DNA from: Planctomycetota bacterium
GTDB taxonomy: Bacteria > Planctomycetota > Phycisphaerae > Phycisphaerales > SM1A02
Assembly: GCA_026386795.1 (NCBI GenBank)
Contig: JAPLMU010000138.1
Coordinates: forward strand, 18,575 to 82,574
Direction: 5' to 3'
Length of the DNA stretch: 64,000 nucleotides
Shown here: one piece after another, positions 1-64,000 of the stretch
Position numbering within the stretch: position 1 is the stretch's first letter
How the letters are laid out: each line of letters opens with the position of its first letter
Translations under genes and position numbers: made by a program
The notes under the pieces: generated by a model
Databases searched by the model: none
The model's input: only the letters and a program-made list of their open reading frames with translations
Told to the model about the DNA's origin: nothing

Positions 1-144
1 CTCGACTTGCTGATGTTGGTGACCGGCATCGAGAAGCGATTTGGCCACAAGATCGCTCCCAAGAAGCTCGGCAAAGACACGATGTCGAGCGTGGGGGTGT
101 TCATTACATTTGCGCATGCAGAGTTGTTGGCGGCAGGCAAGTGA
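1..144 (+). CDS. Acyl carrier protein, C-terminal part (5' truncated by window edge)
   Basis: Frame 1 reads LDLLMLVTGIEKRFGHKIAPKKLGKDTMSSVGVFITFAHAELLAAGK*, the helix II-IV pattern of an ACP after the DSL site; stop overlaps next gene. Confidence 0.7.
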   Translation, partial: LDLLMLVTGIEKRFGHKIAPKKLGKDTMSSVGVFITFAHAELLAAGK

Positions 145-578
145 ACCACGGTTCACCCGAACAAATCTTGCCGCACCGCGAGCCGTTTTTGTTTGTAACT
201 GAAATTTGCCAACTCAGTGAAGGGGCGGTGCAGGCAACATGGAATGTCCGCGGCGATGAGGATTTCCTGCGCGGGCACTTTCCTGACGGCGCCATCGTTC
301 CCGGAGTGTTGATCGGCGAGGCGCTCGCGCAAGCCGCTGGCATTGCATTGACTTCTCTGCCAGGCGAAGGAATCGGGGCGCGTCGACCGGGGTATTTGGC
401 GCATATCAACCTGCGGTTCCACGCGCCCGCGCGTCCGCCCTGCCAGATTGACCTCAGCGCAAAGGTCTCCGGAGGCATGGGAGCGCTGCATCAATTTGAT
501 GTAGTGGCTCACTGTCAATCGGAACGATTGGCATCTGGAATTCTGGTTTTGGCGGTTCCGCCGACTACAGAGCAGTGA
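141..578 (+). CDS. Beta-hydroxyacyl-ACP dehydratase, FabZ-like hotdog fold
   Basis: ILPHREPFLFVTEI...GHFPDGAIVPGVLIGEALAQAAG motif; GTG start overlaps ACP stop by 4 bp. Confidence 0.85.
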   Translation: MNHGSPEQILPHREPFLFVTEICQLSEGAVQATWNVRGDEDFLRGHFPDGAIVPGVLIGEALAQAAGIALTSLPGEGIGARRPGYLAHINLRFHAPARPPCQIDLSAKVSGGMGALHQFDVVAHCQSERLASGILVLAVPPTTEQ

Positions 579-585
579 GCGACTG

Positions 586-2697
586 TTACTCCGGAACGAC
601 GCCGCGGTAGTAACTCATGACACTCAATTCCGTAGCGTGGCGAACGCCGACAAACCCTGCGGTTTCCAGCGCGGAAACGATGACTGCTGGTCGAACCGCA
701 TCGTCAACCGTCTCAGCCCAGTAGCGCATCATTGGGAATGTCGATGGGCGACCACTTGCCAACACTCCGACTGCGGGCGCAACATGTCGCATGGCAAATC
801 GGAAGATCGGGGCGGCGATCGTTCCACGCGCAGCAGTGACTTCGAGTACCACGATCCGTCCGCCGGTTCGCAGGACGCGCCGAGCTTCGGCGAAGACGAC
901 GCGCATGTCCTCAACGTGTCGCAACATGTACGCCATTGAAACGCAGTCAAATGAAGCGCTCGCAAAGGGCAAGTGCTCAGCAGCACCGAGTACCGTTTCT
1001 CGAACTCCACGGGTGCGCGCCACTTCCAACATTCCGGAACTCGGGTCGAGCGCCACCACCCGACCGGATTTGCCAACGATCTCCTGCTCAAGCAGCGCAC
1101 ACATGCCAGTACCACTGCCAACGTCTAAGACCGACATACCTTCGCGAAGTCCCGATGCTTGAAGTATGCGTCTTCGGTAACTATGCCCAAGTCCGCCAAG
1201 AAGCGCGCCATTTGCTCGGTCATAGCCCATGGCGCTGTTGTTGAACAACGCTTGCGTCCACCGCTCGCGATCGGACCGGTTTCGCAACTGAGACGGTCGC
1301 GCTACGACTGGCGGAATGACGGTTGCCATCCGTAGCACCTTTCCACTCGCCGTTCGCTTGAATTTTTTTACAAACGAGATGGTTCGAGGAACCGCGTGCG
1401 CGGGTACCCGCTCGGCGATGAACGCGCGCAGGGTCGCCGCATCGAGTTGGATATCGGGTGAGGTCAACTCTATGGACGCAGCGACGCGGGTCAGGCCATC
1501 AGCAAGCACGACCGGTTCAACAAGCGCCACGGCGACATCGGGGTGTTCTTCGATGGCCGCTTCAATGTCATACGGATTCACTTTCAGGCCAGCGACGTCA
1601 AACACCAGTTTCTCTCGACCTGTGATGTGAAAGAGCCCATCGGCGGAACGGACTCCAAGATCACCGGTTCGAAAGTATCCGCTCTGCATGGGCTCTTGGT
1701 CGCCCGCATGACCAACAATGCGATCAAATGCTGCGTTCGAGCGCACCGCGAGTTCGCCGCCCGCGCCCGTTGGAACGTCGATCATGGATTCCCGGCACAG
1801 AGGATCAACAAGTCGAACATCCACTCCGGCAATTGGGTGCCCGCCGGTGCCGCGATCAAGCCAGATGGTGCCAACTTCGCTTGCTCCGTACAGGTCAACG
1901 AGCGGAATGCCGAATACTCGCTCGAAATGCGTGCGCACTTGTTTACGAAGCGGCGACCCCGCCACCACGGCGCAGCGGAGTGTGTGCGGTGGAATGACGC
2001 TGCTTGCAAGCGCCGCGGCAGCTGCAGGCACCAGCGGAAGGACGGTCACGCCTTGAGAAATGAACTCGTGGGCACCTTCGATAGTGAATGACGCTTGCTG
2101 CCTGACTGATGCACCACACAGCAGCGGCGCTAAAAACGCATGCTCACATCCGTACGCATGGTGCATCGGCAAGAATGAGCCAACGATGTCATTGGGCTGA
2201 TACAGCTGAGCGTCAACAAGTCCAGCGGCAACGCAATCAACTGCTTCCGGACTGCGGTGAACGAAACGCGACACTCCCGTGGTGCCCGACGAAAGCAGCA
2301 CAATTCCACCATGTGGTTGCGTGCACTTGCTATCGGCCGCGCTCGCAGCGCTGTTGTGAATCAATTCCGCAAGAAGCGCGCTGTCAATGATGATGCTTGG
2401 TGCAAGTTCACGCTGAACTCGTTCCATCATGGCGCCGGGCGCTGCGTTGGCCATCAATACGGCATCACATCCAGCAAGCATGACCGCAAGACTGGCAATC
2501 CAGAAGTGACCGCCGGACGGAACCGATACTGCAACGAATGAGCCAGCTGCGCAGCGAAGTTCGATCGCCCGCGACACTGCATCCACTGAATTCAAGAGCG
2601 CACGGTTGGTCCACTCGCGACCGTCCGGGTCGGTGACCCGAACGCGGTCCGGAGCAGTGGCGCACTGTTCCGCGAGCGCCACGAGCAAACGGTTCAT
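586..2697 (-). CDS. Fusion: AMP-dependent acyl/aryl-ACP ligase (adenylation) + UbiE-like SAM methyltransferase
   Basis: LLSSGTTG, YGASEVG, YFRTGDLG, GREKLVFDVAGLKVNP, KRTASGKVLR adenylation motifs, then VLDVGSGTG...RVVALDPSSGML methyltransferase motif; start chosen at MNRLLVALAEQ because of 4-bp overlap with upstream gene. Confidence 0.85.
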   Translation of the reverse strand: MNRLLVALAEQCATAPDRVRVTDPDGREWTNRALLNSVDAVSRAIELRCAAGSFVAVSVPSGGHFWIASLAVMLAGCDAVLMANAAPGAMMERVQRELAPSIIIDSALLAELIHNSAASAADSKCTQPHGGIVLLSSGTTGVSRFVHRSPEAVDCVAAGLVDAQLYQPNDIVGSFLPMHHAYGCEHAFLAPLLCGASVRQQASFTIEGAHEFISQGVTVLPLVPAAAAALASSVIPPHTLRCAVVAGSPLRKQVRTHFERVFGIPLVDLYGASEVGTIWLDRGTGGHPIAGVDVRLVDPLCRESMIDVPTGAGGELAVRSNAAFDRIVGHAGDQEPMQSGYFRTGDLGVRSADGLFHITGREKLVFDVAGLKVNPYDIEAAIEEHPDVAVALVEPVVLADGLTRVAASIELTSPDIQLDAATLRAFIAERVPAHAVPRTISFVKKFKRTASGKVLRMATVIPPVVARPSQLRNRSDRERWTQALFNNSAMGYDRANGALLGGLGHSYRRRILQASGLREGMSVLDVGSGTGMCALLEQEIVGKSGRVVALDPSSGMLEVARTRGVRETVLGAAEHLPFASASFDCVSMAYMLRHVEDMRVVFAEARRVLRTGGRIVVLEVTAARGTIAAPIFRFAMRHVAPAVGVLASGRPSTFPMMRYWAETVDDAVRPAVIVSALETAGFVGVRHATELSVMSYYRGVVPE

Positions 2698-4013
2698 TGC
2701 AGAGCGGCTCCACGAGCGAGGCGTACGAGCGGAGCCCGATCTGTCACGCCGTCTGGGCGCAACCGGAATGGCCGAGTCCGGGGGGCAAACCCAACGCGTT
2801 TCTGCACTGCACACATGGAACCGAGCGCCCAGCAACGCACCGCCGTCGCGGGCTGAACTGCATCAAATTCACCAGCGAGCAGCGTCACGAATCCGCGCAC
2901 CAATTCACGAGGCTGACTTGGAGCAAAGAGAAGATCACGGAAGCCGGGGTCATAGAACCCCTCGACCAATCGGAAGGCGCGACCAACCACTCGAGTCGCC
3001 CATGCTTGATAGCGGGCGCGCTCTGCCGCCGGCCTTCCACCGCGCGACATACGAACCACGCCTGCAGCCGCCTGCTCGGCGGCGAGCAGCCCAAGCGTCA
3101 AACCCGTCGACCACACCGGGTCGAGGAATGCGGCGGCGTCGCCCACCAGAAAGAATCCGGGGCCTGCAAAGGGATCACACCGGTAAGTGAAGTCCGCAAT
3201 GACGCGATTCGTGGAAGGCCCGCGCGCGTTCGCCATGCGCTCAGCCATAATCGGCGTGCGTTCCACTGCCCACCAGAATCGATCTTCCGGAGCGACATCA
3301 AGAGTGCGGTGCAGCGGTTCACGTGCTACGAAACCAACGCTTGTGCGCTGGTCATCAAGCGGAATCAGCCAGAACCAACCCTCGTCCATCACGGTGAGTC
3401 CGAAGCAACCGGCAGCGTTGCCTGACGGGCGAATGACCCCTTCAAAGTGCTCAAAGTAGGCAACATTGCGGAGAAATGAGTGATATCGGCGCGTTCCAAA
3501 TTCGCGCCCCAAGGCGCTCGCCTGCCCGCTCGCGTCAATCATCCACTTGGCATGGACCGTGCCGGCATCGGTGTCGGCGATAATGCCATCATCGCCGTGC
3601 GACTGAATTGATCGCAACACGCACGAAGTGCGAACCTCTGCGCCCGCGTCACGCGCCGCTTCAACCATCATCATGTCAAGATGGATGCGCGCCATGTTGA
3701 ACGCGTCTTTCTCGCCGTTACCGATCGTGTCGCGGAAGAAGTATGTTCGCGATCCATAGCGGCGATCGCCCATGGATATCTCAACGCCAACTTTCCGAGC
3801 ATGCGGCAAAGCCATGCACCGATCGAGAACGCCAAGGCGACGGAGTGCGCGCTTGGTGCGGGGCAGAAAGCTCTCGCCGATGCGAAAGCGCGGAAACTCG
3901 CCACGATCAATCACCAGTACCTTTAAGCCTTCACGTGCCATGTCGATAGCCGCCGCGCTACCAGCGGGGCCAGCACCAATGACCAGGCAATCAACGTGCA
4001 ATATTTCAGACAT
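2694..4013 (-). CDS. FAD-dependent halogenase/oxidoreductase-like protein
   Basis: GAGPAGSAAAIDMAREGLKVLVIDRG FAD motif, RIGESFLP, WFWLIP (WxWxIP), KVGVEISMG around the potential catalytic Lys, FLVGDAAAFLDPVWSTG. Confidence 0.8.
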   Translation of the reverse strand: MSEILHVDCLVIGAGPAGSAAAIDMAREGLKVLVIDRGEFPRFRIGESFLPRTKRALRRLGVLDRCMALPHARKVGVEISMGDRRYGSRTYFFRDTIGNGEKDAFNMARIHLDMMMVEAARDAGAEVRTSCVLRSIQSHGDDGIIADTDAGTVHAKWMIDASGQASALGREFGTRRYHSFLRNVAYFEHFEGVIRPSGNAAGCFGLTVMDEGWFWLIPLDDQRTSVGFVAREPLHRTLDVAPEDRFWWAVERTPIMAERMANARGPSTNRVIADFTYRCDPFAGPGFFLVGDAAAFLDPVWSTGLTLGLLAAEQAAAGVVRMSRGGRPAAERARYQAWATRVVGRAFRLVEGFYDPGFRDLLFAPSQPRELVRGFVTLLAGEFDAVQPATAVRCWALGSMCAVQKRVGFAPRTRPFRLRPDGVTDRAPLVRLARGAALQ

Positions 4014-4839
4014 CGGCGACAGCCTCTACTTCCACAAGAAGCGCGTCGCGACACAGCGGGGCGTGCAGGACGCGTTCGCATTGATCGGCAAATTCATGTT
4101 GCGCCAAGCAGGAAATCGCGCTGATATGAGCCTTCTCGCGCACGTAAATCTGCACCGACCGCCAATGTCCGCGCGCTCCGGCAGACGTCCGTAGCGCTGC
4201 GAGATGACTGAGCGCCTCGCGCCACTGCGCCTCGATGTCATCCGGATGCGCGACATCCTCACCAACGACCGCCGCTGTTCCCGATGCCATCAGTAGATGG
4301 TCGGAAACAACTGCTCGCGTGAACGGCGGTGCCGATGGACCAAATTTGGAGGAATACTGCCACGCGGGAAGCTGTCTTGCATTTTCAATCGCCCGCAGAT
4401 TGCCCGGCATGGCAAGCGCATGAACAACGAGCGCGTCGCCGGCGTGGCCAACGCAGGTTCCCGCTGGCATGAATGCCATCGGCCAGCGCGCCGCGCGGTA
4501 CGCCTGCGCACGACCAGTGTTCATGCGCATGTAGCGATCGAGTCCATCAGAATCGCTCGCAGTAATCCTTGGCAAATACGCCCAGACACGGGTCGCCGCG
4601 CCATCAAGTTCATTGAGCACGTTCGAGAACGCAGTGAACGCTGCTTGCGCAAGTTGCTCTCCGGCGCAAGCAGCGACAGAAACGCTCGTTGATGCCATCG
4701 TGGCACCGCGTTCGAGCTCACTCGAAGTCCACGATGGCAAGTCACTTGCGGCGTCACCAGTGGCGCGCCAAGCATCGGAACCATGTCCGGAATGAGACTG
4801 AGGCGCACAGGGAACAGAGGACAAGGGCAACACGTTCAT
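4006..4839 (-). CDS. Chorismatase, FkbO/Hyg5/XanB2-like
   Basis: RVWAYLPRI...LDRYMRMNTGRAQAYR and C-terminal CRDALLVEVEAV resemble the FkbO/Hyg5 family; sits in a pigment-type cluster. Confidence 0.72.
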   Translation of the reverse strand: MNVLPLSSVPCAPQSHSGHGSDAWRATGDAASDLPSWTSSELERGATMASTSVSVAACAGEQLAQAAFTAFSNVLNELDGAATRVWAYLPRITASDSDGLDRYMRMNTGRAQAYRAARWPMAFMPAGTCVGHAGDALVVHALAMPGNLRAIENARQLPAWQYSSKFGPSAPPFTRAVVSDHLLMASGTAAVVGEDVAHPDDIEAQWREALSHLAALRTSAGARGHWRSVQIYVREKAHISAISCLAQHEFADQCERVLHAPLCRDALLVEVEAVADV

Positions 4840-6968
4840 ACTGTAGCAAACGACTGAAGAACCCCGTGTGCACTCGCCTGCACGGTCCAGACAAATCCGT
4901 TCGGATCCGCGCTAGAAATTGCCACATCGCGGGTGCGCGGTCGCGCAATTTCAAGCGCCAACGCCGCTGGTCCAGCGACACAGCCAATCTCAGGAAATGC
5001 GGTTCCTCCGTGTCCACTCACGCCTGGGCGCAGGGCTCCGCGATCGACCTGTGCACGTCCGATCTCCATGACTTCCGGCAGTGAATTCCCCGTGCTTGAG
5101 TCGATCCGCTCCATGAGAAATGCGATCCCGGCGGAGCGACTGCGCACGTTGCTGCCCGTGCAATTGCCGAGTACAGCGTCGATCGTCGGGTGGGATTCGT
5201 CAGCCATCACAATGAGGGCACGCTTCCATTCGCCCGATCGAATGCGGCACGAGGCAAGGAACATTGCCTCGAAACCCGCGGTGCGGGTACCGATCACGGT
5301 GGCACTTGCGGCGGTCATGCCGAGACCAAGTGATACGTGTGCGCTGCCGACATTCGGAACAGACTCGGCGAAGAGCACGGGGTTCGCGAGATCGATTCCC
5401 GAAGCAAGGAGATCGCGGTAGTACTGCTCCGTGAATCCAGCCGCACCGTGCCATGATGCCGCAAGAAGCGGTATGGACGCCAATTCATGCGCACTCAAGC
5501 CGGAAGCATCACAGAGATCGCGGGTTGCAGCGAGCATCAAACGCGGCAGCAACGCAAGGCGGCGCGTTCGCGCACGGTCAAGTAGTGGCGCGAGGATTTC
5601 CTCAGAAACATCACGCGTGTTGCAGTCGGCAAGATGCTCAAGGCCTGCGATTCCGCGCCCACCGGCAGAGACGCAACCGACGGCTCGAATACCGACGCGC
5701 GATGCCTCACGCGCATGCGTGTTCTCCGGCACCGCGCTCGCACCGACCCCACGAATGACCGACATCGCCACGTTTGCGCCGCCGAATCCTGCGGCCAGAA
5801 CGGTTACCCGTGTCGGTGCTCCCGGCCGAGGATTCTCATGCAATAGATCAATCTCAGGGAATGCTTGACGATCGACCGGTCGCCCCAGTCCGGCTGGCAT
5901 GAATCCCGCGTCAGCACACTTGAGGACCGCGAGTAGTTCCAACGCACCCGCCGCGCCAAGCGGATGACCGAAGCGACTCTTCAATGCAGTCACCGGAATG
6001 CGCGAGAGGTCCGCACCAAACGCCGTTCGGTACGCCTCATACTCCGCCGCGTCATTTCCAGCAGTTCCGGTGGCATGGGCAATCAATAGATCTGGCGTTC
6101 CGTTGGAAACAGCAGCTGCAAGCGCAACGGACGCGCCTCGACCTTCCGGATGCGGCTGCGTCAAATGATGCGCATCGCTCGACTCGCCGATCGCTTCAAT
6201 AATCGCCACGGGAACCTCTCCACGCGCGAGCGCGTCGGGCAGCCGCCGTAATAGTAAGAGCGCGCACCCTTCCGCAAGTTTCATGCCCTGTCGATCTTCA
6301 GCGAATGGGCTCAGTGGACCGGCAGCCACCAACTGCAATGCTGAGAATCCACCATAGGCAAACTCAGAAATTGGGTCATATCCGCCAGCAATGACGCAGG
6401 ATGCCGCTCCGGAGCGAAGCAACGAGCAACCATGTGCAATCGCGCTCAAGGCTGATGCGCACGCACACGAAACAGTGATCGCCCCGCCAGCAATTGGGAG
6501 TCCTTCAATCGCTCGACGCAGTACAGATCCAGCAGGAATACCTGCATAGGACTGCAGCGATTCCGACGCGTGTCCCGCTGCTTCCAAGCGCATCGCCGCG
6601 CCGCAATGGCGCATGCCAGCAAGCGTGGTGCCAACCACTATCGCCACCTGCGACGGATCCACGGCGAGCGTTCGCGCCGGATCAGCACCGAGCAGTTGTG
6701 CGAGCGCACGACGGAATAATCGCTCAGCTCGGTCTGTGTCCGATGCAGCAACGCGCGAAATAGCGTGCTGCGCTGAGTCACCATCTGCGACAGTGTGAAT
6801 ACCAAGATCCACCTGCCCCACGCCAGCGGCGATCGCCGGAGCCTGTTCCAACGCATCAGCTATTCCAACACCGCAACGAGTACTGCGAAGTGCCGCAGCG
6901 ATTGAGTCCAGATCAACACCCATGGCCCCCAAAGCAGCGGTTCGGACAATGGCGATGGGCGCATGCAT
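4836..6968 (-). CDS. Fusion: FabF-type beta-ketoacyl synthase + degenerate KS (chain-length-factor-like)
   Basis: First half has VSCACASAL (Cys), IAHATGT (His), SRFGHPLGAAGA (His); second half PNVGSAHVSLGLGMTAASATVIGTRTAGFEAM is KS-like without the catalytic Cys. Confidence 0.85.
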   Translation of the reverse strand: MHAPIAIVRTAALGAMGVDLDSIAAALRSTRCGVGIADALEQAPAIAAGVGQVDLGIHTVADGDSAQHAISRVAASDTDRAERLFRRALAQLLGADPARTLAVDPSQVAIVVGTTLAGMRHCGAAMRLEAAGHASESLQSYAGIPAGSVLRRAIEGLPIAGGAITVSCACASALSAIAHGCSLLRSGAASCVIAGGYDPISEFAYGGFSALQLVAAGPLSPFAEDRQGMKLAEGCALLLLRRLPDALARGEVPVAIIEAIGESSDAHHLTQPHPEGRGASVALAAAVSNGTPDLLIAHATGTAGNDAAEYEAYRTAFGADLSRIPVTALKSRFGHPLGAAGALELLAVLKCADAGFMPAGLGRPVDRQAFPEIDLLHENPRPGAPTRVTVLAAGFGGANVAMSVIRGVGASAVPENTHAREASRVGIRAVGCVSAGGRGIAGLEHLADCNTRDVSEEILAPLLDRARTRRLALLPRLMLAATRDLCDASGLSAHELASIPLLAASWHGAAGFTEQYYRDLLASGIDLANPVLFAESVPNVGSAHVSLGLGMTAASATVIGTRTAGFEAMFLASCRIRSGEWKRALIVMADESHPTIDAVLGNCTGSNVRSRSAGIAFLMERIDSSTGNSLPEVMEIGRAQVDRGALRPGVSGHGGTAFPEIGCVAGPAALALEIARPRTRDVAISSADPNGFVWTVQASAHGVLQSFATV

Positions 6969-8002
6969 TACCGCATACTCCGTCGCGCACAGGCGAGCGC
7001 CACCACTGTGGAGCCAACTGAAATCGCTATGAGCAAGCCAATTGATCGCATATCAAATCGACCGTCGATCGCTGCGCTACAGGCATCAATCGCCCAGGCC
7101 GGAAACAACCAGCCACCTACCGAGGCGATTGTCTTTGGAAGCAGTATCCGCGGAATCATGCTTCCAGACAGAGCACTCAGAACGAGCGTGATCACAGGTG
7201 CAATGGCTAAGAATCGAGCGCGCGAACCGCACAGCCCAGCAAGCGCTACGAAGAATGCCGCGCTCGAAACTGCGGCAACCCCGCTCGCGCACGCCAACGC
7301 AAGTACCGAACTTGGAACCAAGTGAAACACCGCGGCTGCCCATGCCAGCGTCAAAGCCAACTGCCACCACGCAATAACCGAAATCGCCACGATACGCGCG
7401 CCCGTTGATGCCGCAGCACTGATGCCCAGTGACCGTAATCGGTCCTGCAATCCGAGTGCGTCGTCACCGAGGCTTCGCGACGCGATCGAGGCAGATGAGA
7501 ACATGATGAAGATCAGCGCAATGCCCGCAGCGCTTCCGCGAACCAACATGCCGTCGAGTGATGTGATCTGGACCGAGAGCACCGGGACGTTCACTGCAAA
7601 GGCACGTGCGTTTGCTGCATTCACCAACTGCAGCGCGGCATCAGAAGCACCCGGAAGTGGCGACGCCGCCTCCACCAACACATGCGGATCGACGCGACTA
7701 AATCCATCCGGAATGCGAACTGTTGCCAGCATTCCGCGGTTATTGCCTTCCCCGTCCCGCAACTCTGAAACATGCACGCGCTGCATGGCAGACGACTCCA
7801 TTGCTTGAACAAAGAGCCGCGCGTCAGATGATCCGCAGTCGTCAACTACAGCAATCTCAAATCGGAATCCGTCGGTTGCCTCTAGATGCCTGTAGAACAG
7901 AGCAATCAGCGAGAAGAACGCAATCGGCGCTACCAGAGTCAACAGCGCAGCAATTCGATCCGCAACGAACGAGCGCAACATCGCAATAGTCAAAATGATC
8001 AT
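6968..8002 (-). CDS. ABC-2 type transporter permease
   Basis: N-terminal TM, large extracytoplasmic loop (IAVVDDCGSSDARLFVQAM...), then several TM helices; start MIILTIAML overlaps upstream gene stop. Confidence 0.75.
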   Translation of the reverse strand: MIILTIAMLRSFVADRIAALLTLVAPIAFFSLIALFYRHLEATDGFRFEIAVVDDCGSSDARLFVQAMESSAMQRVHVSELRDGEGNNRGMLATVRIPDGFSRVDPHVLVEAASPLPGASDAALQLVNAANARAFAVNVPVLSVQITSLDGMLVRGSAAGIALIFIMFSSASIASRSLGDDALGLQDRLRSLGISAAASTGARIVAISVIAWWQLALTLAWAAAVFHLVPSSVLALACASGVAAVSSAAFFVALAGLCGSRARFLAIAPVITLVLSALSGSMIPRILLPKTIASVGGWLFPAWAIDACSAAIDGRFDMRSIGLLIAISVGSTVVALACARRSMR

Positions 8003-8904
8003 TGCCGCCCCTCCCTGATCTGCATGAATGCCATCCACTGGGAAGGATGCTTGCGGATCGCTATTTCGAGCGCTGCCACCAACGCTTGCTGCGCTGGGTG
8101 GCATGCAACTTCTGTGGAACGCAGCGATTCGAGTTCGCAATAGATCGGTGCCATCATTTCAACTTCTAAGTCGTCGCCATTTCGGTAACAAAAGGTTGGG
8201 ACAATTGGCGCACCACATCCGAGAGCCAAACGCACTGCGCCCGTTGGAAGCACCGCGTCACTCGCCCCCAAGAATGGGATTCGCGATCCCTGCTGCATGG
8301 GCATCACACGATCGGCATGCAACACCACTACCTCGTTGGCGCGCAGCGCATCCTGCAGTGCAGCCCACGCAGAAACGCCATCACTCACCGCATGCTCAAT
8401 GACACCGAGTGATTGCCGCAGCGCGCTGCGTGCGCGCTCAAATCGCGGCATCGGATCCGGATGAAAGAGAACATGAATGCGAGGCTCAAACCTTCGAAGA
8501 AGCGCAATGGATGGCTCAAATGCGCCCATGTGTGCACTCGCAACGACTACTCCACGACCCAGGTCATGGGCGGCGTGGTATTGCTCTTGGCCGGAGAATC
8601 GTTTCACACGCGCTGCCAGTGCGTCGGCCGAAATTCCTTCTGAAAGCAGTATGTCTGCAATCGATCGCTGCATGTTCAGAAGCATTCCGGCAGCAACTGC
8701 GCGTACTTCCGATTCTGAAGCCTGCGGACCAAGTGCCAAGCGAGCGTTGGCACGCAGCGCGCGCCGCCAAGCAGGCACCGCCGCCATTCCACCGATCGCT
8801 ACCGCTCGACCCATCGCGGGCGCGAGCGCTGGTATGGAACAAATGGCTCCAAAGTACAGGTGATCAATCACGAGCCGCGCGGGGTGAAATGCAGAAAGAG
8901 TCAC
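7999..8904 (-). CDS. LpxL/HtrB-type lysophospholipid/lipid A acyltransferase family
   Basis: ARLALG..., GVVVASAHMGAFE, VVVLHADRVMPMQQGSRIPFLG, CGAPIVPTFCYR. Confidence 0.8.
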   Translation of the reverse strand: MTLSAFHPARLVIDHLYFGAICSIPALAPAMGRAVAIGGMAAVPAWRRALRANARLALGPQASESEVRAVAAGMLLNMQRSIADILLSEGISADALAARVKRFSGQEQYHAAHDLGRGVVVASAHMGAFEPSIALLRRFEPRIHVLFHPDPMPRFERARSALRQSLGVIEHAVSDGVSAWAALQDALRANEVVVLHADRVMPMQQGSRIPFLGASDAVLPTGAVRLALGCGAPIVPTFCYRNGDDLEVEMMAPIYCELESLRSTEVACHPAQQALVAALEIAIRKHPSQWMAFMQIREGRQ

Positions 8905-10223
8905 AGGTTCACCTCAACGCGCCGCGCGAAACTTGGCAACGCGTCGAGCCAGGATGAGGCGTGCGTTGCAAGAATCACTGTCCCGCGCCGCGAGAGGACC
9001 GACTCAACGGTACGAACCAACGCCTCGCGCCCGCCCGCGTCGAGCCCAGCATCTGGTTCATCAAGCACTAACACGAACGGTGTGTGAATGACTGCGCACG
9101 CGAGCGCCGTTCGACGGCGCAATCCGCCCGACAATCGGTCAACGCGGCGCGCGGCATGGTCTTCAAGTCCAAATTCGCGCATGCAGCGCGCGACTGCGGC
9201 GGATCGTTCCGCGGCGGGAACTTGCGCCAAACGCGCGGACGTTTCTAGATTTGCCACGACGTTCAGTGCTGAAAATAGCCCACCTTCCTGAGGGTGAAAG
9301 CCCGGCAGCAACGCGGTCTGATCAATCCAAGCGCGCCCTGCTGACGGCTTCAATGCCCCCACCATGCATGCCAGGAGCGTGCTCTTTCCTGACCCGTTCG
9401 CTCCGGTGACGTGAACGAGTTCACCGGAACGCGCCACGAAACTCACGTCGGAAAGGACGCGCCGCGTGCCGTACGAAAAACGGATGGCCTCGGCGCGGGC
9501 AAGCGGACGCCCCACCGGTATCGGCTGCAACGGACCAGGTACACCGGTCAGCACGAACCGCGCGCCACGCACGCGACGCACTCGAATGTCTAACAGCCCT
9601 GCGGCTTCCGCCACGGCGCGCGCCTCGGGCATGGTAAAGCTGCGGCGCACACTGACGACGGCGTCATGGTGCAACTCACGACTTGCTGCCAAGGTAGAAA
9701 GTTGTGCGCCCCAGATGCCAAGCGAATCGCGGATCAAATCGTTCCACACAACCAGTTCACGCGCCACCGCAGACATCGCGCGCAGGCCAGCGACCGCAGA
9801 CTCATCATCAAGATGATGCATGACCAGCGAAGCGTGCGCCACATCAAAGCTCCGCGCACCAAGAATGCTCTCCGCTGCAAGCATGTCAACAACGCGGAAC
9901 TCAGTTCCTGCTTGAGCAAGCGAACCCGTCGCGGACCCAGCCGCGGCTCGCGCCCGCCCCATGTCGATGGCATCCTCGCTCCGGTCAGTGCAAAGAACGG
10001 AGCAGTCCCAACCGCGCGTCTGCGCCAACCGCAAGAATCTCTCAGGAATATCAGCTCCGCCGCACCCAAAGTCAACAAGCGACAACGGACGCGTAGATGC
10101 CCCAGGCACCCGATCCGCAATCGCGTTCACGATCGCATCGGCCGCGCCAGTCGCGCGGTTCAGGCGCCGAAGAAATCGATACTCATCAGTGAGAACCGAA
10201 CGGCTCGGAGAAGCATCGTCCAT
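8901..10223 (-). CDS. Fusion: class I SAM methyltransferase + ABC transporter ATP-binding domain
   Basis: LVDFGCGGADIPERFL methyltransferase motif; GANGSGKSTLLACMVG Walker A, LSGGLRRRTALACAV signature, VLVLDEPDAGLD Walker B; start MDDASPSRS. Confidence 0.87.
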   Translation of the reverse strand: MDDASPSRSVLTDEYRFLRRLNRATGAADAIVNAIADRVPGASTRPLSLVDFGCGGADIPERFLRLAQTRGWDCSVLCTDRSEDAIDMGRARAAAGSATGSLAQAGTEFRVVDMLAAESILGARSFDVAHASLVMHHLDDESAVAGLRAMSAVARELVVWNDLIRDSLGIWGAQLSTLAASRELHHDAVVSVRRSFTMPEARAVAEAAGLLDIRVRRVRGARFVLTGVPGPLQPIPVGRPLARAEAIRFSYGTRRVLSDVSFVARSGELVHVTGANGSGKSTLLACMVGALKPSAGRAWIDQTALLPGFHPQEGGLFSALNVVANLETSARLAQVPAAERSAAVARCMREFGLEDHAARRVDRLSGGLRRRTALACAVIHTPFVLVLDEPDAGLDAGGREALVRTVESVLSRRGTVILATHASSWLDALPSFARRVEVNL

Positions 10224-10349
10224 GCTCTCCCGCTCTTTCGATCGATGGCGCAGTTCTGGGAATTCCACAGCCGTTGCACCATACCGGAACTCGGGAGAAT
10301 GCAGCAAAGCACTCCTCCGATTCCGATGGCAATCCTTATCATGTCCCCC

Positions 10350-10760
10350 ATGAAGCACACAGGCTCAATCGCGTCCGCACTGATTGCCGTCATCATCCTC
10401 GCTGGCTGTGCAACCTCCGACTACGGGCGGATCACTGACAAGATCGCAGCCTATGAAGTGCAAGCAGTCACAGCGCGCGACAACCTGAAGACCGCCAATT
10501 CACAGTCCAAGATCACCCTCTATCGCACGCTCATCAACCTCAACAACAAGCAACTTGAGATTGCACGTCGCATCAATCCAGAATCGAATCCGGCTTTCAA
10601 GAGTGGCTCAATCACGCTCGAGCAATCCAAGAAGGACAAGGCAGAGCGCATCGCCAAGCTTGAGAAGCAACTGGAACAGACCATGAAGGAGCGCGACGGA
10701 CTCTCGATTGTGATCGAAACTCCTGCTGCTGCTCCTGCCCCTGCCCCTGCACCGAAGTAA
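10350..10760 (+). CDS. Small coiled-coil lipoprotein
   Basis: MKHTGSIASALIAVIILAGCATSDYG lipobox; coiled-coil KLEKQLEQTMKERD; Ala-Pro C-terminus. Confidence 0.65.
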   Translation: MKHTGSIASALIAVIILAGCATSDYGRITDKIAAYEVQAVTARDNLKTANSQSKITLYRTLINLNNKQLEIARRINPESNPAFKSGSITLEQSKKDKAERIAKLEKQLEQTMKERDGLSIVIETPAAAPAPAPAPK

Positions 10761-10779
10761 CCGCGACGCTCTATCGCAC

Positions 10780-12177
10780 TCAGGCCGGACTGAGCCCAAG
10801 ACCCGAGCGCACCATGTTTCCCGCCACTGACCGCATCGCCCCATAGAAACGCCCGGCACCCAAAGCGCGGCATGTTGCTGCAGTTGCCGTGGCAATTGCT
10901 TCAACATCTGCTTCGTTCACCACCAGCGGCGGCATAAATTTCAGCAGTGGGCGACGCGCGCCGGTTGTTTGCGCCAAGATCGAATGCGCCTCGAGCAGCT
11001 CCATGATGGCCGCTTGGCCAATCATCGGTTCCGTAAATCGGCCGAGAAGCGGCACGTTCGCAAAGCTAGGAATTCTGGCTGTATCAAGGTCAATACCAAT
11101 CATGAGCCCTTTGCCGCGGATCTCACGAACGCTGCCAATCCCCGCACACTCTGCTCGCAGCCTGCGCATCAGCAGTTCACCCAATTCCGCAGCACGAGCC
11201 GCCAACTTGTCCTCGACGATGACCTCAAGCGTGGCGATCAACGCAACCATCGCCAGTGGTCCTTCATGGAAAGTGGAGCTATGAACGACCGATCGGTCCA
11301 TTGAACTGAATGTGGAATCCCACACATCGCTCCGCACCAAGACGGCACCAACCGGCACGAATCCGCCAGAGAGTGCTTTCGCCATCACCACAATTTCGGG
11401 CTCGACGCCATCGTGATGCACCGCAAGAAATGCGCCGGTTCGGCCCGCGCCGGTTTGAATTTCATCAGCAATCAGCAGTGTGCCATAGCGCTTGCACAGA
11501 GCATGAGCCTCGCGCAGCACGCCCGGCGCAAGCGAACGAAGCGTCTTTCCTTGAACAGGCTCAACAACTACGGCTGCGACCGTCCGTGAACTGAGCGCGC
11601 GTTCGAGCGCTTCAAGATCACCAAACTCAATGATCGCAGCGCCCGGCAGAAGCGGACCAAATCCGCGCCGTAAATCTTCATTGCCATTAATGGAAAGTGC
11701 GCCGCAGGTCAGACCGTGAAATGAGTCCGACCACGCAAGCAAGCCCGGTCGCCCAGTGTGCTGGCGCGCAAATTTGATGGCCGCCTCCACCGCTTCGGTT
11801 CCTGAGTTCGTGAAGAACACGCGATCAACGCCCCCACCACACTGCAACTTAAGCCGACGAGCAGCCTCAGCAGCCAACGGGTTCAACTCCCAACGCACCC
11901 ACGCTGGCGGGGCGAGCGTGAGGCATTGCGAAATGGCGTCCACAACAACCGGATGTGCGCGACCAAGCGCCAGCGCCCCGTATCCGGCCAAGCAATCAAG
12001 GATTCGATTTCCCTGCGCATCCCACAGGTACTGGCCTTCGCCACGAACATAACTGCGATCGACGCCAATCAATTCCACGAGCTTTGCGAACGCCGGATTC
12101 ATGTGACCAAAGTGCGACTCGCGCGCGTTTTCTCGGGCGCTGGCAATCAGTGCTGCAACATCAATCCGTTCCGCCAT
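10780..12177 (-). CDS. Class III PLP-dependent aminotransferase
   Basis: FFTNSGTEAVEAAIKFARQHTGR, LIADEIQTGAGRTG, VMAKALSGGFVPVGAVL. Confidence 0.88.
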   Translation of the reverse strand: MAERIDVAALIASARENARESHFGHMNPAFAKLVELIGVDRSYVRGEGQYLWDAQGNRILDCLAGYGALALGRAHPVVVDAISQCLTLAPPAWVRWELNPLAAEAARRLKLQCGGGVDRVFFTNSGTEAVEAAIKFARQHTGRPGLLAWSDSFHGLTCGALSINGNEDLRRGFGPLLPGAAIIEFGDLEALERALSSRTVAAVVVEPVQGKTLRSLAPGVLREAHALCKRYGTLLIADEIQTGAGRTGAFLAVHHDGVEPEIVVMAKALSGGFVPVGAVLVRSDVWDSTFSSMDRSVVHSSTFHEGPLAMVALIATLEVIVEDKLAARAAELGELLMRRLRAECAGIGSVREIRGKGLMIGIDLDTARIPSFANVPLLGRFTEPMIGQAAIMELLEAHSILAQTTGARRPLLKFMPPLVVNEADVEAIATATAATCRALGAGRFYGAMRSVAGNMVRSGLGLSPA

Positions 12178-12204
12178 TGTCCTGCAGACTAACCTACGCC
12201 ACAG

Positions 12205-13266
12205 ATGCCTTCATTTGTCGGAATCATTCCCCTCTACAACCACGCGTTGACGGTTCCGGATGTTCTTGCTGGCCTCCACGCCAAGGGCCTGTACGCGATT
12301 GTTGTTGACGATGGCAGCACTGATGGCGGCGCGGAAATTGCCGAGTACTGGCTCCGCGCGCACCGCGCGTCCGGCGAAGTGATTCGTGGACCGAAGAACC
12401 AGGGCAAAGCCGCTGCCCTGCTCGCCGGTTTCGACGCCGCCACCAAGCGCGGAGCAACACACGCGTTGACGATCGATGCCGATGGGCAACATGACTGCGC
12501 GCGCATCGCTGACTTTCTGAACGCGCTTCCCGCAGTACGTCCAGAACGAACACTCGTCCTGGGTGATCGCCGCGCGCTGCCGAGCACCTATCCGACCGCG
12601 CGCCTCTTCGGGCGATTTCTAAGTGGACTTGCCGTACGCGCCGCGTGCGGAGCCATCGTTGGCGATGCGGCGTGCGGCATGCGGCTCTATCCACTTGCAA
12701 TGACCCGCGCGCTGCATTGCCGAAGCGGCCGCTATGCATGGGAAGAAGAAGCGATCATCCGGCTCGTATGGTCCGGAGCGCAACTGCAGCAAGTGGAGAT
12801 ACCAGTCATCTACCGCAATGCGGCGATTGCTCCAAGCCATTATCAATTTAAGCGCGACTGGCTCGAAGGCACGCTCGTTCTTGTGTACAGCATTCTGCTG
12901 CGCGCATTCAGCAGCGGACGACACTGGACACACGACGGATCCACGCGCATCGATCTGCTTTGGCCGCTCGGCAAACGCGAACGCATATCGCGGTGCCTGG
13001 TGAGCATGCTGGCCGCGTTCACGGTTGCCGTCACGGGCATCACCGCAGGTGCACTTACTGCGATGAACACTTCACTGCCGGTCGCTGCAACCGTTGCTGG
13101 CATCATCATGTGGATCGCGCTTCGAACCAACGCACCGTTGCTCCTCGTTGCAATCGGATGGATTGCGGGCTACTTTGCTCCCGTAGCAACTCTCCTCGCT
13201 GCGCCCATCATTGGTGCATTGTGGAGCTTTACAACCATGCGCAGGCTGCGCGGCGCACCCGTCTAG
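12205..13266 (+). CDS. Glycosyltransferase family 2 with C-terminal TM segments
   Basis: MPSFVGIIPLYNHALTVPDVL...AIVVDDGSTDGG...ALTIDADGQHD. Confidence 0.85.
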   Translation: MPSFVGIIPLYNHALTVPDVLAGLHAKGLYAIVVDDGSTDGGAEIAEYWLRAHRASGEVIRGPKNQGKAAALLAGFDAATKRGATHALTIDADGQHDCARIADFLNALPAVRPERTLVLGDRRALPSTYPTARLFGRFLSGLAVRAACGAIVGDAACGMRLYPLAMTRALHCRSGRYAWEEEAIIRLVWSGAQLQQVEIPVIYRNAAIAPSHYQFKRDWLEGTLVLVYSILLRAFSSGRHWTHDGSTRIDLLWPLGKRERISRCLVSMLAAFTVAVTGITAGALTAMNTSLPVAATVAGIIMWIALRTNAPLLLVAIGWIAGYFAPVATLLAAPIIGALWSFTTMRRLRGAPV

Positions 13267-13982
13267 CCGCCCCGCAACGCCTCAATTTCACCGCGCATTC
13301 GACTTAAGAAATCACTATTCGATTCATTCGCCTCGATCCGCATCGGCGTTCCTGCATTCACATGAACTGCGCCGGCATTGATGAACTTCCCGCCCACCGG
13401 CAGCAGTCGATCGCTGCCTTCAATCCAAATCGGCAGAACACGCGCATGAGTTGCCCGCGCGATGTGCGCCACTCCCATGCGAAAGCGCCCCATCGACGCG
13501 CTCCGCGCCCGTGTTCCTTCTGGAAACAAAATCACATTCCAACCAGACTGCAGCAGCCCCGTGATTCGCTCAACGCCATCACCCATGTCATCACCGCGAC
13601 CAATGAGACAGACGCGGTACGTCCGTACGACATACGAACACAGCGCAGTCCGAAACAATCGCTTTAAGCCCCGATCAGAAGCTGACGGCGAAAAGAAATC
13701 CCGCGCACCAACCGTCGCCGTCCGTGCACGCATTGCAGCAGGAAGCGCGTGGCGAATAGCGGCGGTATCAAGCAAACTTCGATGGTTGGCAGCAAGGATC
13801 ATCGGTCCCTCCGCAAACTTGGCGCTGTCAAGGCCAGCGGAACTGAACTGCACGCGACAGGCGTGCTCAATGAAATCACTGCTGCGATCGCCGATCCATG
13901 CAAACGCGCTCGCCGTTGGTCCGGTCAATGCGCGCACTGACTCAGGCATACCAGCGGATTTCTCTTTGCTAGCGCTCCCCAT
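13263..13982 (-). CDS. 1-acyl-sn-glycerol-3-phosphate acyltransferase (PlsC-like)
   Basis: LAANHRSLLDTA (NHxxxxD), ILFPEGTRARSASMGRF. Confidence 0.85.
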   Translation of the reverse strand: MGSASKEKSAGMPESVRALTGPTASAFAWIGDRSSDFIEHACRVQFSSAGLDSAKFAEGPMILAANHRSLLDTAAIRHALPAAMRARTATVGARDFFSPSASDRGLKRLFRTALCSYVVRTYRVCLIGRGDDMGDGVERITGLLQSGWNVILFPEGTRARSASMGRFRMGVAHIARATHARVLPIWIEGSDRLLPVGGKFINAGAVHVNAGTPMRIEANESNSDFLSRMRGEIEALRGG

Positions 13983-13984
13983 CT

Positions 13985-14500
13985 TCAGCGCGCCTTTCCG
14001 ATCAAGTGAATTTCAATTTGATTGTCACCAGCAGTCGGGACGATCGCACACGCGTTCCATGATGGCGGCAGTAGCGGCGCAGGCTTGCCGCTGAATCCCC
14101 ACGGTTCGCTGGGTATTCCCAGTGGACCGCGATTGAGTTCTTCATTTGAATCAATGTCCTGAAAGACCGAGACCACCACCGGGCGCCCCGAACGCGCGTG
14201 CAATTCAAACTCGGCGCGCTCCTTTGCCGCAGGGACGCTGAACCCCTCGGCAATTCCACCGCGCGTCAAGAAAGTGGCCCGATCTGCGTAGAGCGCACAG
14301 CGCACCATCCCGCGCCCAAGCGTTATGCCGAGCACCGTCACATGAAGCGTGGCGGGCGCGCCATCAGCAAGCACAGGCGCGCCGTCCGCAAGCACAGGCT
14401 CTGCCGATTGGCAGCCAACCTGCATCACGGCCGCCATCATCAACGCTACCGCGGGCGTGCACATCAACACACGACCACCGCGATACATTGCCGCGATCAC
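13985..14500 (-). CDS. DUF2141-like secreted protein
   Basis: MVRCALYADRATFL...VVVSVFQDIDSNEELNRGPLGIPSEPWGFS pattern. Confidence 0.7.
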   Translation of the reverse strand: MIAAMYRGGRVLMCTPAVALMMAAVMQVGCQSAEPVLADGAPVLADGAPATLHVTVLGITLGRGMVRCALYADRATFLTRGGIAEGFSVPAAKERAEFELHARSGRPVVVSVFQDIDSNEELNRGPLGIPSEPWGFSGKPAPLLPPSWNACAIVPTAGDNQIEIHLIGKAR

Positions 14501-15633
14501 GCTGCGCTCTTCTCGCCAACATCTTTCGCTATCCCAAGTTGCACCAAGCGCTCAATGGGACGATGGGGCTTCTTCGATTCCTCAACCAGTCGCTCTGCAG
14601 CGGCTTGGTTTGGGTAGAGCGGAGCAACCAGCGCCTTCACGTTCGCCCAGATGCCTGTGACACCTGAGAATGTGTAATCAACAGCTGTTGGCTCGTAGCC
14701 ACAATGCACCATGCAGTTCTGGCACTTCGGATTACCGCTCTTGACGCCGTAGCGTTCCCAAGCGGTGTCTTCCATGAGTTCCTTGAAGGTGTCGTAGTAC
14801 CCCTCCTGAAGGAGGTAGCACGGCTTCTGCCATCCAAAGATGTTGAAAGCAGGGCTGCCCCACGGAGTGCACTCAAAGTCGCGCTTACCCATGAGGAACT
14901 CAAGGAAAAGCGGGCTCATGTTGAACTTCCAACTCTTCTTGCGATTGGAGAGAATCATCTCGAAGAGCTCGTTGGTCTTGCGGCGACCCAAGAAACTCTC
15001 CTGATCGGGAGCCTTGTCGTAGGCGTAGCCGGGGCTGACCATCATGCCTTCAACGCCGAGCTCCATCATCTCATCAAAGAAATTGCGTACCGAACCGGGA
15101 TCCGTGGCTTGAAACAGCGTGGTGTTGGTGGTGACGCGGAAACCCATCTTCACTGCGAGGCGAATGCCTTCGAGCGCCTTCTGAAAAGTGCCCTCGCGGC
15201 AGACCGCGAAGTCATGGTGCTCTTCTTGGCCATCCATGTGGACACTGAAACTGAGGTACTTGCTTGGCTTGAAGAAACCGGCTTCGAGCTTCTCCTTTAA
15301 GAGGAGCGCGTTCGTGCAGAGGTAGATGTACTTCTTGCGCGCAACCAAGGCCTCAACAATTTCCTTGATCTCCGGATGCAGCAATGGTTCGCCGCCTGGA
15401 ATGCTCACCATGGGCGCGCCGCACTCGTCGACCGCGCGCATGCATTCTGCAACGCTGAGGTTCTTCTTCAAGATGTGCGGCGGGTACTGAATCTTGCCGC
15501 AGCCAGCGCAGGACAGATTGCAGCGAAAGAGTGGCTCAAGCATGAGCACTAACGGGTAGCGCTTGATTCCGCGGACACGTTGTCCGAGAACGTACGAAGC
15601 AACGGTCCACATCTGGGAAATCGGGACAGCCAT
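14497..15633 (-). CDS. hpnH: HpnH-type radical SAM protein (adenosylhopane synthesis)
   Basis: CNLSCAGCGKIQYP CxxxCxxC; length and full-length pattern (PLVLMLEPLFRCNL..., SVHMDGQEEHHD) typical of HpnH; start MAVPISQMW. Confidence 0.88.
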   Translation of the reverse strand: MAVPISQMWTVASYVLGQRVRGIKRYPLVLMLEPLFRCNLSCAGCGKIQYPPHILKKNLSVAECMRAVDECGAPMVSIPGGEPLLHPEIKEIVEALVARKKYIYLCTNALLLKEKLEAGFFKPSKYLSFSVHMDGQEEHHDFAVCREGTFQKALEGIRLAVKMGFRVTTNTTLFQATDPGSVRNFFDEMMELGVEGMMVSPGYAYDKAPDQESFLGRRKTNELFEMILSNRKKSWKFNMSPLFLEFLMGKRDFECTPWGSPAFNIFGWQKPCYLLQEGYYDTFKELMEDTAWERYGVKSGNPKCQNCMVHCGYEPTAVDYTFSGVTGIWANVKALVAPLYPNQAAAERLVEESKKPHRPIERLVQLGIAKDVGEKSAA

Positions 15634-15948
15634 GGTGGTTCCGGGGCTCCTAAGGGGGCGAAGGAAATCTTCACAAACAGTCCGAACTCGGGCGATCCGA
15701 GTCGGGGGCGAGATCGTAGCACCTTCATGACGACCATCGCTGCACGAGCGATTACCCTTGAGGAACTGATGACCGCGCAGGGAAGCGCCGTCAACGCCCT
15801 CCCCTTCGACACCATGCTGGACGGCCTCGGCGACCTTGCCGGGGTCGTGGCCCGACGAGTCCGCCAATTCACGGAAGGAACCGCGGCGAAGCCCCGTTCC
15901 TGCCGTAGTATGCCGCACCGCGCGACCGCCGGAAGCGCACCTTCCACG

Positions 15949-16578
15949 ATGGCGACCGCCGAGCAAACCGACGAATCCCTCCTGACTGCCTACATCGACG
16001 GCGACCGCCAAGCGTTCGCCGCCCTGTTGGAGCGCTATCGGACGGAACTGCACGGCTTCCTTGCCCGCTTCCTTGGCTCAAGCGCGGCTGCCGACGACGT
16101 CTTTCAGGAGACCTTTCTGCAGGTTCACCTTGCAGCGAGCACCTTCGACAGCACACGCAATTTCAAACCATGGCTCTTCACGATCGCCGCCAACAAGGCG
16201 CGAGACTGGCACCGACGGCAGAAGCGCCGTCGCGCTGCAAGCCTTGACGCCCCAATCGGCGGCGACCCTGATGGAACACGGATGGTGGATCTCATGCAGT
16301 CCAAGGCCGAAGTGCCTTCGGTCTCGCTTGAGGGCGCGGAGACGCGAGATCGCGTCAAAGATGTGGTGGATTCAATGCCTGCCCTTTATCGCGAAGTTCT
16401 CCAGCTCAATTACTTTCAGAAGATGAGCTACCAGCAAATCGCTGAAGTTCTTGGTGTGCCGCTGGGCACTGTAAAAAGTCGTTTGCACGCTGCTGTTGCC
16501 ACTTTCGCAGAGTCATGGAAGACTGCTGATGCGCGTTCCACGCGCACATCAAGCGCGAACAAGGAGTCGAAGGCATGA
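15949..16578 (+). CDS. ECF-type RNA polymerase sigma factor
   Basis: DDVFQETFLQVH (region 2), MPALYREVLQLNYFQKMSYQQIAEVLGVPLGTVKSRLHAA (region 4). Confidence 0.92.
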   Translation: MATAEQTDESLLTAYIDGDRQAFAALLERYRTELHGFLARFLGSSAAADDVFQETFLQVHLAASTFDSTRNFKPWLFTIAANKARDWHRRQKRRRAASLDAPIGGDPDGTRMVDLMQSKAEVPSVSLEGAETRDRVKDVVDSMPALYREVLQLNYFQKMSYQQIAEVLGVPLGTVKSRLHAAVATFAESWKTADARSTRTSSANKESKA

Positions 16579-17681
16579 GTCACCCGCCGAATGAATCGCC
16601 CGGAGGAAACTCCGGGCCGCAACTCTGCGACGCAGACATGCGCGTTCTCGACTTCCTAGCCGAGCACGGCTTTGATGCATCAAAGGTGCCTCTACTTCCT
16701 GTGGACGACCAGGCGCGCGCAATGGCGCTGGTTCGACAAATGCAGGTGCTTGATGCGTACCCCGCTGACGATTCCGATAGTTCCCTCGTGGATGCCACAC
16801 TTGCGCGCATTGACCGCTGGGAAGCGGCGAGCGAAGCTTCGATGCGCATTCAGTCCGGACGACTGCGCAACTTCCGACTGTCCGACTTTGTCAGCGTCGC
16901 CGCCTTGCTACTGGTGGGCGTTGGCGTCCTCTTGCCAATCGCTGCACGGATTCGTGCACAGAGCCTTTCGACCGTCTGCGCGAACAACATGCGCTCGCTG
17001 TACGGAGGACTCGACAACTACGCGCGCGACCACGGCGGACTGCTACCGGCCGTTGCGTCGTTCGGAAACATTGGCTCGCTCTTCTCAACATCACCAGAGT
17101 CACAGCCAAGCACACGTTCTTCGCAGGGACTGCCGAACAACAACGGCACCCCGGTCTACCTGCAGGACACGCCAATGGTGCCGACGCAGTTGATCTTCCA
17201 GGTCCCTGGTGGGGTTGTGGTCATCCGACAAGGCTCGCGTGATTGGTCGGGCTCGAACCACAGCGCACACCTGACACAACTCGTGGCACTCGGCTACACC
17301 GATATTCATTCATTGCAGTGCCCGGCCTGCGCCGCTGGCATGCCCTGCTTCGCATATCGGGTTCCTGCGCGTGGGCAGCGATTTGTGCTCGACACGCCGG
17401 GGCGCACGGTTGTGGTGGCTGATTCCAATCCAATGATTGAAGCGCGTCGTTTGGGATCAATGCCCGAGTCGCGAGTGCTCAATTCGAGTAATCACCGTGG
17501 TTCAGGTCAGAATCTGTTGTTCAGCGATGGTGCGATCGAGTGGAAAACTTCGCCAATCCTGACCACGTCACCAGCCACCGCGATGGACAACATTTGGCTT
17601 CCACGCGACGAGCGCGGGCGCGAAATGCTGGACATGCGGTCATGGCCGAGCGTTGCCGCTGACAACTTTGTGTCTCAGTGA
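16575..17681 (+). CDS. Membrane protein with anti-sigma-like N-terminus and pseudopilin/DUF1559-like C-terminus
   Basis: 4-bp overlap with ECF gene; single TM; TVCANNMRSLYGGLDNYARDHGGLLPAV and NHRGSGQNLLFSDGAIEW resemble H-X9-DG proteins. Confidence 0.65.
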   Translation: MSHPPNESPGGNSGPQLCDADMRVLDFLAEHGFDASKVPLLPVDDQARAMALVRQMQVLDAYPADDSDSSLVDATLARIDRWEAASEASMRIQSGRLRNFRLSDFVSVAALLLVGVGVLLPIAARIRAQSLSTVCANNMRSLYGGLDNYARDHGGLLPAVASFGNIGSLFSTSPESQPSTRSSQGLPNNNGTPVYLQDTPMVPTQLIFQVPGGVVVIRQGSRDWSGSNHSAHLTQLVALGYTDIHSLQCPACAAGMPCFAYRVPARGQRFVLDTPGRTVVVADSNPMIEARRLGSMPESRVLNSSNHRGSGQNLLFSDGAIEWKTSPILTTSPATAMDNIWLPRDERGREMLDMRSWPSVAADNFVSQ

Positions 17682-17711
17682 CCAAATAACGATAATTCTG
17701 CGCCAAAGGCA

Positions 17712-17740
17712 TTGTCGGCAAGCGCCGATTCCGCTATCTT
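17712..17740 (+). promoter_or_regulatory. Candidate sigma70 promoter upstream of rpmI
   Basis: ttgtcg -35 (4/6), 17-bp spacer, tatctt -10 (4/6). Confidence 0.3.
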
Positions 17741-17791
17741 TGCCGATCCCCCGCCGCGCCTTCAGCCGGCACTCACTGAGGAACGATCACC

Positions 17792-18070
17792 ATGCCGAAG
17801 CAAAAGTCCCATCGCGGTCTGCTCAAGCGCATCAAGCTCACCAAAACGGGCAAGGTGCGATTCAAGGCCCCAAATAGCCGCCATTTGAAGAGCAATAAGA
17901 CCGGTACAGAACTTCGGTCCTACCGCAAGTCGCGCTACGCGCGCAGCGGTGACCTGCGCTTCTTGAAGAAGCTCCTCGGTCGCGGACTCCGCTCCGAAGA
18001 GCGTTCGGTTGCAGACGAGAAGATCCGCGATGCCGCAACGGCAGCAGCTTCGACTCCGGCTGCAAAGTAA
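17792..18070 (+). CDS. rpmI: 50S ribosomal protein L35 with C-terminal extension
   Basis: MPKQKSHRGLLKRIKLTKTGKVRFKAPNSRHLKSNKT...LRSYRKSRYARSGD. Confidence 0.88.
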   Translation: MPKQKSHRGLLKRIKLTKTGKVRFKAPNSRHLKSNKTGTELRSYRKSRYARSGDLRFLKKLLGRGLRSEERSVADEKIRDAATAAASTPAAK

Positions 18071-18184
18071 CTGTTTGTTCGTCGCGCCATCGCACTGAGC
18101 GTTGGTGCTTACATCCGCATCGTCCGTCGGGACCAAAGCGCCGATCGAATCGGCCTCCGCCGGACACGACACTGAGGACACCCC

Positions 18185-18574
18185 ATGCCACGTGCACGCA
18201 AGGGCGCAGCCCGAACCCAGGCTCGCCGCAAACTCCTCCGCGAAGCCCGCGGTTACTACGGAACCAAGAGCCGCCTCAAGCAGCAAGCCAAGGTCGCCAT
18301 CATGCGCGCCCTGCGCAACATGTGGCGTCACCGCCGCCTGCGCCGCCGCAACTATCGCCAACTCTGGATCACGCGCATCACTGCAGCGTGCCGGATGCGC
18401 GGTTTCAAGTACAGCCTGATGATCAACGGCCTGGCCCGCGCGGGCTGCCTGTTGAATCGCAAGATGCTCAGCGAAATCGCCATCCATGATCCAGCGACTT
18501 TCGACACGCTGGTCACCACGGCGCGCACGCACTGCTCAGTCCAGCATCACGCGAAGACCGCCAAGGCCGCGTAA
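18185..18574 (+). CDS. rplT: 50S ribosomal protein L20
   Basis: MPRARKGAARTQARRKLLREARGYYGTKSRLKQQAKVAIMRALRNMWRHRRLRRRNYRQLWITRI. Confidence 0.95.
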   Translation: MPRARKGAARTQARRKLLREARGYYGTKSRLKQQAKVAIMRALRNMWRHRRLRRRNYRQLWITRITAACRMRGFKYSLMINGLARAGCLLNRKMLSEIAIHDPATFDTLVTTARTHCSVQHHAKTAKAA

Positions 18575-18630
18575 TTGTGACGCGTGGATTCACGGCGCGC
18601 TCAGCCTGAGACAGATTGCAAGTACCAATG

Positions 18631-18666
18631 ACAACGCCCCGCATCACGCGGGGCGTTGTCCCTTTT
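18631..18666 (+). terminator. Intrinsic terminator downstream of rplT
   Basis: 12-bp perfect stem acaacgccccgc / gcggggcgttgt with 5-nt loop, followed by cccttttcc. Confidence 0.7.
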
Positions 18667-18752
18667 CCCATCACTCCGCCCCTGCCACCGGCCCGCGCAC
18701 TACCGCGGCGGGTGGCTGTGTTTCCTGACGCGCGACCCACGCGTTGCGCCAC

Positions 18753-19031
18753 TTACGCACTGATGCGCGCCGCTGCAATACTGGCGATGGCCGCCGCACG
18801 TTGATGCGCCATGGATGGCCCACCCGGCAGCGAACCAAGCACGCCGCGCAATGACGCGGCCTGCGCATTCTCTTCGCGGATGGATTCGTAGATTTCTTTG
18901 CGATGCACCGCAACGCGTGCGGGAGCATTGACGCCCAGGCGAACCTTGTCGCCACGAATATCAACAATGACGATCTCAACATCGTCACCGATCATGATGG
19001 CTTCATCGCAGTGTCGAGAGAGAACGAGCAT
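18753..19031 (-). CDS. csrA: Carbon storage regulator CsrA with C-terminal extension
   Basis: [51 protein letters not shown]. Confidence 0.95.
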
Positions 19032-19109
19032 GGTGGCCTTCCGTGGCTTGCAAGGTGGACCGACGATCCGTCGGCGGTCCGTAGTTTGTGCCGCGCTTGC
19101 GCGCGGGCT

Positions 19110-19556
19110 TCAGGCGCTTTGCGCAACCGCGGTGCCAGGCAGACGCACCAACTCATGGCGCGTGCTCCAAGTGCGATCACTCAGCACCAGTTGGATGCCG
19201 GTGCGCGATGCCGCATTCACGACAATCGGTCCCTGAAGATTGGCAGTGATGGCGCCGTCACGGCGGTTCACGATGGCAAAGATGGTGGCATCCTCGGCGC
19301 GTTCAAGGCCAAGCTCCGTCAGTTCACCGGCACGGATCGGCACGCTGTAGCCGGTCGCCCATGCGGTTGGATCGGTCACCACGAAGGCCAGTTCCGGGTC
19401 TTCAATCGACTGGAGCCAGTAGAAGACGCCGCGGTCATCGGGCTGCAAGAGCGCGAATGTGCGGAATCGGGCAAACCCAAGCAAGCCGTGTGGAAACACG
19501 AGCAGGCGACTGGGGTCGATCTCAACTTCTCCAAAGCGTGTCGTTCGGACCTTCAT
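19110..19556 (-). CDS. fliW: Flagellar assembly factor FliW
   Basis: FGEVEIDPSRLLVFPHGLLGFARFRTFALL...FYWLQSIEDPELAFVVTDP; adjacent to csrA. Confidence 0.92.
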   Translation of the reverse strand: MKVRTTRFGEVEIDPSRLLVFPHGLLGFARFRTFALLQPDDRGVFYWLQSIEDPELAFVVTDPTAWATGYSVPIRAGELTELGLERAEDATIFAIVNRRDGAITANLQGPIVVNAASRTGIQLVLSDRTWSTRHELVRLPGTAVAQSA

Positions 19557-19677
19557 GTGGAACTCCGTTCCTGGGGTGATGCGGGGCATTCCGCGGGCGA
19601 ACTCCTGTCCGCCGTTGTGCTGCTGAGATATCGGTCATGAGGTCGCCGGATCATGAGCGATCTGAGAAGATGTCCGC

Positions 19678-21888
19678 ATGACCGCCGCTTCCACCCTGCC
19701 CGAAGCCCCCCTCGACCGCCGTGCGCAGTTCGCTGCGATGGCTCTTGCGGGCGTGATTCTTGGGGGCGCGCTGCTGGCGGAGAGTGCGTTTCCTGCAAAA
19801 GTATGGTTCTCGAGCGGTGCGTGTGTGTCCGTCTTATGGATTGCGGCGGCAGCGGGATACGGTCGGGTGCTCCGCCGCGTGTTGTTCCCGCGCATGGAGG
19901 CCGGTGACCCGCGCCGAACCCCGCTGGCCATCGGACTGGGAGTGGCATTCGCACTGGCGGTGGTCAACCTGCTCGCAACGCTTGGATTCATGCCGATGCA
20001 TGCGTGGTGGCGGTTTGTCTGGTGGATCGGCATGGGGATCGGCTGGATCCTGGCCGGCTGGCCCGACTTGTCATGGCGATTTGTTGGCAGCCTGTTCCGC
20101 GTGCGCTCCATCGCGGCGGACCCTTTGCTCTGGTGTGCACTGCCGGCGATCGCTGCCTTGGCGTTGGCCACCGCGTTGCCGCCCGGACTGGCGTGGAGCA
20201 CGGAGTTTGGTGGCTACGACGCGCTTGCCTACCACCTGGAGTTACCAAAGGAGTGGTTGGCCGCGGGCGCACTGGAGCCGCTTCGGCACAACGTCTATTC
20301 CGCTTTCCCAAGTTTCATGGAAGGCGCGTACCTGCAACTCTTCTCGCTCTCTGCGAACGCCGTTCCGGCGCACGACATGGCCTTGGCGCCGCAAGCGCTG
20401 CACGCGGTGCTCGCGATCTGTGCCGCGTGGATGGTGGCAGCCACGGCCGAGGTGATTGCTGGCGGCGATCAGCGCCAGCGCGCATGGGCACGAGCGATCG
20501 GATGGTGCGGATTCCTCGGGATTCCATGGGTGATCGTCACCGGCAGCTTGGCCTACAACGAAATGGCCGTGCTTCTCATGTTGGCTGCCGCCATGCTGGC
20601 GTGGACGGCGCGCGAGCACGCTGGAGTGTGGCGCATCGGGATCGCTTTGGGTTTGCTGCTGGGCGCAGCGGTGGGTGCAAAGTTGGTCGCCGCAGGCATG
20701 GCGGTGCTGCCGTTTGCGTGCTGGGCACTGGTGACGGCACAGGCAACGAACCCCACCAGTTCCACTCGCCACGTGCGAGCGTTGGCAGCGAGCGTTGGCG
20801 CGGCCTCGCTCACCGCGCTACTAATACTGGCGCCGTGGCTCATCAGGAATCATGCAGCCACCGGATCGTGGACATTCCCGTTTCGGGTGCCGCTGATTTC
20901 ATCGGGCAATGGATGGTGGAGTGCGGAGCAAATGACACGCTTCGCGGCTGGGCACATGGCCGCTGCCGACATCGGAATCGGCGCGCGCCTGTGTGCGCTT
21001 GTCGATGCCGGATTCCTACAGGGATTCGGTGCGGCCCCCGATGCGGATCCGTGGCTGCCACAATGGAGCGTTGCGTTCTGGATCGGAAGCGTGGCGATCA
21101 TGGTGCTGATGATTGGCATGCGGCGCGTGCGACACATGCGGTCCATGGGTCTTGCGCTCGGCGCGATGCTGGTGGCGCAGTTGGTGTTCTGGATGTTTGC
21201 CACACATCTGAAGTCACGGTTCCTGCTTCCCTGCGCGGTGCCGCTGACGGTGGCAACCGCGGTGGCGGCGGCGCCAGTACTGGCACAACAGACGCGCGGA
21301 ATCATTGTTGCACTCAGCGTGTTACTACTGACGGCGTGGTCACTGCAACCAAGCCTATTAATGCGGATCGATCCGCGCACGGCCAACGCGGTGGAACTGT
21401 GCGCTTCCGGCCGGACCGTGGCAACGAATGTTGATGGTCAGGGAATGGTGCGGGAAATTGCCAACGACCTTGGCCCGGGTACCGCAGCATTGGCGCAGGA
21501 ATCAGCCACGCTCGGCGATGCCATGCCGCTCGCGTGGATCGCCAACTGGCAATTGCCACCCGGCGCGGTGCTGGGCAGCGAAGGCGATGCCGATGTGTTC
21601 TGGTGCCGCACCGCGCCAGTCACCGCAACCGTGTGGGATGGCGGTCCGTTGGCGCGTGTCTTGCGCGCGCATCCATACGACCCACTCGCCGCCGTCCGCG
21701 CGCTCAGCACCGATGAACACCTGACGCACATTGCAATCGGTGAATCCATGCTGGCACGTTGGAAGGCGTCCGGTTGGATCGACCCCATCCTGACGCCAGA
21801 TCGCGTGCGGGCGGTGGCGGCGCTCCTCAACCCAGTGGCGCACACCGCTTCTGGCGGCGTCGTCTACAAGGTGCCGCTCGCCCACTGA
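19678..21888 (+). CDS. Polytopic membrane protein, glycosyltransferase-39-like
   Basis: Multiple TM helices; periplasmic-loop motif EFGGYDALAYHLELPKEWLAAG resembling GT-C mannosyltransferase-like proteins. Confidence 0.6.
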   Translation: MTAASTLPEAPLDRRAQFAAMALAGVILGGALLAESAFPAKVWFSSGACVSVLWIAAAAGYGRVLRRVLFPRMEAGDPRRTPLAIGLGVAFALAVVNLLATLGFMPMHAWWRFVWWIGMGIGWILAGWPDLSWRFVGSLFRVRSIAADPLLWCALPAIAALALATALPPGLAWSTEFGGYDALAYHLELPKEWLAAGALEPLRHNVYSAFPSFMEGAYLQLFSLSANAVPAHDMALAPQALHAVLAICAAWMVAATAEVIAGGDQRQRAWARAIGWCGFLGIPWVIVTGSLAYNEMAVLLMLAAAMLAWTAREHAGVWRIGIALGLLLGAAVGAKLVAAGMAVLPFACWALVTAQATNPTSSTRHVRALAASVGAASLTALLILAPWLIRNHAATGSWTFPFRVPLISSGNGWWSAEQMTRFAAGHMAAADIGIGARLCALVDAGFLQGFGAAPDADPWLPQWSVAFWIGSVAIMVLMIGMRRVRHMRSMGLALGAMLVAQLVFWMFATHLKSRFLLPCAVPLTVATAVAAAPVLAQQTRGIIVALSVLLLTAWSLQPSLLMRIDPRTANAVELCASGRTVATNVDGQGMVREIANDLGPGTAALAQESATLGDAMPLAWIANWQLPPGAVLGSEGDADVFWCRTAPVTATVWDGGPLARVLRAHPYDPLAAVRALSTDEHLTHIAIGESMLARWKASGWIDPILTPDRVRAVAALLNPVAHTASGGVVYKVPLAH

Positions 21889-21908
21889 GACACTCGTAGA
21901 CTGCATGA

Positions 21909-22880
21909 ATGAACAGCGCGATGATCGTCGCCATCCTTTTTTGTGCGCAGCCAACACCCGCGCCTCCTGCCGAACCCGCACCGTCGGGCCCGCCGCCTGC
22001 CAAGAGTGTCGACGGCGCTGCTGGAATTGCCGCCATCTGGAAAGACAGCACCATCACGTGGGATCGGCTGCGTCCCGTGCTTGCAGAACTCGCGGGAAGT
22101 GCCGCGCTGCAAGAAGTGCTGCTTGACGAACAACTCGCGGAGCGAGCACGCGCGCGCGGCATCGCGCCGGACGCCGCAGCGCTCAAGCGCGAAGAAGAAC
22201 TGCTGCTTGGTTACCTGGATAAAGACCGTGCGCGCGCGGAGCGATTGCTCGAAGAATTACGGGCGCGCCAAGGCCTTGGACCCGTGCGTTGGCACGGACT
22301 GCTGTGGCGCAATGCCGTATTGCGTGCGTTAGTGGCAGCCGATGTCGAGGTGCAAGAGACACAGATTGTGGCGGCCCATGATGCAGCGCACGGAGCCAAG
22401 CGAAAGCCGCGCGTGATTGCCGTCCCTGACCTCCGCGGCGCGCAGGCCGTGACCGATCGCTTAGCGAAAGGTGATCGCTTCGAAGACATTGCTGCTGAAA
22501 TAAGCACTGACGTCAGCGGCGCGCGCGGCGGGCTGATCTCCCCCATGAGCAAGCTCGATCCGGGAGTACCTGCCGCCGTACGCGAAGCACTCTGGTCAGT
22601 GACGACGGTGGGTGCTGTATCTGCACCGGTACTTGTAGGAACTGGCTACGTGATCGTTCGCTACGAAGGCGATGTTGCGGGCGACGGTGTGCCACTCAGC
22701 GCAGTCCATGAAGATGCCGCGCGGGCCGTCCGCATTGCTCAGGAGCGCGCTCGCATGGACCAACTTGCGCAAGAACTTGTTCGCACTGCCAAACCGACCA
22801 TCTTTGACGCCGCACTCTCCGACGGATGGAATCGCGTCAGGATGGAAGCCACGAGATCCGGGCCACCGCCACAGGGGTAA
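21909..22880 (+). CDS. PpiC/SurA-type peptidyl-prolyl isomerase
   Basis: RVLPDLRGAQAV..RLAKGDRFEDIAAEISTDVSGARGGLISPMSKLDPGVPAAVREALWS parvulin-like domain (first residues approximate). Confidence 0.75.
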   Translation: MNSAMIVAILFCAQPTPAPPAEPAPSGPPPAKSVDGAAGIAAIWKDSTITWDRLRPVLAELAGSAALQEVLLDEQLAERARARGIAPDAAALKREEELLLGYLDKDRARAERLLEELRARQGLGPVRWHGLLWRNAVLRALVAADVEVQETQIVAAHDAAHGAKRKPRVIAVPDLRGAQAVTDRLAKGDRFEDIAAEISTDVSGARGGLISPMSKLDPGVPAAVREALWSVTTVGAVSAPVLVGTGYVIVRYEGDVAGDGVPLSAVHEDAARAVRIAQERARMDQLAQELVRTAKPTIFDAALSDGWNRVRMEATRSGPPPQG

Positions 22881-23958
22881 GCAACGCGATCGGTATCGCA
22901 ACCGCTACCGCTGCTGGCAATCCACTGATCGGTGCTGCCATCACTACGGCGGAAACGATGATGGTGGGCACAGCAATGGTGGCTGCGGCGACACACATCT
23001 GCAACATGTTGGCTGGCCCGCGCTTCAGAAAGAACGGCACGGCAATCGCCAACACCAAAAGGTTCACAAGCACCGAACCGACACGCCCGAATTGCATCCG
23101 ATCTGCTTGTGAACGATCAAGCGCGCCGGCTTCTGCAAGTTTGCCAAGATCAGCGCTCGACAGCATCTGCGCAAAGAGTCGGTAGTGCCGCGCGGTGATG
23201 GCCTTCGGCGAAAGATCGGTCTTCCATTCAGCCGCTGGAACCGGTGGCGGAGACTGCGTCACCCCGTCGCGCACGGCGGGGTCGCGCAGCACGGATGTTC
23301 CACCAGTGAGCACCCACGTCGATCGCGCCTCGTCCCACTGGGCGGACGGCGCGGTGGTACGACGCACCAAGGAGCCGCGTTCGTCGCGTTCAAGACCTAA
23401 GAACCCGGTGATGCGATGCGACTCCGGATCAAAGCTCGATGCATAGAGCAAATTGCCAGCACTATCGCGCGTCACGGTCACTGGAAACGATCCACGATCA
23501 CGCCGACCAAGGTCCGAGTGATCAAGCATCAACTGATCAGCGAAACTGGGAAGTACAAACTCCTGATTGAGTACGCCCAAAATGTTCAGTACGAATGATG
23601 CCACTAACACCGCCCACACGCAGCGGCGAAGCGGAACGCCCGCGGCCATGATCGCCACCAGTTCGCGCGTGCGATGCATCTGCGAGAACGTGAACCCCAT
23701 GGCGCCTACGCACAGCAGACCAACCATGAACTGGAAGAATTGAAACGCACGCGGTCCGTGAAACTGCACAATCATGGCCACGAATGCCACCGCTCGGTTG
23801 CTGTAGGTGCCATTCTCAACAACAAATGATGCGGCACGCAAGTACTTCTCCATCTGCAGAATCACATCGATTGACGACGCGAACACGAAGAGCAGCGTGA
23901 ACAGCACAAAGAAGTTCCAAAGGAAGCGTCCGATGATGGTTCTGTCAAGAATGCGCAT
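22837..23958 (-). CDS. LptF/LptG family permease
   Basis: MRILDRTIIGRFLWNFFVLFTLLFVFASSIDVI; YjgP/YjgQ topology and paired with the next gene. Confidence 0.8.
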   Translation of the reverse strand: MRILDRTIIGRFLWNFFVLFTLLFVFASSIDVILQMEKYLRAASFVVENGTYSNRAVAFVAMIVQFHGPRAFQFFQFMVGLLCVGAMGFTFSQMHRTRELVAIMAAGVPLRRCVWAVLVASFVLNILGVLNQEFVLPSFADQLMLDHSDLGRRDRGSFPVTVTRDSAGNLLYASSFDPESHRITGFLGLERDERGSLVRRTTAPSAQWDEARSTWVLTGGTSVLRDPAVRDGVTQSPPPVPAAEWKTDLSPKAITARHYRLFAQMLSSADLGKLAEAGALDRSQADRMQFGRVGSVLVNLLVLAIAVPFFLKRGPANMLQMCVAAATIAVPTIIVSAVVMAAPISGLPAAVAVAIPIALLTPVAVARISWLPS

Positions 23959-23976
23959 CGCTGGTTGCTCGCCGGT

Positions 23977-25689
23977 TCAGTTCCGAGCGATGCGCCTCCA
24001 TGTCAAAAACAGTATTGAAAGCAGCAAGAGATTTCCGCCCCACATGACGAACGAGCCAACCCACAGACTTCCGTCCGACATCAGCAACTGACCACCGGAG
24101 ACCAGGAAGATGTTGCTGATCGCAGGGATGAAAGCCAAGAGATAAACGGTGAGCGGCATTGCGCGTTTCATTGCTACCGCGAGCGCGGCGCCAAGGAGAA
24201 GTACCAAGACGATGCTTGCGGACTGCGCAAGGCGGTTGGCAACATGCGAATCACATTCCCACACCACATCGTCGCGCATCAGTTTCAGACGCGCCACTTG
24301 GCGAGGCAACTGCGCACGCATTGCAGCGAGCGGCGCGATTTCATCCACGGTGGGGAATTCACTCGCTGCGCGCAGCACCTCGATACTCGGGGCGGAAGAC
24401 CAATCCTTGGGAACGCAACCGACCGGAAGCAGATCATCAATACGCGGCGCCCACCGACCAGGAAGCCCAGTGACGATGTCCTGCGCCTGCGTTGATCCGG
24501 GAATAATCAGAGCAAATCGTGGTTCGAAACCCGCCTCGCTCAATGCACGCAGTGTGCCAGTCGATGCGTGTGCACTGCGGATCGATTTGCCCTTCGCTGT
24601 TTCCAAGAGCAAGAAATCGTCATGGCCAGGTGCCGGATGTAGTTCGCCATTCTTCACCACCACCTGACTGATGCGGAACATGCGCTCTGTTCCAGGCTCA
24701 GTAAATTCAATCGTGCCACGAGCGACCGCCGGCTCCACGCAGCGCCACAGTTCCAACTCACCGAGCGCTGCGGTCAGGGGCCGCTTCGCTGTACCGACTG
24801 TCTCGGAGCGGTCAACGTTGCCACGCAATTCAAAGATTTCTTGGACGGCCAAGAACTTCGGGCCGCGCTCGAACCCGCTGTAGAGCGATGATGCTTCCGG
24901 TTCTGCAAGCGGAAGCGTGACGATCGCGCCCTCGGAGGGACGCACCACCGTGGCATTCATGAGGGAAATCTTGGCAACCATGCCGCGCGGTGTTTCATGA
25001 ATATCAACAGCAGCGTCCTCGGCGGTGAACTCCGTGGCGATGGAACTCCCGCCCGCTTGGTCAAGTTCAATGGCCGCTACGCCCGTGAGCAAGAGCCTGC
25101 GCTTGATGCCCAATCCGGCAGGCGGCTCCACCTCGCGAGCTGCATCGGCGTAAATCATCATCTTGTCTGCGACCACCGCTTCACCGCGGCCAACAGCGGC
25201 GATCAGCACCTGCGTTGCATCCGCGGTTGCCAGTTCCTTCATGCGCGTCCAGAAGTGCGGCACAACGAATGCCACTAGCACCAGCATCACCACGCACAGC
25301 GTTCCGCCCAGAATGGCTACCGGGGCGAAGATCTTTCGATATCCCATCCCGCATGCAGACATCGCAGTGACTTCGTTGTCCGTGGCGAAGCGGTGCATGA
25401 CCAATGTCGAGGCAAAGCCAGCCGCAAAGGGCATGGCAAACTGCAACATCGGCACCATGGCCAGAGTGACATATTTGAAGATCGTGTTGGCACCGATCGA
25501 GTTGTCGGCCAATGGCTTCGCTGCGGCACCGAAGGCAATGACAGTCACGATCACCGATGTGGTGACCGCGAACATACGCAGCAATTCCCATGCCACATGG
25601 CGCCACAGCGTCCACGGAATACCCGACAGACGAAGTTCCCCATCCGGCGCGCTGAGATCAGACGGGATCAACTGTTCGTCCATGTCCAT
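23977..25689 (-). CDS. LptF/LptG family permease with enlarged periplasmic domain
   Basis: LWRHVAWELLRMFAVTTSVIVTVIAFGAAAKPL..., MSACGMGYRKIFAPVAILG; paired with 22837..23958. Confidence 0.78.
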   Translation of the reverse strand: MDMDEQLIPSDLSAPDGELRLSGIPWTLWRHVAWELLRMFAVTTSVIVTVIAFGAAAKPLADNSIGANTIFKYVTLAMVPMLQFAMPFAAGFASTLVMHRFATDNEVTAMSACGMGYRKIFAPVAILGGTLCVVMLVLVAFVVPHFWTRMKELATADATQVLIAAVGRGEAVVADKMMIYADAAREVEPPAGLGIKRRLLLTGVAAIELDQAGGSSIATEFTAEDAAVDIHETPRGMVAKISLMNATVVRPSEGAIVTLPLAEPEASSLYSGFERGPKFLAVQEIFELRGNVDRSETVGTAKRPLTAALGELELWRCVEPAVARGTIEFTEPGTERMFRISQVVVKNGELHPAPGHDDFLLLETAKGKSIRSAHASTGTLRALSEAGFEPRFALIIPGSTQAQDIVTGLPGRWAPRIDDLLPVGCVPKDWSSAPSIEVLRAASEFPTVDEIAPLAAMRAQLPRQVARLKLMRDDVVWECDSHVANRLAQSASIVLVLLLGAALAVAMKRAMPLTVYLLAFIPAISNIFLVSGGQLLMSDGSLWVGSFVMWGGNLLLLSILFLTWRRIARN

Positions 25690-25708
25690 AGGTGGTGCGG
25701 CACCGCAT

Positions 25709-27088
25709 TCAGCGGAGTCCGTACTCCTTCAACTTGCGGTACAGCGTTCGCTCGCCGATGCCAAGCATCTGCGCCGTCTGTTCACGATTGCCAGCAGTCA
25801 TTGCCAGCGTCTGGCGAATTGCTTCCTTCTCAAGTTTGTCGAGCCCCACGCCGGCAAGTGAACCAACCACGCCCTGCCCCTCTGCCGCATCATCGGAGGA
25901 TCGCACCTCATCGGGAACATCGCGCAGCGAAAGTTCCGGACCCTGCGAAGTCACCACCATGCGGTGAATGGCATTGAAGAGTTCGCGCACATTGCCCGGC
26001 CAGTCATAACCAATCAGCCGCATCATCACTGGTTGGGGCACGAGCGGACGTGGTCGACCAAGCTCTGCCGCGTACTTGCCAACTGCATGATTTACGAGAA
26101 GCGGAATGTCCTCACGCCGCTCGCGCAGTGGCGGAATGACAATCTCTGCGCCGCGAATTCGGTAGTACAGATCCTCTCGGAAACGCCCATCTTTCGACAT
26201 CTGCGCCAAGTCGCGGTTCGTGGCGCTCACGAAACGAACATCAGTCTTGCGCTGCTCGTTCGAGCCAAGGCGAACCAGATCTCCGGTCTCAAGAACACGC
26301 AGCAATTTCGGCTGCATAGTGAGGGGCATGTCACCGATCTCGTCCAGAAAGAGCGTGCCCTTGTCTGCAAATTCAAAGACGCCCTCGCGGTCCTTGTCGG
26401 CGCCGGTGAATGCACCGCGCACATGGCCAAAGAGCTGATCTTCAAGCAGGCTCTCCGACTGACCGGCGGCGTTGAATGTCACGTAGCGGCGGGCAGCGCG
26501 ACGGCTGGCCTTATGAATCGCGGCGGCCACCAGTTCCTTGCCGGTGCCGCTTTCGCCGCGCACCAGCACCGGAATGGAACTCGGGGCAACTTGGCGGATC
26601 AATGCCACCACTTGTCGCATCGCGGGGCTATCGCCAATGATGCCTTCGAATCCAAACGCGGCATCAAGCTCGCCCTTCAAGCGGCTATTTTGATGGCGCA
26701 GAACCACGGTTTCCGCCGCGCGCTGGACGAGATTTCTGAACACGACTAAGTCAATGGGCTTCTCGATAAAGTCATACGCCCCGCCCTGAAGCGCGCGCTT
26801 GGCGGTGGGGATGTCCCCGTGCGCCGTGACCATGATGGTCTCGGCGTCTGGCTGCAGCCGCTTCGCCAATTCCAGGACTTCGAGACCGGCGGTCGGGGAT
26901 TCCATCACGAGGTCGGTGACGATGACATCGAACGCGCCGTGGCGCAGTTCGTCCTCCGCCTCGGCGCGGCTATGGCGAATAGTGCAAACATGCCCGGGTT
27001 TCTTAAGGGCATCGGCCATAGTCTCGGCGTGCCCCCGATCGTCGTCGACCAAGAGAACCTGCGCGTGGATGTCAGTATTGCCCGCCAT
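25709..27088 (-). CDS. Sigma-54-dependent NtrC-type response regulator
   Basis: Receiver domain VLLVDDDRGHAE...VIVTDLVME; GESGTGKELVA Walker A; GAFTGADK sigma-54 contact loop; Fis-like C-terminal HTH. Confidence 0.95.
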   Translation of the reverse strand: MAGNTDIHAQVLLVDDDRGHAETMADALKKPGHVCTIRHSRAEAEDELRHGAFDVIVTDLVMESPTAGLEVLELAKRLQPDAETIMVTAHGDIPTAKRALQGGAYDFIEKPIDLVVFRNLVQRAAETVVLRHQNSRLKGELDAAFGFEGIIGDSPAMRQVVALIRQVAPSSIPVLVRGESGTGKELVAAAIHKASRRAARRYVTFNAAGQSESLLEDQLFGHVRGAFTGADKDREGVFEFADKGTLFLDEIGDMPLTMQPKLLRVLETGDLVRLGSNEQRKTDVRFVSATNRDLAQMSKDGRFREDLYYRIRGAEIVIPPLRERREDIPLLVNHAVGKYAAELGRPRPLVPQPVMMRLIGYDWPGNVRELFNAIHRMVVTSQGPELSLRDVPDEVRSSDDAAEGQGVVGSLAGVGLDKLEKEAIRQTLAMTAGNREQTAQMLGIGERTLYRKLKEYGLR

Positions 27089-27197
27089 GAGTGAGGGGAT
27101 TGTAGGGGTGAGATGCACCCCCCCGGCAGTCGAGTGTCCCGAAAGAACGCCTGTCATGTCAAAACAATGAGGATTTTCGACGCCCCGTGCCGATATC

Positions 27198-28787
27198 GTG
27201 GAGGTGAACGACATTGACCTCGCCTACATCTCGACCGCAGGAGCTCGCACCACTCACCGGAGCACCGCAAGAGATGCCGTCGCGGATCCAAAGGATGAAT
27301 CTGTGAGCACACTGTTTGAGAGCACCGGCCCGAGCCTGAAGGACCTTGAAGTCCCCGACTTTGCAGGTCGGCGCGTGTGGCTCGTTGGTATCGGTGGATG
27401 CGGCATGAGCGGTCTTGCGCAGATGCTCAAGCGCCGCGGTGCAGAAGTATCTGGCAGCGACATGTCAGCAAGTACGGCAACCGCAGCGCTGGAGTCCGAA
27501 GGCATCACGGTACGCATCGGGCACGCGGCTGACCAATTGCCGGCGCCGTGTGACCTCGTCATCGCCAGCGCGGCGATCAAGAGTGAACATCCAGAAGTTG
27601 ACGAGGCGCGCCGTCGCGGCATTGATGTCGTGAGTTACGCAGAGGCAATTGGACTTGTGCAAAAGGGACGCACTGGCGTCAGCATCGCTGGTACGCACGG
27701 CAAGAGTTCCACCAGCTCGATGCTCTCATTCATCCTGATTGAGTGCGGACTCGATCCAAGTTTGATCGTGGGTGCAACGTGTGCACAGATTGGTGGTGGC
27801 AGCCGTACTGGCTCTGACACGATCCCGGCTGGCACGCAGCGCGGTCGTCCCGGCATTCTTGTTGCTGAAGCATGCGAATTCAATCGCAGCTTCCACCATC
27901 ATCACCCGGTCATTGGTCTGATCAACAATGTTGAAGAAGATCACCTTGAAATCTACGGAAATCTTGAGAACATCATCAAGGCTTTCCACGAATTCGCCGC
28001 GCTGATTCCAGCAGCAAATCTCGGCGGAAAGCTACTTATTGCCGCTGATGGTGCGCACCGACGCGATGTGGCCAGCGGGTTGACCTGCGCGGTGTCCACA
28101 TTCGGTTGGTCACCGAGCGCCGACTACCACGTTCAGTACGACCCGCGCACTGGACTCAGTACGGTGCTTGTGGCGGGTCAGGCCGTGTGCAGTTGGACAG
28201 GCCGCATGCCTGGCGATCACATGGCACTCAACGGTGCTGCCGCTGCGATCTTGGCACATTGGCTTGGTGCAGAGTGGAGCGCGATCGGCAAGGCACTCGG
28301 CAACTTCCTCGGACTTGATCGGCGCATGCAGAACCTCGGCGAGCGAACCATGCGCCACGGCGGCGTGGTCACGGTGTTTGATGACTACGGGCATCACCCA
28401 ACTGAGTGCGAGACAACGCTCAAGGCGCTGCGCACGCGTTTCGAACCCAAGCGACTCATCTGCGTGTTTCAACCGCATCAACACAGTCGCACGCGATTCT
28501 TGCTCGAACACTTTGCGAAGAGTTTCTCGAACGCAGATATGGTGATCGTGCCGGATATCTACTTCGTGCGCGACAGTGAAGAGGAGCGCACCAAGGTGAG
28601 CGCCTCTGACCTCGTTGATCGCCTGCGCGCGCGCGGCATTGCCGCGATGCACCTCTATCCATTCGACGCCATCGTTGAACAACTGGAAATCATGGCGGCC
28701 GATGGTGACCTGATTGTGGTCATGGGTGCCGGTCCGGTTTGGCAGATCGGCCACGCCTTCCTTGGCCGCGCAAGCGGGCACGCGTGA
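27198..28787 (+). CDS. murC: UDP-N-acetylmuramate--L-alanine ligase
   Basis: VWLVGIGGCGMSGLAQML, GTHGKSSTSSML, DDYGHHPTECETTLKALR; true start may be GTG at 27303. Confidence 0.93.
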   Translation: MEVNDIDLAYISTAGARTTHRSTARDAVADPKDESVSTLFESTGPSLKDLEVPDFAGRRVWLVGIGGCGMSGLAQMLKRRGAEVSGSDMSASTATAALESEGITVRIGHAADQLPAPCDLVIASAAIKSEHPEVDEARRRGIDVVSYAEAIGLVQKGRTGVSIAGTHGKSSTSSMLSFILIECGLDPSLIVGATCAQIGGGSRTGSDTIPAGTQRGRPGILVAEACEFNRSFHHHHPVIGLINNVEEDHLEIYGNLENIIKAFHEFAALIPAANLGGKLLIAADGAHRRDVASGLTCAVSTFGWSPSADYHVQYDPRTGLSTVLVAGQAVCSWTGRMPGDHMALNGAAAAILAHWLGAEWSAIGKALGNFLGLDRRMQNLGERTMRHGGVVTVFDDYGHHPTECETTLKALRTRFEPKRLICVFQPHQHSRTRFLLEHFAKSFSNADMVIVPDIYFVRDSEEERTKVSASDLVDRLRARGIAAMHLYPFDAIVEQLEIMAADGDLIVVMGAGPVWQIGHAFLGRASGHA

Positions 28788-29740
28788 TGACCATGGCGAC
28801 GCACCCACTTGGAAGTACGACGCTCTTTGCCGATCTTGACGTCAGCGTGGAACTTGACGCGCCGCTCGCGCAACACACCTGGTATGGGATTGGCGGAACG
28901 GCCGATGCACTGGTTCGCCCGCAATCAGCCGAAGCGCTGGCCACCCTGCTGCGACGCTGCTCGCGCAACGAAGTGCGGGTTCGCATTCTTGGCGAAGGCG
29001 CCAACCTCTTGGTGGCAGATGATGGCGTGGACGGCGTGGTCATCCGACTTGACGCGCCCTGCTTCAAGGGGCTGCAGCTCAACGCCGATGGTCCAGTGAC
29101 CGCGGTCCGAGTTGGCGGTGGCCGCGATCTTGGAAAGACCATCCGCGAAACGACGGCTGCAGGCCTTGCCGGGCTCGAGCCACTGATCGGGATTCCTGCA
29201 AGTATCGGCGGCGCCATTCGCATGAATGCTGGCGGAAAGTACGGATCCATTGGCGACACCGTTCAATCAGTTGGCGTTGTCGAATGGGACGGTGAAGAGC
29301 GTGTCTACGACCGCGCGGCGATTCGATTTGAATACCGCCACACCGATCTGCCGCCAGGCATCGTGACGTGGGCGGTACTGGCGCTACAGGCTGCTGACCC
29401 GGTGGCTCTGCGCGCGCGCTCCAGGGAAATCAGCGAATACAAGGCCAGCGTGCAGCCGCTTGCGGCGCACAGCGCGGGCTGCATGTACAAGAATCCAGTC
29501 CACCCTGCCACGGGTAATCGCATCAGTGCCGGCAAGGTCATTGACGACGCCGGACTGAAAGGAACCCGCATCGGCGGCGCGCTGGTCAGCCAGCAACACG
29601 GAAATTTCATCGTGGTCGAGCCAGGAGCTCGCGCCGCAGATGTCATGGAATTAGCGGCCCTCGTGGCCGATGAAACGTTTGCTCGCACGGGCGTCCGGCT
29701 CGAACGCGAGGTAGTCTTCTGGAGCCGCGGTGAGGCGTGA
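28787..29740 (+). CDS. murB: UDP-N-acetylenolpyruvoylglucosamine reductase
   Basis: HTWYGIGGTADALVRP, LGEGANLLVADDGVDG, GIPASIGGAIRMNAG, GKVIDDAGLKGTRIGGA. Confidence 0.95.
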   Translation: MTMATHPLGSTTLFADLDVSVELDAPLAQHTWYGIGGTADALVRPQSAEALATLLRRCSRNEVRVRILGEGANLLVADDGVDGVVIRLDAPCFKGLQLNADGPVTAVRVGGGRDLGKTIRETTAAGLAGLEPLIGIPASIGGAIRMNAGGKYGSIGDTVQSVGVVEWDGEERVYDRAAIRFEYRHTDLPPGIVTWAVLALQAADPVALRARSREISEYKASVQPLAAHSAGCMYKNPVHPATGNRISAGKVIDDAGLKGTRIGGALVSQQHGNFIVVEPGARAADVMELAALVADETFARTGVRLEREVVFWSRGEA

Positions 29741-29801
29741 GCCCACCCGGTATTCGCAATGCCACCGGACGGCACTGCATGCATCGCAAGGAGGCGAGCA
29801 C

Positions 29802-30770
29802 ATGTCTGCAAACAACAGCAATTCACACGCAACCACGCCGAACACTGGCGCAGGCGTTCTTCCCCGCACCGTTCTTGTACTCAAGGGCGGTCCGGATGCA
29901 GAGCGCGAAGTCAGCCTCAAGTCTGGCGCCATGGTGGCTGCTGCGCTGCGCCGAGCAGGCATGGACGTCAATGAAGTCACCATTGATCGCCCCGGCCTTG
30001 AAGAGTTGCGCGGCATGCGCGGCGAGGTGGTGTTCCCAGTGCTGCACGGATCATGGGGCGAAGGCGGACCGCTGCAGGAACTTCTTGAGGCTGATGGCAG
30101 ACCCTATGTCGGATGCGGTCCGAAGGCCGCGTGCCTCGCGATGGACAAGATCGCATCGAAGGCGCTCGTTGCCGAATTCAGGGTGCCCACGCCCCGCTCT
30201 CAGGAATTGCGCACCGGCGTTGAATTTTCCTTGGACTTCCCAGTGGTCCTCAAGCCAGCCGACGATGGCTCAAGCGTTGACCTGCGTATTTGCTACAACA
30301 TGCAGGAAGTCATGCGCGCACGGCTTGAAATTGGACCGCGGCGCGAACGCATCCTCGCCGAGGAGTTCATCACCGGGCGCGAGCTGACCGTCGGTCTGAT
30401 TGACGGCGAATGCCTACCGATCATTGAGATCCGCCCACGCGACGGCACCTACGACTACGAAGCCAAGTACAACCGCGATGACACGCAGTACATCCTTGAT
30501 CCCGAACTGCCTGTCGGTGTGGCGGACGCTGTTCGCGCCTTCAGCCGTGCCGCCTGGCATGCCGTTGGATGTCGCGATGTAGCGCGCGTCGATTTCATGC
30601 TCGACGAGCGAGGTCCGTGGTTCCTGGAAATCAACACCATGCCGGGATTTACCGACCATTCGCTGGTACCAAAGGCTGCGACGCATGCCGGTATCTCCAT
30701 GGAGGAACTGGTCTCCGGGCTGGTTCGCCGCGCACTGAACCGCGCGTGCGCTCGTCGCGTTGCTGCATAA
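29802..30770 (+). CDS. ddl: D-alanine--D-alanine ligase
   Basis: VLKGGPDAEREVSLKSG, PVLHGSWGEGGPLQELLE, EINTMPGFTDHSLVPKAATHAGIS. Confidence 0.95.
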   Translation: MSANNSNSHATTPNTGAGVLPRTVLVLKGGPDAEREVSLKSGAMVAAALRRAGMDVNEVTIDRPGLEELRGMRGEVVFPVLHGSWGEGGPLQELLEADGRPYVGCGPKAACLAMDKIASKALVAEFRVPTPRSQELRTGVEFSLDFPVVLKPADDGSSVDLRICYNMQEVMRARLEIGPRRERILAEEFITGRELTVGLIDGECLPIIEIRPRDGTYDYEAKYNRDDTQYILDPELPVGVADAVRAFSRAAWHAVGCRDVARVDFMLDERGPWFLEINTMPGFTDHSLVPKAATHAGISMEELVSGLVRRALNRACARRVAA

Positions 30771-30862
30771 CCTTCGATCGACCGTGAAGCTCGCCATGTC
30801 ATGCGAGATTTCATAGCGGCAAGGGCGTATTTCGCAACGCGCATTCCACTCGCGGACCTGAC

Positions 30863-31726
30863 TTGGCCGATGAAACTCGTCGCATGGCGAAGTCATCGAA
30901 GTCCGCGTCCGACGCCCCACGCACGACCCCCAAACGCCTACCGGCGTGGGTTCCTACTGCAGCATGGTGCGTCTGCTTGGGCGGCACTGCCATTGCCCTC
31001 GCCATCGGAGTCCCACGGCTTCTCAACCGCGCCGCGAATGCACCTCTTCCTGCGCCCATCCGCGTCGTTCTGCGCAATGAGCCCGCGTGGCTCCCCAAGG
31101 ATGAGCGCGTGGCGATTGAGCGCGGGATCATCAAGTCGCTCACCTCGTCACCCTTTGATCACGATGGTCTCATTGCCGCACAGAGTGTTGCCGCACGCTG
31201 CGGCTGGTACTCGGACGTGAAGCAAGTGCACCGCTCGAATGTGGACGAAGTCATCGTGGACGGCAGTTGGGCAATTCCCTGCGCCTTGGTCTGCGACGCC
31301 GACGGCGAACACCTTGTAGATACTCACGGACGATTGCTGCCCCGCGAATATCCCACCGGACGCGGACCCAAACTGCTGCGCATCACTGGCGTCACCATGC
31401 CGCGCCCAACCGTGATCGGTGCCACATGGACGGGCGATGAAATAGTCACCGCACTCTCAATGGCGTCACTCTTCTCCGAGTGCGCATGGCGATCGCAAAT
31501 TGCCGCGGTTGACCTGAGCACGTGGGCGAAAGACGGCACACTGGCCGTGATGAGCGATAAGAATTGCAGGATCATCTGGGGTCGCGCTCCAGGCAAAGAA
31601 ACCGCATCGGAAGTGCCTGCAATGCAGAAACTCGCTGCGCTGCAGTTGGCATTTGCCCGTAGCGGACGCGTCGATTTAGGACAAGCCGTGCTTGACCTGC
31701 GCGGCGATTTCACCTGCGCGCGCTGA
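30863..31726 (+). CDS. Putative divergent FtsQ-like bitopic membrane protein
   Basis: Single N-terminal TM then a large extracytoplasmic domain; position directly after murC-murB-ddl; VKQVHRSNVDEVIVDGSWAIPCALV resembles FtsQ beta-domain spacing. Confidence 0.5.
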   Translation: MADETRRMAKSSKSASDAPRTTPKRLPAWVPTAAWCVCLGGTAIALAIGVPRLLNRAANAPLPAPIRVVLRNEPAWLPKDERVAIERGIIKSLTSSPFDHDGLIAAQSVAARCGWYSDVKQVHRSNVDEVIVDGSWAIPCALVCDADGEHLVDTHGRLLPREYPTGRGPKLLRITGVTMPRPTVIGATWTGDEIVTALSMASLFSECAWRSQIAAVDLSTWAKDGTLAVMSDKNCRIIWGRAPGKETASEVPAMQKLAALQLAFARSGRVDLGQAVLDLRGDFTCAR

Positions 31727-31779
31727 CTTGCGAGCACGTTCGTAGCGCGCCGGTACTGACCCGCGTTAGCATTCTCTGC

Positions 31780-32424
31780 ATGCCGCTCCCTCGCAGGCTC
31801 GCCGCCTGTTCTTTCATCTGGATCATTGCCTGCTTCGCAGCAACGATCGGTTGGAGCACGCCTATCCAGCCAACAAGCGGCGTCTACACACCTTCAGTGC
31901 GCGCCATGCTCGCTCTGCTCGCTACTGGTGGCTGCCTTCTCTGGCCCGCGGCGCGCCTGGCCTATGCGCGCGGCGCTTGGACACCGGCACGCGTCGCGCT
32001 CGACCTGATCACCATCATGGTTGCGTTCCATGTGGTCATTTGGCCACTGCACCTCGTCACGCACTGGACTGCTGCGCAAATGGTGTCGATCGACCTGCTA
32101 CTCTCAGGATGGCTCGCTGTCACCGGCGCGTGGATTGCCCTTGCAATGCGAAGTAACGTCCACCGCGCAGCATGGTCCGCTGCGTGGATGACGATCGTCG
32201 GCACTGGCGTCATTCTTGACGCCGTGAACATGCCGTTACCTTTCCCCGAATTGTTTGGCCCATTTGCGGCCCTTCTTCGCCTCACCCCAGAACGCTCAGA
32301 TTTCACGGCTCTTCCGGTGTGGGCGCTGGCGGCATGGCCATGGATCGTGGCATGTGGGGCATGGGCCGGGGTACTCCTGATGCCCAACCGGTTGCCCGAA
32401 GAGCCACGTCCGGTTAACCTGTAG
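31780..32424 (+). CDS. Hypothetical polytopic membrane protein
   Basis: About six predicted hydrophobic segments; no recognised motif. Confidence 0.55.
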   Translation: MPLPRRLAACSFIWIIACFAATIGWSTPIQPTSGVYTPSVRAMLALLATGGCLLWPAARLAYARGAWTPARVALDLITIMVAFHVVIWPLHLVTHWTAAQMVSIDLLLSGWLAVTGAWIALAMRSNVHRAAWSAAWMTIVGTGVILDAVNMPLPFPELFGPFAALLRLTPERSDFTALPVWALAAWPWIVACGAWAGVLLMPNRLPEEPRPVNL

Positions 32425-32540
32425 GAGCCTCGCGGCGGGTACCCCCGCCGCATGCCGTTTTTAGATGCCGCGTATCGGCGAGGACAGTCCTCGCCTCCGC
32501 AGGTCGTCCACAGCGGGACTTTACGGAGCGACGAGCGACC

Positions 32541-33005
32541 ATGGAGATCATCTCCCCAGCCGACCATGCCAAGATGGAGCAGCAACTCAAAGAGTTGTTC
32601 GCCCAGCGCCCCATCATTTCGAGCCGCATTGCTGACGCGCGCGCCAACGGGGATCTCAAGGAGAACGCCGACTACCACGCCGCGCGCGAGGAGCAAGGTC
32701 TCATCGAGGCGAAGATTCGTGAACTCGAGGGTCGCCTGCGCACCGCGCAAGTGGCCGGCGACTCTGCAGTTCCAAAGAACATGGTGTTCCTCGGAGCCAC
32801 GGTGCTTCTGCGAGACACCACCACGAACAAGAAGCAGAAGTTCAAGTTGGTTGGCAATCCCACCGACGACGATGGTGACTACATCGAGGTCACTTCTTCG
32901 AGTCCGCTCGGAGTGGCATTGATGAAGTCGCATGTTGGCGAAACGGTCCGCGCTGATCTACCGAAGGGCGAGAAGCGTTTCGAGATCCTTGAAATCTGCG
33001 ATTGA
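32541..33005 (+). CDS. greA: Transcription elongation factor GreA
   Basis: RPIISSRIADARANGDLKENADYHAAREEQGLIEAKIRELEGRL; SPLGVALMKSHVGETV. Confidence 0.95.
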   Translation: MEIISPADHAKMEQQLKELFAQRPIISSRIADARANGDLKENADYHAAREEQGLIEAKIRELEGRLRTAQVAGDSAVPKNMVFLGATVLLRDTTTNKKQKFKLVGNPTDDDGDYIEVTSSSPLGVALMKSHVGETVRADLPKGEKRFEILEICD

Positions 33006-33035
33006 TCCACCGCGCTGCCGCGGCAGGGATAACGG

Positions 33036-34529
33036 ATGGACCATCTGATCGACCAAATCCTGCGCAAGACTGTCGGACTGTCGTTCGACGCTAGCGTGTT
33101 TGGATGGATAATTGCCGTTGCCTTCATCTTGAACATCGCGCTGTGCGTGCGCATTGTGTGGGTCAAGGGTTCCCGACCGAATGCGGCACTTGCATGGATT
33201 GCAACGCTCTTCGCGCTGCCGATCATTGGCTTGATGCTTTACTTGGTCATTGGCGAAAATCGAATCGGAGCTGTTCGACGTCGTCGCCATGCGCGGATCG
33301 TCCAAGAAATTGCGGGAATCAGCCAAGAATGGACCGATCCACGCGTGCTCGCTTCAAGCATGAGCACTACAGACACGCAGATGGCGCATCTTGGAGAAAC
33401 CGCCGGCGCGCCGCCAGTACTCAATGGCAACCTGCTGCAGTTGAGCGGCGACCCCGCGGAGCAATTGCAGTGGATGATTGAAGATATCGACGCCGCAAAG
33501 CAGAGCGTCGACGCCCTCTTTTATATATTTAAGCAAGACGCAACTGGAACTGCGGTCGCAGAGGCACTCGGCCGCGCTGCGATGCGTGGCATCATGGTGC
33601 GCCTGCTCTTAGACGATATTGGCTCTCGAAAGTTCCTCCGTAGTCACATGCGGAAGGAACTTGAGGGTCAAGGAGTTCACGTCACCGCTGCGCTTCCGGC
33701 ATCGATCCTGCGCATGCCCTTCAAGCGCGTCGATATTCGCAATCACCGCAAACTCATCGTGGTGGATGGGAAGATCGCGCAAACAGGCAGCCGCAATGTT
33801 GCCGATCCAAACTTCAAGGGGGGCGAAACCAGCAAAGTTGGCGCCTACATTGACTCATGGATCCGTATTCGCGGGCCGATCGCGCGCGACCTGCACATCC
33901 TGTTCCTTGAGGACTGGGGCCTTGATGCGGGGCTACATGGTTCACGCAAGTTGCCAGATGAACCCACCCTGGAAGTGGGCGGCGTTCCCGCACAGGTGAT
34001 CCCTTCGGGGCCAAACTTTGAGAACAACATGGTTGCCACGTTGATCGAGGCGGCCATTCAACTTTCACGCCGCGAGATCGTCTTTACCACACCGTATTTC
34101 CTTCCCGACAGCGCCACACTCGCCGCACTTGAAGTTGCGGCGCGGCGCGGCCTGCGCGTCACGCTCATTGTGCCTCGCGCCAATGACAACAAACTCGTCG
34201 CATTGGCCAGTCGCGCCAACTTTGCCAGACTGCTCGATGCGGGCGTGGAACTGTGGGAACATCGGCACGGATTTCTTCACTCAAAGACGATCTCTGTCGA
34301 CGATGAGTTGGCCATCGTTACCACTGCCAACCTTGATCGGCGCAGTTACGAAATCAATTTCGAAACCAGCATTGTGGTCTATGACAATGCGTTCGCTACG
34401 CAATTACGACGACTGCAACAGTCATACCTCGCGGACAGCGATCGGCTTGACGAGGCAACATGGCAAAAGCGCGGCACGCTGGCCCGTTTCGCTGAGAATC
34501 TTGCCAACTTGATGTCGCCGCTCCTGTAG
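33036..34529 (+). CDS. cls: Cardiolipin synthase (phospholipase D family)
   Basis: Two HxKxxxxD motifs: NHRKLIVVDG and LHSKTISVDD; N-terminal TM pair. Confidence 0.93.
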   Translation: MDHLIDQILRKTVGLSFDASVFGWIIAVAFILNIALCVRIVWVKGSRPNAALAWIATLFALPIIGLMLYLVIGENRIGAVRRRRHARIVQEIAGISQEWTDPRVLASSMSTTDTQMAHLGETAGAPPVLNGNLLQLSGDPAEQLQWMIEDIDAAKQSVDALFYIFKQDATGTAVAEALGRAAMRGIMVRLLLDDIGSRKFLRSHMRKELEGQGVHVTAALPASILRMPFKRVDIRNHRKLIVVDGKIAQTGSRNVADPNFKGGETSKVGAYIDSWIRIRGPIARDLHILFLEDWGLDAGLHGSRKLPDEPTLEVGGVPAQVIPSGPNFENNMVATLIEAAIQLSRREIVFTTPYFLPDSATLAALEVAARRGLRVTLIVPRANDNKLVALASRANFARLLDAGVELWEHRHGFLHSKTISVDDELAIVTTANLDRRSYEINFETSIVVYDNAFATQLRRLQQSYLADSDRLDEATWQKRGTLARFAENLANLMSPLL

Positions 34530-34558
34530 CCGCCGTTCACAGACGGCTGCGCAATCCG

Positions 34559-36262
34559 TCATGGATGCACGAAATCAACCGTGCTACCGGCGGTCACCGG
34601 GTACTTGACCTCGGTGTAGGGAGCGAATCCAGCCGGCCCCTTTGTGATCGGCCAACGCACCTCCAATTGCAGGTCCTTCCACGACTCTGGGACTCCGAAC
34701 TGCACTTCCGTAGAGGCGGTACTTTGAAACGGTCCGCCGGCCCAAATCCATCGCTTCGCTAAGACAAGAGGTATAGGGGTTCGTGTTGAAAGCTCCACCC
34801 ATGCGCCGATTCCGTGGCTCGTGCTGGATGTTGGCCCGTGCAAGCGCACCTTGATCCAATCATTGGCGCGGTCGTGCATATTGCGCAAGACCCGCAATGG
34901 ACCGTTCAACTCCGCCACCACAATGTCCACATCACCATCGTTGTCAAGATCATTGAAGAGCGCAGTGCGGTCACGATGCGCGCCGCTCAATCCCGGGCCC
35001 GGATCAGCGACTACTTCGAAGCGAGCCCCGGCGCGGCGCATCACAAGCGGTGGCTGTTCATAATCAGAGTCCATGGCCACCTTGGTCGCCTGCGGATAGA
35101 CATGGCCGTTGAAGACCACCACATCCTCGGCACCATCGTGATCAAGATCATCGAATGATGTGGCCCAACCAAGAAGCGGGCGGCTTGGAGCGCCCAAGCC
35201 AAACTGCGCGGTGCGATCGTCAAAGAACTTGCCGTCCAAGTTCAGGTGCAGCGTGTTTGTGTCACTCGAGAAATTAGTGGTGAACACATCAGGAAGCCCG
35301 TTGCCATCCACATCACCGATCGCGATGCCCATGGTGGCCTGCCCCGCGCCGTCAATGTTGGTTGCAATGCCAGAGGCCATCCCGCGCTCTTCAAATCGCA
35401 AAGACCCACCTGGCTCCGTGCGATTCATAAAGAGCGTATTTGGCTCGGAATCATTGGCGACGAAGATATCGAGCCGCCCATCAGCATCGAAATCAACGAC
35501 CGCAAGATTCAATCCATAGCCCGGAATCGCCTTGTGAATGCCGGCTGAGTCGCTGACATCGCGGAATGTTCCGTCGCCGCGATTCTCATAGAGGATGTCG
35601 GCGCGCGCCGGCAGACCACGCGGACCCGCCATCACCTGCATGCCCTTGAATGATGCTGGCGGCGGCGGCTTCGACTGATCGAAGTCTAAGTAGTTCACCA
35701 CGAAGAGATCCAAATCTCCGTCCATGTCGAGGTCAGCGAATCCAGCGCTTGTGGACCAACCGGGATCACCAAGCCCCGCTTTCGCAGTGACATCTTCGAA
35801 TCGACCGCCGCCCATGTTCTTGAGAAGAATGTCGGGACCGTAGCAACATATGTAGATGTCATCGCGACCATCGCCATCGTAATCACCGACTGCGCATCCG
35901 AACGCCCAACGCGTTGGCCGCGCACCCATACGCTCAGTGATGTCGCGAAACTTCAGACCGCCAAGATTCTCAAAGAGTCGGGCACCCGGGCCGTGTTCTG
36001 GATCAGCAAGGGTCGCGCCATTGGGCATGAAGATGTCCATGTCGCCATCGCCATCAAAGTCGATGAGGGCTAATCCGCCGCCCTTTACCTCAACAATCTG
36101 CGTCGACGGAAGCTTTCCGCTGGTCATGATTGCATCGATACCACTGCCCGCGGTGGCGTCTTCAAATCGAATGGGCGCAGGCGGCGCAGGCGGAATCGCG
36201 TAGGCGTGAGCGTGCGGTACGGCAAGTAGCAACGCAACGGCAAAATTCCATGTCATCTTCAT
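34559..36262 (-). CDS. Secreted CRTAC1/ASPIC-UnbV-like FG-GAP beta-propeller protein
   Basis: Signal peptide MKMTWNFAVALLLAVPHAHA; repeated DFDGDGDMDIFMPNG type FG-GAP motifs; C-terminal degenerate ASPIC. Confidence 0.85.
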   Translation of the reverse strand: MKMTWNFAVALLLAVPHAHAYAIPPAPPAPIRFEDATAGSGIDAIMTSGKLPSTQIVEVKGGGLALIDFDGDGDMDIFMPNGATLADPEHGPGARLFENLGGLKFRDITERMGARPTRWAFGCAVGDYDGDGRDDIYICCYGPDILLKNMGGGRFEDVTAKAGLGDPGWSTSAGFADLDMDGDLDLFVVNYLDFDQSKPPPPASFKGMQVMAGPRGLPARADILYENRGDGTFRDVSDSAGIHKAIPGYGLNLAVVDFDADGRLDIFVANDSEPNTLFMNRTEPGGSLRFEERGMASGIATNIDGAGQATMGIAIGDVDGNGLPDVFTTNFSSDTNTLHLNLDGKFFDDRTAQFGLGAPSRPLLGWATSFDDLDHDGAEDVVVFNGHVYPQATKVAMDSDYEQPPLVMRRAGARFEVVADPGPGLSGAHRDRTALFNDLDNDGDVDIVVAELNGPLRVLRNMHDRANDWIKVRLHGPTSSTSHGIGAWVELSTRTPIPLVLAKRWIWAGGPFQSTASTEVQFGVPESWKDLQLEVRWPITKGPAGFAPYTEVKYPVTAGSTVDFVHP

Positions 36263-37110
36263 GGTGATGGCTTCTCTGTTTCAGTACGCGCCTTGATTGC
36301 AGCTTGACGTGCGCGAGCGTTGGCGGCATCTTCGGGGCGACCAAGGCGATCAAGAACGCGCGCCAACTTTGACCACGCCTCCCCGTGCTGTTCAAAGAGT
36401 TCCACCGCGCGTCGGTAGCACTGCTCTGCTTCCGGCAACTGATCTTGGCGAAGAAGTACATCTCCGAGGCGAGCCAGATTCTTGGCGCGTTCGCGCGCCG
36501 CACCCTGCTGCTCACCAAGTAGTTCGAGCGCTCGACGAAAGTATGCCTCTGATTCAACTAAGCGGTCTTCTTCGTACGCAATCAGGCCGAGCGCAAACTG
36601 CGTGTCGTCATACGTTGGAAATGCGGTGGCATGCGTTGTGAATGCAACGCGCGCACCAGCGAGGTCCCCCAAGTAGTAGCGACACCAGCCCAAGTAATGC
36701 ACTGCGTGCGGCGCCTCTGGAAACGAATCAGCAGGCGCGGCAGTTGCGCGTTCCAAATAGGCCAGCGCCTCGCCGTGCCGCTTCTCTTTGTGCAACGCGA
36801 GTCCAAGGTAGAAGCCAGCCCGCACATCGCTGGGGCGGTCCTTGACCATGGCACGCGCCACCGACTCGGCCGCTGGGTACTGACCGCTGCGAAGGAGTTT
36901 GCGAACCACCTCCCAACGCGGATCGACGGGGGCCGGGGATCGGATGGTTTCAGGACTCGCCGGGACTCCCGATGCTGCCCGCCCCACCTCCCGGGGCGCC
37001 TGAATCGCCAAATGTGCGCCCGCAGCGTGAGAAACCTCAAAAAAGGTGGCTTCAACACAGATGATGAGTCCGCCGAGCGCCGCTGACCATTGAGCACGCA
37101 ACTCCCGCAT
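36259..37110 (-). CDS. TPR-repeat protein
   Basis: Helical repeats such as GFYLGLALHKEKRHGEALAYLERA and LGDVLLRQDQLPEAEQCYRRAVELF. Confidence 0.82.
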   Translation of the reverse strand: MRELRAQWSAALGGLIICVEATFFEVSHAAGAHLAIQAPREVGRAASGVPASPETIRSPAPVDPRWEVVRKLLRSGQYPAAESVARAMVKDRPSDVRAGFYLGLALHKEKRHGEALAYLERATAAPADSFPEAPHAVHYLGWCRYYLGDLAGARVAFTTHATAFPTYDDTQFALGLIAYEEDRLVESEAYFRRALELLGEQQGAARERAKNLARLGDVLLRQDQLPEAEQCYRRAVELFEQHGEAWSKLARVLDRLGRPEDAANARARQAAIKARTETEKPSP

Positions 37111-37322
37111 TCGCAGAAGTATAGGTATGTTTACGGACCTTCCGGTGGCACGGATGGCGTCTGAGGTTAGATTGTGGTGTTGGCAGATTGATGGATTTAT
37201 CGGTGCCAGCGTGCGTATGGACGCCTACGGTCACTCGGCGCGGCTTCGGTCGTTCGCGGCGTGGTCGTTGAGATGCGCATGTTGCAACACAGACACTGAA
37301 CAACGACAGACGAGAACCATTC

Positions 37323-38996
37323 ATGAGAATTGCATACGGACCCTATTTCGCCAGCCTCGCGATCACTGCGGCGTCCTTACTTGTTCCGTGCGCACAGGCC
37401 GACACGCTTGCACTGCAGCCCCGTGCCGGCGACCCAATGCCCGGTCTCACCGCCACGCAACTTGAGCGGTTCCAACTCGGTCGAGTCCTCTATGCAACGC
37501 CGATTCCAGCCTCCGCGGGGATGGGACCAACCTTCAATAAGACCAACTGCCAGTCGTGCCACTCGAACCCGGTGGGCGGATGGGGCAACGCCAGCGTGAC
37601 CCACTTCGGTATTGTCGACAAGGGCTCGTTCAGGATGGTTCCCGGCGAAACACAAAGCCTCTTGCAAGAATTTGCCGTCAGCGAATTCTGCAGGGAGATC
37701 ATCCCGACGAGCGCCAACTTCACTGCCATCCGCATGACCAACTCCAGTATGGCCTTCGGCATGGTTGAGGCCGTTCCAGATGCAGCGATTGCACTCTTAG
37801 AAGATCCCAACGACGCGAACGGCGATGGAATATCTGGACGCATCCACTGGGTTCGACCACTTGAGGAAACCAATGGCAACAGTCCGTTGCGTGCTGGGCG
37901 CTTTGGTTGGAAGGCTCAAATTGCCACCGTTCTCAGTTTCTCCGGTGACGCCACTCGCAACGAGATGGGCATCACGAACCGCCTGATGATGGTTGAGAAC
38001 GCGCCGAACGGTGACACCGCCCGCCTTGCGCAGTGCGACCCAATGCCCGAGCCAGAAGATGTGAGCGACCAACAAGGATTCGCGTTCATTGATCGAGTCA
38101 CTCATTTCCAGCGGTATTTGGCGGTTCCCCCGCAGACTCCAAAGTCGGGAATGACTGGCGAGACAGTCTTCATCAATGTCGGCTGCGCCAAGTGCCATGT
38201 TCCAGAGTGGACAACTGCGAACACTCCGGGCCTTGAAGACGCCATTCGAAATAAGGTCATTCGACCCTATACCGATTTCATGCTCCATGACATGGGCTTG
38301 CAAGGCGATGGTGTTGCCGACGGATACGCATCCGAAACAGAACTGCGCACGCCAACTCTTTGGAACCTGCGCACCCGTGATCCCATGCTCCACAACGGCG
38401 TTGCTGCTGGCGGGCTGTTCTCCGATCGCGTGCGGGCGGCCATCGCACTGCACGGTCCATACGGCGAAGGTGCCGGAAGCGCCGACGCATTCGCGCAGTT
38501 GTCTGAACCAAACAAGGTGCTGCTCGTTTCATTCCTCAACTCGCTTGGGCGCGTGGAGTTTGACGACAACGGCGATGGTCACGTCGACATCATCGATTTC
38601 ATTGCCTTCAAGGCCGCGCTCGGCTCGAACAGCACACCGAACACGCCCAACGCTGTGCACGACATCAATCAGGACGGGACCATTTCGATGGCCGACTTTG
38701 CTTACTTCATGCAGGCCTACGAAGGTCCGAATGGTGATTGCAACGGCAACGGCGTGGCGGACCTCATCGACCTCTTGCAGGGAACCAGCGTTGATACCGA
38801 TCACAACGGTCTGCCTGACGAGTGCCTGCCCTGCCCGGCAGACCTCACTGGCGACCATGTTGTCAATGGCGCCGACCTCGGGCTATTGCTTGGAAGTTGG
38901 GGTCAATCCGATGTTCCAGCTGACCTGAACGCAGACGGCGCGGTCGGTGGAGCCGACCTTGGAATTCTGCTTGGAGCATGGGGCGCTTGTCCCTAA
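37323..38996 (+). CDS. Di-heme oxidoreductase-like c-type cytochrome with C-terminal dockerin-type repeats
   Basis: Signal peptide; CQSCH and CAKCH heme motifs; [18 protein letters not shown]...[24 protein letters not shown]. Confidence 0.85.
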
Positions 38997-39101
38997 CCCT
39001 AAGTTGCATACTGAAGTAGCCGAATTTGCATTGCCACTGACTGAGTAGAGTTTGAATACGCCACGAGTGACCGCTTCTTGCTACCGACCTTTAAGGACCC
39101 C

Positions 39102-41648
39102 ATGCGACTTTATACGCGTCCACAAACGATCCTCGCCATCACCTCCGCGCTCGCGCTGACTGGCGCAGTTGCTGCACAGAACTGGGTGAACCTTTCTAAT
39201 CAGACCAGCACTCGTCTGGTGGCCGCTGCATCACTCATCGGAGCGGACAATCTAGAGAAGGACTTTGCGTGGGGCGACCTTGACCGCGATGGCGACATTG
39301 ATTTGGTCTGCGTCCGCAAGTTCCCTGGCAGTATTCAGGGTGGCGCGCGCAACCTGCTCCTTATGAATGAAGGCGGCATTCTGACTGATCGGACCGCGGA
39401 GTACGGACAGGCCAGCGACATCAGTGGCTACGCGGGGCTCTTGGATCCCACCAATGATCGCGATGTGGAAGTGGTGGACATCAATAACGATGGCTGGCTC
39501 GACATTCTCACCGCCACCACCATGAGCGACAATGTCAACAGCGTTCTTGGACAGCCACGCGCTTACATCAACCTCGGTAACGATGCCTCTGGCCATTGGC
39601 TCGGCTTTCGCTTTGAGGTTGATCGCATTCCCACCCTCTTCGCGCGCGGCGGCGCAGCGGCCAACCCGCGCTTCTGCGACATGGCGGTTGCCGACTACAA
39701 CGGCGACGGCTACGTGGACATCTTCTATACCGACTACGACACTCCGGAAACCTCTGGCACCCTGTGCTACGACCTGAACGGAGATGGCGATACGCTCGAT
39801 GCCGGTGAGTGTCAGCAAAGCCCGGCGGAAAATCCTGCGAACGATTACGACAACAAACTGCTCCTTAATTTCGGTGCTGCGAATCCGGGCGTCTTCTACG
39901 ACGCCACTACCACCGTCCTCAGTGCCGCACAGATCAACTCCGGGTTTGGAAACATGGCCGTTGCTGGGGATTTCAACGGCGATGGACGCCAGGACATCGT
40001 CCGCATCAACACACTCACGAGCGGTCAGGCTGTCAGCGTTTACACCAAGAATGCCACCGGCTCGGGGTTCGCACTGAAAGACATCGCCACTGGCCAGCCC
40101 TACCACGGCGACAAGGCCGACCTCAACGGCGACGGACGACTCGATTTGGTAATCGTTGATGACGGTCAAGACAAGTACCTGATCAACACTGGTAATGATG
40201 CCACCGGGCAACCGAATTTCACCAGTTACACCATTGCGGACAGTCTCAGTGAGTTCGGCAACAGCACACAGGTTGGCGACCTTGACAAAGACGGTCGACC
40301 TGATGCCATCATCACCGATGTTGACGCCGACCTTGGACCATTCTGCCCGCAGACCACTGGCGCTGCGCACTCGCGTCGGACACACATCTACCGCAACATC
40401 TACAGCGGATCGCCTTCCGGGATTCTGCATGAACTCACGCCGCTCGTCATCCCAGCGTCTGAACTTGATTGGTGGACGGATGTGGCGATCTTTGACATCA
40501 ACGGCGATACCTGGCCGGATCTTGTTGCAGGAACCTGCACCGGTCTTGTCGTCTACATGAATGTTCCACCAATGAACATCACGTTCGCCTACCCGGACGG
40601 CCTGCCCACAACGGCAGCACCAGGCATGGCGAAGTCCTTCCGAGTGCAGGAAGCTGTTGCTGGCGGAACGGTGATTGCGAACTCCACGCGGCTTATGTGG
40701 TCAGTGGATGGCGGTGCGTTCCAATCCGCGGTTCTACCCTCGGTGGGAACGAACCTGTTCCAGGCAACGCTGCCTGCTTTCCAGTGCGGCCAAAGCGTCC
40801 GCTACTACGTGACGGCAACGATCGACAGCGGGATCACCTTTAGTGACCCAACAACCGCACCGGCGCAAACTGATGGCCTCTCCGTGGAGAGCGGCAATAC
40901 AACTCCCTATTCCAATGACATGGAAGCGATCACATCGGACTGGACCGTGATCAATGAGGGCGGACTCACCACCGGCGGCTGGGAAGTTGCGACCCCGATC
41001 GGAACAACGAGCGGCATCTACGCCTCGGCTCCCGCGAGTGATGCGAGCACTATTGGAACCAAGGCATGGGTGACGCAGAACGGTCTTGCTGGTGGTGCTT
41101 CTACCACCGCCGATGTTGATACCGGCACCACTCGACTGCTGAGCCCGGTGTTCGACTTGTCGACAGCCATCAATGCCAACGTCACCTACTCGCGCTGGTA
41201 CTTCTGCAGCGATGCACCGCCAGCTGGGTCAACGCCCGCTGAAGTGGACACTCTGTTTGCAGAGATCAGTGCCGACGGCGGAACAACATGGCTGCGACTT
41301 GAGAACGTCTCCACTTACCCAACCCCCAATGCTTGGACTCGAGTGAATTTCTCACTCCGCGGCATCGTGCCGGCGCTGACTTCAACGATGCGCTTCCGCT
41401 TCTCGATTTCCGATTCACCGGACAACTCAACCACCGAAGCTGGTATTGATGATTTCTCAATTTCCGCAGTGGTTTGCGTCAATCCGTGCATGGGCGACCT
41501 TGATGGCAACCACGTGGTCAATGGCGCAGACCTAGGCATGCTGCTCGCTGGTTGGGGCGCCGGCGGAATCGGTGACCTTGATGGCAACGGCGCGATTAAC
41601 GGCGCGGATCTAGGACTACTGCTTGCCGCATGGGGAGCATGCCCGTAA
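39102..41648 (+). CDS. Secreted FG-GAP repeat protein with C-terminal dockerin-type repeats
   Basis: Signal peptide; GDLDRDGDIDLVCV, DYNGDGYVDIFYTD repeats; C-terminal [22 protein letters not shown]...[25 protein letters not shown]. Confidence 0.85.
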   Translation: MRLYTRPQTILAITSALALTGAVAAQNWVNLSNQTSTRLVAAASLIGADNLEKDFAWGDLDRDGDIDLVCVRKFPGSIQGGARNLLLMNEGGILTDRTAEYGQASDISGYAGLLDPTNDRDVEVVDINNDGWLDILTATTMSDNVNSVLGQPRAYINLGNDASGHWLGFRFEVDRIPTLFARGGAAANPRFCDMAVADYNGDGYVDIFYTDYDTPETSGTLCYDLNGDGDTLDAGECQQSPAENPANDYDNKLLLNFGAANPGVFYDATTTVLSAAQINSGFGNMAVAGDFNGDGRQDIVRINTLTSGQAVSVYTKNATGSGFALKDIATGQPYHGDKADLNGDGRLDLVIVDDGQDKYLINTGNDATGQPNFTSYTIADSLSEFGNSTQVGDLDKDGRPDAIITDVDADLGPFCPQTTGAAHSRRTHIYRNIYSGSPSGILHELTPLVIPASELDWWTDVAIFDINGDTWPDLVAGTCTGLVVYMNVPPMNITFAYPDGLPTTAAPGMAKSFRVQEAVAGGTVIANSTRLMWSVDGGAFQSAVLPSVGTNLFQATLPAFQCGQSVRYYVTATIDSGITFSDPTTAPAQTDGLSVESGNTTPYSNDMEAITSDWTVINEGGLTTGGWEVATPIGTTSGIYASAPASDASTIGTKAWVTQNGLAGGASTTADVDTGTTRLLSPVFDLSTAINANVTYSRWYFCSDAPPAGSTPAEVDTLFAEISADGGTTWLRLENVSTYPTPNAWTRVNFSLRGIVPALTSTMRFRFSISDSPDNSTTEAGIDDFSISAVVCVNPCMGDLDGNHVVNGADLGMLLAGWGAGGIGDLDGNGAINGADLGLLLAAWGACP

Positions 41649-41718
41649 CTGAGCAACGGTCCGTTGTAAAGCCCGCGTCTTCGCTCTGAACTGACCGTTG
41701 TCGCCGACGAACAGTCAT

Positions 41719-43605
41719 TCACCGCGAAATGATGGTGCGCGAGCCTTCATCAGCGCGCCGAATCATGGTGGTGGTCTGTTGCCCATCCGGCCACCGTATT
41801 TCGCATGCAGTGATGTGCGCTTCGCCAATTCCAAAGTAAACCCGCGGCGGTACCTGCGAGAGGTATGACCGTGTTGGCATCACCGTGCGCCGCAGCGTGA
41901 GACCGTTGTCAAGCCGAAGCGTCACCTGCGCACCGATCGCATCGCGATTGCCCGCGTGGAGCGAGTCCACGAGCACGCATTCGATATGCCCGCCCTGCTT
42001 CGTTGCATTGCGGACCACGAGCGGTGCGCCGCTGACTGCACCGATGACGATGTCAAGAGCGCCGTCGTTATCCAAGTCCCCCCAGGCGAGACCGCGACCA
42101 ACGACTGGTGTCGCCAGGGCGCCGAGTAACGCACTGGGAACTTCGGCAAATGTTGCGCCGGATTGACCCGCGCGGTTCCAGAACACCTGCGCCGCCTGCG
42201 TATAGCGCTGCGTCGGCTGAACATCCGCGATGCGCTCCTCAATATGACCGTTTGCAAGGACGAGGTCTTCCCAACCATCGGAATTTAAGTCGACAAAGGC
42301 AACGCCGAAGGTGAGTGCCCGACGGGTTGCAGCGGAAATGCCGTCGACAATTGCATCATCGGCAAATCGACCGTCTCCTGCGGTGACATACAGACTGCAT
42401 GGCTCGTTGGCGAAGTTTCCTACAGCGATCGCGAGTGCGGCATCGTTCCGAAGGTGCGCCGCATCACAACCCATCGCTCCAGTCGCCGCACCGTTGCGAT
42501 CGAATGCAACTCCCGCCGATACGCCGCGCTCTTCAAAGAGGCCGTGGCCGTCATTGATAAACAGAAAGTTCTGCACTGAGTCATTCGCAACAAAGAGATC
42601 CAAATCACCGTCGCCGTCGCAGTCGTCAATCACGAAACCGAGCGCCTTCGCCATCGGTTGACTCGTTGAACGATTGCGCACGCGAAGTCCGTGCTCGACG
42701 GTGCGATCAGCAAAGTGCATCGGGCTGACTTGCTCCATGACGACAAGATCTGTGCCTGCAAATCCAGTCGGCGCGCCGTATGCGCGGCCAAGACCGGTGA
42801 GTGTGTAGTTGACGTTCAAATCAAGCTCTTTGGACCACTCAACGTAACGACCGAGTACGAGGTCAAGATCGCCGTCCTGATCAAAGTCAGCGAATCCGGC
42901 CGCGGTGGTCCATCCGTTGAGAGCGGCAAACCCAGCTTCCGTAGTGGCATCGCGCCACCGCGTTACCGTGCCGGGCGCGGAGTGCTCCGCCACGAAGAAT
43001 CGCACTCCACCAACGCCGGTTGCCAGGATTTCAGGGCGACCATCGCCATCAAGATCGGCGAGCGCGATACCCATGCCTTGCCATGGCTGCTCCAGTCCGG
43101 TGTTGAGCGCGCGGACGAAGCCGGGACCAGCGCTCGCTGTCTGCAGTTGATTCAGAAAGACCGCAATCCCCTGACCGCGCTGCGACCCGGCAGCGGCGCC
43201 GGGCCAGGCGTCGCCATCCGGAATGATGACGTCTAAGTCGCCGTCGCCATCCACATCCCAGATCGCCACCCCGCCGCCCATGGTTTCCGGAAGAAGGCGC
43301 TCGCCCGCCGCACCTGTGACGCGCTGAAAGTCGATCCCCCAACCGTCGCTCGACGCGCCGGAACGATCCTGGAAGGCGAGCGCGGCCGCGGCGGTGGAAC
43401 CGAGCGTCGGCGCAAGCACGGCGGGACCAACAGGAAGAGGAGCCACCGGCGGCGCGGGCAGAACGGCGCGTGACCAGTGCCGCCATACCACAACCCCCGC
43501 AGTAACGACCCCAACCACTGCGATCGACGCCCAGAATGCCAGACCAATGATGCGGTCATCCGGTGGCAGCTCTGCTGAACCATCGCCGCCTAGCGGAGCC
43601 GTCAT
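41719..43605 (-). CDS. Membrane-anchored CRTAC1/ASPIC-UnbV beta-propeller protein
   Basis: N-terminal TM; FG-GAP repeats; C-terminal NRDAIGAQVTLRLDNG...YFGIGEAHITACEIRWPDGQ ASPIC motif. Confidence 0.88.
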   Translation of the reverse strand: MTAPLGGDGSAELPPDDRIIGLAFWASIAVVGVVTAGVVVWRHWSRAVLPAPPVAPLPVGPAVLAPTLGSTAAAALAFQDRSGASSDGWGIDFQRVTGAAGERLLPETMGGGVAIWDVDGDGDLDVIIPDGDAWPGAAAGSQRGQGIAVFLNQLQTASAGPGFVRALNTGLEQPWQGMGIALADLDGDGRPEILATGVGGVRFFVAEHSAPGTVTRWRDATTEAGFAALNGWTTAAGFADFDQDGDLDLVLGRYVEWSKELDLNVNYTLTGLGRAYGAPTGFAGTDLVVMEQVSPMHFADRTVEHGLRVRNRSTSQPMAKALGFVIDDCDGDGDLDLFVANDSVQNFLFINDGHGLFEERGVSAGVAFDRNGAATGAMGCDAAHLRNDAALAIAVGNFANEPCSLYVTAGDGRFADDAIVDGISAATRRALTFGVAFVDLNSDGWEDLVLANGHIEERIADVQPTQRYTQAAQVFWNRAGQSGATFAEVPSALLGALATPVVGRGLAWGDLDNDGALDIVIGAVSGAPLVVRNATKQGGHIECVLVDSLHAGNRDAIGAQVTLRLDNGLTLRRTVMPTRSYLSQVPPRVYFGIGEAHITACEIRWPDGQQTTTMIRRADEGSRTIISR

Positions 43606-46538
43606 CGCGCGGCCTTCGCTGCGGGGGCGGGCGACGGCGCGGGACGATCGGTGCCGCGTTCAATGGGAGCAGGCACCCCTGCCGAAATGCCAGGCGCCCC
43701 AGATCGCTGCAAGTCGTACACCGCGGCGGGTTCCGCGGCATGATTCGCCGCCGCATCACGGGCTCGGGCCAGATTCACGGCGCGGTCACGCGCGTTGTCA
43801 TCCGGGCGATAGCGCTCGTACGCGGTACGCGCCTCAGCCGCACGTTCAGTGTCGCCGCTTGCTTCGAACGCCTGCATGCGGATGTACCACGATTGAAATC
43901 GCTGCGAGTCAAGTGCAAGTGCTCGATCAGTCAGAGCGATCGCTTCCGCATACAGCGCAGCGCGCCGACTGGCATCGCTCGGCTCGCGCAACTGACGAGC
44001 GCGCTCAAGGCATGCACTCGCCGAGTCTGTGAGCACACGATCATCACGCGAGAAATCAAAGCCGCGCGCGTGCGCCTCGGTGAACGCCGTTGCGGAGACT
44101 GTGCGGAATCCTTCGATGGCGCGGTCGTACTGACCCTGCTGCATATCAACGACGGCACTCCAATAAGCAACCGACCACGGCAACTCACCCGGGTGTTTCT
44201 CTGCCGCGGTCCGCAGGTATGAAGCCGCTTCGTCAAGTCGGCCATCGCGCAAGGCGACGCGCGCCCTGCCGAGCCAACCTTCCACGTGCCCCGCCGCTGC
44301 TACTTCTGCGAAGGCCTCATCCGCTTGCGCCCACTGCCCCTTTCCGGCCGCGCGGTCTGCCACACGAAAGCGCGCAATTCCAGCATCAAACCAGCGTTCC
44401 CAAGCAGGAATCGGCGGAGAGGCTGCGGGAGCGGCCGGCATGACGGGCGCAGCGACCGCCGACACCGCGCCGACGGAATCAAAAACAACTCGATCCGTTG
44501 CGAGCGTCATGACCGGCAGATTGTTGCTGAAGTCGGCGCCGTAAACATAGCGCATGTACTTCGTATCAAACTTTCGATAGCGAACGGCGGCATCAACCGT
44601 GATTGGACCGCGCACATCCGCAGGCACCGTGAATGCATAGCGCGTGAGGTCTGCGGCTCCAGGTGGAATCTGCTGGTTGTAGAGCGGCACAAAAATATCC
44701 TGCGGGTTGCGGCGGTCAATGCGATTGCCATCACGGTCAAGCATGTAGACGTTAAAGAACTTGCTCCACGGATCCACACTGTTGCCACCGTCGCCCGCGT
44801 TGCTTCCACTACCACTCATCGCGCCAGAGCGAGCAATCACTCGATCGCCCGCGCACACCGTGACATCAAGCCATATTTCGTTGCTGTCCACTGTTCCTTG
44901 CGTGTACTCATGGCCGAGCGCGCCGAGCGTACGCACGATCACTTCCAACAGGTAGCGTTTACCGGCAAGCAGTGACGGCGCGGAATCACCAAGAAGCGGC
45001 GTGATCGCCCCGTCAGGGTTTCCATCAGCACGCAACGCAAAGATGTCCAGACGCAACACGCCGCGATTGAATGCCTCGGTGGTCGCCCGAGCGCCCTCCG
45101 GATCCGGAAGACCGCTCAGCGCGGGAGTTGCGGTATTTGCACCTACAAACAGGTGATCTCGCAAGCGCAACTCTCCGTCGGGGCCGCGCGGCTTGGCGCC
45201 GAGATCCGTGCTTGCCACTTCGGGCATATGACAGCCGTTGCAGTTGGCGGCGGGCTCCTTGGGCCAGTACCAACCTTGAACACCGTGACCGCTGCGATTC
45301 GAAAGCCGCCACGAGTCATAGTGATTCTGCCCCGGCATCCACTTGTAGTCATTCAGCTCCTCTGGCAGGAACACTTTGTGACAGGTGCTACAAAATTCTG
45401 CGCTGCGATGCACCGAAGGCTTGAGAAATGTTTGCTTGTGAAACGCCGGCTTCGCTTTCACCAGCTGCCGATTCGTCCATGCCAACAGTGGCGAGTCGCT
45501 TCCCGCGAACGGGTACTGCGGACTCTCTTCAATAATGTAATCAGCGTTGCCACGCGTTGAATTGACCGCAACAATCGAATGGCACGAGGTGCAAGTGATG
45601 CTTGCCGCACCCATCGGATCCTTGGAAACGTCGTAATGCGGATCATCGAATCGAGCGTCCTCGAATGCGCCGCTGAAGAACGGCACGGGGTCATGACAGC
45701 CCGCACAGAAGCGCGCATCATTCACTGAACCCTCGCGCTCAAAGGCACGACGCCGCGTTTCACGCACGCTGAACGCGTACATCGGATTGTTGAAACTGCT
45801 AGCGGCATGCGCACTGTGCGCCCACGATCGGTACGCATCGGGGTGGCAAGAAATGCAATAATCGTTCTGAGAAAGTGAAGATTCCGGGATGAACGCACCG
45901 TTCGCGGTACGCGCCAAACTTGGCTCGTAGTACGCCGCGCCATCCTTTGGAGTTGGTCGCGGACGCGAGGCATCGAAGCGGTGCCACACATCAAATCCAC
46001 CCACCATGAGAAGTGATGCTGCGGCAACCGCGAATCCAGTGCGCCATCGAATACGACGACCAGCGAGGCGATGCAACACGAATCCCCACACCACTACCAG
46101 CGGCGCTGCAATGTGCATCCAATACGCGCCGCTCCGTACGCCGGGCTCACGAAGCTCCGCGACTACGCCGGCAACATCCACGCGCGTCAGGATGATTCCC
46201 GTTGCAAGCGTGATGATTGCTGCAATGAATGTGACGTTCCCCATGCGGACCGCGCGCCGGTTGGGATGGTTATGCGAGCGCTTCCAGTGCCACGCGCCGA
46301 ACGCGATCGCCGGCAGCGTGATAGCGAGCCCGAGCACCAAGTGGCCAAGGAACATCCATAGATAGAAAGAATTCTGTCGCTGCTCGCTGGTGATCCACTC
46401 CGTGAGCGTCACGCCACCGAGATAAACGGAATTGATGGCGAGGAGCGCAAAGAGCACCAGCGTCGCAAGCAAGAGCGTGCGCATGCGCGGCGTGACAACA
46501 CCGCCGGGCGGAATGAGTCTGGGGCGAGGTTCAGCCAT
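43602..46538 (-). CDS. Membrane-anchored pentaheme c-type cytochrome with TPR C-terminus
   Basis: N-terminal His-containing TM bundle; five CxxCH: CISCH, CAGCH, CTSCH, CSTCH, CNGCH; C-terminal TPR-like helices. Confidence 0.85.
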   Translation of the reverse strand: MAEPRPRLIPPGGVVTPRMRTLLLATLVLFALLAINSVYLGGVTLTEWITSEQRQNSFYLWMFLGHLVLGLAITLPAIAFGAWHWKRSHNHPNRRAVRMGNVTFIAAIITLATGIILTRVDVAGVVAELREPGVRSGAYWMHIAAPLVVVWGFVLHRLAGRRIRWRTGFAVAAASLLMVGGFDVWHRFDASRPRPTPKDGAAYYEPSLARTANGAFIPESSLSQNDYCISCHPDAYRSWAHSAHAASSFNNPMYAFSVRETRRRAFEREGSVNDARFCAGCHDPVPFFSGAFEDARFDDPHYDVSKDPMGAASITCTSCHSIVAVNSTRGNADYIIEESPQYPFAGSDSPLLAWTNRQLVKAKPAFHKQTFLKPSVHRSAEFCSTCHKVFLPEELNDYKWMPGQNHYDSWRLSNRSGHGVQGWYWPKEPAANCNGCHMPEVASTDLGAKPRGPDGELRLRDHLFVGANTATPALSGLPDPEGARATTEAFNRGVLRLDIFALRADGNPDGAITPLLGDSAPSLLAGKRYLLEVIVRTLGALGHEYTQGTVDSNEIWLDVTVCAGDRVIARSGAMSGSGSNAGDGGNSVDPWSKFFNVYMLDRDGNRIDRRNPQDIFVPLYNQQIPPGAADLTRYAFTVPADVRGPITVDAAVRYRKFDTKYMRYVYGADFSNNLPVMTLATDRVVFDSVGAVSAVAAPVMPAAPAASPPIPAWERWFDAGIARFRVADRAAGKGQWAQADEAFAEVAAAGHVEGWLGRARVALRDGRLDEAASYLRTAAEKHPGELPWSVAYWSAVVDMQQGQYDRAIEGFRTVSATAFTEAHARGFDFSRDDRVLTDSASACLERARQLREPSDASRRAALYAEAIALTDRALALDSQRFQSWYIRMQAFEASGDTERAAEARTAYERYRPDDNARDRAVNLARARDAAANHAAEPAAVYDLQRSGAPGISAGVPAPIERGTDRPAPSPAPAAKAAR

Positions 46539-46682
46539 GCAAAGGAGCGAGTCTGGGAGCAGCGAGAAGGTTTCGCCGTCAGCGCGATGATCGAGGCGAG
46601 GAAGGCACCGCCAGCACAGCGTGCCGCGTATCCCTGCAGTCTAGGCGTGGAGAACCGGGCGTTCGAGCCTGAAATGGATGCT

Positions 46683-49600
46683 TCAGCGACCGCCGGCCCA
46701 ACGCACATTGAACTGCGCGTGCAGGGCATCGCGGGCGGGCGTGGTGCCCTTTCCATCACGGAGCGGAAGCGGACCGAGCGTGGCGCCGTCGCCGGTGAGC
46801 ATGTCCATGTCCTTGCACCAACCGTCAACTTCAAGCACCCACGTACGGCTTACCCCCGGCGCTGGATTCGGGGTGCGAGCGGCATCGAAGCGCAATTGCA
46901 CTTCCTCGCCGGCGGCAAAGATGGCCACTGCATCGTCGGTAGCGGCAAGGAGTGGAGTGCACTCGCCAAACTGCGTGTACATACCGGGCTGCTTGCGGCA
47001 ATCCCAAAGCGGAGCGCGGCGCGCATAGTCGTAATCGGGTCGCCGTTGCGGATGCGGAATACGAGCAGCGAAGCCAGCGTCGACCACGGCTGCAGAGAGA
47101 AGCGGAGCTTCAATGCGCCGCGCTTGCGCGCATGGCTCAAACCACGCGAGCTCAACTTTATCGACGTAGATCTCCATCGTGGTACGCAAGCGAAGCGCCG
47201 TGCATCCTGGCGGCAATGCGCTGCGTGGCACCGGGAATACTGCGCGGCGCGGCATACCAGCTGGGTAGCCATACTCCGCAACCACGGTCTTCCATGCACC
47301 CGTCGCCGGGTCGCGCGCCTCCATGGAAAGCGCTTGATACGCAGCGGATGCCTGCCACATGGCGAATCCGGTGGATGAATACGGATACTCAACCCAACCG
47401 TCAACAAGGAGAGCCGGATCACCAGGGTGTGCATCGAGCGCATCTGCAAACTCGAGCGTAAGAACCGCTTCCTTACCAAGGCGCCCAATGAAGCGCGGAT
47501 CCGCTTCGCCAAAGTGAGCGGCCACACCGTCACGCTCTGCAATTGCTTTCGCCTGGTTTGATTCAGCCGCCCCGCCGACAGCAACCGTTGCGCGCACGGG
47601 CTGGGCGGCCGTCCGGAAGAAGCACGCATCGCCGGTGGGCGGTGCTCCGTTGATTCCCATGCGTTCGTCAAGCGTTACCTGCCAACCAGCTGGGACATCC
47701 CAGGCAACCAATCGCGCGGCGTCCAAGTAGCACGCCTCCTCCATCGGCTCCGCAAGACGAATCTGGTACGCGCCGTCCTTTGCAGCGAGCGCGTCACTGC
47801 CGCCGAGCGCCACGCGTTCCCATGGTCGCGACGGGGGGTAAACAGCGCGCAGCGAACCGTCGGAAGAACGCTCAATTCCTGCCAAATATCCGATACCACC
47901 GACGCCCAAGCAGTCGGTGACAAAGGCATGCGTGTGCCCATTCCAAGCAAAGATCACTGGGCAACTGGAAATCTGCCGCTGCGTCTCAACGATGGTTCGC
48001 GAGCCGGCAGCAATACCCAACTCCGTCTGGGTAACCGCGTCCGGCCAATCGATGGCCACAAAGTCTGCTCGCTCTGCATCTCCAAGTCCAACTGCAATCG
48101 GTTCGAGCGCCTGCGAGTTGCCGCCGCCGCGCGCAGGCAGCGCGTCGCGCGCCACCCACTCGCCTGCGATACGTGCATCCATGCGCGTTCCAATCCCGCT
48201 TGAATTGCTGCGCATCTGCTGCGATGGATCGATGCGACCACGGAACGAGAGCGCCGCGTAGGACCATCGTCCACTACCCGGCGCCATCCAACGCGCCGGA
48301 CCACCTGCCGCCACAGCAGGTGCCACGGCAACGGGACCGCGCGCGTCAATCGTTGCAAACTCCGCACCGGCTGGCACGCCAGTCATGCGTTCAAGTAGAC
48401 CGCCGTGCGCGTCAAGAATGGCGAGCGCAGCACTTGCTGGCGCGGGTATCACCGGAATTGGGCTCGTAGGAATCGGGCTGATGGGGGCGTCATTCTCAAG
48501 CACCACGATGTTCGGATGCCCACTTCCGGAAAGATCCGTCACCCAGAGGGCGCTGGCATTGGTAACCGGAGTGCGCGGACCAGCGGTCCACTTTCCTGCG
48601 GACGATTCCCAAAGTTGCATCGCGTCATGGGTACCGCCACCGGAGCCGCCAACAAGTGTGGCGATTGCAGCGTGGCCGTCTTCATTACGCCGGAAGGCAA
48701 CCACAGCGCCGGGACCCGATGATTCGAATGCCCCCAAATTCGGCTCACGCGACCACGCCCACAGGCGGTCGTTACTCCACGCCTGCGCTGCGGATCCACC
48801 GGCAGACCAAAGTAGAAGATCAAGATCACCATCGTTATCAAGATCCGCGGCAGTGGCATGGGCGGATGACAGCGCTCCAGGAATCAGTCGTCGCTCCCAT
48901 GCGATGGGCTCCACCGCGCCCGCTCGACCAAGGTTCCATAGCACTCCGGTTCCGGTTGCATTGGTGAACACTAAGTCCAAGTCGCCGTCATGATCGAGAT
49001 CCGCGCACAATGCAATGTCATCGCCGGGTTCAGTCACGCCTGCGAATGTCCAACCGCGCCAAATACCAGATGCCGTCTGCTGCGCCCATCCAACCCACAT
49101 CCCGCCACCAATGATTCGCGTCGCGGCATCAACGCGGCCAAAGACCACATCGGTTCGTCCGTCGTTGTCAAGATCGCCCCAGAATTGCCGGCCGCGGCGG
49201 AATGCATCAGTGGTGAATTGATCCATCTTCCAGCGACCATCCGCTGTGCTGTGCACGAGCCGTCGCTCGACGCGTGACTCTTCAACGAAATCGATTTGTG
49301 CCACGAAATCAAGGGTCCCGTCGCCATCAAGATCAGCAGCCGGCAGCAATGCCACCACTATTCCAGGCGCGGGCGGCACTCCATCAATGGGCATGGCTTC
49401 CAAATTCGCCAAGATCGGACCGGAGTGGCGAGCCAGTTCGCGCGGCGCGGATTCGGGAAGTACCGCCTCGCCAAGCGAACCCATGCGCGTGTACTTGAAC
49501 TCCGCAAGATGGCTGCGCGGATTGTCAGCAAGGCGCTGGAAGGTCTCGAGCGCGGCTGCAGACTCCGCGGTATGTCCGAGCCGACCCTGCACGCGCTGCA

Positions 49601-50213
49601 GTCCAAGAAGCGCGCTGCGCAGGTATGGGTCAAGCTCAGCGGCGCGCGCGTAAAAACCACGCGCTGCCTCGAGTTCACCTTGAAGTTCACTGCACTGCCC
49701 TGCGTAGAAGTGCGCATACGGATCAACGCTTTCGCGGTCGGATGCACGCCGAAAGCGCGGCAGTGCATGGCTTGGATCACCAAGAAAGAGGTAACCGAGC
49801 GCCTGGCAGTACTCGGCACGTGTGTCGCTGGGACGATCGTGCAAGATGCCATCCAGTAACGCGATTGCTCGCGTCTGTGACCCATCGTCGCTCTGATTGA
49901 GAACGGCAATCGCATGATCGAGGCGGGCCTCGTACAAGGTCGGACGCGACTGCAGTACGCCCGCAAATGTTGCTTCCGCCGCAGCGAATTCGAACATCCC
50001 GAGCTCGCCGACGCCGCGATCAAGTGCTGCGATAGTTGCCGCATCAAGCGGAAGTGTGGACGCAGGTTGAGGCGGCGAGGCCTGCGGCGACTGCGATGAA
50101 GCCTGCGGCGACTGCGATGAAGGCTGCGGGGGCTTCGCAGAATCATCGCAACCCGGCAACAGCAACGCGCCAACGATGGCCACTGACAACGACCATCCGA
50201 AGACAGCGCACAT
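46683..50213 (-). CDS. Large lipoprotein: TPR + FG-GAP propeller + conserved C-terminal domain
   Basis: Lipobox VGALLLPGC; TPR repeats; DLDGDGTLDFV, DLDNDGRTDVVF, DLDHDGDLDLVF; C-terminal HTHAFVTDCLGVGGIGYLAGI. Confidence 0.82.
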   Translation of the reverse strand: MCAVFGWSLSVAIVGALLLPGCDDSAKPPQPSSQSPQASSQSPQASPPQPASTLPLDAATIAALDRGVGELGMFEFAAAEATFAGVLQSRPTLYEARLDHAIAVLNQSDDGSQTRAIALLDGILHDRPSDTRAEYCQALGYLFLGDPSHALPRFRRASDRESVDPYAHFYAGQCSELQGELEAARGFYARAAELDPYLRSALLGLQRVQGRLGHTAESAAALETFQRLADNPRSHLAEFKYTRMGSLGEAVLPESAPRELARHSGPILANLEAMPIDGVPPAPGIVVALLPAADLDGDGTLDFVAQIDFVEESRVERRLVHSTADGRWKMDQFTTDAFRRGRQFWGDLDNDGRTDVVFGRVDAATRIIGGGMWVGWAQQTASGIWRGWTFAGVTEPGDDIALCADLDHDGDLDLVFTNATGTGVLWNLGRAGAVEPIAWERRLIPGALSSAHATAADLDNDGDLDLLLWSAGGSAAQAWSNDRLWAWSREPNLGAFESSGPGAVVAFRRNEDGHAAIATLVGGSGGGTHDAMQLWESSAGKWTAGPRTPVTNASALWVTDLSGSGHPNIVVLENDAPISPIPTSPIPVIPAPASAALAILDAHGGLLERMTGVPAGAEFATIDARGPVAVAPAVAAGGPARWMAPGSGRWSYAALSFRGRIDPSQQMRSNSSGIGTRMDARIAGEWVARDALPARGGGNSQALEPIAVGLGDAERADFVAIDWPDAVTQTELGIAAGSRTIVETQRQISSCPVIFAWNGHTHAFVTDCLGVGGIGYLAGIERSSDGSLRAVYPPSRPWERVALGGSDALAAKDGAYQIRLAEPMEEACYLDAARLVAWDVPAGWQVTLDERMGINGAPPTGDACFFRTAAQPVRATVAVGGAAESNQAKAIAERDGVAAHFGEADPRFIGRLGKEAVLTLEFADALDAHPGDPALLVDGWVEYPYSSTGFAMWQASAAYQALSMEARDPATGAWKTVVAEYGYPAGMPRRAVFPVPRSALPPGCTALRLRTTMEIYVDKVELAWFEPCAQARRIEAPLLSAAVVDAGFAARIPHPQRRPDYDYARRAPLWDCRKQPGMYTQFGECTPLLAATDDAVAIFAAGEEVQLRFDAARTPNPAPGVSRTWVLEVDGWCKDMDMLTGDGATLGPLPLRDGKGTTPARDALHAQFNVRWAGGR

Positions 50214-50218
50214 CCGGC

Positions 50219-50617
50219 TCAGTGCGGGATTTCCTTGACGGCATTCCTATTCCATGCCGGAACGCGAATGATGATCGGACCAGTGCCGCGAATCTCGCAC
50301 TGGCAACTCAGTCGGCTTGTTCGCTTGATGCCCGGGGCTTCCTCAACGCGATCTTCTTCCGCCTCGGTGGCGTCGGTCAACGATGCCATGCCCTGCTCAA
50401 CATAGATATGGCAAGTGCTGCAAGCGCAGACCCCACCGCAGGCGTGTTCAATGTTGATGCCGTGCTCCATGGCCAGTTCCAAGACCGACTCATGCTCGCC
50501 GCCCATGAGCGTCCATTCAGATTGCTTGGTGCCAGTCAACATCTCCGGCTCCTCCAAAATGAAGGTCACTGGAACAATTGGCGGCCCATGCTCATGATCG
50601 GAATGCTTGAGATGCAT
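50219..50617 (-). CDS. 2Fe-2S ferredoxin (adrenodoxin/Isc type)
   Basis: IEHACGGVCACSTCHIYVEQGM...RLSCQCEI. Confidence 0.9.
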   Translation of the reverse strand: MHLKHSDHEHGPPIVPVTFILEEPEMLTGTKQSEWTLMGGEHESVLELAMEHGINIEHACGGVCACSTCHIYVEQGMASLTDATEAEEDRVEEAPGIKRTSRLSCQCEIRGTGPIIIRVPAWNRNAVKEIPH

Positions 50618-50675
50618 CAGAGGCGGGATTGTAGTGGAGCTGCGCCGCTGCGCGAATAAATGAGAGGGTTTGCTG

Positions 50676-50711
50676 CAAAAACACAAGTCCCGCGCCGGAG
50701 CGCGGGACTTG
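50676..50711 (-). terminator. Intrinsic terminator downstream of the 50764..51648 gene
   Basis: Minus strand: 12-bp perfect stem CAAGTCCCGCGC-TCCG-GCGCGGGACTTG followed by TGTTTTTGC. Confidence 0.85.
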
Positions 50712-50763
50712 GAAGAAATTAAGACTAAATTCGGCTCGACGACCTAAATCAGCCGAACGGCGG

Positions 50764-51624
50764 TCATCCGAGCTGCTTGCGCAGCCACTCGAACGAGCGC
50801 TTCACCTCAGCACGCACATCGCCATGCGGCCCTTCGAATTCTGCAACCCAAAGCGGATTGGTATCGGCTTCGAGACATGCATCAATCTGCGGAACAAGCG
50901 GCAGATCGCCTGCGCCGAGCGCCACTGGCAGCGCGCGCGGGCCGCCTGGATACGTTGGCCAAGCGGCAGGATCGTCAGAACCCTTTTTGAAGTCCTTGAC
51001 GTGCACCGTGACTGCAAATGGAGCCAGTGAACGGGTGGAGGCCACCAGATCCTGAGGCGCCCAAAGCAGATTGCCAAGGTCGAGCGTCACACCGAAGTTT
51101 GGATGCTGAACAGAGTTCAGGAGTTGCTCAACGCGCCACGCTGGCGCAAGGAACAGACCGTGATTCTCAATGCTGGTTCGCACTCCGAGCGATGCTCCAC
51201 ACGTGGCGATCGAACGACATGCCTTGGTCAACGGCCAAAGCGCCGCATCCCATGCTTCATCAGAATGGTCGTCGGACGCTCCGCGCCATGCGGCATCATG
51301 TCGAACGCGGTCGACACCGATCGAAGACGCAGCAGCGAGCTGGCTCATGACCGCTTCAATCGCGGCATCGTCAAGCTGGTTGTCTGCAGTAATCAGGTTG
51401 GCATGAATCGCAAACCCGACGATGGCAATGTCAGCCGCGTCAGCCGCGTCTGCAAGCCGGCCCGCGAGGGCCTCATCGAGCGCCGGACCGAGCGTGCCGC
51501 CCGTCGCGATTTCAATGCAATCTGCGCCGCACTCACGTGCGAGCTTAGGCGTGTCCTCGAGGCGGATTTCGCCGCTCTTGATGAGGCGTTGGAACGAGTA
51601 GCTGGAGATCGAGATATCAGTCAC
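50764..51624 (-). CDS. Sugar phosphate isomerase/epimerase (xylose isomerase-like TIM barrel)
   Basis: VTDISISSYSFQRL, GADCIEIATGG, TSIENHGLFLAP, FGVTLDLGNLLW, VHVKDFKKG; probable GTG start, with ATG alternative at 51648. Confidence 0.85.
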   Translation of the reverse strand: MTDISISSYSFQRLIKSGEIRLEDTPKLARECGADCIEIATGGTLGPALDEALAGRLADAADAADIAIVGFAIHANLITADNQLDDAAIEAVMSQLAAASSIGVDRVRHDAAWRGASDDHSDEAWDAALWPLTKACRSIATCGASLGVRTSIENHGLFLAPAWRVEQLLNSVQHPNFGVTLDLGNLLWAPQDLVASTRSLAPFAVTVHVKDFKKGSDDPAAWPTYPGGPRALPVALGAGDLPLVPQIDACLEADTNPLWVAEFEGPHGDVRAEVKRSFEWLRKQLG

Positions 51625-51644
51625 GCGGCGGAGCCTACCGGGCT

Positions 51645-52787
51645 TCAAGCCACTTCGGGGGCATTTTGGCCATCAACCACACGAATCTGCACTCTTTCTT
51701 TATTCTCAATCTCAACAAATTTTCTGGCACGAATATTCTCGTTGCCCAGTTGACCGCAAGCGGCCATGGCGCTCCGGCCCTTGGTTCCCCGGCGTTTACA
51801 GAATTGCCCATTGGCAATCGCCCGGTCAACAAATTCCTGCACGCGATCCTCATCGGGTGCTGGCCAAGGAGAACCGCGGCGCGGGTTGTAGGGGATCACA
51901 TTGAGCGAGCAGCGCAGCGGCTGAAGCAAAGCGCACACTTCATCGCAGTGCTCCGGGGCATCATTTACGCCCGGAATCAGCACATATTCCACGCAAATGG
52001 CTGCATTGACCCGCTTAGGGAAAGCCATGATTGCGGCCATCAAGTCGGCAATCGGCTCGGAGCGGTTGATCGGCATGATCTCGGAGCGAATCCGGTCATT
52101 CGGAGCATTCAGGCTCACCGCAAGGTTGAGCCGGTGGAATCCGGTCTGCGAGATGAACTCGCCGTACCGGCGGATGCCATCGATCCGACCAACCGTACTG
52201 ACCGTGACATGGATCGGGGCAATTTCATACGCATTGCGATCGGTCATGACCTGAATGGCGGTGAGGACCGCATCGATGTTGTCCATCGGCTCGCCCATTC
52301 CCATGAAGACCACGTTCTTGATCGGGAAGCCAGGATTCCCGGTGGCCGCATCGCCAATCATGAAGCGGGCTGCATGAAGTTGCGCCACGATCTCCGCCGC
52401 AGACAGACTGCGCATCAATCCCATTTGCGCGGTTTCGCAGAAGCGACATCCCATCGCGCATCCAACCTGACTTGAGACGCACAGCGTGCGAGTCATGGTG
52501 CCATTGGAATGACGCATCGGAATGACCACGGTCTCGGTCTCAAGACCATCATCGAGCGCCATGGTGAATTTCACGGTTTCACCGTCCACATGCTGCGCCT
52601 TGATCGGTCGCCGCGCGTCGGAAATCCAATCTGGAAAGGCACCGCCCTGCACTTCCCCGCGGCGATGGAATCCGCGATAGAGCGTCTGCGCTGCAAAGAG
52701 GGACATGCCGTGACTGCGCGCCGCGGGAATGAATTCCGCGAGTGACATGCCGAGGATGGGAGTCTTCTCGGATGTCAACGGTTTCAC
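51645..52787 (-). CDS. rlmN: 23S rRNA (adenine2503-C2)-methyltransferase RlmN
   Basis: CVSSQVGCAMGCRFCETAQMGLMRSLSAAEIVAQ; NVVFMGMGEPMDN; CVEYVLIPGVND. Confidence 0.93.
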   Translation of the reverse strand: MKPLTSEKTPILGMSLAEFIPAARSHGMSLFAAQTLYRGFHRRGEVQGGAFPDWISDARRPIKAQHVDGETVKFTMALDDGLETETVVIPMRHSNGTMTRTLCVSSQVGCAMGCRFCETAQMGLMRSLSAAEIVAQLHAARFMIGDAATGNPGFPIKNVVFMGMGEPMDNIDAVLTAIQVMTDRNAYEIAPIHVTVSTVGRIDGIRRYGEFISQTGFHRLNLAVSLNAPNDRIRSEIMPINRSEPIADLMAAIMAFPKRVNAAICVEYVLIPGVNDAPEHCDEVCALLQPLRCSLNVIPYNPRRGSPWPAPDEDRVQEFVDRAIANGQFCKRRGTKGRSAMAACGQLGNENIRARKFVEIENKERVQIRVVDGQNAPEVA

Positions 52788-52794
52788 CGATATC

Positions 52795-52841
52795 AGTCGC
52801 TGTTACACCTAGTCGCTGTTACACCTAGTCGCTGTTACACC
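52795..52841 (+). repeat. 16-bp tandem repeat, about 2.9 copies (agtcgctgttacacct)
   Basis: Direct reading of three consecutive copies spanning the E2 stop codon. Confidence 0.97.
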
Positions 52842-54187
52842 AGGAGCATCGTCGGGCCTTCGACGAATTGCTTCAGGCTCTGGAGGTACTTGGATGCCAT
52901 GGCGCCGTCGATCACGCGGTGATCAAGGCTGAGTGTTGCCGCCATTTCCCAGCCAACCACCAGTTGGTGATTGCGGACCACGGGCTGTTCAAGCGCTGCG
53001 CCGCAGGCAAGAATCGCGCTGTTGGGCGGATTGATAATCGCGGTGAAGTTGTCGACTCCGAACATTCCCAGATTGGAAATGGTGAAGGTTGCACCCGACA
53101 TCTCATCCATGGAGAGACCCTTGGTGCGTGCCTTCTCTCCAAGCGAACGAATCTCGCCGGAGATTTGCCGCAGGCTCTTCAGGTTCGCATCCTTGACGAC
53201 GCCAACAACCAGTCCGCCGCCCTTCTCTTCGGGAAGCGCGATGGCAACTCCAACATTCACCTGCTGATGCAGCAAGATTCGGTCGCCAGCCCAACTCGCG
53301 TTGAAGAAGGGATTCTTTGCCATTGCAAGCGCGCATGCGCGAACGATGAAGTCATTGACGCTGAGTTTCACTTCCATGGAAGCCAGCTGCTCATTGAGCG
53401 ACCCGCGCAGCGCAAGCACTGCATCCATGGAGAACTTCATGGTCACTTGATAATGCGGAATCTGTTGCTTGCTCTCAACCAAGCGCTTGGCAATGATGCC
53501 GCGCATGTTGGAGACTGGCACTTCGATGCTCTGCGCACCGTGCACAAGGGCGCCAACACTCGGGGAGGCCGCAGAAGCCATCGACGGCATCGCGGCAACC
53601 AACTCTTGCGCCGATCCCTGTGCAGTGCGCGTTGCTGGCACCGCAGCACTGCGATTTTCAGCTGCAAGAAGCACGTCGCGCTTGACCACACGACCGCTGG
53701 GACCGGACCCCTTGATCTGCGAGAGTTCCACGCCCATCTCACTCGCCATGCGGCGGGCGAGCGGTGAAACACGCGTGCGTTCATCGGTGATGTCTGTTGC
53801 GTGCACATCGGCAACGATGGTGCGCTCAGCGGCCGGGGCGGTCCCTGATGCACCCGAAGCCGCAGGCGCCGGCGCGGCACTCGCACTCGCCGCACCACGG
53901 GGCGCGGGCGCAACTGCGCTCGCCGATACTGCGTCTGTCACGGATTCGCCATCTTCCGCAAGCACCGCGATCACTTCGCCAACCTTGACCTGCTTGCCTT
54001 CCGGGCACACCAGTTTGGCAATGATGCCTTCATCGAACACGGCCTGTTCCATGGTGGCCTTGTCAGTTTCAATGTCGGCAATCACTTGTCCGGAGGCGAC
54101 CTTGTCGCCCACCTTGACGTGCCACTTGACGACGGTGCCCTGCTCCATAGTGTCGGAGAGGCGGGGCATAGTCACATTAATCGGCAT
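52835..54187 (-). CDS. Pyruvate dehydrogenase E2 (dihydrolipoamide acetyltransferase)
   Basis: Lipoyl DIETDKATMEQAVFDEG, peripheral-subunit-binding domain RVSPLARRMASEMGVELSQIKGSGPSGRVVKRDV, catalytic DHRVIDGAMASKYL. Confidence 0.95.
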   Translation of the reverse strand: MPINVTMPRLSDTMEQGTVVKWHVKVGDKVASGQVIADIETDKATMEQAVFDEGIIAKLVCPEGKQVKVGEVIAVLAEDGESVTDAVSASAVAPAPRGAASASAAPAPAASGASGTAPAAERTIVADVHATDITDERTRVSPLARRMASEMGVELSQIKGSGPSGRVVKRDVLLAAENRSAAVPATRTAQGSAQELVAAMPSMASAASPSVGALVHGAQSIEVPVSNMRGIIAKRLVESKQQIPHYQVTMKFSMDAVLALRGSLNEQLASMEVKLSVNDFIVRACALAMAKNPFFNASWAGDRILLHQQVNVGVAIALPEEKGGGLVVGVVKDANLKSLRQISGEIRSLGEKARTKGLSMDEMSGATFTISNLGMFGVDNFTAIINPPNSAILACGAALEQPVVRNHQLVVGWEMAATLSLDHRVIDGAMASKYLQSLKQFVEGPTMLLV

Positions 54188-54212
54188 GGGAATCCTGTTC
54201 AGCAGCTGCGGG

Positions 54213-55202
54213 TCAGAGGTTGTATGTGGCACTACGAACAGCTTCAGCAATCTTGCGCGCGTTCGGCAAGTACTCCTGCTCAAGGTTCGTGGCATACGGA
54301 GTCGGCACATCCGCGGAATGCACGCGGTGCACATAGTTGTCAAGATCATCAAAGCAGTGGCGATGCACCTGCGATGCCACTTCACTTCCCGGACTACCAA
54401 AGCTCCAGGACTGATCCACCACAACGCACGCGCCAGTCTTCTTGACGCTGCGAACCACTGTTCCAATGTCCAAGGGACGAACGGTGCGTAGATCGATCAC
54501 TTCGCAGGAAATGCCCAACTTCTGCATTTCTTCAGCTGCTTCCATGCAGAAATGCACGGGGCGGCCCCAGCTTGCAAGTGTGCAGTCGGTGCCGGAACGG
54601 ATCACCTTTGCCTGACCGAATGGAATCAGGTACTCCTCTTCCGGAACTTCTCCCTTGTTGCCGAGCATGCGCTCGCTCTCCAAGAAGAAGACCGGGTCGC
54701 TGCCGCGAATGGCCGTCTTGAGAAGGCCTTTCGCGTCGTACGGATTGGAAGGGATGGCAATCTTGATGCCGGGGACGTTGGAGAACAGACCTTCAACGCA
54801 CCAACTGTGTGTACTACCGAGCTGACCGCCCGCGCCGTCGTTGCCACGGAACACCACCGGGCAGCCAAACTGGCCGCCAGACATGTAGAGCATCTTCGGC
54901 GCGTTGTTCAAGATGGGGTCGGCAGCCACCAGGCTGAACGACCAACTCATGAATTCCACCACGGGCTTCAGACCCATCATGGCGGCGCCGATGGCGAGAC
55001 CAGCGAATCCACTCTCAGAAATAGGCGTGTCAATCACGCGGCGCGCGCCGAATTCCTCGAGCATGCCACGGCTGATCTTGTACGCGCCGTTGTATTCGGC
55101 AACTTCTTCACCCAAGAGGAACACGCGCTTATCACGGCGCATTTCTTCACTCATCGCTTCACGGAGCGCATCACGGTATTCAATTTCACGTACTGCACTC
55201 AT
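54213..55202 (-). CDS. Pyruvate dehydrogenase E1 component beta subunit
   Basis: REIEYRDALREAMSEEMRRDKRVFLLGEEVAEYNGAYKISRGML; overlaps E1 alpha. Confidence 0.95.
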   Translation of the reverse strand: MSAVREIEYRDALREAMSEEMRRDKRVFLLGEEVAEYNGAYKISRGMLEEFGARRVIDTPISESGFAGLAIGAAMMGLKPVVEFMSWSFSLVAADPILNNAPKMLYMSGGQFGCPVVFRGNDGAGGQLGSTHSWCVEGLFSNVPGIKIAIPSNPYDAKGLLKTAIRGSDPVFFLESERMLGNKGEVPEEEYLIPFGQAKVIRSGTDCTLASWGRPVHFCMEAAEEMQKLGISCEVIDLRTVRPLDIGTVVRSVKKTGACVVVDQSWSFGSPGSEVASQVHRHCFDDLDNYVHRVHSADVPTPYATNLEQEYLPNARKIAEAVRSATYNL

Positions 55203-56401
55203 GACAACTCCTCCTTGGTATCGATCGTGCGCATGGATGGCTGATTCGCCGTTCCACCGTTCATCTGCGGCTGACTGCTCCCGGTGTACGGGCCCCATGG
55301 CTCAACGAATACGTCGTGATACAGCTCGGCCATCGGCGGGATCGGGCTCTCGTCGCTCCAGGTAACTGCATCGCGAACGGTATCGCGCACGTCCTTCTGC
55401 ATGGCCTTCAGACTCTCGTCTGTCAACTTTCCAGCAGCCTTGAGGCGGGCTTCGAGGCGACCGATGGGGTCGTGCTTCTCGAACACTTCCTCTTCTTCCT
55501 TGGTGCGGTACTTGCGCGGATCACTCATTGAGTGACCCTTGTAGCGGTAGGTACGCATGTCAACGAACGCCGGACGACTGGTGGCGCGGCACTTGTCAGC
55601 GATGGACTTCATGTCTGCGTACACGCCGACGACATCCATGCCGTCCACCACGTAGCCGTCGATTCCGTAGCCGGCAGCCTTGGTGATCAGTGAATGAGCC
55701 ATCGTGGTACCGCGCGCAATGGCGGTGCCCATGGAGTAGCCGTTGTTCTCAACCACGTAGATCACCGGAATGTCGAATAGGCCAGCGAGGTTCATCGCTT
55801 CATGGAACGCGCCCTGATTCAGTGCGCCATCACCCAAGAAGCACAACGAAACACGGGAATTCGCCTTGCCCTCAATCACTTCATCGATGTACTTGCACCC
55901 GAAGGCAAGACCCGCACCGAGCGGCGTCTGGGCACCGACGATGCCGTGACCGCCGTACAGATTGTTGTCGCGGTCGAACATGTGCATCGACCCGCCCTTG
56001 CCCTTGGCGCAGCCCCCGATACGACCAAACATTTCTGCCATGCAGGCCCTGGGATCCATACCGCGTGCCAAGGCGTGACCGTGGTCACGGTATGCAGTAA
56101 CGATGGGATCCTTGTGCTCGACCGCTGCGGTGCAACCAACGGCGACCGCCTCTTGGCCGATGTAGACGTGGCAGAAGCCGCCGATCTTCTTCTCTTGGTA
56201 CGACTGCATGCAGCGAAGTTCAAACTCGCGGATCAGAAGCATCTGCTTGAACCAGTCAAGCATCTTCTCAGTGGACACGTGGGCGGCTGCGGCTGGAATT
56301 TGCAAGTGTTCGGCATCGCCGTACACCTTGGCATGAACATCCGATTGCGATGATCCCGGAGCGGAAGTGCCGCCTGCGGTTGGATTAGAAAGGCTCGTCA
56401 T
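55199..56401 (-). CDS. pdhA: Pyruvate dehydrogenase E1 component alpha subunit
   Basis: MLLIREFELRCMQSYQEKKIGGFCHVYIGQEAVAVG; GGCAKGKGGSMHMF; GDGALNQGAFHEAMNLAGLFDIPVIYVVENN TPP motif. Confidence 0.95.
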   Translation of the reverse strand: MTSLSNPTAGGTSAPGSSQSDVHAKVYGDAEHLQIPAAAAHVSTEKMLDWFKQMLLIREFELRCMQSYQEKKIGGFCHVYIGQEAVAVGCTAAVEHKDPIVTAYRDHGHALARGMDPRACMAEMFGRIGGCAKGKGGSMHMFDRDNNLYGGHGIVGAQTPLGAGLAFGCKYIDEVIEGKANSRVSLCFLGDGALNQGAFHEAMNLAGLFDIPVIYVVENNGYSMGTAIARGTTMAHSLITKAAGYGIDGYVVDGMDVVGVYADMKSIADKCRATSRPAFVDMRTYRYKGHSMSDPRKYRTKEEEEVFEKHDPIGRLEARLKAAGKLTDESLKAMQKDVRDTVRDAVTWSDESPIPPMAELYHDVFVEPWGPYTGSSQPQMNGGTANQPSMRTIDTKEELS

Positions 56402-56567
56402 GGTGTAGTCAGTACAAACTGGAAACAGGCGCCGTGCGACAAACGCCATCACGGCTGCAGCGCAAACAGACCCATAAGTATAGAAGGCACACGCGGTTCC
56501 GGCAATGCCGAAACCGCGTGCGGGTTCTGTACAGATTTGTGCGGGATTCCGCGGCTGATTCACTCGC

Positions 56568-59063
56568 TCATGAGCGAGCCTTGCCACCAGCCTCCGGCGC
56601 CGCTGGGCGCTGTGCGGGCGCAGTTGCCGGTGCGGAAGCTGGCGCCTTTTCCGCCTGTCCAAGCGCCCGACCCTGAAGCAGGAGCACGGCCATCTCGACT
56701 TGAGGATCAATGCCCTTCATCACAAGTTCCGCGGGGTCACGGGGTTCCTTGACCTTCTTCTCCACCACCTTGCCGTTCGAGGCTGGCTCGTCGCTCGGCG
56801 TCTTGGACGAACCGGGAACCTCAACCATGCCGTCGGCTGCCTCTTCCGGAACATCGTCCGCCGATGCGCGGATCTTGTTGATCTCGTCAATCTGATCAGG
56901 TGACAACTTCACCACGTAGTCCGGCACAACTCCCCAGTCGTCAGACCCGGGCTTCTTGTGAACCAAGCGGCCCTTGGTCTCGCCCGGCTTTGGTGGCAAC
57001 AGATAGTGCTGAACCGTGTACTTCACATTGGCCTTGGCTTCTGCGCCGCGACCGTCAATGTCATGCACTTCCTGCACGCTGCCCTTGCCGAAGCTGCGCT
57101 CACCGATGACCACCGCCACATCATGGGCCTCAAGCGCGCCAGAGACAATCTCACTCGCGCTCGCACTGCCCTCATTGATCAGGACCACGGTCGGCACATC
57201 AGCAAGCGGTGCACGCTGCCGCTGAGCGGTGAATGCATACAACTCCTGACCGTTGCGATCCTCAACACTCACGATGCGGCCGCTTCGTAGAAATGCATTG
57301 ACGAACGAGACGGCGCTTTGCAGCAGCCCGCCTGGATTGCCGCGCAGGTCCAAGATGAGACCAGTGATATCGCGCTGTGCAGACATCTCGCGCATCGACT
57401 TCAGGAAGTCGGTGAATGTGTCCTCATTGAATCCGGTCAGGCGGATATAGCCGATTCCGTCCTCGGGATCGACATACCAATCCCATTGCGGTTCAAAGCG
57501 CTCGTTGTATCCAGTCTTTTTCCAGCCTTGCACCGAGTACATCTTGATGCGCTCGCGGGTAAGTGGGTACTCAATCGGCTTCGCCTCGCCCTCGCGAGTG
57601 ATTCCGAGAGTCACTGGAGTCCCTGCGGGTCCGGTGATCGTGTCAACTGCCTTGTCGAGCGGCCAGTCAGCGGTGCTCATGCCGTTCACCGAGGTGATCT
57701 TGTCCTGCGGCTTAATACCAGCGCGCTTTGAAGGGCTGCCGTCAAGCGGATTGATGATGACAATCTCGCGCTTCTCATTGTGGCGAATCAGAATTCCAAC
57801 ACCAACGAAGTTTCCTTTGATCGCCTGACTGAAGCGACGCATCCGGTCTGGCCAAACGATCTCTGTGTAGGGATCCTCGAAGTCATGAGTCATGGTTGCC
57901 ATGGCGCCATTGCCGAACTCACGAACAATCACTTCCACTGGCAGCTTGACGGTGGCGTCGTTCGCCGCACGCAAAGCAGCGAATACTTTATTGAAGGTCT
58001 TCGCGTCCACTTCTTCGGGACGCATTGCAGCAACCGCCGTCGACTGATCTGAAACTGCGTGGCCGAATGCACCAACGAGTGTTGCATCGCCGAGCGTCGG
58101 GAACTTCTCCTTCAGAGCAGGAGTTGTAGACAACTGATGCACCATGGAAAGTCCGCCCTCAACCAGCGGCTTCCAACCGACATTCTCCAGGTGCTGTGAG
58201 GCGATCTGCGTCAACGCCTCAGCAAGGATGCGCTCATTGATTCCTTCGATTGTCTGCTTCCAATCGTCATCGCCCTTCTCATTGAAAGCTGCAAATGGCT
58301 CCTTGCGATCTTTCTCGTCGAGGCGCTCGTACTGCTTCTTGCGCAGGTCGTACCAGGCATGAGGCGCATACTCAAGCACCAACATCACGCGGCGGCTGAC
58401 ATCGGTCTCAAGCGCGTCGTCGTACTTCTGGAACTCTGCCTTCTGCGTGGAACCTTCATAGAGCGAACGAACGCGATTGAGAAGTTCTTCTGCGTAGAGC
58501 CAGTCACCAATGGCGCGCGCTTCCGCGATCTTTGTATCAGCGAGCGCAATGGCCGCCTTGACGCCTGGTGATGCCAAGTCGACCTTCCAATCGGTGGAAA
58601 GAAACTTCAGGTAAGCGGCACCAATGAGAGCCTTGGTTGCATTGCCGGCAGCGACCGCATCGGTCATCTCCTTTGCCTTTTCAATGCGCTGCTCAGCCAC
58701 CTTCTTTGCGGTTGCGATCACATGTTCATCACGGCGCGTCACCGACTGACGAAGACGCTTGGCTGTATCACTGCTCGCATCGGCGGGCACATGTTCAAGC
58801 AGCAGGTCCACTTGGTTGTGGTTTCCCGTGCGCGCGGCGTCCCACAATTGCTCGCTCCATGGCGCTGCGGCAGTCGGCGGAGCCGAGGGCGCGGCGGGCG
58901 GAGTTTGCGCCGCCGGCGTCGACACGGGAGCGGTCGGACGGGATGGCGCCGCCGCTGGCGTTGCCTGAATGAGGGTTGCGAAAGCGGAAGCACCCAAGCA
59001 ACACGCCGCGACTGCCGCGACAGCGGAATTGCGGCGTGAACGGTCGGCGATTGGACGGGGCAT
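56568..59063 (-). CDS. S41 family C-terminal processing peptidase with PDZ domain
   Basis: GVGILIRHNEKREIVIINPLDGSPSKRAGIKPQDKI PDZ; GLILDLRGNPGGLLQSAV; VVLINEGSASASEIVSGAL; GERSFGKGSVQ. Confidence 0.93.
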   Translation of the reverse strand: MPRPIADRSRRNSAVAAVAACCLGASAFATLIQATPAAAPSRPTAPVSTPAAQTPPAAPSAPPTAAAPWSEQLWDAARTGNHNQVDLLLEHVPADASSDTAKRLRQSVTRRDEHVIATAKKVAEQRIEKAKEMTDAVAAGNATKALIGAAYLKFLSTDWKVDLASPGVKAAIALADTKIAEARAIGDWLYAEELLNRVRSLYEGSTQKAEFQKYDDALETDVSRRVMLVLEYAPHAWYDLRKKQYERLDEKDRKEPFAAFNEKGDDDWKQTIEGINERILAEALTQIASQHLENVGWKPLVEGGLSMVHQLSTTPALKEKFPTLGDATLVGAFGHAVSDQSTAVAAMRPEEVDAKTFNKVFAALRAANDATVKLPVEVIVREFGNGAMATMTHDFEDPYTEIVWPDRMRRFSQAIKGNFVGVGILIRHNEKREIVIINPLDGSPSKRAGIKPQDKITSVNGMSTADWPLDKAVDTITGPAGTPVTLGITREGEAKPIEYPLTRERIKMYSVQGWKKTGYNERFEPQWDWYVDPEDGIGYIRLTGFNEDTFTDFLKSMREMSAQRDITGLILDLRGNPGGLLQSAVSFVNAFLRSGRIVSVEDRNGQELYAFTAQRQRAPLADVPTVVLINEGSASASEIVSGALEAHDVAVVIGERSFGKGSVQEVHDIDGRGAEAKANVKYTVQHYLLPPKPGETKGRLVHKKPGSDDWGVVPDYVVKLSPDQIDEINKIRASADDVPEEAADGMVEVPGSSKTPSDEPASNGKVVEKKVKEPRDPAELVMKGIDPQVEMAVLLLQGRALGQAEKAPASAPATAPAQRPAAPEAGGKARS

Positions 59064-59215
59064 GGTGAGGTCTCCGATGAACATGAAGTCTGTGTCTTAT
59101 ACTTCGCCACAGTACGCCGTGTTCACAGTGAAATTCCTGACCGATTTCAAGAGAACTTCCAATTCCTAGTGCACCTGATCCCGCCCCCCGCCTGAAGCGC
59201 CCTGCCATCGCAGGC

Positions 59216-60097
59216 GTGGCGAGCGATTTGCCATGCCGGGGGTGCGGCTACAACCTGCGCGGCACCGCGCAGAGCGCCAACTGCCCGGAATGCGGGCTGC
59301 CGGTGCGGGACACGCTCGAAGGGGTGGCGATCGAGGAAAGTCGGCGCGATGCGGCCGCGGAGTCGCTTCGCTCGTACTCGAAGGCGTTCCTCTTTGGAGC
59401 ACCATTAGGGCTCTTTATGGTTTCGTGCGTCGGTCCGCCGCTCGCTCTGCTTGCGCTACTCGGCAGCGTTCAGCGGCTCCTTGCCCTTCGAAATGCTGAG
59501 AAATCACTCCCGGCCAAGGTGACCAGCTCCGCGGCACAGGAGTTTGTGCGTGCCCGCACCCTGCTCTTTGTTGAGTTGGGCATGGGCGTGGTTGCTCTCA
59601 TATTTCTGAATTTCGGACTCGCGTCCGCGATTGGACCCACGCTCGACGGCGTCATTCGCCTTGCTATCGGCGGTCTTTGGTTCGGCGTCATGGCGCTCGG
59701 ACTGATTGCCGGCTCGATAGTGATTGATGCCGTCATCGCCCGCATGGCTCTGGAAGTCGAGCGACCCAAGTACCTGATGCCACTGATCTTCACAGCCGTG
59801 GGCGTGGTGATGTTTGCAGAAATAGTGACCGCAGCGGACGCGCCGACGGCCATCGTCATCTTGCTACGCGTTGCGGGGGCTGCAACATGGGGTGCCGCGA
59901 GTGGATTGCTTGCATATCAAGGAGCATGCGCGGGCGATGCTCTTGCAGCGCCGCCGCTGAAGCGAACGTTGACGGCACCGAGCGATAGCCCAACCGAAGA
60001 TGCGGTGGTGGACCCACGGCGCGTCGCGGCGCAACGCGCAGCGCAACGCGCAGCGCAACGCGCGAATGACGATGATTCGCCCATTCCGCTCGATTGA
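59216..60097 (+). CDS. Zinc-ribbon membrane protein
   Basis: CRGCGYNLRGTAQSANCPECGLPV then hydrophobic segments; GTG start. Confidence 0.75.
   Translation: MASDLPCRGCGYNLRGTAQSANCPECGLPVRDTLEGVAIEESRRDAAAESLRSYSKAFLFGAPLGLFMVSCVGPPLALLALLGSVQRLLALRNAEKSLPAKVTSSAAQEFVRARTLLFVELGMGVVALIFLNFGLASAIGPTLDGVIRLAIGGLWFGVMALGLIAGSIVIDAVIARMALEVERPKYLMPLIFTAVGVVMFAEIVTAADAPTAIVILLRVAGAATWGAASGLLAYQGACAGDALAAPPLKRTLTAPSDSPTEDAVVDPRRVAAQRAAQRAAQRANDDDSPIPLD
60029..60064 (+). repeat. 12-bp tandem repeat x3 (gcgcaacgcgca) encoding an Ala-Gln-Arg-rich tail
   Basis: Direct reading; encodes AQRAAQRAAQRA. Confidence 0.95.
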
Positions 60098-60121
60098 GAG
60101 AAGCCGTGAGTGTGTGGTCGC

Positions 60122-61645
60122 TCAAGCGGCGCCGAATGCGCGCTCTGCCAAATCAATCGCGCGCCCAAGACCTGCGCACTTGGCGATCGTCTCCTCAAAC
60201 TCTGAGGCAGGCACCGAATCCAATACCACTCCAGCGCCCGCCTGTAAGTGCACATCCCATGACGCGCCGTTCACATGTCCGGCCGTAGGAATCACCATGG
60301 TTCGCAGAGCGAGTGCGATGTCCATATCGCCGTTCCAACCAACTGCGCCAATACCGCCTGAATACGGCCCACGACGCACCGGTTCCAGTTCATCAATGAT
60401 CTGAATGGCGCGAACCTTCGGCGCGCCGCTCACCGTGCCCACGGGAAGCGTGGCGCGCAATGCGTCCCAGCAATCGAGATCCGCGCGCAGCTCGCCGGTG
60501 ACCGTTGAACTGATGTGCATGACATGGCTGTAACGCTCAACCTCCATGCAGCGATCCACGCGGACGGTGCCCTGCAAACACACGCGACCAACATCATTGC
60601 GCCCAAGGTCAACAAGCATCACGTGTTCGGCGCGTTCCTTCTCATCGGCAAGCAATTCCACTTCGAGCGCGCGATCCTCTGCCTCTGTGCTGCCCCGGCG
60701 CCGCGTGCCTGCGAGCGGGCGATTGACAACCGTGCGACCGCGAACACGACAGAGGATTTCGGGGCTCGACGCCACCAATATGCATCCTTCTGCCTGTAAA
60801 TAGATCTGGTATGGACTTGGGTTCACCACACGCAGCGCGCGATAAATATCAAACGGATCTGCCGCAGTGCTGCGATCTTGGCGTCGACTGAGAACCACCT
60901 GAAATACATCCCCAGCGCGGATCAATTCCTGCGCACGTCGCACCGCATCTTCAAATTCCGCGCGTGTCATGGAAGCGCGTTCGCCAGGGACGGGTCGCGC
61001 AGCAATATCAAGGTCAACGGCACCTGGCGCCAGTGGCGGCGCGCCGGCAAGCAGTCGCGCGCAGAATGCCTCAAGTGCAACACGACCATGCGCAAGCGCA
61101 CTGGCCTGATCGGGGTGCTCATCCGCCGGAACGGAAATCACCGCATGCACCACCTTGGCAACATGATCAAAGACGGCAACTTCGCGATACATGCCGAAAT
61201 GCATATCAGGAAGATTTCGATCATCGCGCGGCGCATCAGCAAATGGCAGCTTCCCTGGCTCAAGCCAGCGAACTGCATCGAATGCGCAGAATCCAACCCA
61301 TCCACCGTGGAATGCGTCGGGCATGGCATCGATGGCGTGCGGTGTAAAGCGCGCACCGAGCAGTCGAACTGTTTCAAGAGGATTCGCGGCAGTACTGACC
61401 TCTTCGGTGCCGCGTGAACGATCTCGCACCGTGACAGAATTCCCGCGCGCAAGCACTTCCAGAATCGGCTGCGCACCCAACATCGACCACCGTCCAACCG
61501 ATGATCCGTTCTCCACGCTTTCAAAGAGAAAGCTCGGAGCGGCCCGATCGTCAGCGGAAACAAGCCGTCGATATGCCAACACCGGCGTGAGCTGATCGCT
61601 CATCAGGCGTCGCGAAATAAGGAACATGGGAACCGATGCGGTCAT
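60122..61645 (-). CDS. trpE: Anthranilate synthase component I
   Basis: DVFQVVLSRRQDRSTAADPFDIYRALRVVNPSPYQIYLQ; LPVGTVSGAPKVRAIQIIDELEPVRRGPYSGGIG. Confidence 0.92.
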   Translation of the reverse strand: MTASVPMFLISRRLMSDQLTPVLAYRRLVSADDRAAPSFLFESVENGSSVGRWSMLGAQPILEVLARGNSVTVRDRSRGTEEVSTAANPLETVRLLGARFTPHAIDAMPDAFHGGWVGFCAFDAVRWLEPGKLPFADAPRDDRNLPDMHFGMYREVAVFDHVAKVVHAVISVPADEHPDQASALAHGRVALEAFCARLLAGAPPLAPGAVDLDIAARPVPGERASMTRAEFEDAVRRAQELIRAGDVFQVVLSRRQDRSTAADPFDIYRALRVVNPSPYQIYLQAEGCILVASSPEILCRVRGRTVVNRPLAGTRRRGSTEAEDRALEVELLADEKERAEHVMLVDLGRNDVGRVCLQGTVRVDRCMEVERYSHVMHISSTVTGELRADLDCWDALRATLPVGTVSGAPKVRAIQIIDELEPVRRGPYSGGIGAVGWNGDMDIALALRTMVIPTAGHVNGASWDVHLQAGAGVVLDSVPASEFEETIAKCAGLGRAIDLAERAFGAA

Positions 61646-62148
61646 TGCGCGGTGGAGCCTAGTCGCGCGCCGGTGAATCGACGCGCAGCACATGCGGCGA
61701 TCGCGATGGCATCGGCAACGTCCGGCGGCTCGGGGAGCGTGCGCAGCGAGAATTGCTGCATGACAGCACGCTGCATCTGTTCCTTGCTTGCCTGCCCGCG
61801 GCCGGTCAGGGCCTTCTTGATCTCAGCGGGCGCAAATTCGTCAATCGGCAGGTCGCGCAGCGCGGCGGCAAGCAACACCACTCCGCGGCCGTGCCCCATC
61901 ACGACGGCCGTACTGACATGCGCGCTGTGCACAAACACTTCTTCCACCGCCATGCGCGCGGGATTCAGTTCATCGATGAGCGCTCCAAGTTCCTCGTGCA
62001 AAGCCCGAAGCCGTGCAGGAATCGAATCCTTGGCATTGAGGCGCACAACACCCGCCTCGATAAGCGCTGGTTCCGGCGTGCCCGGTCGAAGTTCCACGCA
62101 CGCATAGCCGGTGATTCGCAGGCCGGGATCGATGCCAAGGAATCTCAT
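61642..62148 (-). CDS. ruvC: Crossover junction endodeoxyribonuclease RuvC
   Basis: MRFLGIDPGLRITGYACVE; AVEEVFV; PAEIKKALTGRGQASKEQMQRAV; PEPPDVADAIAIA. Confidence 0.95.
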   Translation of the reverse strand: MRFLGIDPGLRITGYACVELRPGTPEPALIEAGVVRLNAKDSIPARLRALHEELGALIDELNPARMAVEEVFVHSAHVSTAVVMGHGRGVVLLAAALRDLPIDEFAPAEIKKALTGRGQASKEQMQRAVMQQFSLRTLPEPPDVADAIAIAACAARRFTGARLGSTAQ

Positions 62149-62975
62149 GGCGTGCCACCTGCTGGCGTTGCCGGCGCCACCTCATGCCCCCGACGAATCA
62201 CAAGCTCGACGCGGGTTCCTGGTTCCGGCATCCGTTCACTATTCGCCTGCCACTCGGGCGCGTCGACCTCCGCCTGATCAGAAATGACTGATGTGCACGC
62301 GATCGTCTCGTCGCCGAAGGTCACGATGCCCACGACGCTGCCAGTTCGATCTGCCAAGTAGTACTCGCCGGGTCCCATGCTCTTCGTATTCGATCGTACG
62401 CGCGAGCCTGCGAAGACCCATGGATGACCGGGGAACGAATGCCCGTTTACTGGATCATGGATCCACGACGAGAGCGGCACATCACCGGCACTCGTGCGCA
62501 CCCACAATTCGAGCGGCGCGCCGGTGGGTGCGATGCGCTGCACCGCTGAAGATCCATCGGGCGCCGCGCGCCACTCGCCGGGCGCACCCGGTTGGAGTCC
62601 AAGCAGGAGCAGCGCCGCATGAATCCTGCTTGGCGCAACGGTCACAGCCAAGAGCGATTCGTGCTCGCGCGTTCCGGCCTTGCAGACGGCCTGTTCAAGC
62701 CAGCCCCGATCTGCGGCAACCTCGGCTTCCACGCGGACTTCGCCGGCAGAGCGATCGACAACGATGCCCGTGCCGAATTCTATGAGTGGCAGTGGCGACT
62801 GCGGCGCGGGTGCCGGCACCGACGTCCCTGGGTGCGAGGTGCATGAAAGCGCCGCGCCGCTCACCGTCACAAGTAACAGGATCTGCCCAGCACGCCGCGC
62901 GACATACGCCACATGCTGCAAACGGGCAGCGATTGCTGACGGCGGCGTGAGTTTGACCCGGAGGGGCGCATTCAT
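62145..62975 (-). CDS. YdjY-domain lipoprotein-like protein
   Basis: VVDRSAGEVRVEAEVAADRGWLEQAVCKAGTREHESLLAVTVAPSRIHAALLLLG. Confidence 0.75.
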   Translation of the reverse strand: MNAPLRVKLTPPSAIAARLQHVAYVARRAGQILLLVTVSGAALSCTSHPGTSVPAPAPQSPLPLIEFGTGIVVDRSAGEVRVEAEVAADRGWLEQAVCKAGTREHESLLAVTVAPSRIHAALLLLGLQPGAPGEWRAAPDGSSAVQRIAPTGAPLELWVRTSAGDVPLSSWIHDPVNGHSFPGHPWVFAGSRVRSNTKSMGPGEYYLADRTGSVVGIVTFGDETIACTSVISDQAEVDAPEWQANSERMPEPGTRVELVIRRGHEVAPATPAGGTP

Positions 62976-63005
62976 TGCACTTCATTCATCGGCGCGGGGC
63001 AGCCT

Positions 63006-63045
63006 AGAGATCTAGCCTGGGAAATGGAGATCTAGCCCTGGAAAT
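63006..63045. repeat. About 20-bp imperfect direct repeat x2 (gagatctagccctggaaatg)
   Basis: gagatctagcctgggaaatg followed by gagatctagccctggaaatg. Confidence 0.9.
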
Positions 63046-63164
63046 GAAAAAGGCCCAGCGGAGACAAGCTCACGCCGAGCCCTTCCGGGGGCTGACTAAG
63101 TTGCAATAGTATACAAAGGTATCGCGTTGAGGCAAACTCGTTGCAGCACTGATATGAGTTATTT

Positions 63165-64000
63165 ATGGAAAAAACTTGGTCGACATTGATCGCACTGCGA
63201 CGCACGGTTCGGATCGGCATTCCGATGTCGAAGGCCTCGATTACGGGGGAATTTCCGCCCCTTGAGCTATCACGGAATGGATTCGCAGGAATACCACCAT
63301 CTGATGGATTCACTGCACACCATGAAGTGACGGTGGAGTGCACTGGCGTTCCAAGCCCCCAAACTGGCTATCTGATCGGCATTCAGGAAATCGATGCGAT
63401 CGTCCGCACCCATCTTGCGCCGCTCTTGAAATCGTTTTTTCACGCCGAAAAACCCCCTGAACCGCGCAACGCCATCATCCAATTGGGTCAGGTGCTGGAG
63501 TTGCACCTTCCCCCGGGAATCCGCCTCTCTACCCTGCGATGGTCCCCCGGTCCGTTCATCAACCTTCTCTGGAACACTTCCATGCGCGAGCAAGCCATCG
63601 TCACCGAGCACTTTGAATTTAGCGCCGCACACCGCCTGCATTGCCCGGAACTTTCCGCCGATGAGAACCGTCGCACCTTCGGCAAATGCAATCACCCCAG
63701 TGGGCATGGTCACAACTATCGACTGGCGGTCGCTGTTCGCGTGCGGACTGGGCCGGGAGCACCGATCCTGAGTACCGGTGCCCTTGAGGGGATTGTCAGC
63801 CGGACGGTCTTGGATCGATTTGACCATCGCCACCTCAATGTGGATTGCCCCGAATTTGTGACACTCAACCCGTCTGTGGAGAACATCGCCCGCGTCTGCC
63901 ACGGCCTTCTTGAACATGAGATCGCCGCCGTTGGTGCGGCGCTCGACCATGTCACAGTGTGGGAGACCGAAAAGACCTCGGCAACCTATCCGGCGACTGC
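63165..64000 (+). CDS. 6-pyruvoyl-tetrahydropterin synthase/QueD-like protein, two domains (3' truncated)
   Basis: Open frame from ATG 63165 to window end; REQAIVTEHFEFSAAHRLHCPELS...FGKCNHPSGHGHNYRLAVAVR; FDHRHLNVDCPEF; VTVWET. Absent from ORF track because it runs off the end. Confidence 0.88.
   Translation, partial: MEKTWSTLIALRRTVRIGIPMSKASITGEFPPLELSRNGFAGIPPSDGFTAHHEVTVECTGVPSPQTGYLIGIQEIDAIVRTHLAPLLKSFFHAEKPPEPRNAIIQLGQVLELHLPPGIRLSTLRWSPGPFINLLWNTSMREQAIVTEHFEFSAAHRLHCPELSADENRRTFGKCNHPSGHGHNYRLAVAVRVRTGPGAPILSTGALEGIVSRTVLDRFDHRHLNVDCPEFVTLNPSVENIARVCHGLLEHEIAAVGAALDHVTVWETEKTSATYPAT

Follow-up and report, generated by a model that had tools for sequence, protein, structure and literature searches.

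A ketosynthase and a short chain-length-factor-like domain in one polypeptide from a xanthomonadin-like planctomycete gene cluster

A gene in the window analysed here (a 64,000-nucleotide stretch of contig JAPLMU010000138.1 from a freshwater planctomycete) encodes a ketosynthase (KS) and a chain-length-factor (CLF)-like domain in one chain, and we consider it likely, with a probability of roughly 0.78, that the protein is a covalent ApeO-ApeC-like KS-CLF pseudo-dimer elongating an aryl polyene from hydroxybenzoate. The fused gene itself, its conservation, its catalytic residues, the predicted fold and the content of the cluster were seen directly in the analysis. A literature search, with subscription journals mostly outside its coverage, returned no description of a fused aryl polyene KS-CLF and found KS-CLF didomains for PUFA synthases only. 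Covalent KS-CLF as such is known from PUFA synthases (PMC9702510); as a joined ApeO-ApeC-like pair within xanthomonadin-like clusters of planctomycetes, it appears not to have been described.

The fused gene and its relatives

An earlier note on this DNA, made from the letters alone, had described a KS and a CLF-like domain fused in one polypeptide at 4836–6968, and this description is supported by the sequence as well as by structure prediction and fold search. Translation of the plus strand runs into in-frame stops, which rules out that reading, and the gene was therefore assigned to the minus strand. There it belongs to an operon-like run, its 5' end sharing 1 nt with the stop of an ABC-2 permease gene and its stop sharing 4 nt with the start of the next gene, which is chorismatase-like. 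The gene and its parts are as follows.

4836–6968, minus strand: fused KS-CLF gene, 710 aa (stop codon 4836–4838; ATG start; open frame conserved in relatives)
5751–6968, minus strand: ApeO-like ketosynthase domain, residues 1–406 (Pfam PF00109/PF02801; NCBIfam PRK09185 best; hhalign to E. coli ApeO)
6459–6461, minus strand: codon of the nucleophile Cys170 in CACAS (invariant in 50/50 relatives)
6075–6077, minus strand: codon of His298 in HATGT (invariant in 50/50 relatives)
5979–5981, minus strand: codon of Lys330 (invariant in 50/50 relatives)
5964–5966, minus strand: codon of His335 in FGHPLGAAGA (invariant in 50/50 relatives)
5700–5750, minus strand: interdomain linker, residues 407–423, with low pLDDT at 414–419 (AlphaFold model and alignment of relatives)
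4839–5699, minus strand: CLF-like domain, residues 424–710, with a reduced C-terminal thiolase subdomain (FabF alignment, scan of the half alone, fold)
5283–5285, minus strand: codon of Arg562, the nucleophile-equivalent position of the CLF half (Arg 40, Val 5 and Ala 4 of 49 relatives)

The search for domain fusions that the note had proposed showed that 22 of 101 genomes in this planctomycete's family encode the protein as one open fused frame. When 85,462 species genomes were scanned, about 50 public loci came up in which the fused frame is complete or nearly so, and almost all of them are planctomycete. In a phylum-wide sample at E<=1e-50, in which few candidates were scored per genome, the protein was matched in its own genome alone (1/296). 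Because the same fused frame occurs in independent assemblies, an assembly artefact or a missed stop can be ruled out, and the suspicion that a stop or start had been overlooked between the halves was not borne out. In a comparison with a 94%-identical relative (L028), the KS half had a dN/dS of 0.14 and the CLF half one of 0.17, so purifying selection acts on both. Close relatives of the window protein also lie at contig ends filed under Chitinophaga, Burkholderiales and Caulobacteraceae (L033, L034, L081 and L087); these records are probably mis-binned or mis-named.

A single clade (support 100/99) holds the KS halves of the fused set. Its sister consists of a groundwater planctomycete with separate genes (L086) and a fused neighbour of the latter (L088). 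Outside the window's class, KS and CLF are encoded by separate genes that overlap or adjoin in L086, in Holophagae (L097, L098, L100, L103 and L104) and in Desulfovibrio (L102). One genome (L068) carries a separate pair in addition to the fused gene. This pair (L068:16626-18817) consists of overlapping genes for a KS (399 aa) and a CLF-like protein (331 aa); two ACP-like frames flank it, and the fused gene lies a few kb away. Further KS-CLF-like fusions are present in Myxococcota and in a Bacteroidaceae genome (L094), where two adjoining KS-ApeC-like fusions of 587 and 579 aa (L094:7738-11488) lie in an aryl-polyene/flexirubin-like cluster. A single origin of all KS-CLF fusions gave an AU p of 0.31 when L086 and L087 were kept with the planctomycetes. 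In an earlier test, placing L088 apart from its sister L086 gave a strongly negative result, but this test is confounded since L086 carries two genes that overlap and the L087 contig is truncated.

The two halves and their predicted fold

The KS half is, judged by its sequence, a complete ketosynthase with Cys170/His298/Lys330/His335, and by profile it is placed with ApeO, the aryl polyene KS. The note had read an intact Cys-His-His set (CACAS, HATGT, FGHPLGAAGA) in this half, and all 50 relatives share these three residues. Two Pfam KS domains cover residues 4–359, PRK09185 is the best NCBIfam model for the fused protein, and hhalign to ApeO of E. coli CFT073 gave a probability of 99.96% at 30% identity. 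In the KS tree, the phylogeny called for in the note for this half, the KS half falls outside the FabF clade (support 100/97) and near ApeO-type KSs, a grouping that the AU test left unrejected (p 0.27). Origin by FabF duplication is ruled out by the same tree.

The second half contains PNVGSAHVSLGLG and TVIGTRTAGFEAM. The note had claimed that it keeps the KS scaffold, has Arg instead of Cys at the nucleophile position and lacks an HGTGT motif, and all of this was confirmed: alignment to the sequence of a FabF structure sets TVIGTR over TVVTAC, making Arg562 the nucleophile position, and the residue is Arg in 40, Val in 5, Ala in 4 and Cys in none of 49 relatives. Recognisable FabF similarity stops at about residue 266 of 408, so no HGTGT is expected and the C-terminal region of the catalytic His/Lys is reduced. 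The half is only 287 residues long and its modelled secondary structure has no KS C-terminal helices; alignment and model thus both suggest that the second thiolase subdomain is mostly lost. We regard the second half as an ApeC-like, shortened CLF and not a full-length one. The Pfam scan of the full protein gave PF13723 at 465–596 below the cut-off; with the half scanned alone, PF00109 came just over the cut-off and PF13723 again below it, and 7 of 19 relatives match PF13723 at E<=0.01. A profile comparison of the half with E. coli ApeC fell short of significance (hhalign probability 1.4%, though collinear). None of the 49 relatives has Gln at the CLF nucleophile position, where actinorhodin-type KS-beta carries it. 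The Gln of CLFs of the ORF16 type has not been retained either, so a decarboxylase role for the CLF half is unsupported.

One could also take the second half for the decayed, functionless leftover of a KS duplication, since Cys/His/Lys are missing from it, its second thiolase subdomain is incomplete, and it is less conserved than the KS half (mean column identity 37% versus 50%). This seems scarcely credible to us: the second half retains 22 invariant columns across 19 diverse sequences, with R469/R470 and N539 among its conserved residues, its dN/dS of 0.17 indicates constraint, it folds confidently in the model, and deletion of the half-size CLF ORF16 abolishes the pigment in Lysobacter (PMC3691225).

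An AlphaFold2 model of the whole chain, built as a single chain with 19 window/locus sequences, reached a mean pLDDT of 85.4 and a pTM of 0.91, giving a confident KS-CLF model of the kind the note had proposed to look for. The best PDB match in Foldseek was 6riw, the KS-CLF didomain of PfaC (900 alignment columns, TM 0.74 by query length), and since the match spans 900 columns the two halves share one arrangement with the PfaC didomain; the superposition has an rmsd of 7.6 A, so the match concerns the arrangement and not the detail. Modelled alone, the CLF half scored a pLDDT of 86.6 and a pTM of 0.89 and matched FabF and the CLFs of ishigamide and anthraquinone synthases (query TM up to 0.78), which predicts a thiolase fold for the second half, where the note had considered that there might be none. 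Another possible arrangement is that KS-CLF chains pair head to tail in a domain-swapped manner, the KS of one with the CLF of the other, so that the fusion mainly fixes stoichiometry. The linkers of the fused relatives are short and variable (13–39 residues, ~17 in the window protein) and the model covers one chain only, both of which would be compatible with such pairing, but the single-chain model pairs the two halves with a pTM of 0.91 and the best match is PfaC KS-CLF as one chain. We therefore judge head-to-tail pairing to be rather improbable and favour the pseudo-dimer within one chain.

Gene neighbourhood and proposed pathway

The genes around the KS-CLF gene are listed below, with counts from a clustering of the genes around 50 fused loci.

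141–578, plus strand: FabZ-like dehydratase (domain profile matches; 23/50 loci)
586–2835, minus strand: AMP ligase fused to a UbiE-like methyltransferase (domain profile matches; AMP ligase in 30/50 loci)
2694–4013, minus strand: FAD-dependent halogenase-like flavoprotein (GxGxxG and WFWLIP present; 32/50 loci)
4006–4839, minus strand: chorismatase-like protein of XanB2/FkbO/Hyg5 fold, 277 aa (4-nt overlap with the KS-CLF gene; 35/50 loci)
6968–8140, minus strand: ABC-2 type permease (1-nt stop overlap with the KS-CLF start; Pfam; 23/50 loci)
7999–8904, minus strand: LpxL-like acyltransferase, in an ApeD-like place in aryl polyene clusters (36/50 loci)
8901–10358, minus strand: methyltransferase fused to ABC ATPase, 485 aa (Pfam; 18/50 loci)
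10780–12177, minus strand: class III aminotransferase (17/50 loci)
12205–13266, plus strand: family 2 glycosyltransferase (26/50 loci)
13263–13982, minus strand: PlsC-like acyltransferase (14/50 loci)

LolA and MMPL are neighbours in 11 loci each, and an ACP with a GLDSLD motif lies directly upstream of the fused gene in about 10 of the 50. Ligase and methyltransferase share one frame at 586–2835; many other clusters from planctomycetes encode a ligase of ~490 aa, which leaves no room for the methyltransferase. The methyltransferase/ABC ATPase fusion at 8901–10358 adjoins a separate ABC-2 permease gene. Upstream of the cluster (14497–16053, minus strand) lies a radical SAM protein with DUF3463, whose domain make-up we take to be similar to that of HpnH-type hopanoid enzymes.

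Xanthomonadin/arcuflavin clusters contain a XanB2-type chorismatase, a halogenase and an AMP ligase (PMC3949708), and the gene content of the fused gene's neighbourhood points to the xanthomonadin/aryl-polyene type. The chorismatase in the window has a trimmed N-terminal part and keeps Cys263/Glu270, which align with Cys327/Glu334 of Hyg5, where the Glu at this position starts 3-hydroxybenzoate formation (PMC7170507). Owing to the gene classes of the neighbours and this Cys/Glu match, a hydroxybenzoate-primed aryl polyene is the most likely product class. A different product, such as a specialised membrane lipid or another reduced polyketide, is unlikely but carries some weight: neither KR nor ACP was found in the window's cluster, the cluster has an ABC permease, acyltransferases and an aminotransferase, and the chorismatase is absent from some relatives' neighbourhoods. 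Against it stand the frequency of the chorismatase and the AMP ligase (35 and 30 of 50 neighbourhoods), the LolA, MMPL and ACP genes in other neighbourhoods, and the position of the KS outside FabF and near ApeO-type KSs.

For the aryl polyene, we infer the following route. The chorismatase would supply hydroxybenzoate and the AMP ligase would activate it, after which KS-CLF would extend it with malonyl-ACP, the N-terminal ApeO-like KS performing a decarboxylative Claisen condensation via Cys170/His298/His335. The catalytically dead, short CLF-like domain would fold back on the KS as its pseudo-dimer partner and complete the acyl tunnel, and by analogy with the part that ApeC plays for ApeO, it probably sets the polyene length. 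In each round a ketoreductase and the FabZ-like enzyme would produce a conjugated double bond, followed by tailoring (methylation and perhaps halogenation), acylation and export. The carriers found in the genome, which is 86.65% complete, are a housekeeping AcpP adjoining FabG and an NRPS-like carrier domain and nothing else, and the pathway may borrow its ACP and KR from housekeeping genes. We counted against the ApeO-ApeC-like reading the hhalign probability of 1.4% to ApeC, the sub-threshold PF13723, the lack of an ORF16-type Gln, the ACP and KR not found in the cluster of this 86.65% complete genome, and the rmsd of 7.6 A to 6riw. A bolder proposal, conceivable though on balance doubtful, is that planctomycetes of this family carry a distinct aryl polyene synthase, an obligate single-chain KS-CLF with Arg for the CLF Gln, and that the lake genus uses housekeeping AcpP and FabG to make a halogenated aryl polyene new to the phylum.

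A natural covalent minimal KS-CLF for aryl polyenes would have a fixed 1:1 pairing, so that one could test by mutagenesis or half-swaps in a single chain how the CLF contributes to polyene length, without concern about homodimers. The finding also extends xanthomonadin-like clusters to uncultured lake planctomycetes, which such pigments could protect against light and oxidants, as is reported for the pigment in Lysobacter (PMC3691225).

Comparison with known systems

The note's remark that KS and CLF are normally separate proteins holds for type II PKS and for characterised aryl polyene systems, but not for PUFA synthases, in which covalent KS-CLF is established (PfaC, PDB 6riw; PMC9702510), nor for the KS-CLF-like fusions in Bacteroidota and Myxococcota. 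PfaC has the two domains covalently joined in the same order and is the best whole-chain fold match, but it is a multidomain megasynthase of an unrelated pathway with a full-length CLF and 14% identity; the window protein has no further domain in its 710 aa, and no Pfa genes lie beside it. PigJ of prodigiosin biosynthesis (NCBIfam NF053555) is likewise a tandem KS-type protein of similar length, but the weak match is limited to the KS half, far below the curated cut-off, and the pathway differs. The actinorhodin-type KS-CLF (1tqy) and ishigamide Iga11-Iga12 (6kxd) resemble the window protein in fold and division of labour, whereas they consist of two chains with a full-length CLF and are remote in sequence.

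The Lysobacter ORF17/ORF16 and xanthomonadin/arcuflavin systems (PMC3691225, PMC3949708) share with the window's cluster a XanB2-type chorismatase, a halogenase, an AMP ligase, acyltransferases and a half-size CLF. Their KS and CLF are separate, and the CLF Gln, mutation of which (Gln166 in ORF16) abolishes the pigment as deletion does (PMC3691225), has no equivalent in the window protein. The known CLFs of the ApeC/ORF16 type are half-size proteins that comprise a single thiolase subdomain (PMC8358021, PMC3691225); in the systems characterised so far, ApeO condenses and ApeC completes the cavity (PMC8358021). ApeO-ApeC (Xenorhabdus 6QSP and Acinetobacter; PMC8358021) has a KS in the ApeO profile, an inactive half-size partner of thiolase fold and the same kind of cluster, and the E. 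coli aryl polyene cluster contains the same gene classes as the fused loci. There the KS and the 240-aa CLF are encoded by separate genes ~9 kb apart, while the window protein joins a KS and a 287-aa CLF half, with Arg at the nucleophile-equivalent position, in one chain.

Follow-up and report, generated by a model that had tools for sequence, protein, structure and literature searches.

A conserved cytochrome-ASPIC operon in Planctomycetota that likely encodes a quinone-linked b/pentaheme-c electron-transfer protein

We analysed a 64,000-nucleotide stretch of a Planctomycetota genome (referred to as the window), in which three minus-strand genes encode a multiheme membrane cytochrome and two propeller proteins. 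The cytochrome, CYT978, belongs to a conserved operon and likely exchanges electrons with quinone. With moderate confidence, we favour the reading that the cluster encodes an inner-membrane, quinone-linked diheme-b/pentaheme-c redox complex that faces the periplasm. The first gene encodes LIPO1176 (46683-50213; 1176 aa), a predicted lipoprotein with TPRs, an FG-GAP propeller, a weak ASPIC domain and a C-terminal part without a recognised domain. It is followed by CYT978 (43602-46538; 978 aa), which combines a diheme-b-like membrane domain with a pentaheme c domain, a beta domain and TPRs, and by ASPIC628 (41719-43605; 628 aa), which has an N-terminal transmembrane (TM) anchor, an FG-GAP beta-propeller with calcium-type motifs and an ASPIC/UnbV domain. 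The initial annotation had described three closely spaced genes on this strand, and the ORFs were confirmed: LIPO1176 and CYT978 are separated by 144 bp (rather than 145), and the ATGA at the end of CYT978 is the start of ASPIC628, a 4-bp overlap. Pfam searches identified FG-GAP and ASPIC/UnbV in ASPIC628, Cytochrome_C554 and TPR in CYT978, and TPR, FG-GAP and the weak ASPIC in LIPO1176, with all TPR, FG-GAP and ASPIC matches above their cut-offs. A 2Fe-2S ferredoxin gene (50219-50686, minus strand) lies 5 bp upstream of LIPO1176. It is possibly the first gene of the LIPO1176 transcript, and a functional link to the cluster is doubtful. Just upstream of the ferredoxin gene, a strong terminator-like hairpin (50684-50711; 12 pairs, T-rich tail) could delimit a ferredoxin-LIPO-CYT-ASPIC transcript on its upstream side. 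Elsewhere in the window (16575-21888), four sizeable ORFs (368, 256, 245 and 736 aa) have no Pfam match at an E-value of 0.001.

The membrane domain occupies residues 1-200 of CYT978 (45939-46538, minus strand). The structure prediction that the initial annotation had proposed gave a confident AlphaFold model of the whole protein (pLDDT 88.5, pTM 0.86). This model contains five TM helices, with H66 and H84 on TM2 and H142 and H156 on TM4, the two helices facing each other. All four histidines are invariant in an alignment of 47 homologs, down to 26% identity; three of them (H66, H142 and H156) come from the histidine-bearing stretches that had first drawn attention to this TM bundle, and H84 joins them. 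Two stacked b hemes with bis-His ligation would be expected to have their ligands placed in this way across the membrane; heme b is predicted here. The histidines of TM2 are spaced by 18 residues, whereas bc1-type cytochrome b has a narrower spacing of 13-14. Sequence searches with the TM domain found no match to solved structures. DUF4405 matches three members of the 47-sequence alignment; its matches also fall on the N-terminal region of genuine cytochrome b proteins that are encoded next to the paralogs described below. As the loops after TM2 and TM4 are rich in arginine, the sequence fits a topology with the N-terminus in the cytoplasm and the C-terminal part in the periplasm.

The next domain, residues 205-470 (45129-45926, minus strand), contains five CxxCH motifs, at residues 228, 278, 316, 383 and 433. 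All five heme-c motifs are found in every row of the alignment, again down to 26% identity, and their spacing is near-constant in full-length orthologs (mostly 50/38/66-67/50). The description of five heme motifs followed by TPR helices thus holds for CYT978 and for its full-length orthologs. Variant motifs occur at single hemes: CX4CH replaces CxxCH at heme 1 in a group of paralogs (L020-L025) and at heme 5 in L074, and CX3CH is found at heme 5 in L069. Cytochrome_C554 (PF13435) scores 30.6 bits in CYT978 against a cut-off of 20.8 and is also found in 46 of the 47 homologs, whereas a match to an MtrC/MtrF domain falls below its Pfam cut-off. A Foldseek search with the full model was dominated by TPR matches, so we predicted the structure of residues 1-690 on their own and searched with that model. 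This fragment matched the pentaheme cytochrome c552 of Thermochromatium tepidum (5ze8; E-value 5.6e-11, probability 1.00, TM-score 0.61 by target) across both the c domain and the following beta/Ig-like domain (residues 490-690; 44469-45071, minus strand), which contains an invariant GH (H543). By sequence, the c domain matched c552 at 2e-8 and MccSep at 2e-4. The comparison with c554, HAO and MtrA-like folds that the initial annotation had suggested was therefore borne out in part: Cytochrome_C554 is present, but neither HAO nor MtrA appeared among the sequence matches or the best 50 fold matches listed, and the nearest fold is that of c552/ExtKL.

Outside the membrane part and the heme motifs, four histidines are invariant in the 47 sequences: H244, H367 and H462 in the c domain and H543 in the beta domain. 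A lysine after the fourth heme motif, K388, is invariant as well. As this leaves only four candidate distal histidines for five c hemes, one heme may be substrate-accessible. The pentaheme domain could then be a catalytic periplasmic enzyme, in which one c heme without bis-His ligation oxidises or reduces a small molecule while the b domain links it to the quinone pool. We regard this as a serious possibility that falls somewhat short of an even chance; it is a stronger version of the quinone-linked redox complex rather than its opposite. Besides the histidine count and K388, the presence of selenocysteine in the fold relatives ExtKL/MccSep suggests catalysis, and ExtKL has been linked to selenite reduction (PMC5877670). 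However, the fifth ligand may be a residue other than histidine or may come from a partner chain, and CYT978 has a threonine at the position that is weakly aligned with the selenocysteine of MccSep.

The C-terminal TPR domain of CYT978 (residues 712-935; 43734-44405, minus strand) probably packs on the heme domain, since the predicted confidence of residues 395-427 falls from about 90 to about 45 once the TPRs are removed. The N-terminal TM segment of ASPIC628 is kept in nearly all homologs examined, and LIPO1176 has a lipobox-like LLPGC, with a similar one in most of its homologs. No heme motifs were found in the sequences of ASPIC628 or LIPO1176. The cytochrome had been described as flanked by two calcium-binding-type propellers; the FG-GAP propellers were confirmed, but both proteins also carry an ASPIC domain. 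FG-GAP repeats and PF07593 score over the cut-off in ASPIC628, in LIPO1176 and in ASPIC567 (34559-36262, minus strand), and these three ASPIC domains, all within the locus, are the only ones in the genome. The large C-terminal part of LIPO1176 (residues about 740-1176; 46683-47996) has no Pfam match, and it is to this part that the matches reaching other families of the class were found.

The cluster is part of a larger block in its own family. The initial annotation had correctly placed a di-heme oxidoreductase nearby, but the conserved block takes in both 34559-37110 and 37323-41648. It consists of seven genes: LIPO1176, CYT978 and ASPIC628, then PROP856 and DHOR557 on the opposite strand, then TPR283 (36259-37110, minus strand), a TPR protein that is the conserved partner of ASPIC567, and ASPIC567 itself. 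DHOR557 (37323-38996, plus strand) is an exported di-heme oxidoreductase (PF06537) with a C-terminal GC-type dockerin (NF041540), and PROP856 (39078-41648, plus strand), an exported FG-GAP propeller, ends in a similar, dockerin-like sequence, which suggests a common export or anchoring tail. One genus (L083) has a rearranged block, in which LIPO is preceded by PROP and part of DHOR. In four deeper members of the family (L032, L044, L085 and L089), a conserved gene of 330-340 aa lies directly upstream of the lipoprotein; read by eye, it resembles a nitrilase-family hydrolase.

Next, we consider how widely these genes occur and whether they occur together. Within the class, 18 of 198 genomes contain the cytochrome. 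Across the phylum, an alignment that reaches TPR-less paralogs, which the count includes, placed the cytochrome family in 123 of 392 genomes, about a third. A second collection yielded 23 loci, nearly all from sequences titled as planctomycete MAGs apart from a few generic or evidently mislabelled titles; sample names suggest that several are from lake water. Throughout the Planctomycetota, the ASPIC propeller gene lies directly downstream of 77 of the 85 unique cytochrome genes with room downstream, often with the same 4-bp overlap. Both the operon and the heme motifs, on whose conservation the initial annotation had staked its reading, are thus conserved: the five motifs in homologs and the gene pair in relatives. 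Near one such pair (L082:14445-16822; G083:C75), within the same 20 kb, are a 4-heme and an 11-heme cytochrome (Paired_CXXCH). In counts that ignore shared ancestry, LIPO was found in 17 of the 18 cytochrome-positive genomes versus two of the 180 cytochrome-negative ones, including eight of the nine cytochrome-positive genomes outside its own family, mostly on other contigs. Counted in the same way, DHOR occurs in 16 of the 18 cytochrome-positive genomes; as nine other genomes also have it, its link to the cytochrome is weaker than that of LIPO. Close relatives in general share some of the gene order in this region, as would be seen if the genes were neighbours by inheritance only and acted separately. 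We consider this extremely improbable. The overlap between the cytochrome and ASPIC genes is kept phylum-wide while other neighbours change, LIPO co-occurs with the cytochrome even from another contig, and the two own-family genomes without the cytochrome have neither LIPO nor DHOR at the thresholds used.

Related proteins without TPRs form a separate branch with 26-31% identity to CYT978. They retain the four TM histidines and the five heme motifs, and usually an ASPIC neighbour too. At three loci (L095, L122 and L123; G154:C84, G083:C5 and G142:C38), the paralog is encoded in a run of genes on one strand; those scanned there include Rieske, cytochrome b, a 6- or 10-heme c protein and an NAD(P)/Fe-S oxidoreductase. 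These runs possibly encode a bc-type complex with a multiheme subunit. At another locus (L094:1577-12984; G171:C155), paralog and ASPIC gene are found beside molybdopterin oxidoreductase, Fe-S and ethylbenzene-dehydrogenase-type/cytochrome c genes. Guilt by association points to an electron-transfer role for these paralogs, and by extension we infer one for CYT978, to whose function the gene contexts of the paralogs need not apply. A 612-aa pentaheme protein with Cytochrome_C554 (L133:10621-12456) is encoded near a cytochrome paralog that is flanked by ASPIC genes on both sides.

The initial annotation had proposed a conduit from quinone to the cell surface. The first half of that proposal agrees with our results, as CYT978 is likely a quinone-linked b/multiheme-c membrane protein; the second half is not supported. 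If the cluster were a conduit for extracellular electron transfer, electrons would pass from quinone through CYT978 to the lipoprotein and propellers on the cell surface. This would account for a multiheme cytochrome and a lipoprotein in one operon and for the export of DHOR557 and PROP856 with their dockerin-type tails. Moreover, ExtKL, of the same fold family, is encoded in the outer-membrane conduit cluster ExtHIJKL of Geobacter (PMC6148476), so that the c552/ExtKL fold alone is compatible with a conduit role for CYT978. However, we recognised no outer-membrane porin among the genes of the locus, and ASPIC628 is anchored by a TM segment, and for these two reasons we rejected the surface-conduit reading, which we consider very unlikely. 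In addition, neither propeller partner carries a heme motif. A porin search limited to the MtrB/PioB family (PF11854), as distinct from ExtI-type porins, gave no match in the genome, which is 87% complete. The genome also contains an aerobic chain, with a gene cluster for an alternative complex III (ACIII) and a COX1 heme-copper oxidase.

In the inner-membrane complex that we favour instead, the quinone pool of the membrane would exchange electrons with two b hemes of CYT978, held by H66/H142 on the periplasmic side and H84/H156 on the cytoplasmic side. The c domain, with its five hemes and c552/ExtKL fold, would continue this path. The TPR domain, ASPIC628 with its membrane anchor, and LIPO1176 may scaffold the heme domain or present a periplasmic partner, which in the own family may include DHOR557. 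A more specific and more tentative proposal, which we consider possible rather than probable, is a respiratory enzyme complex found across the phylum, in which the diheme-b/pentaheme-c/TPR protein has one substrate-accessible heme, an obligate ASPIC subunit and the TPR-propeller lipoprotein, and carries out a quinone-linked periplasmic reaction on a putative substrate. If the redox complex is real, the cytochrome and its ASPIC neighbour form a widespread module for electron transfer, one that is easily overlooked as its parts are named only generically (multiheme cytochrome, TPR, FG-GAP/ASPIC). ASPIC/UnbV propellers would also gain a concrete, testable partner.

The initial annotation had matched the cluster to no named system, and we likewise found no description of it in the literature, including in a search for ASPIC/UnbV or CRTAC1 with cytochromes that covered few subscription journals. 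The components belong to known families; it is their combination, a single chain with diheme-b-like, c552-type pentaheme and TPR domains accompanied by an ASPIC protein and a lipoprotein with TPRs and a propeller, that we did not find described in the searched literature. Like porin-cytochrome conduits (MtrCAB/Pcc/Ext), the cluster contains a multiheme c protein and a lipoprotein; unlike them, its locus has no recognised porin or multiheme outer-membrane protein, and its genome has no match to the MtrB/PioB family. CYT978 has only five heme motifs, unlike octaheme HAO with its P460 heme. The proposed complex resembles alternative complex III (ActABCDEF), which also sits in the membrane, is linked to quinol and has a multiheme c subunit, but the two have no subunit in common, and the ACIII cluster of this genome is separate. 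FG-GAP propellers of the CRTAC1/ASPIC type also adjoin heme-enzyme genes at hydrazine-synthase-like loci in Planctomycetota (PMC12758564), where they lie next to homologs of HZS alpha and beta-gamma rather than a b/pentaheme-c cytochrome. The pentaheme family to which c552 (5ze8) and ExtKL/MccSep (9wt8) belong has been discussed for cable bacteria and Geobacter (PMC11976967). CYT978 shares with it five c hemes in the family's motif order and a c domain followed by a beta domain, but also contains TPRs and a diheme-b-like domain with five TM helices, adjoins an ASPIC propeller gene and has no selenocysteine that we could see. A functional parallel may be CbcL of Geobacter, the precedent for a single-chain b and c quinone oxidoreductase (PMC9129911), whose diheme b domain lies in the membrane and is followed by a multiheme c domain in the periplasm, as predicted for CYT978. 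The numbers differ, with six TM helices and nine c hemes in CbcL against five of each in CYT978, which also has a beta domain, TPRs and ASPIC partners. The best explanation is that the cluster works like CbcL and is not itself a member of the CbcL family.
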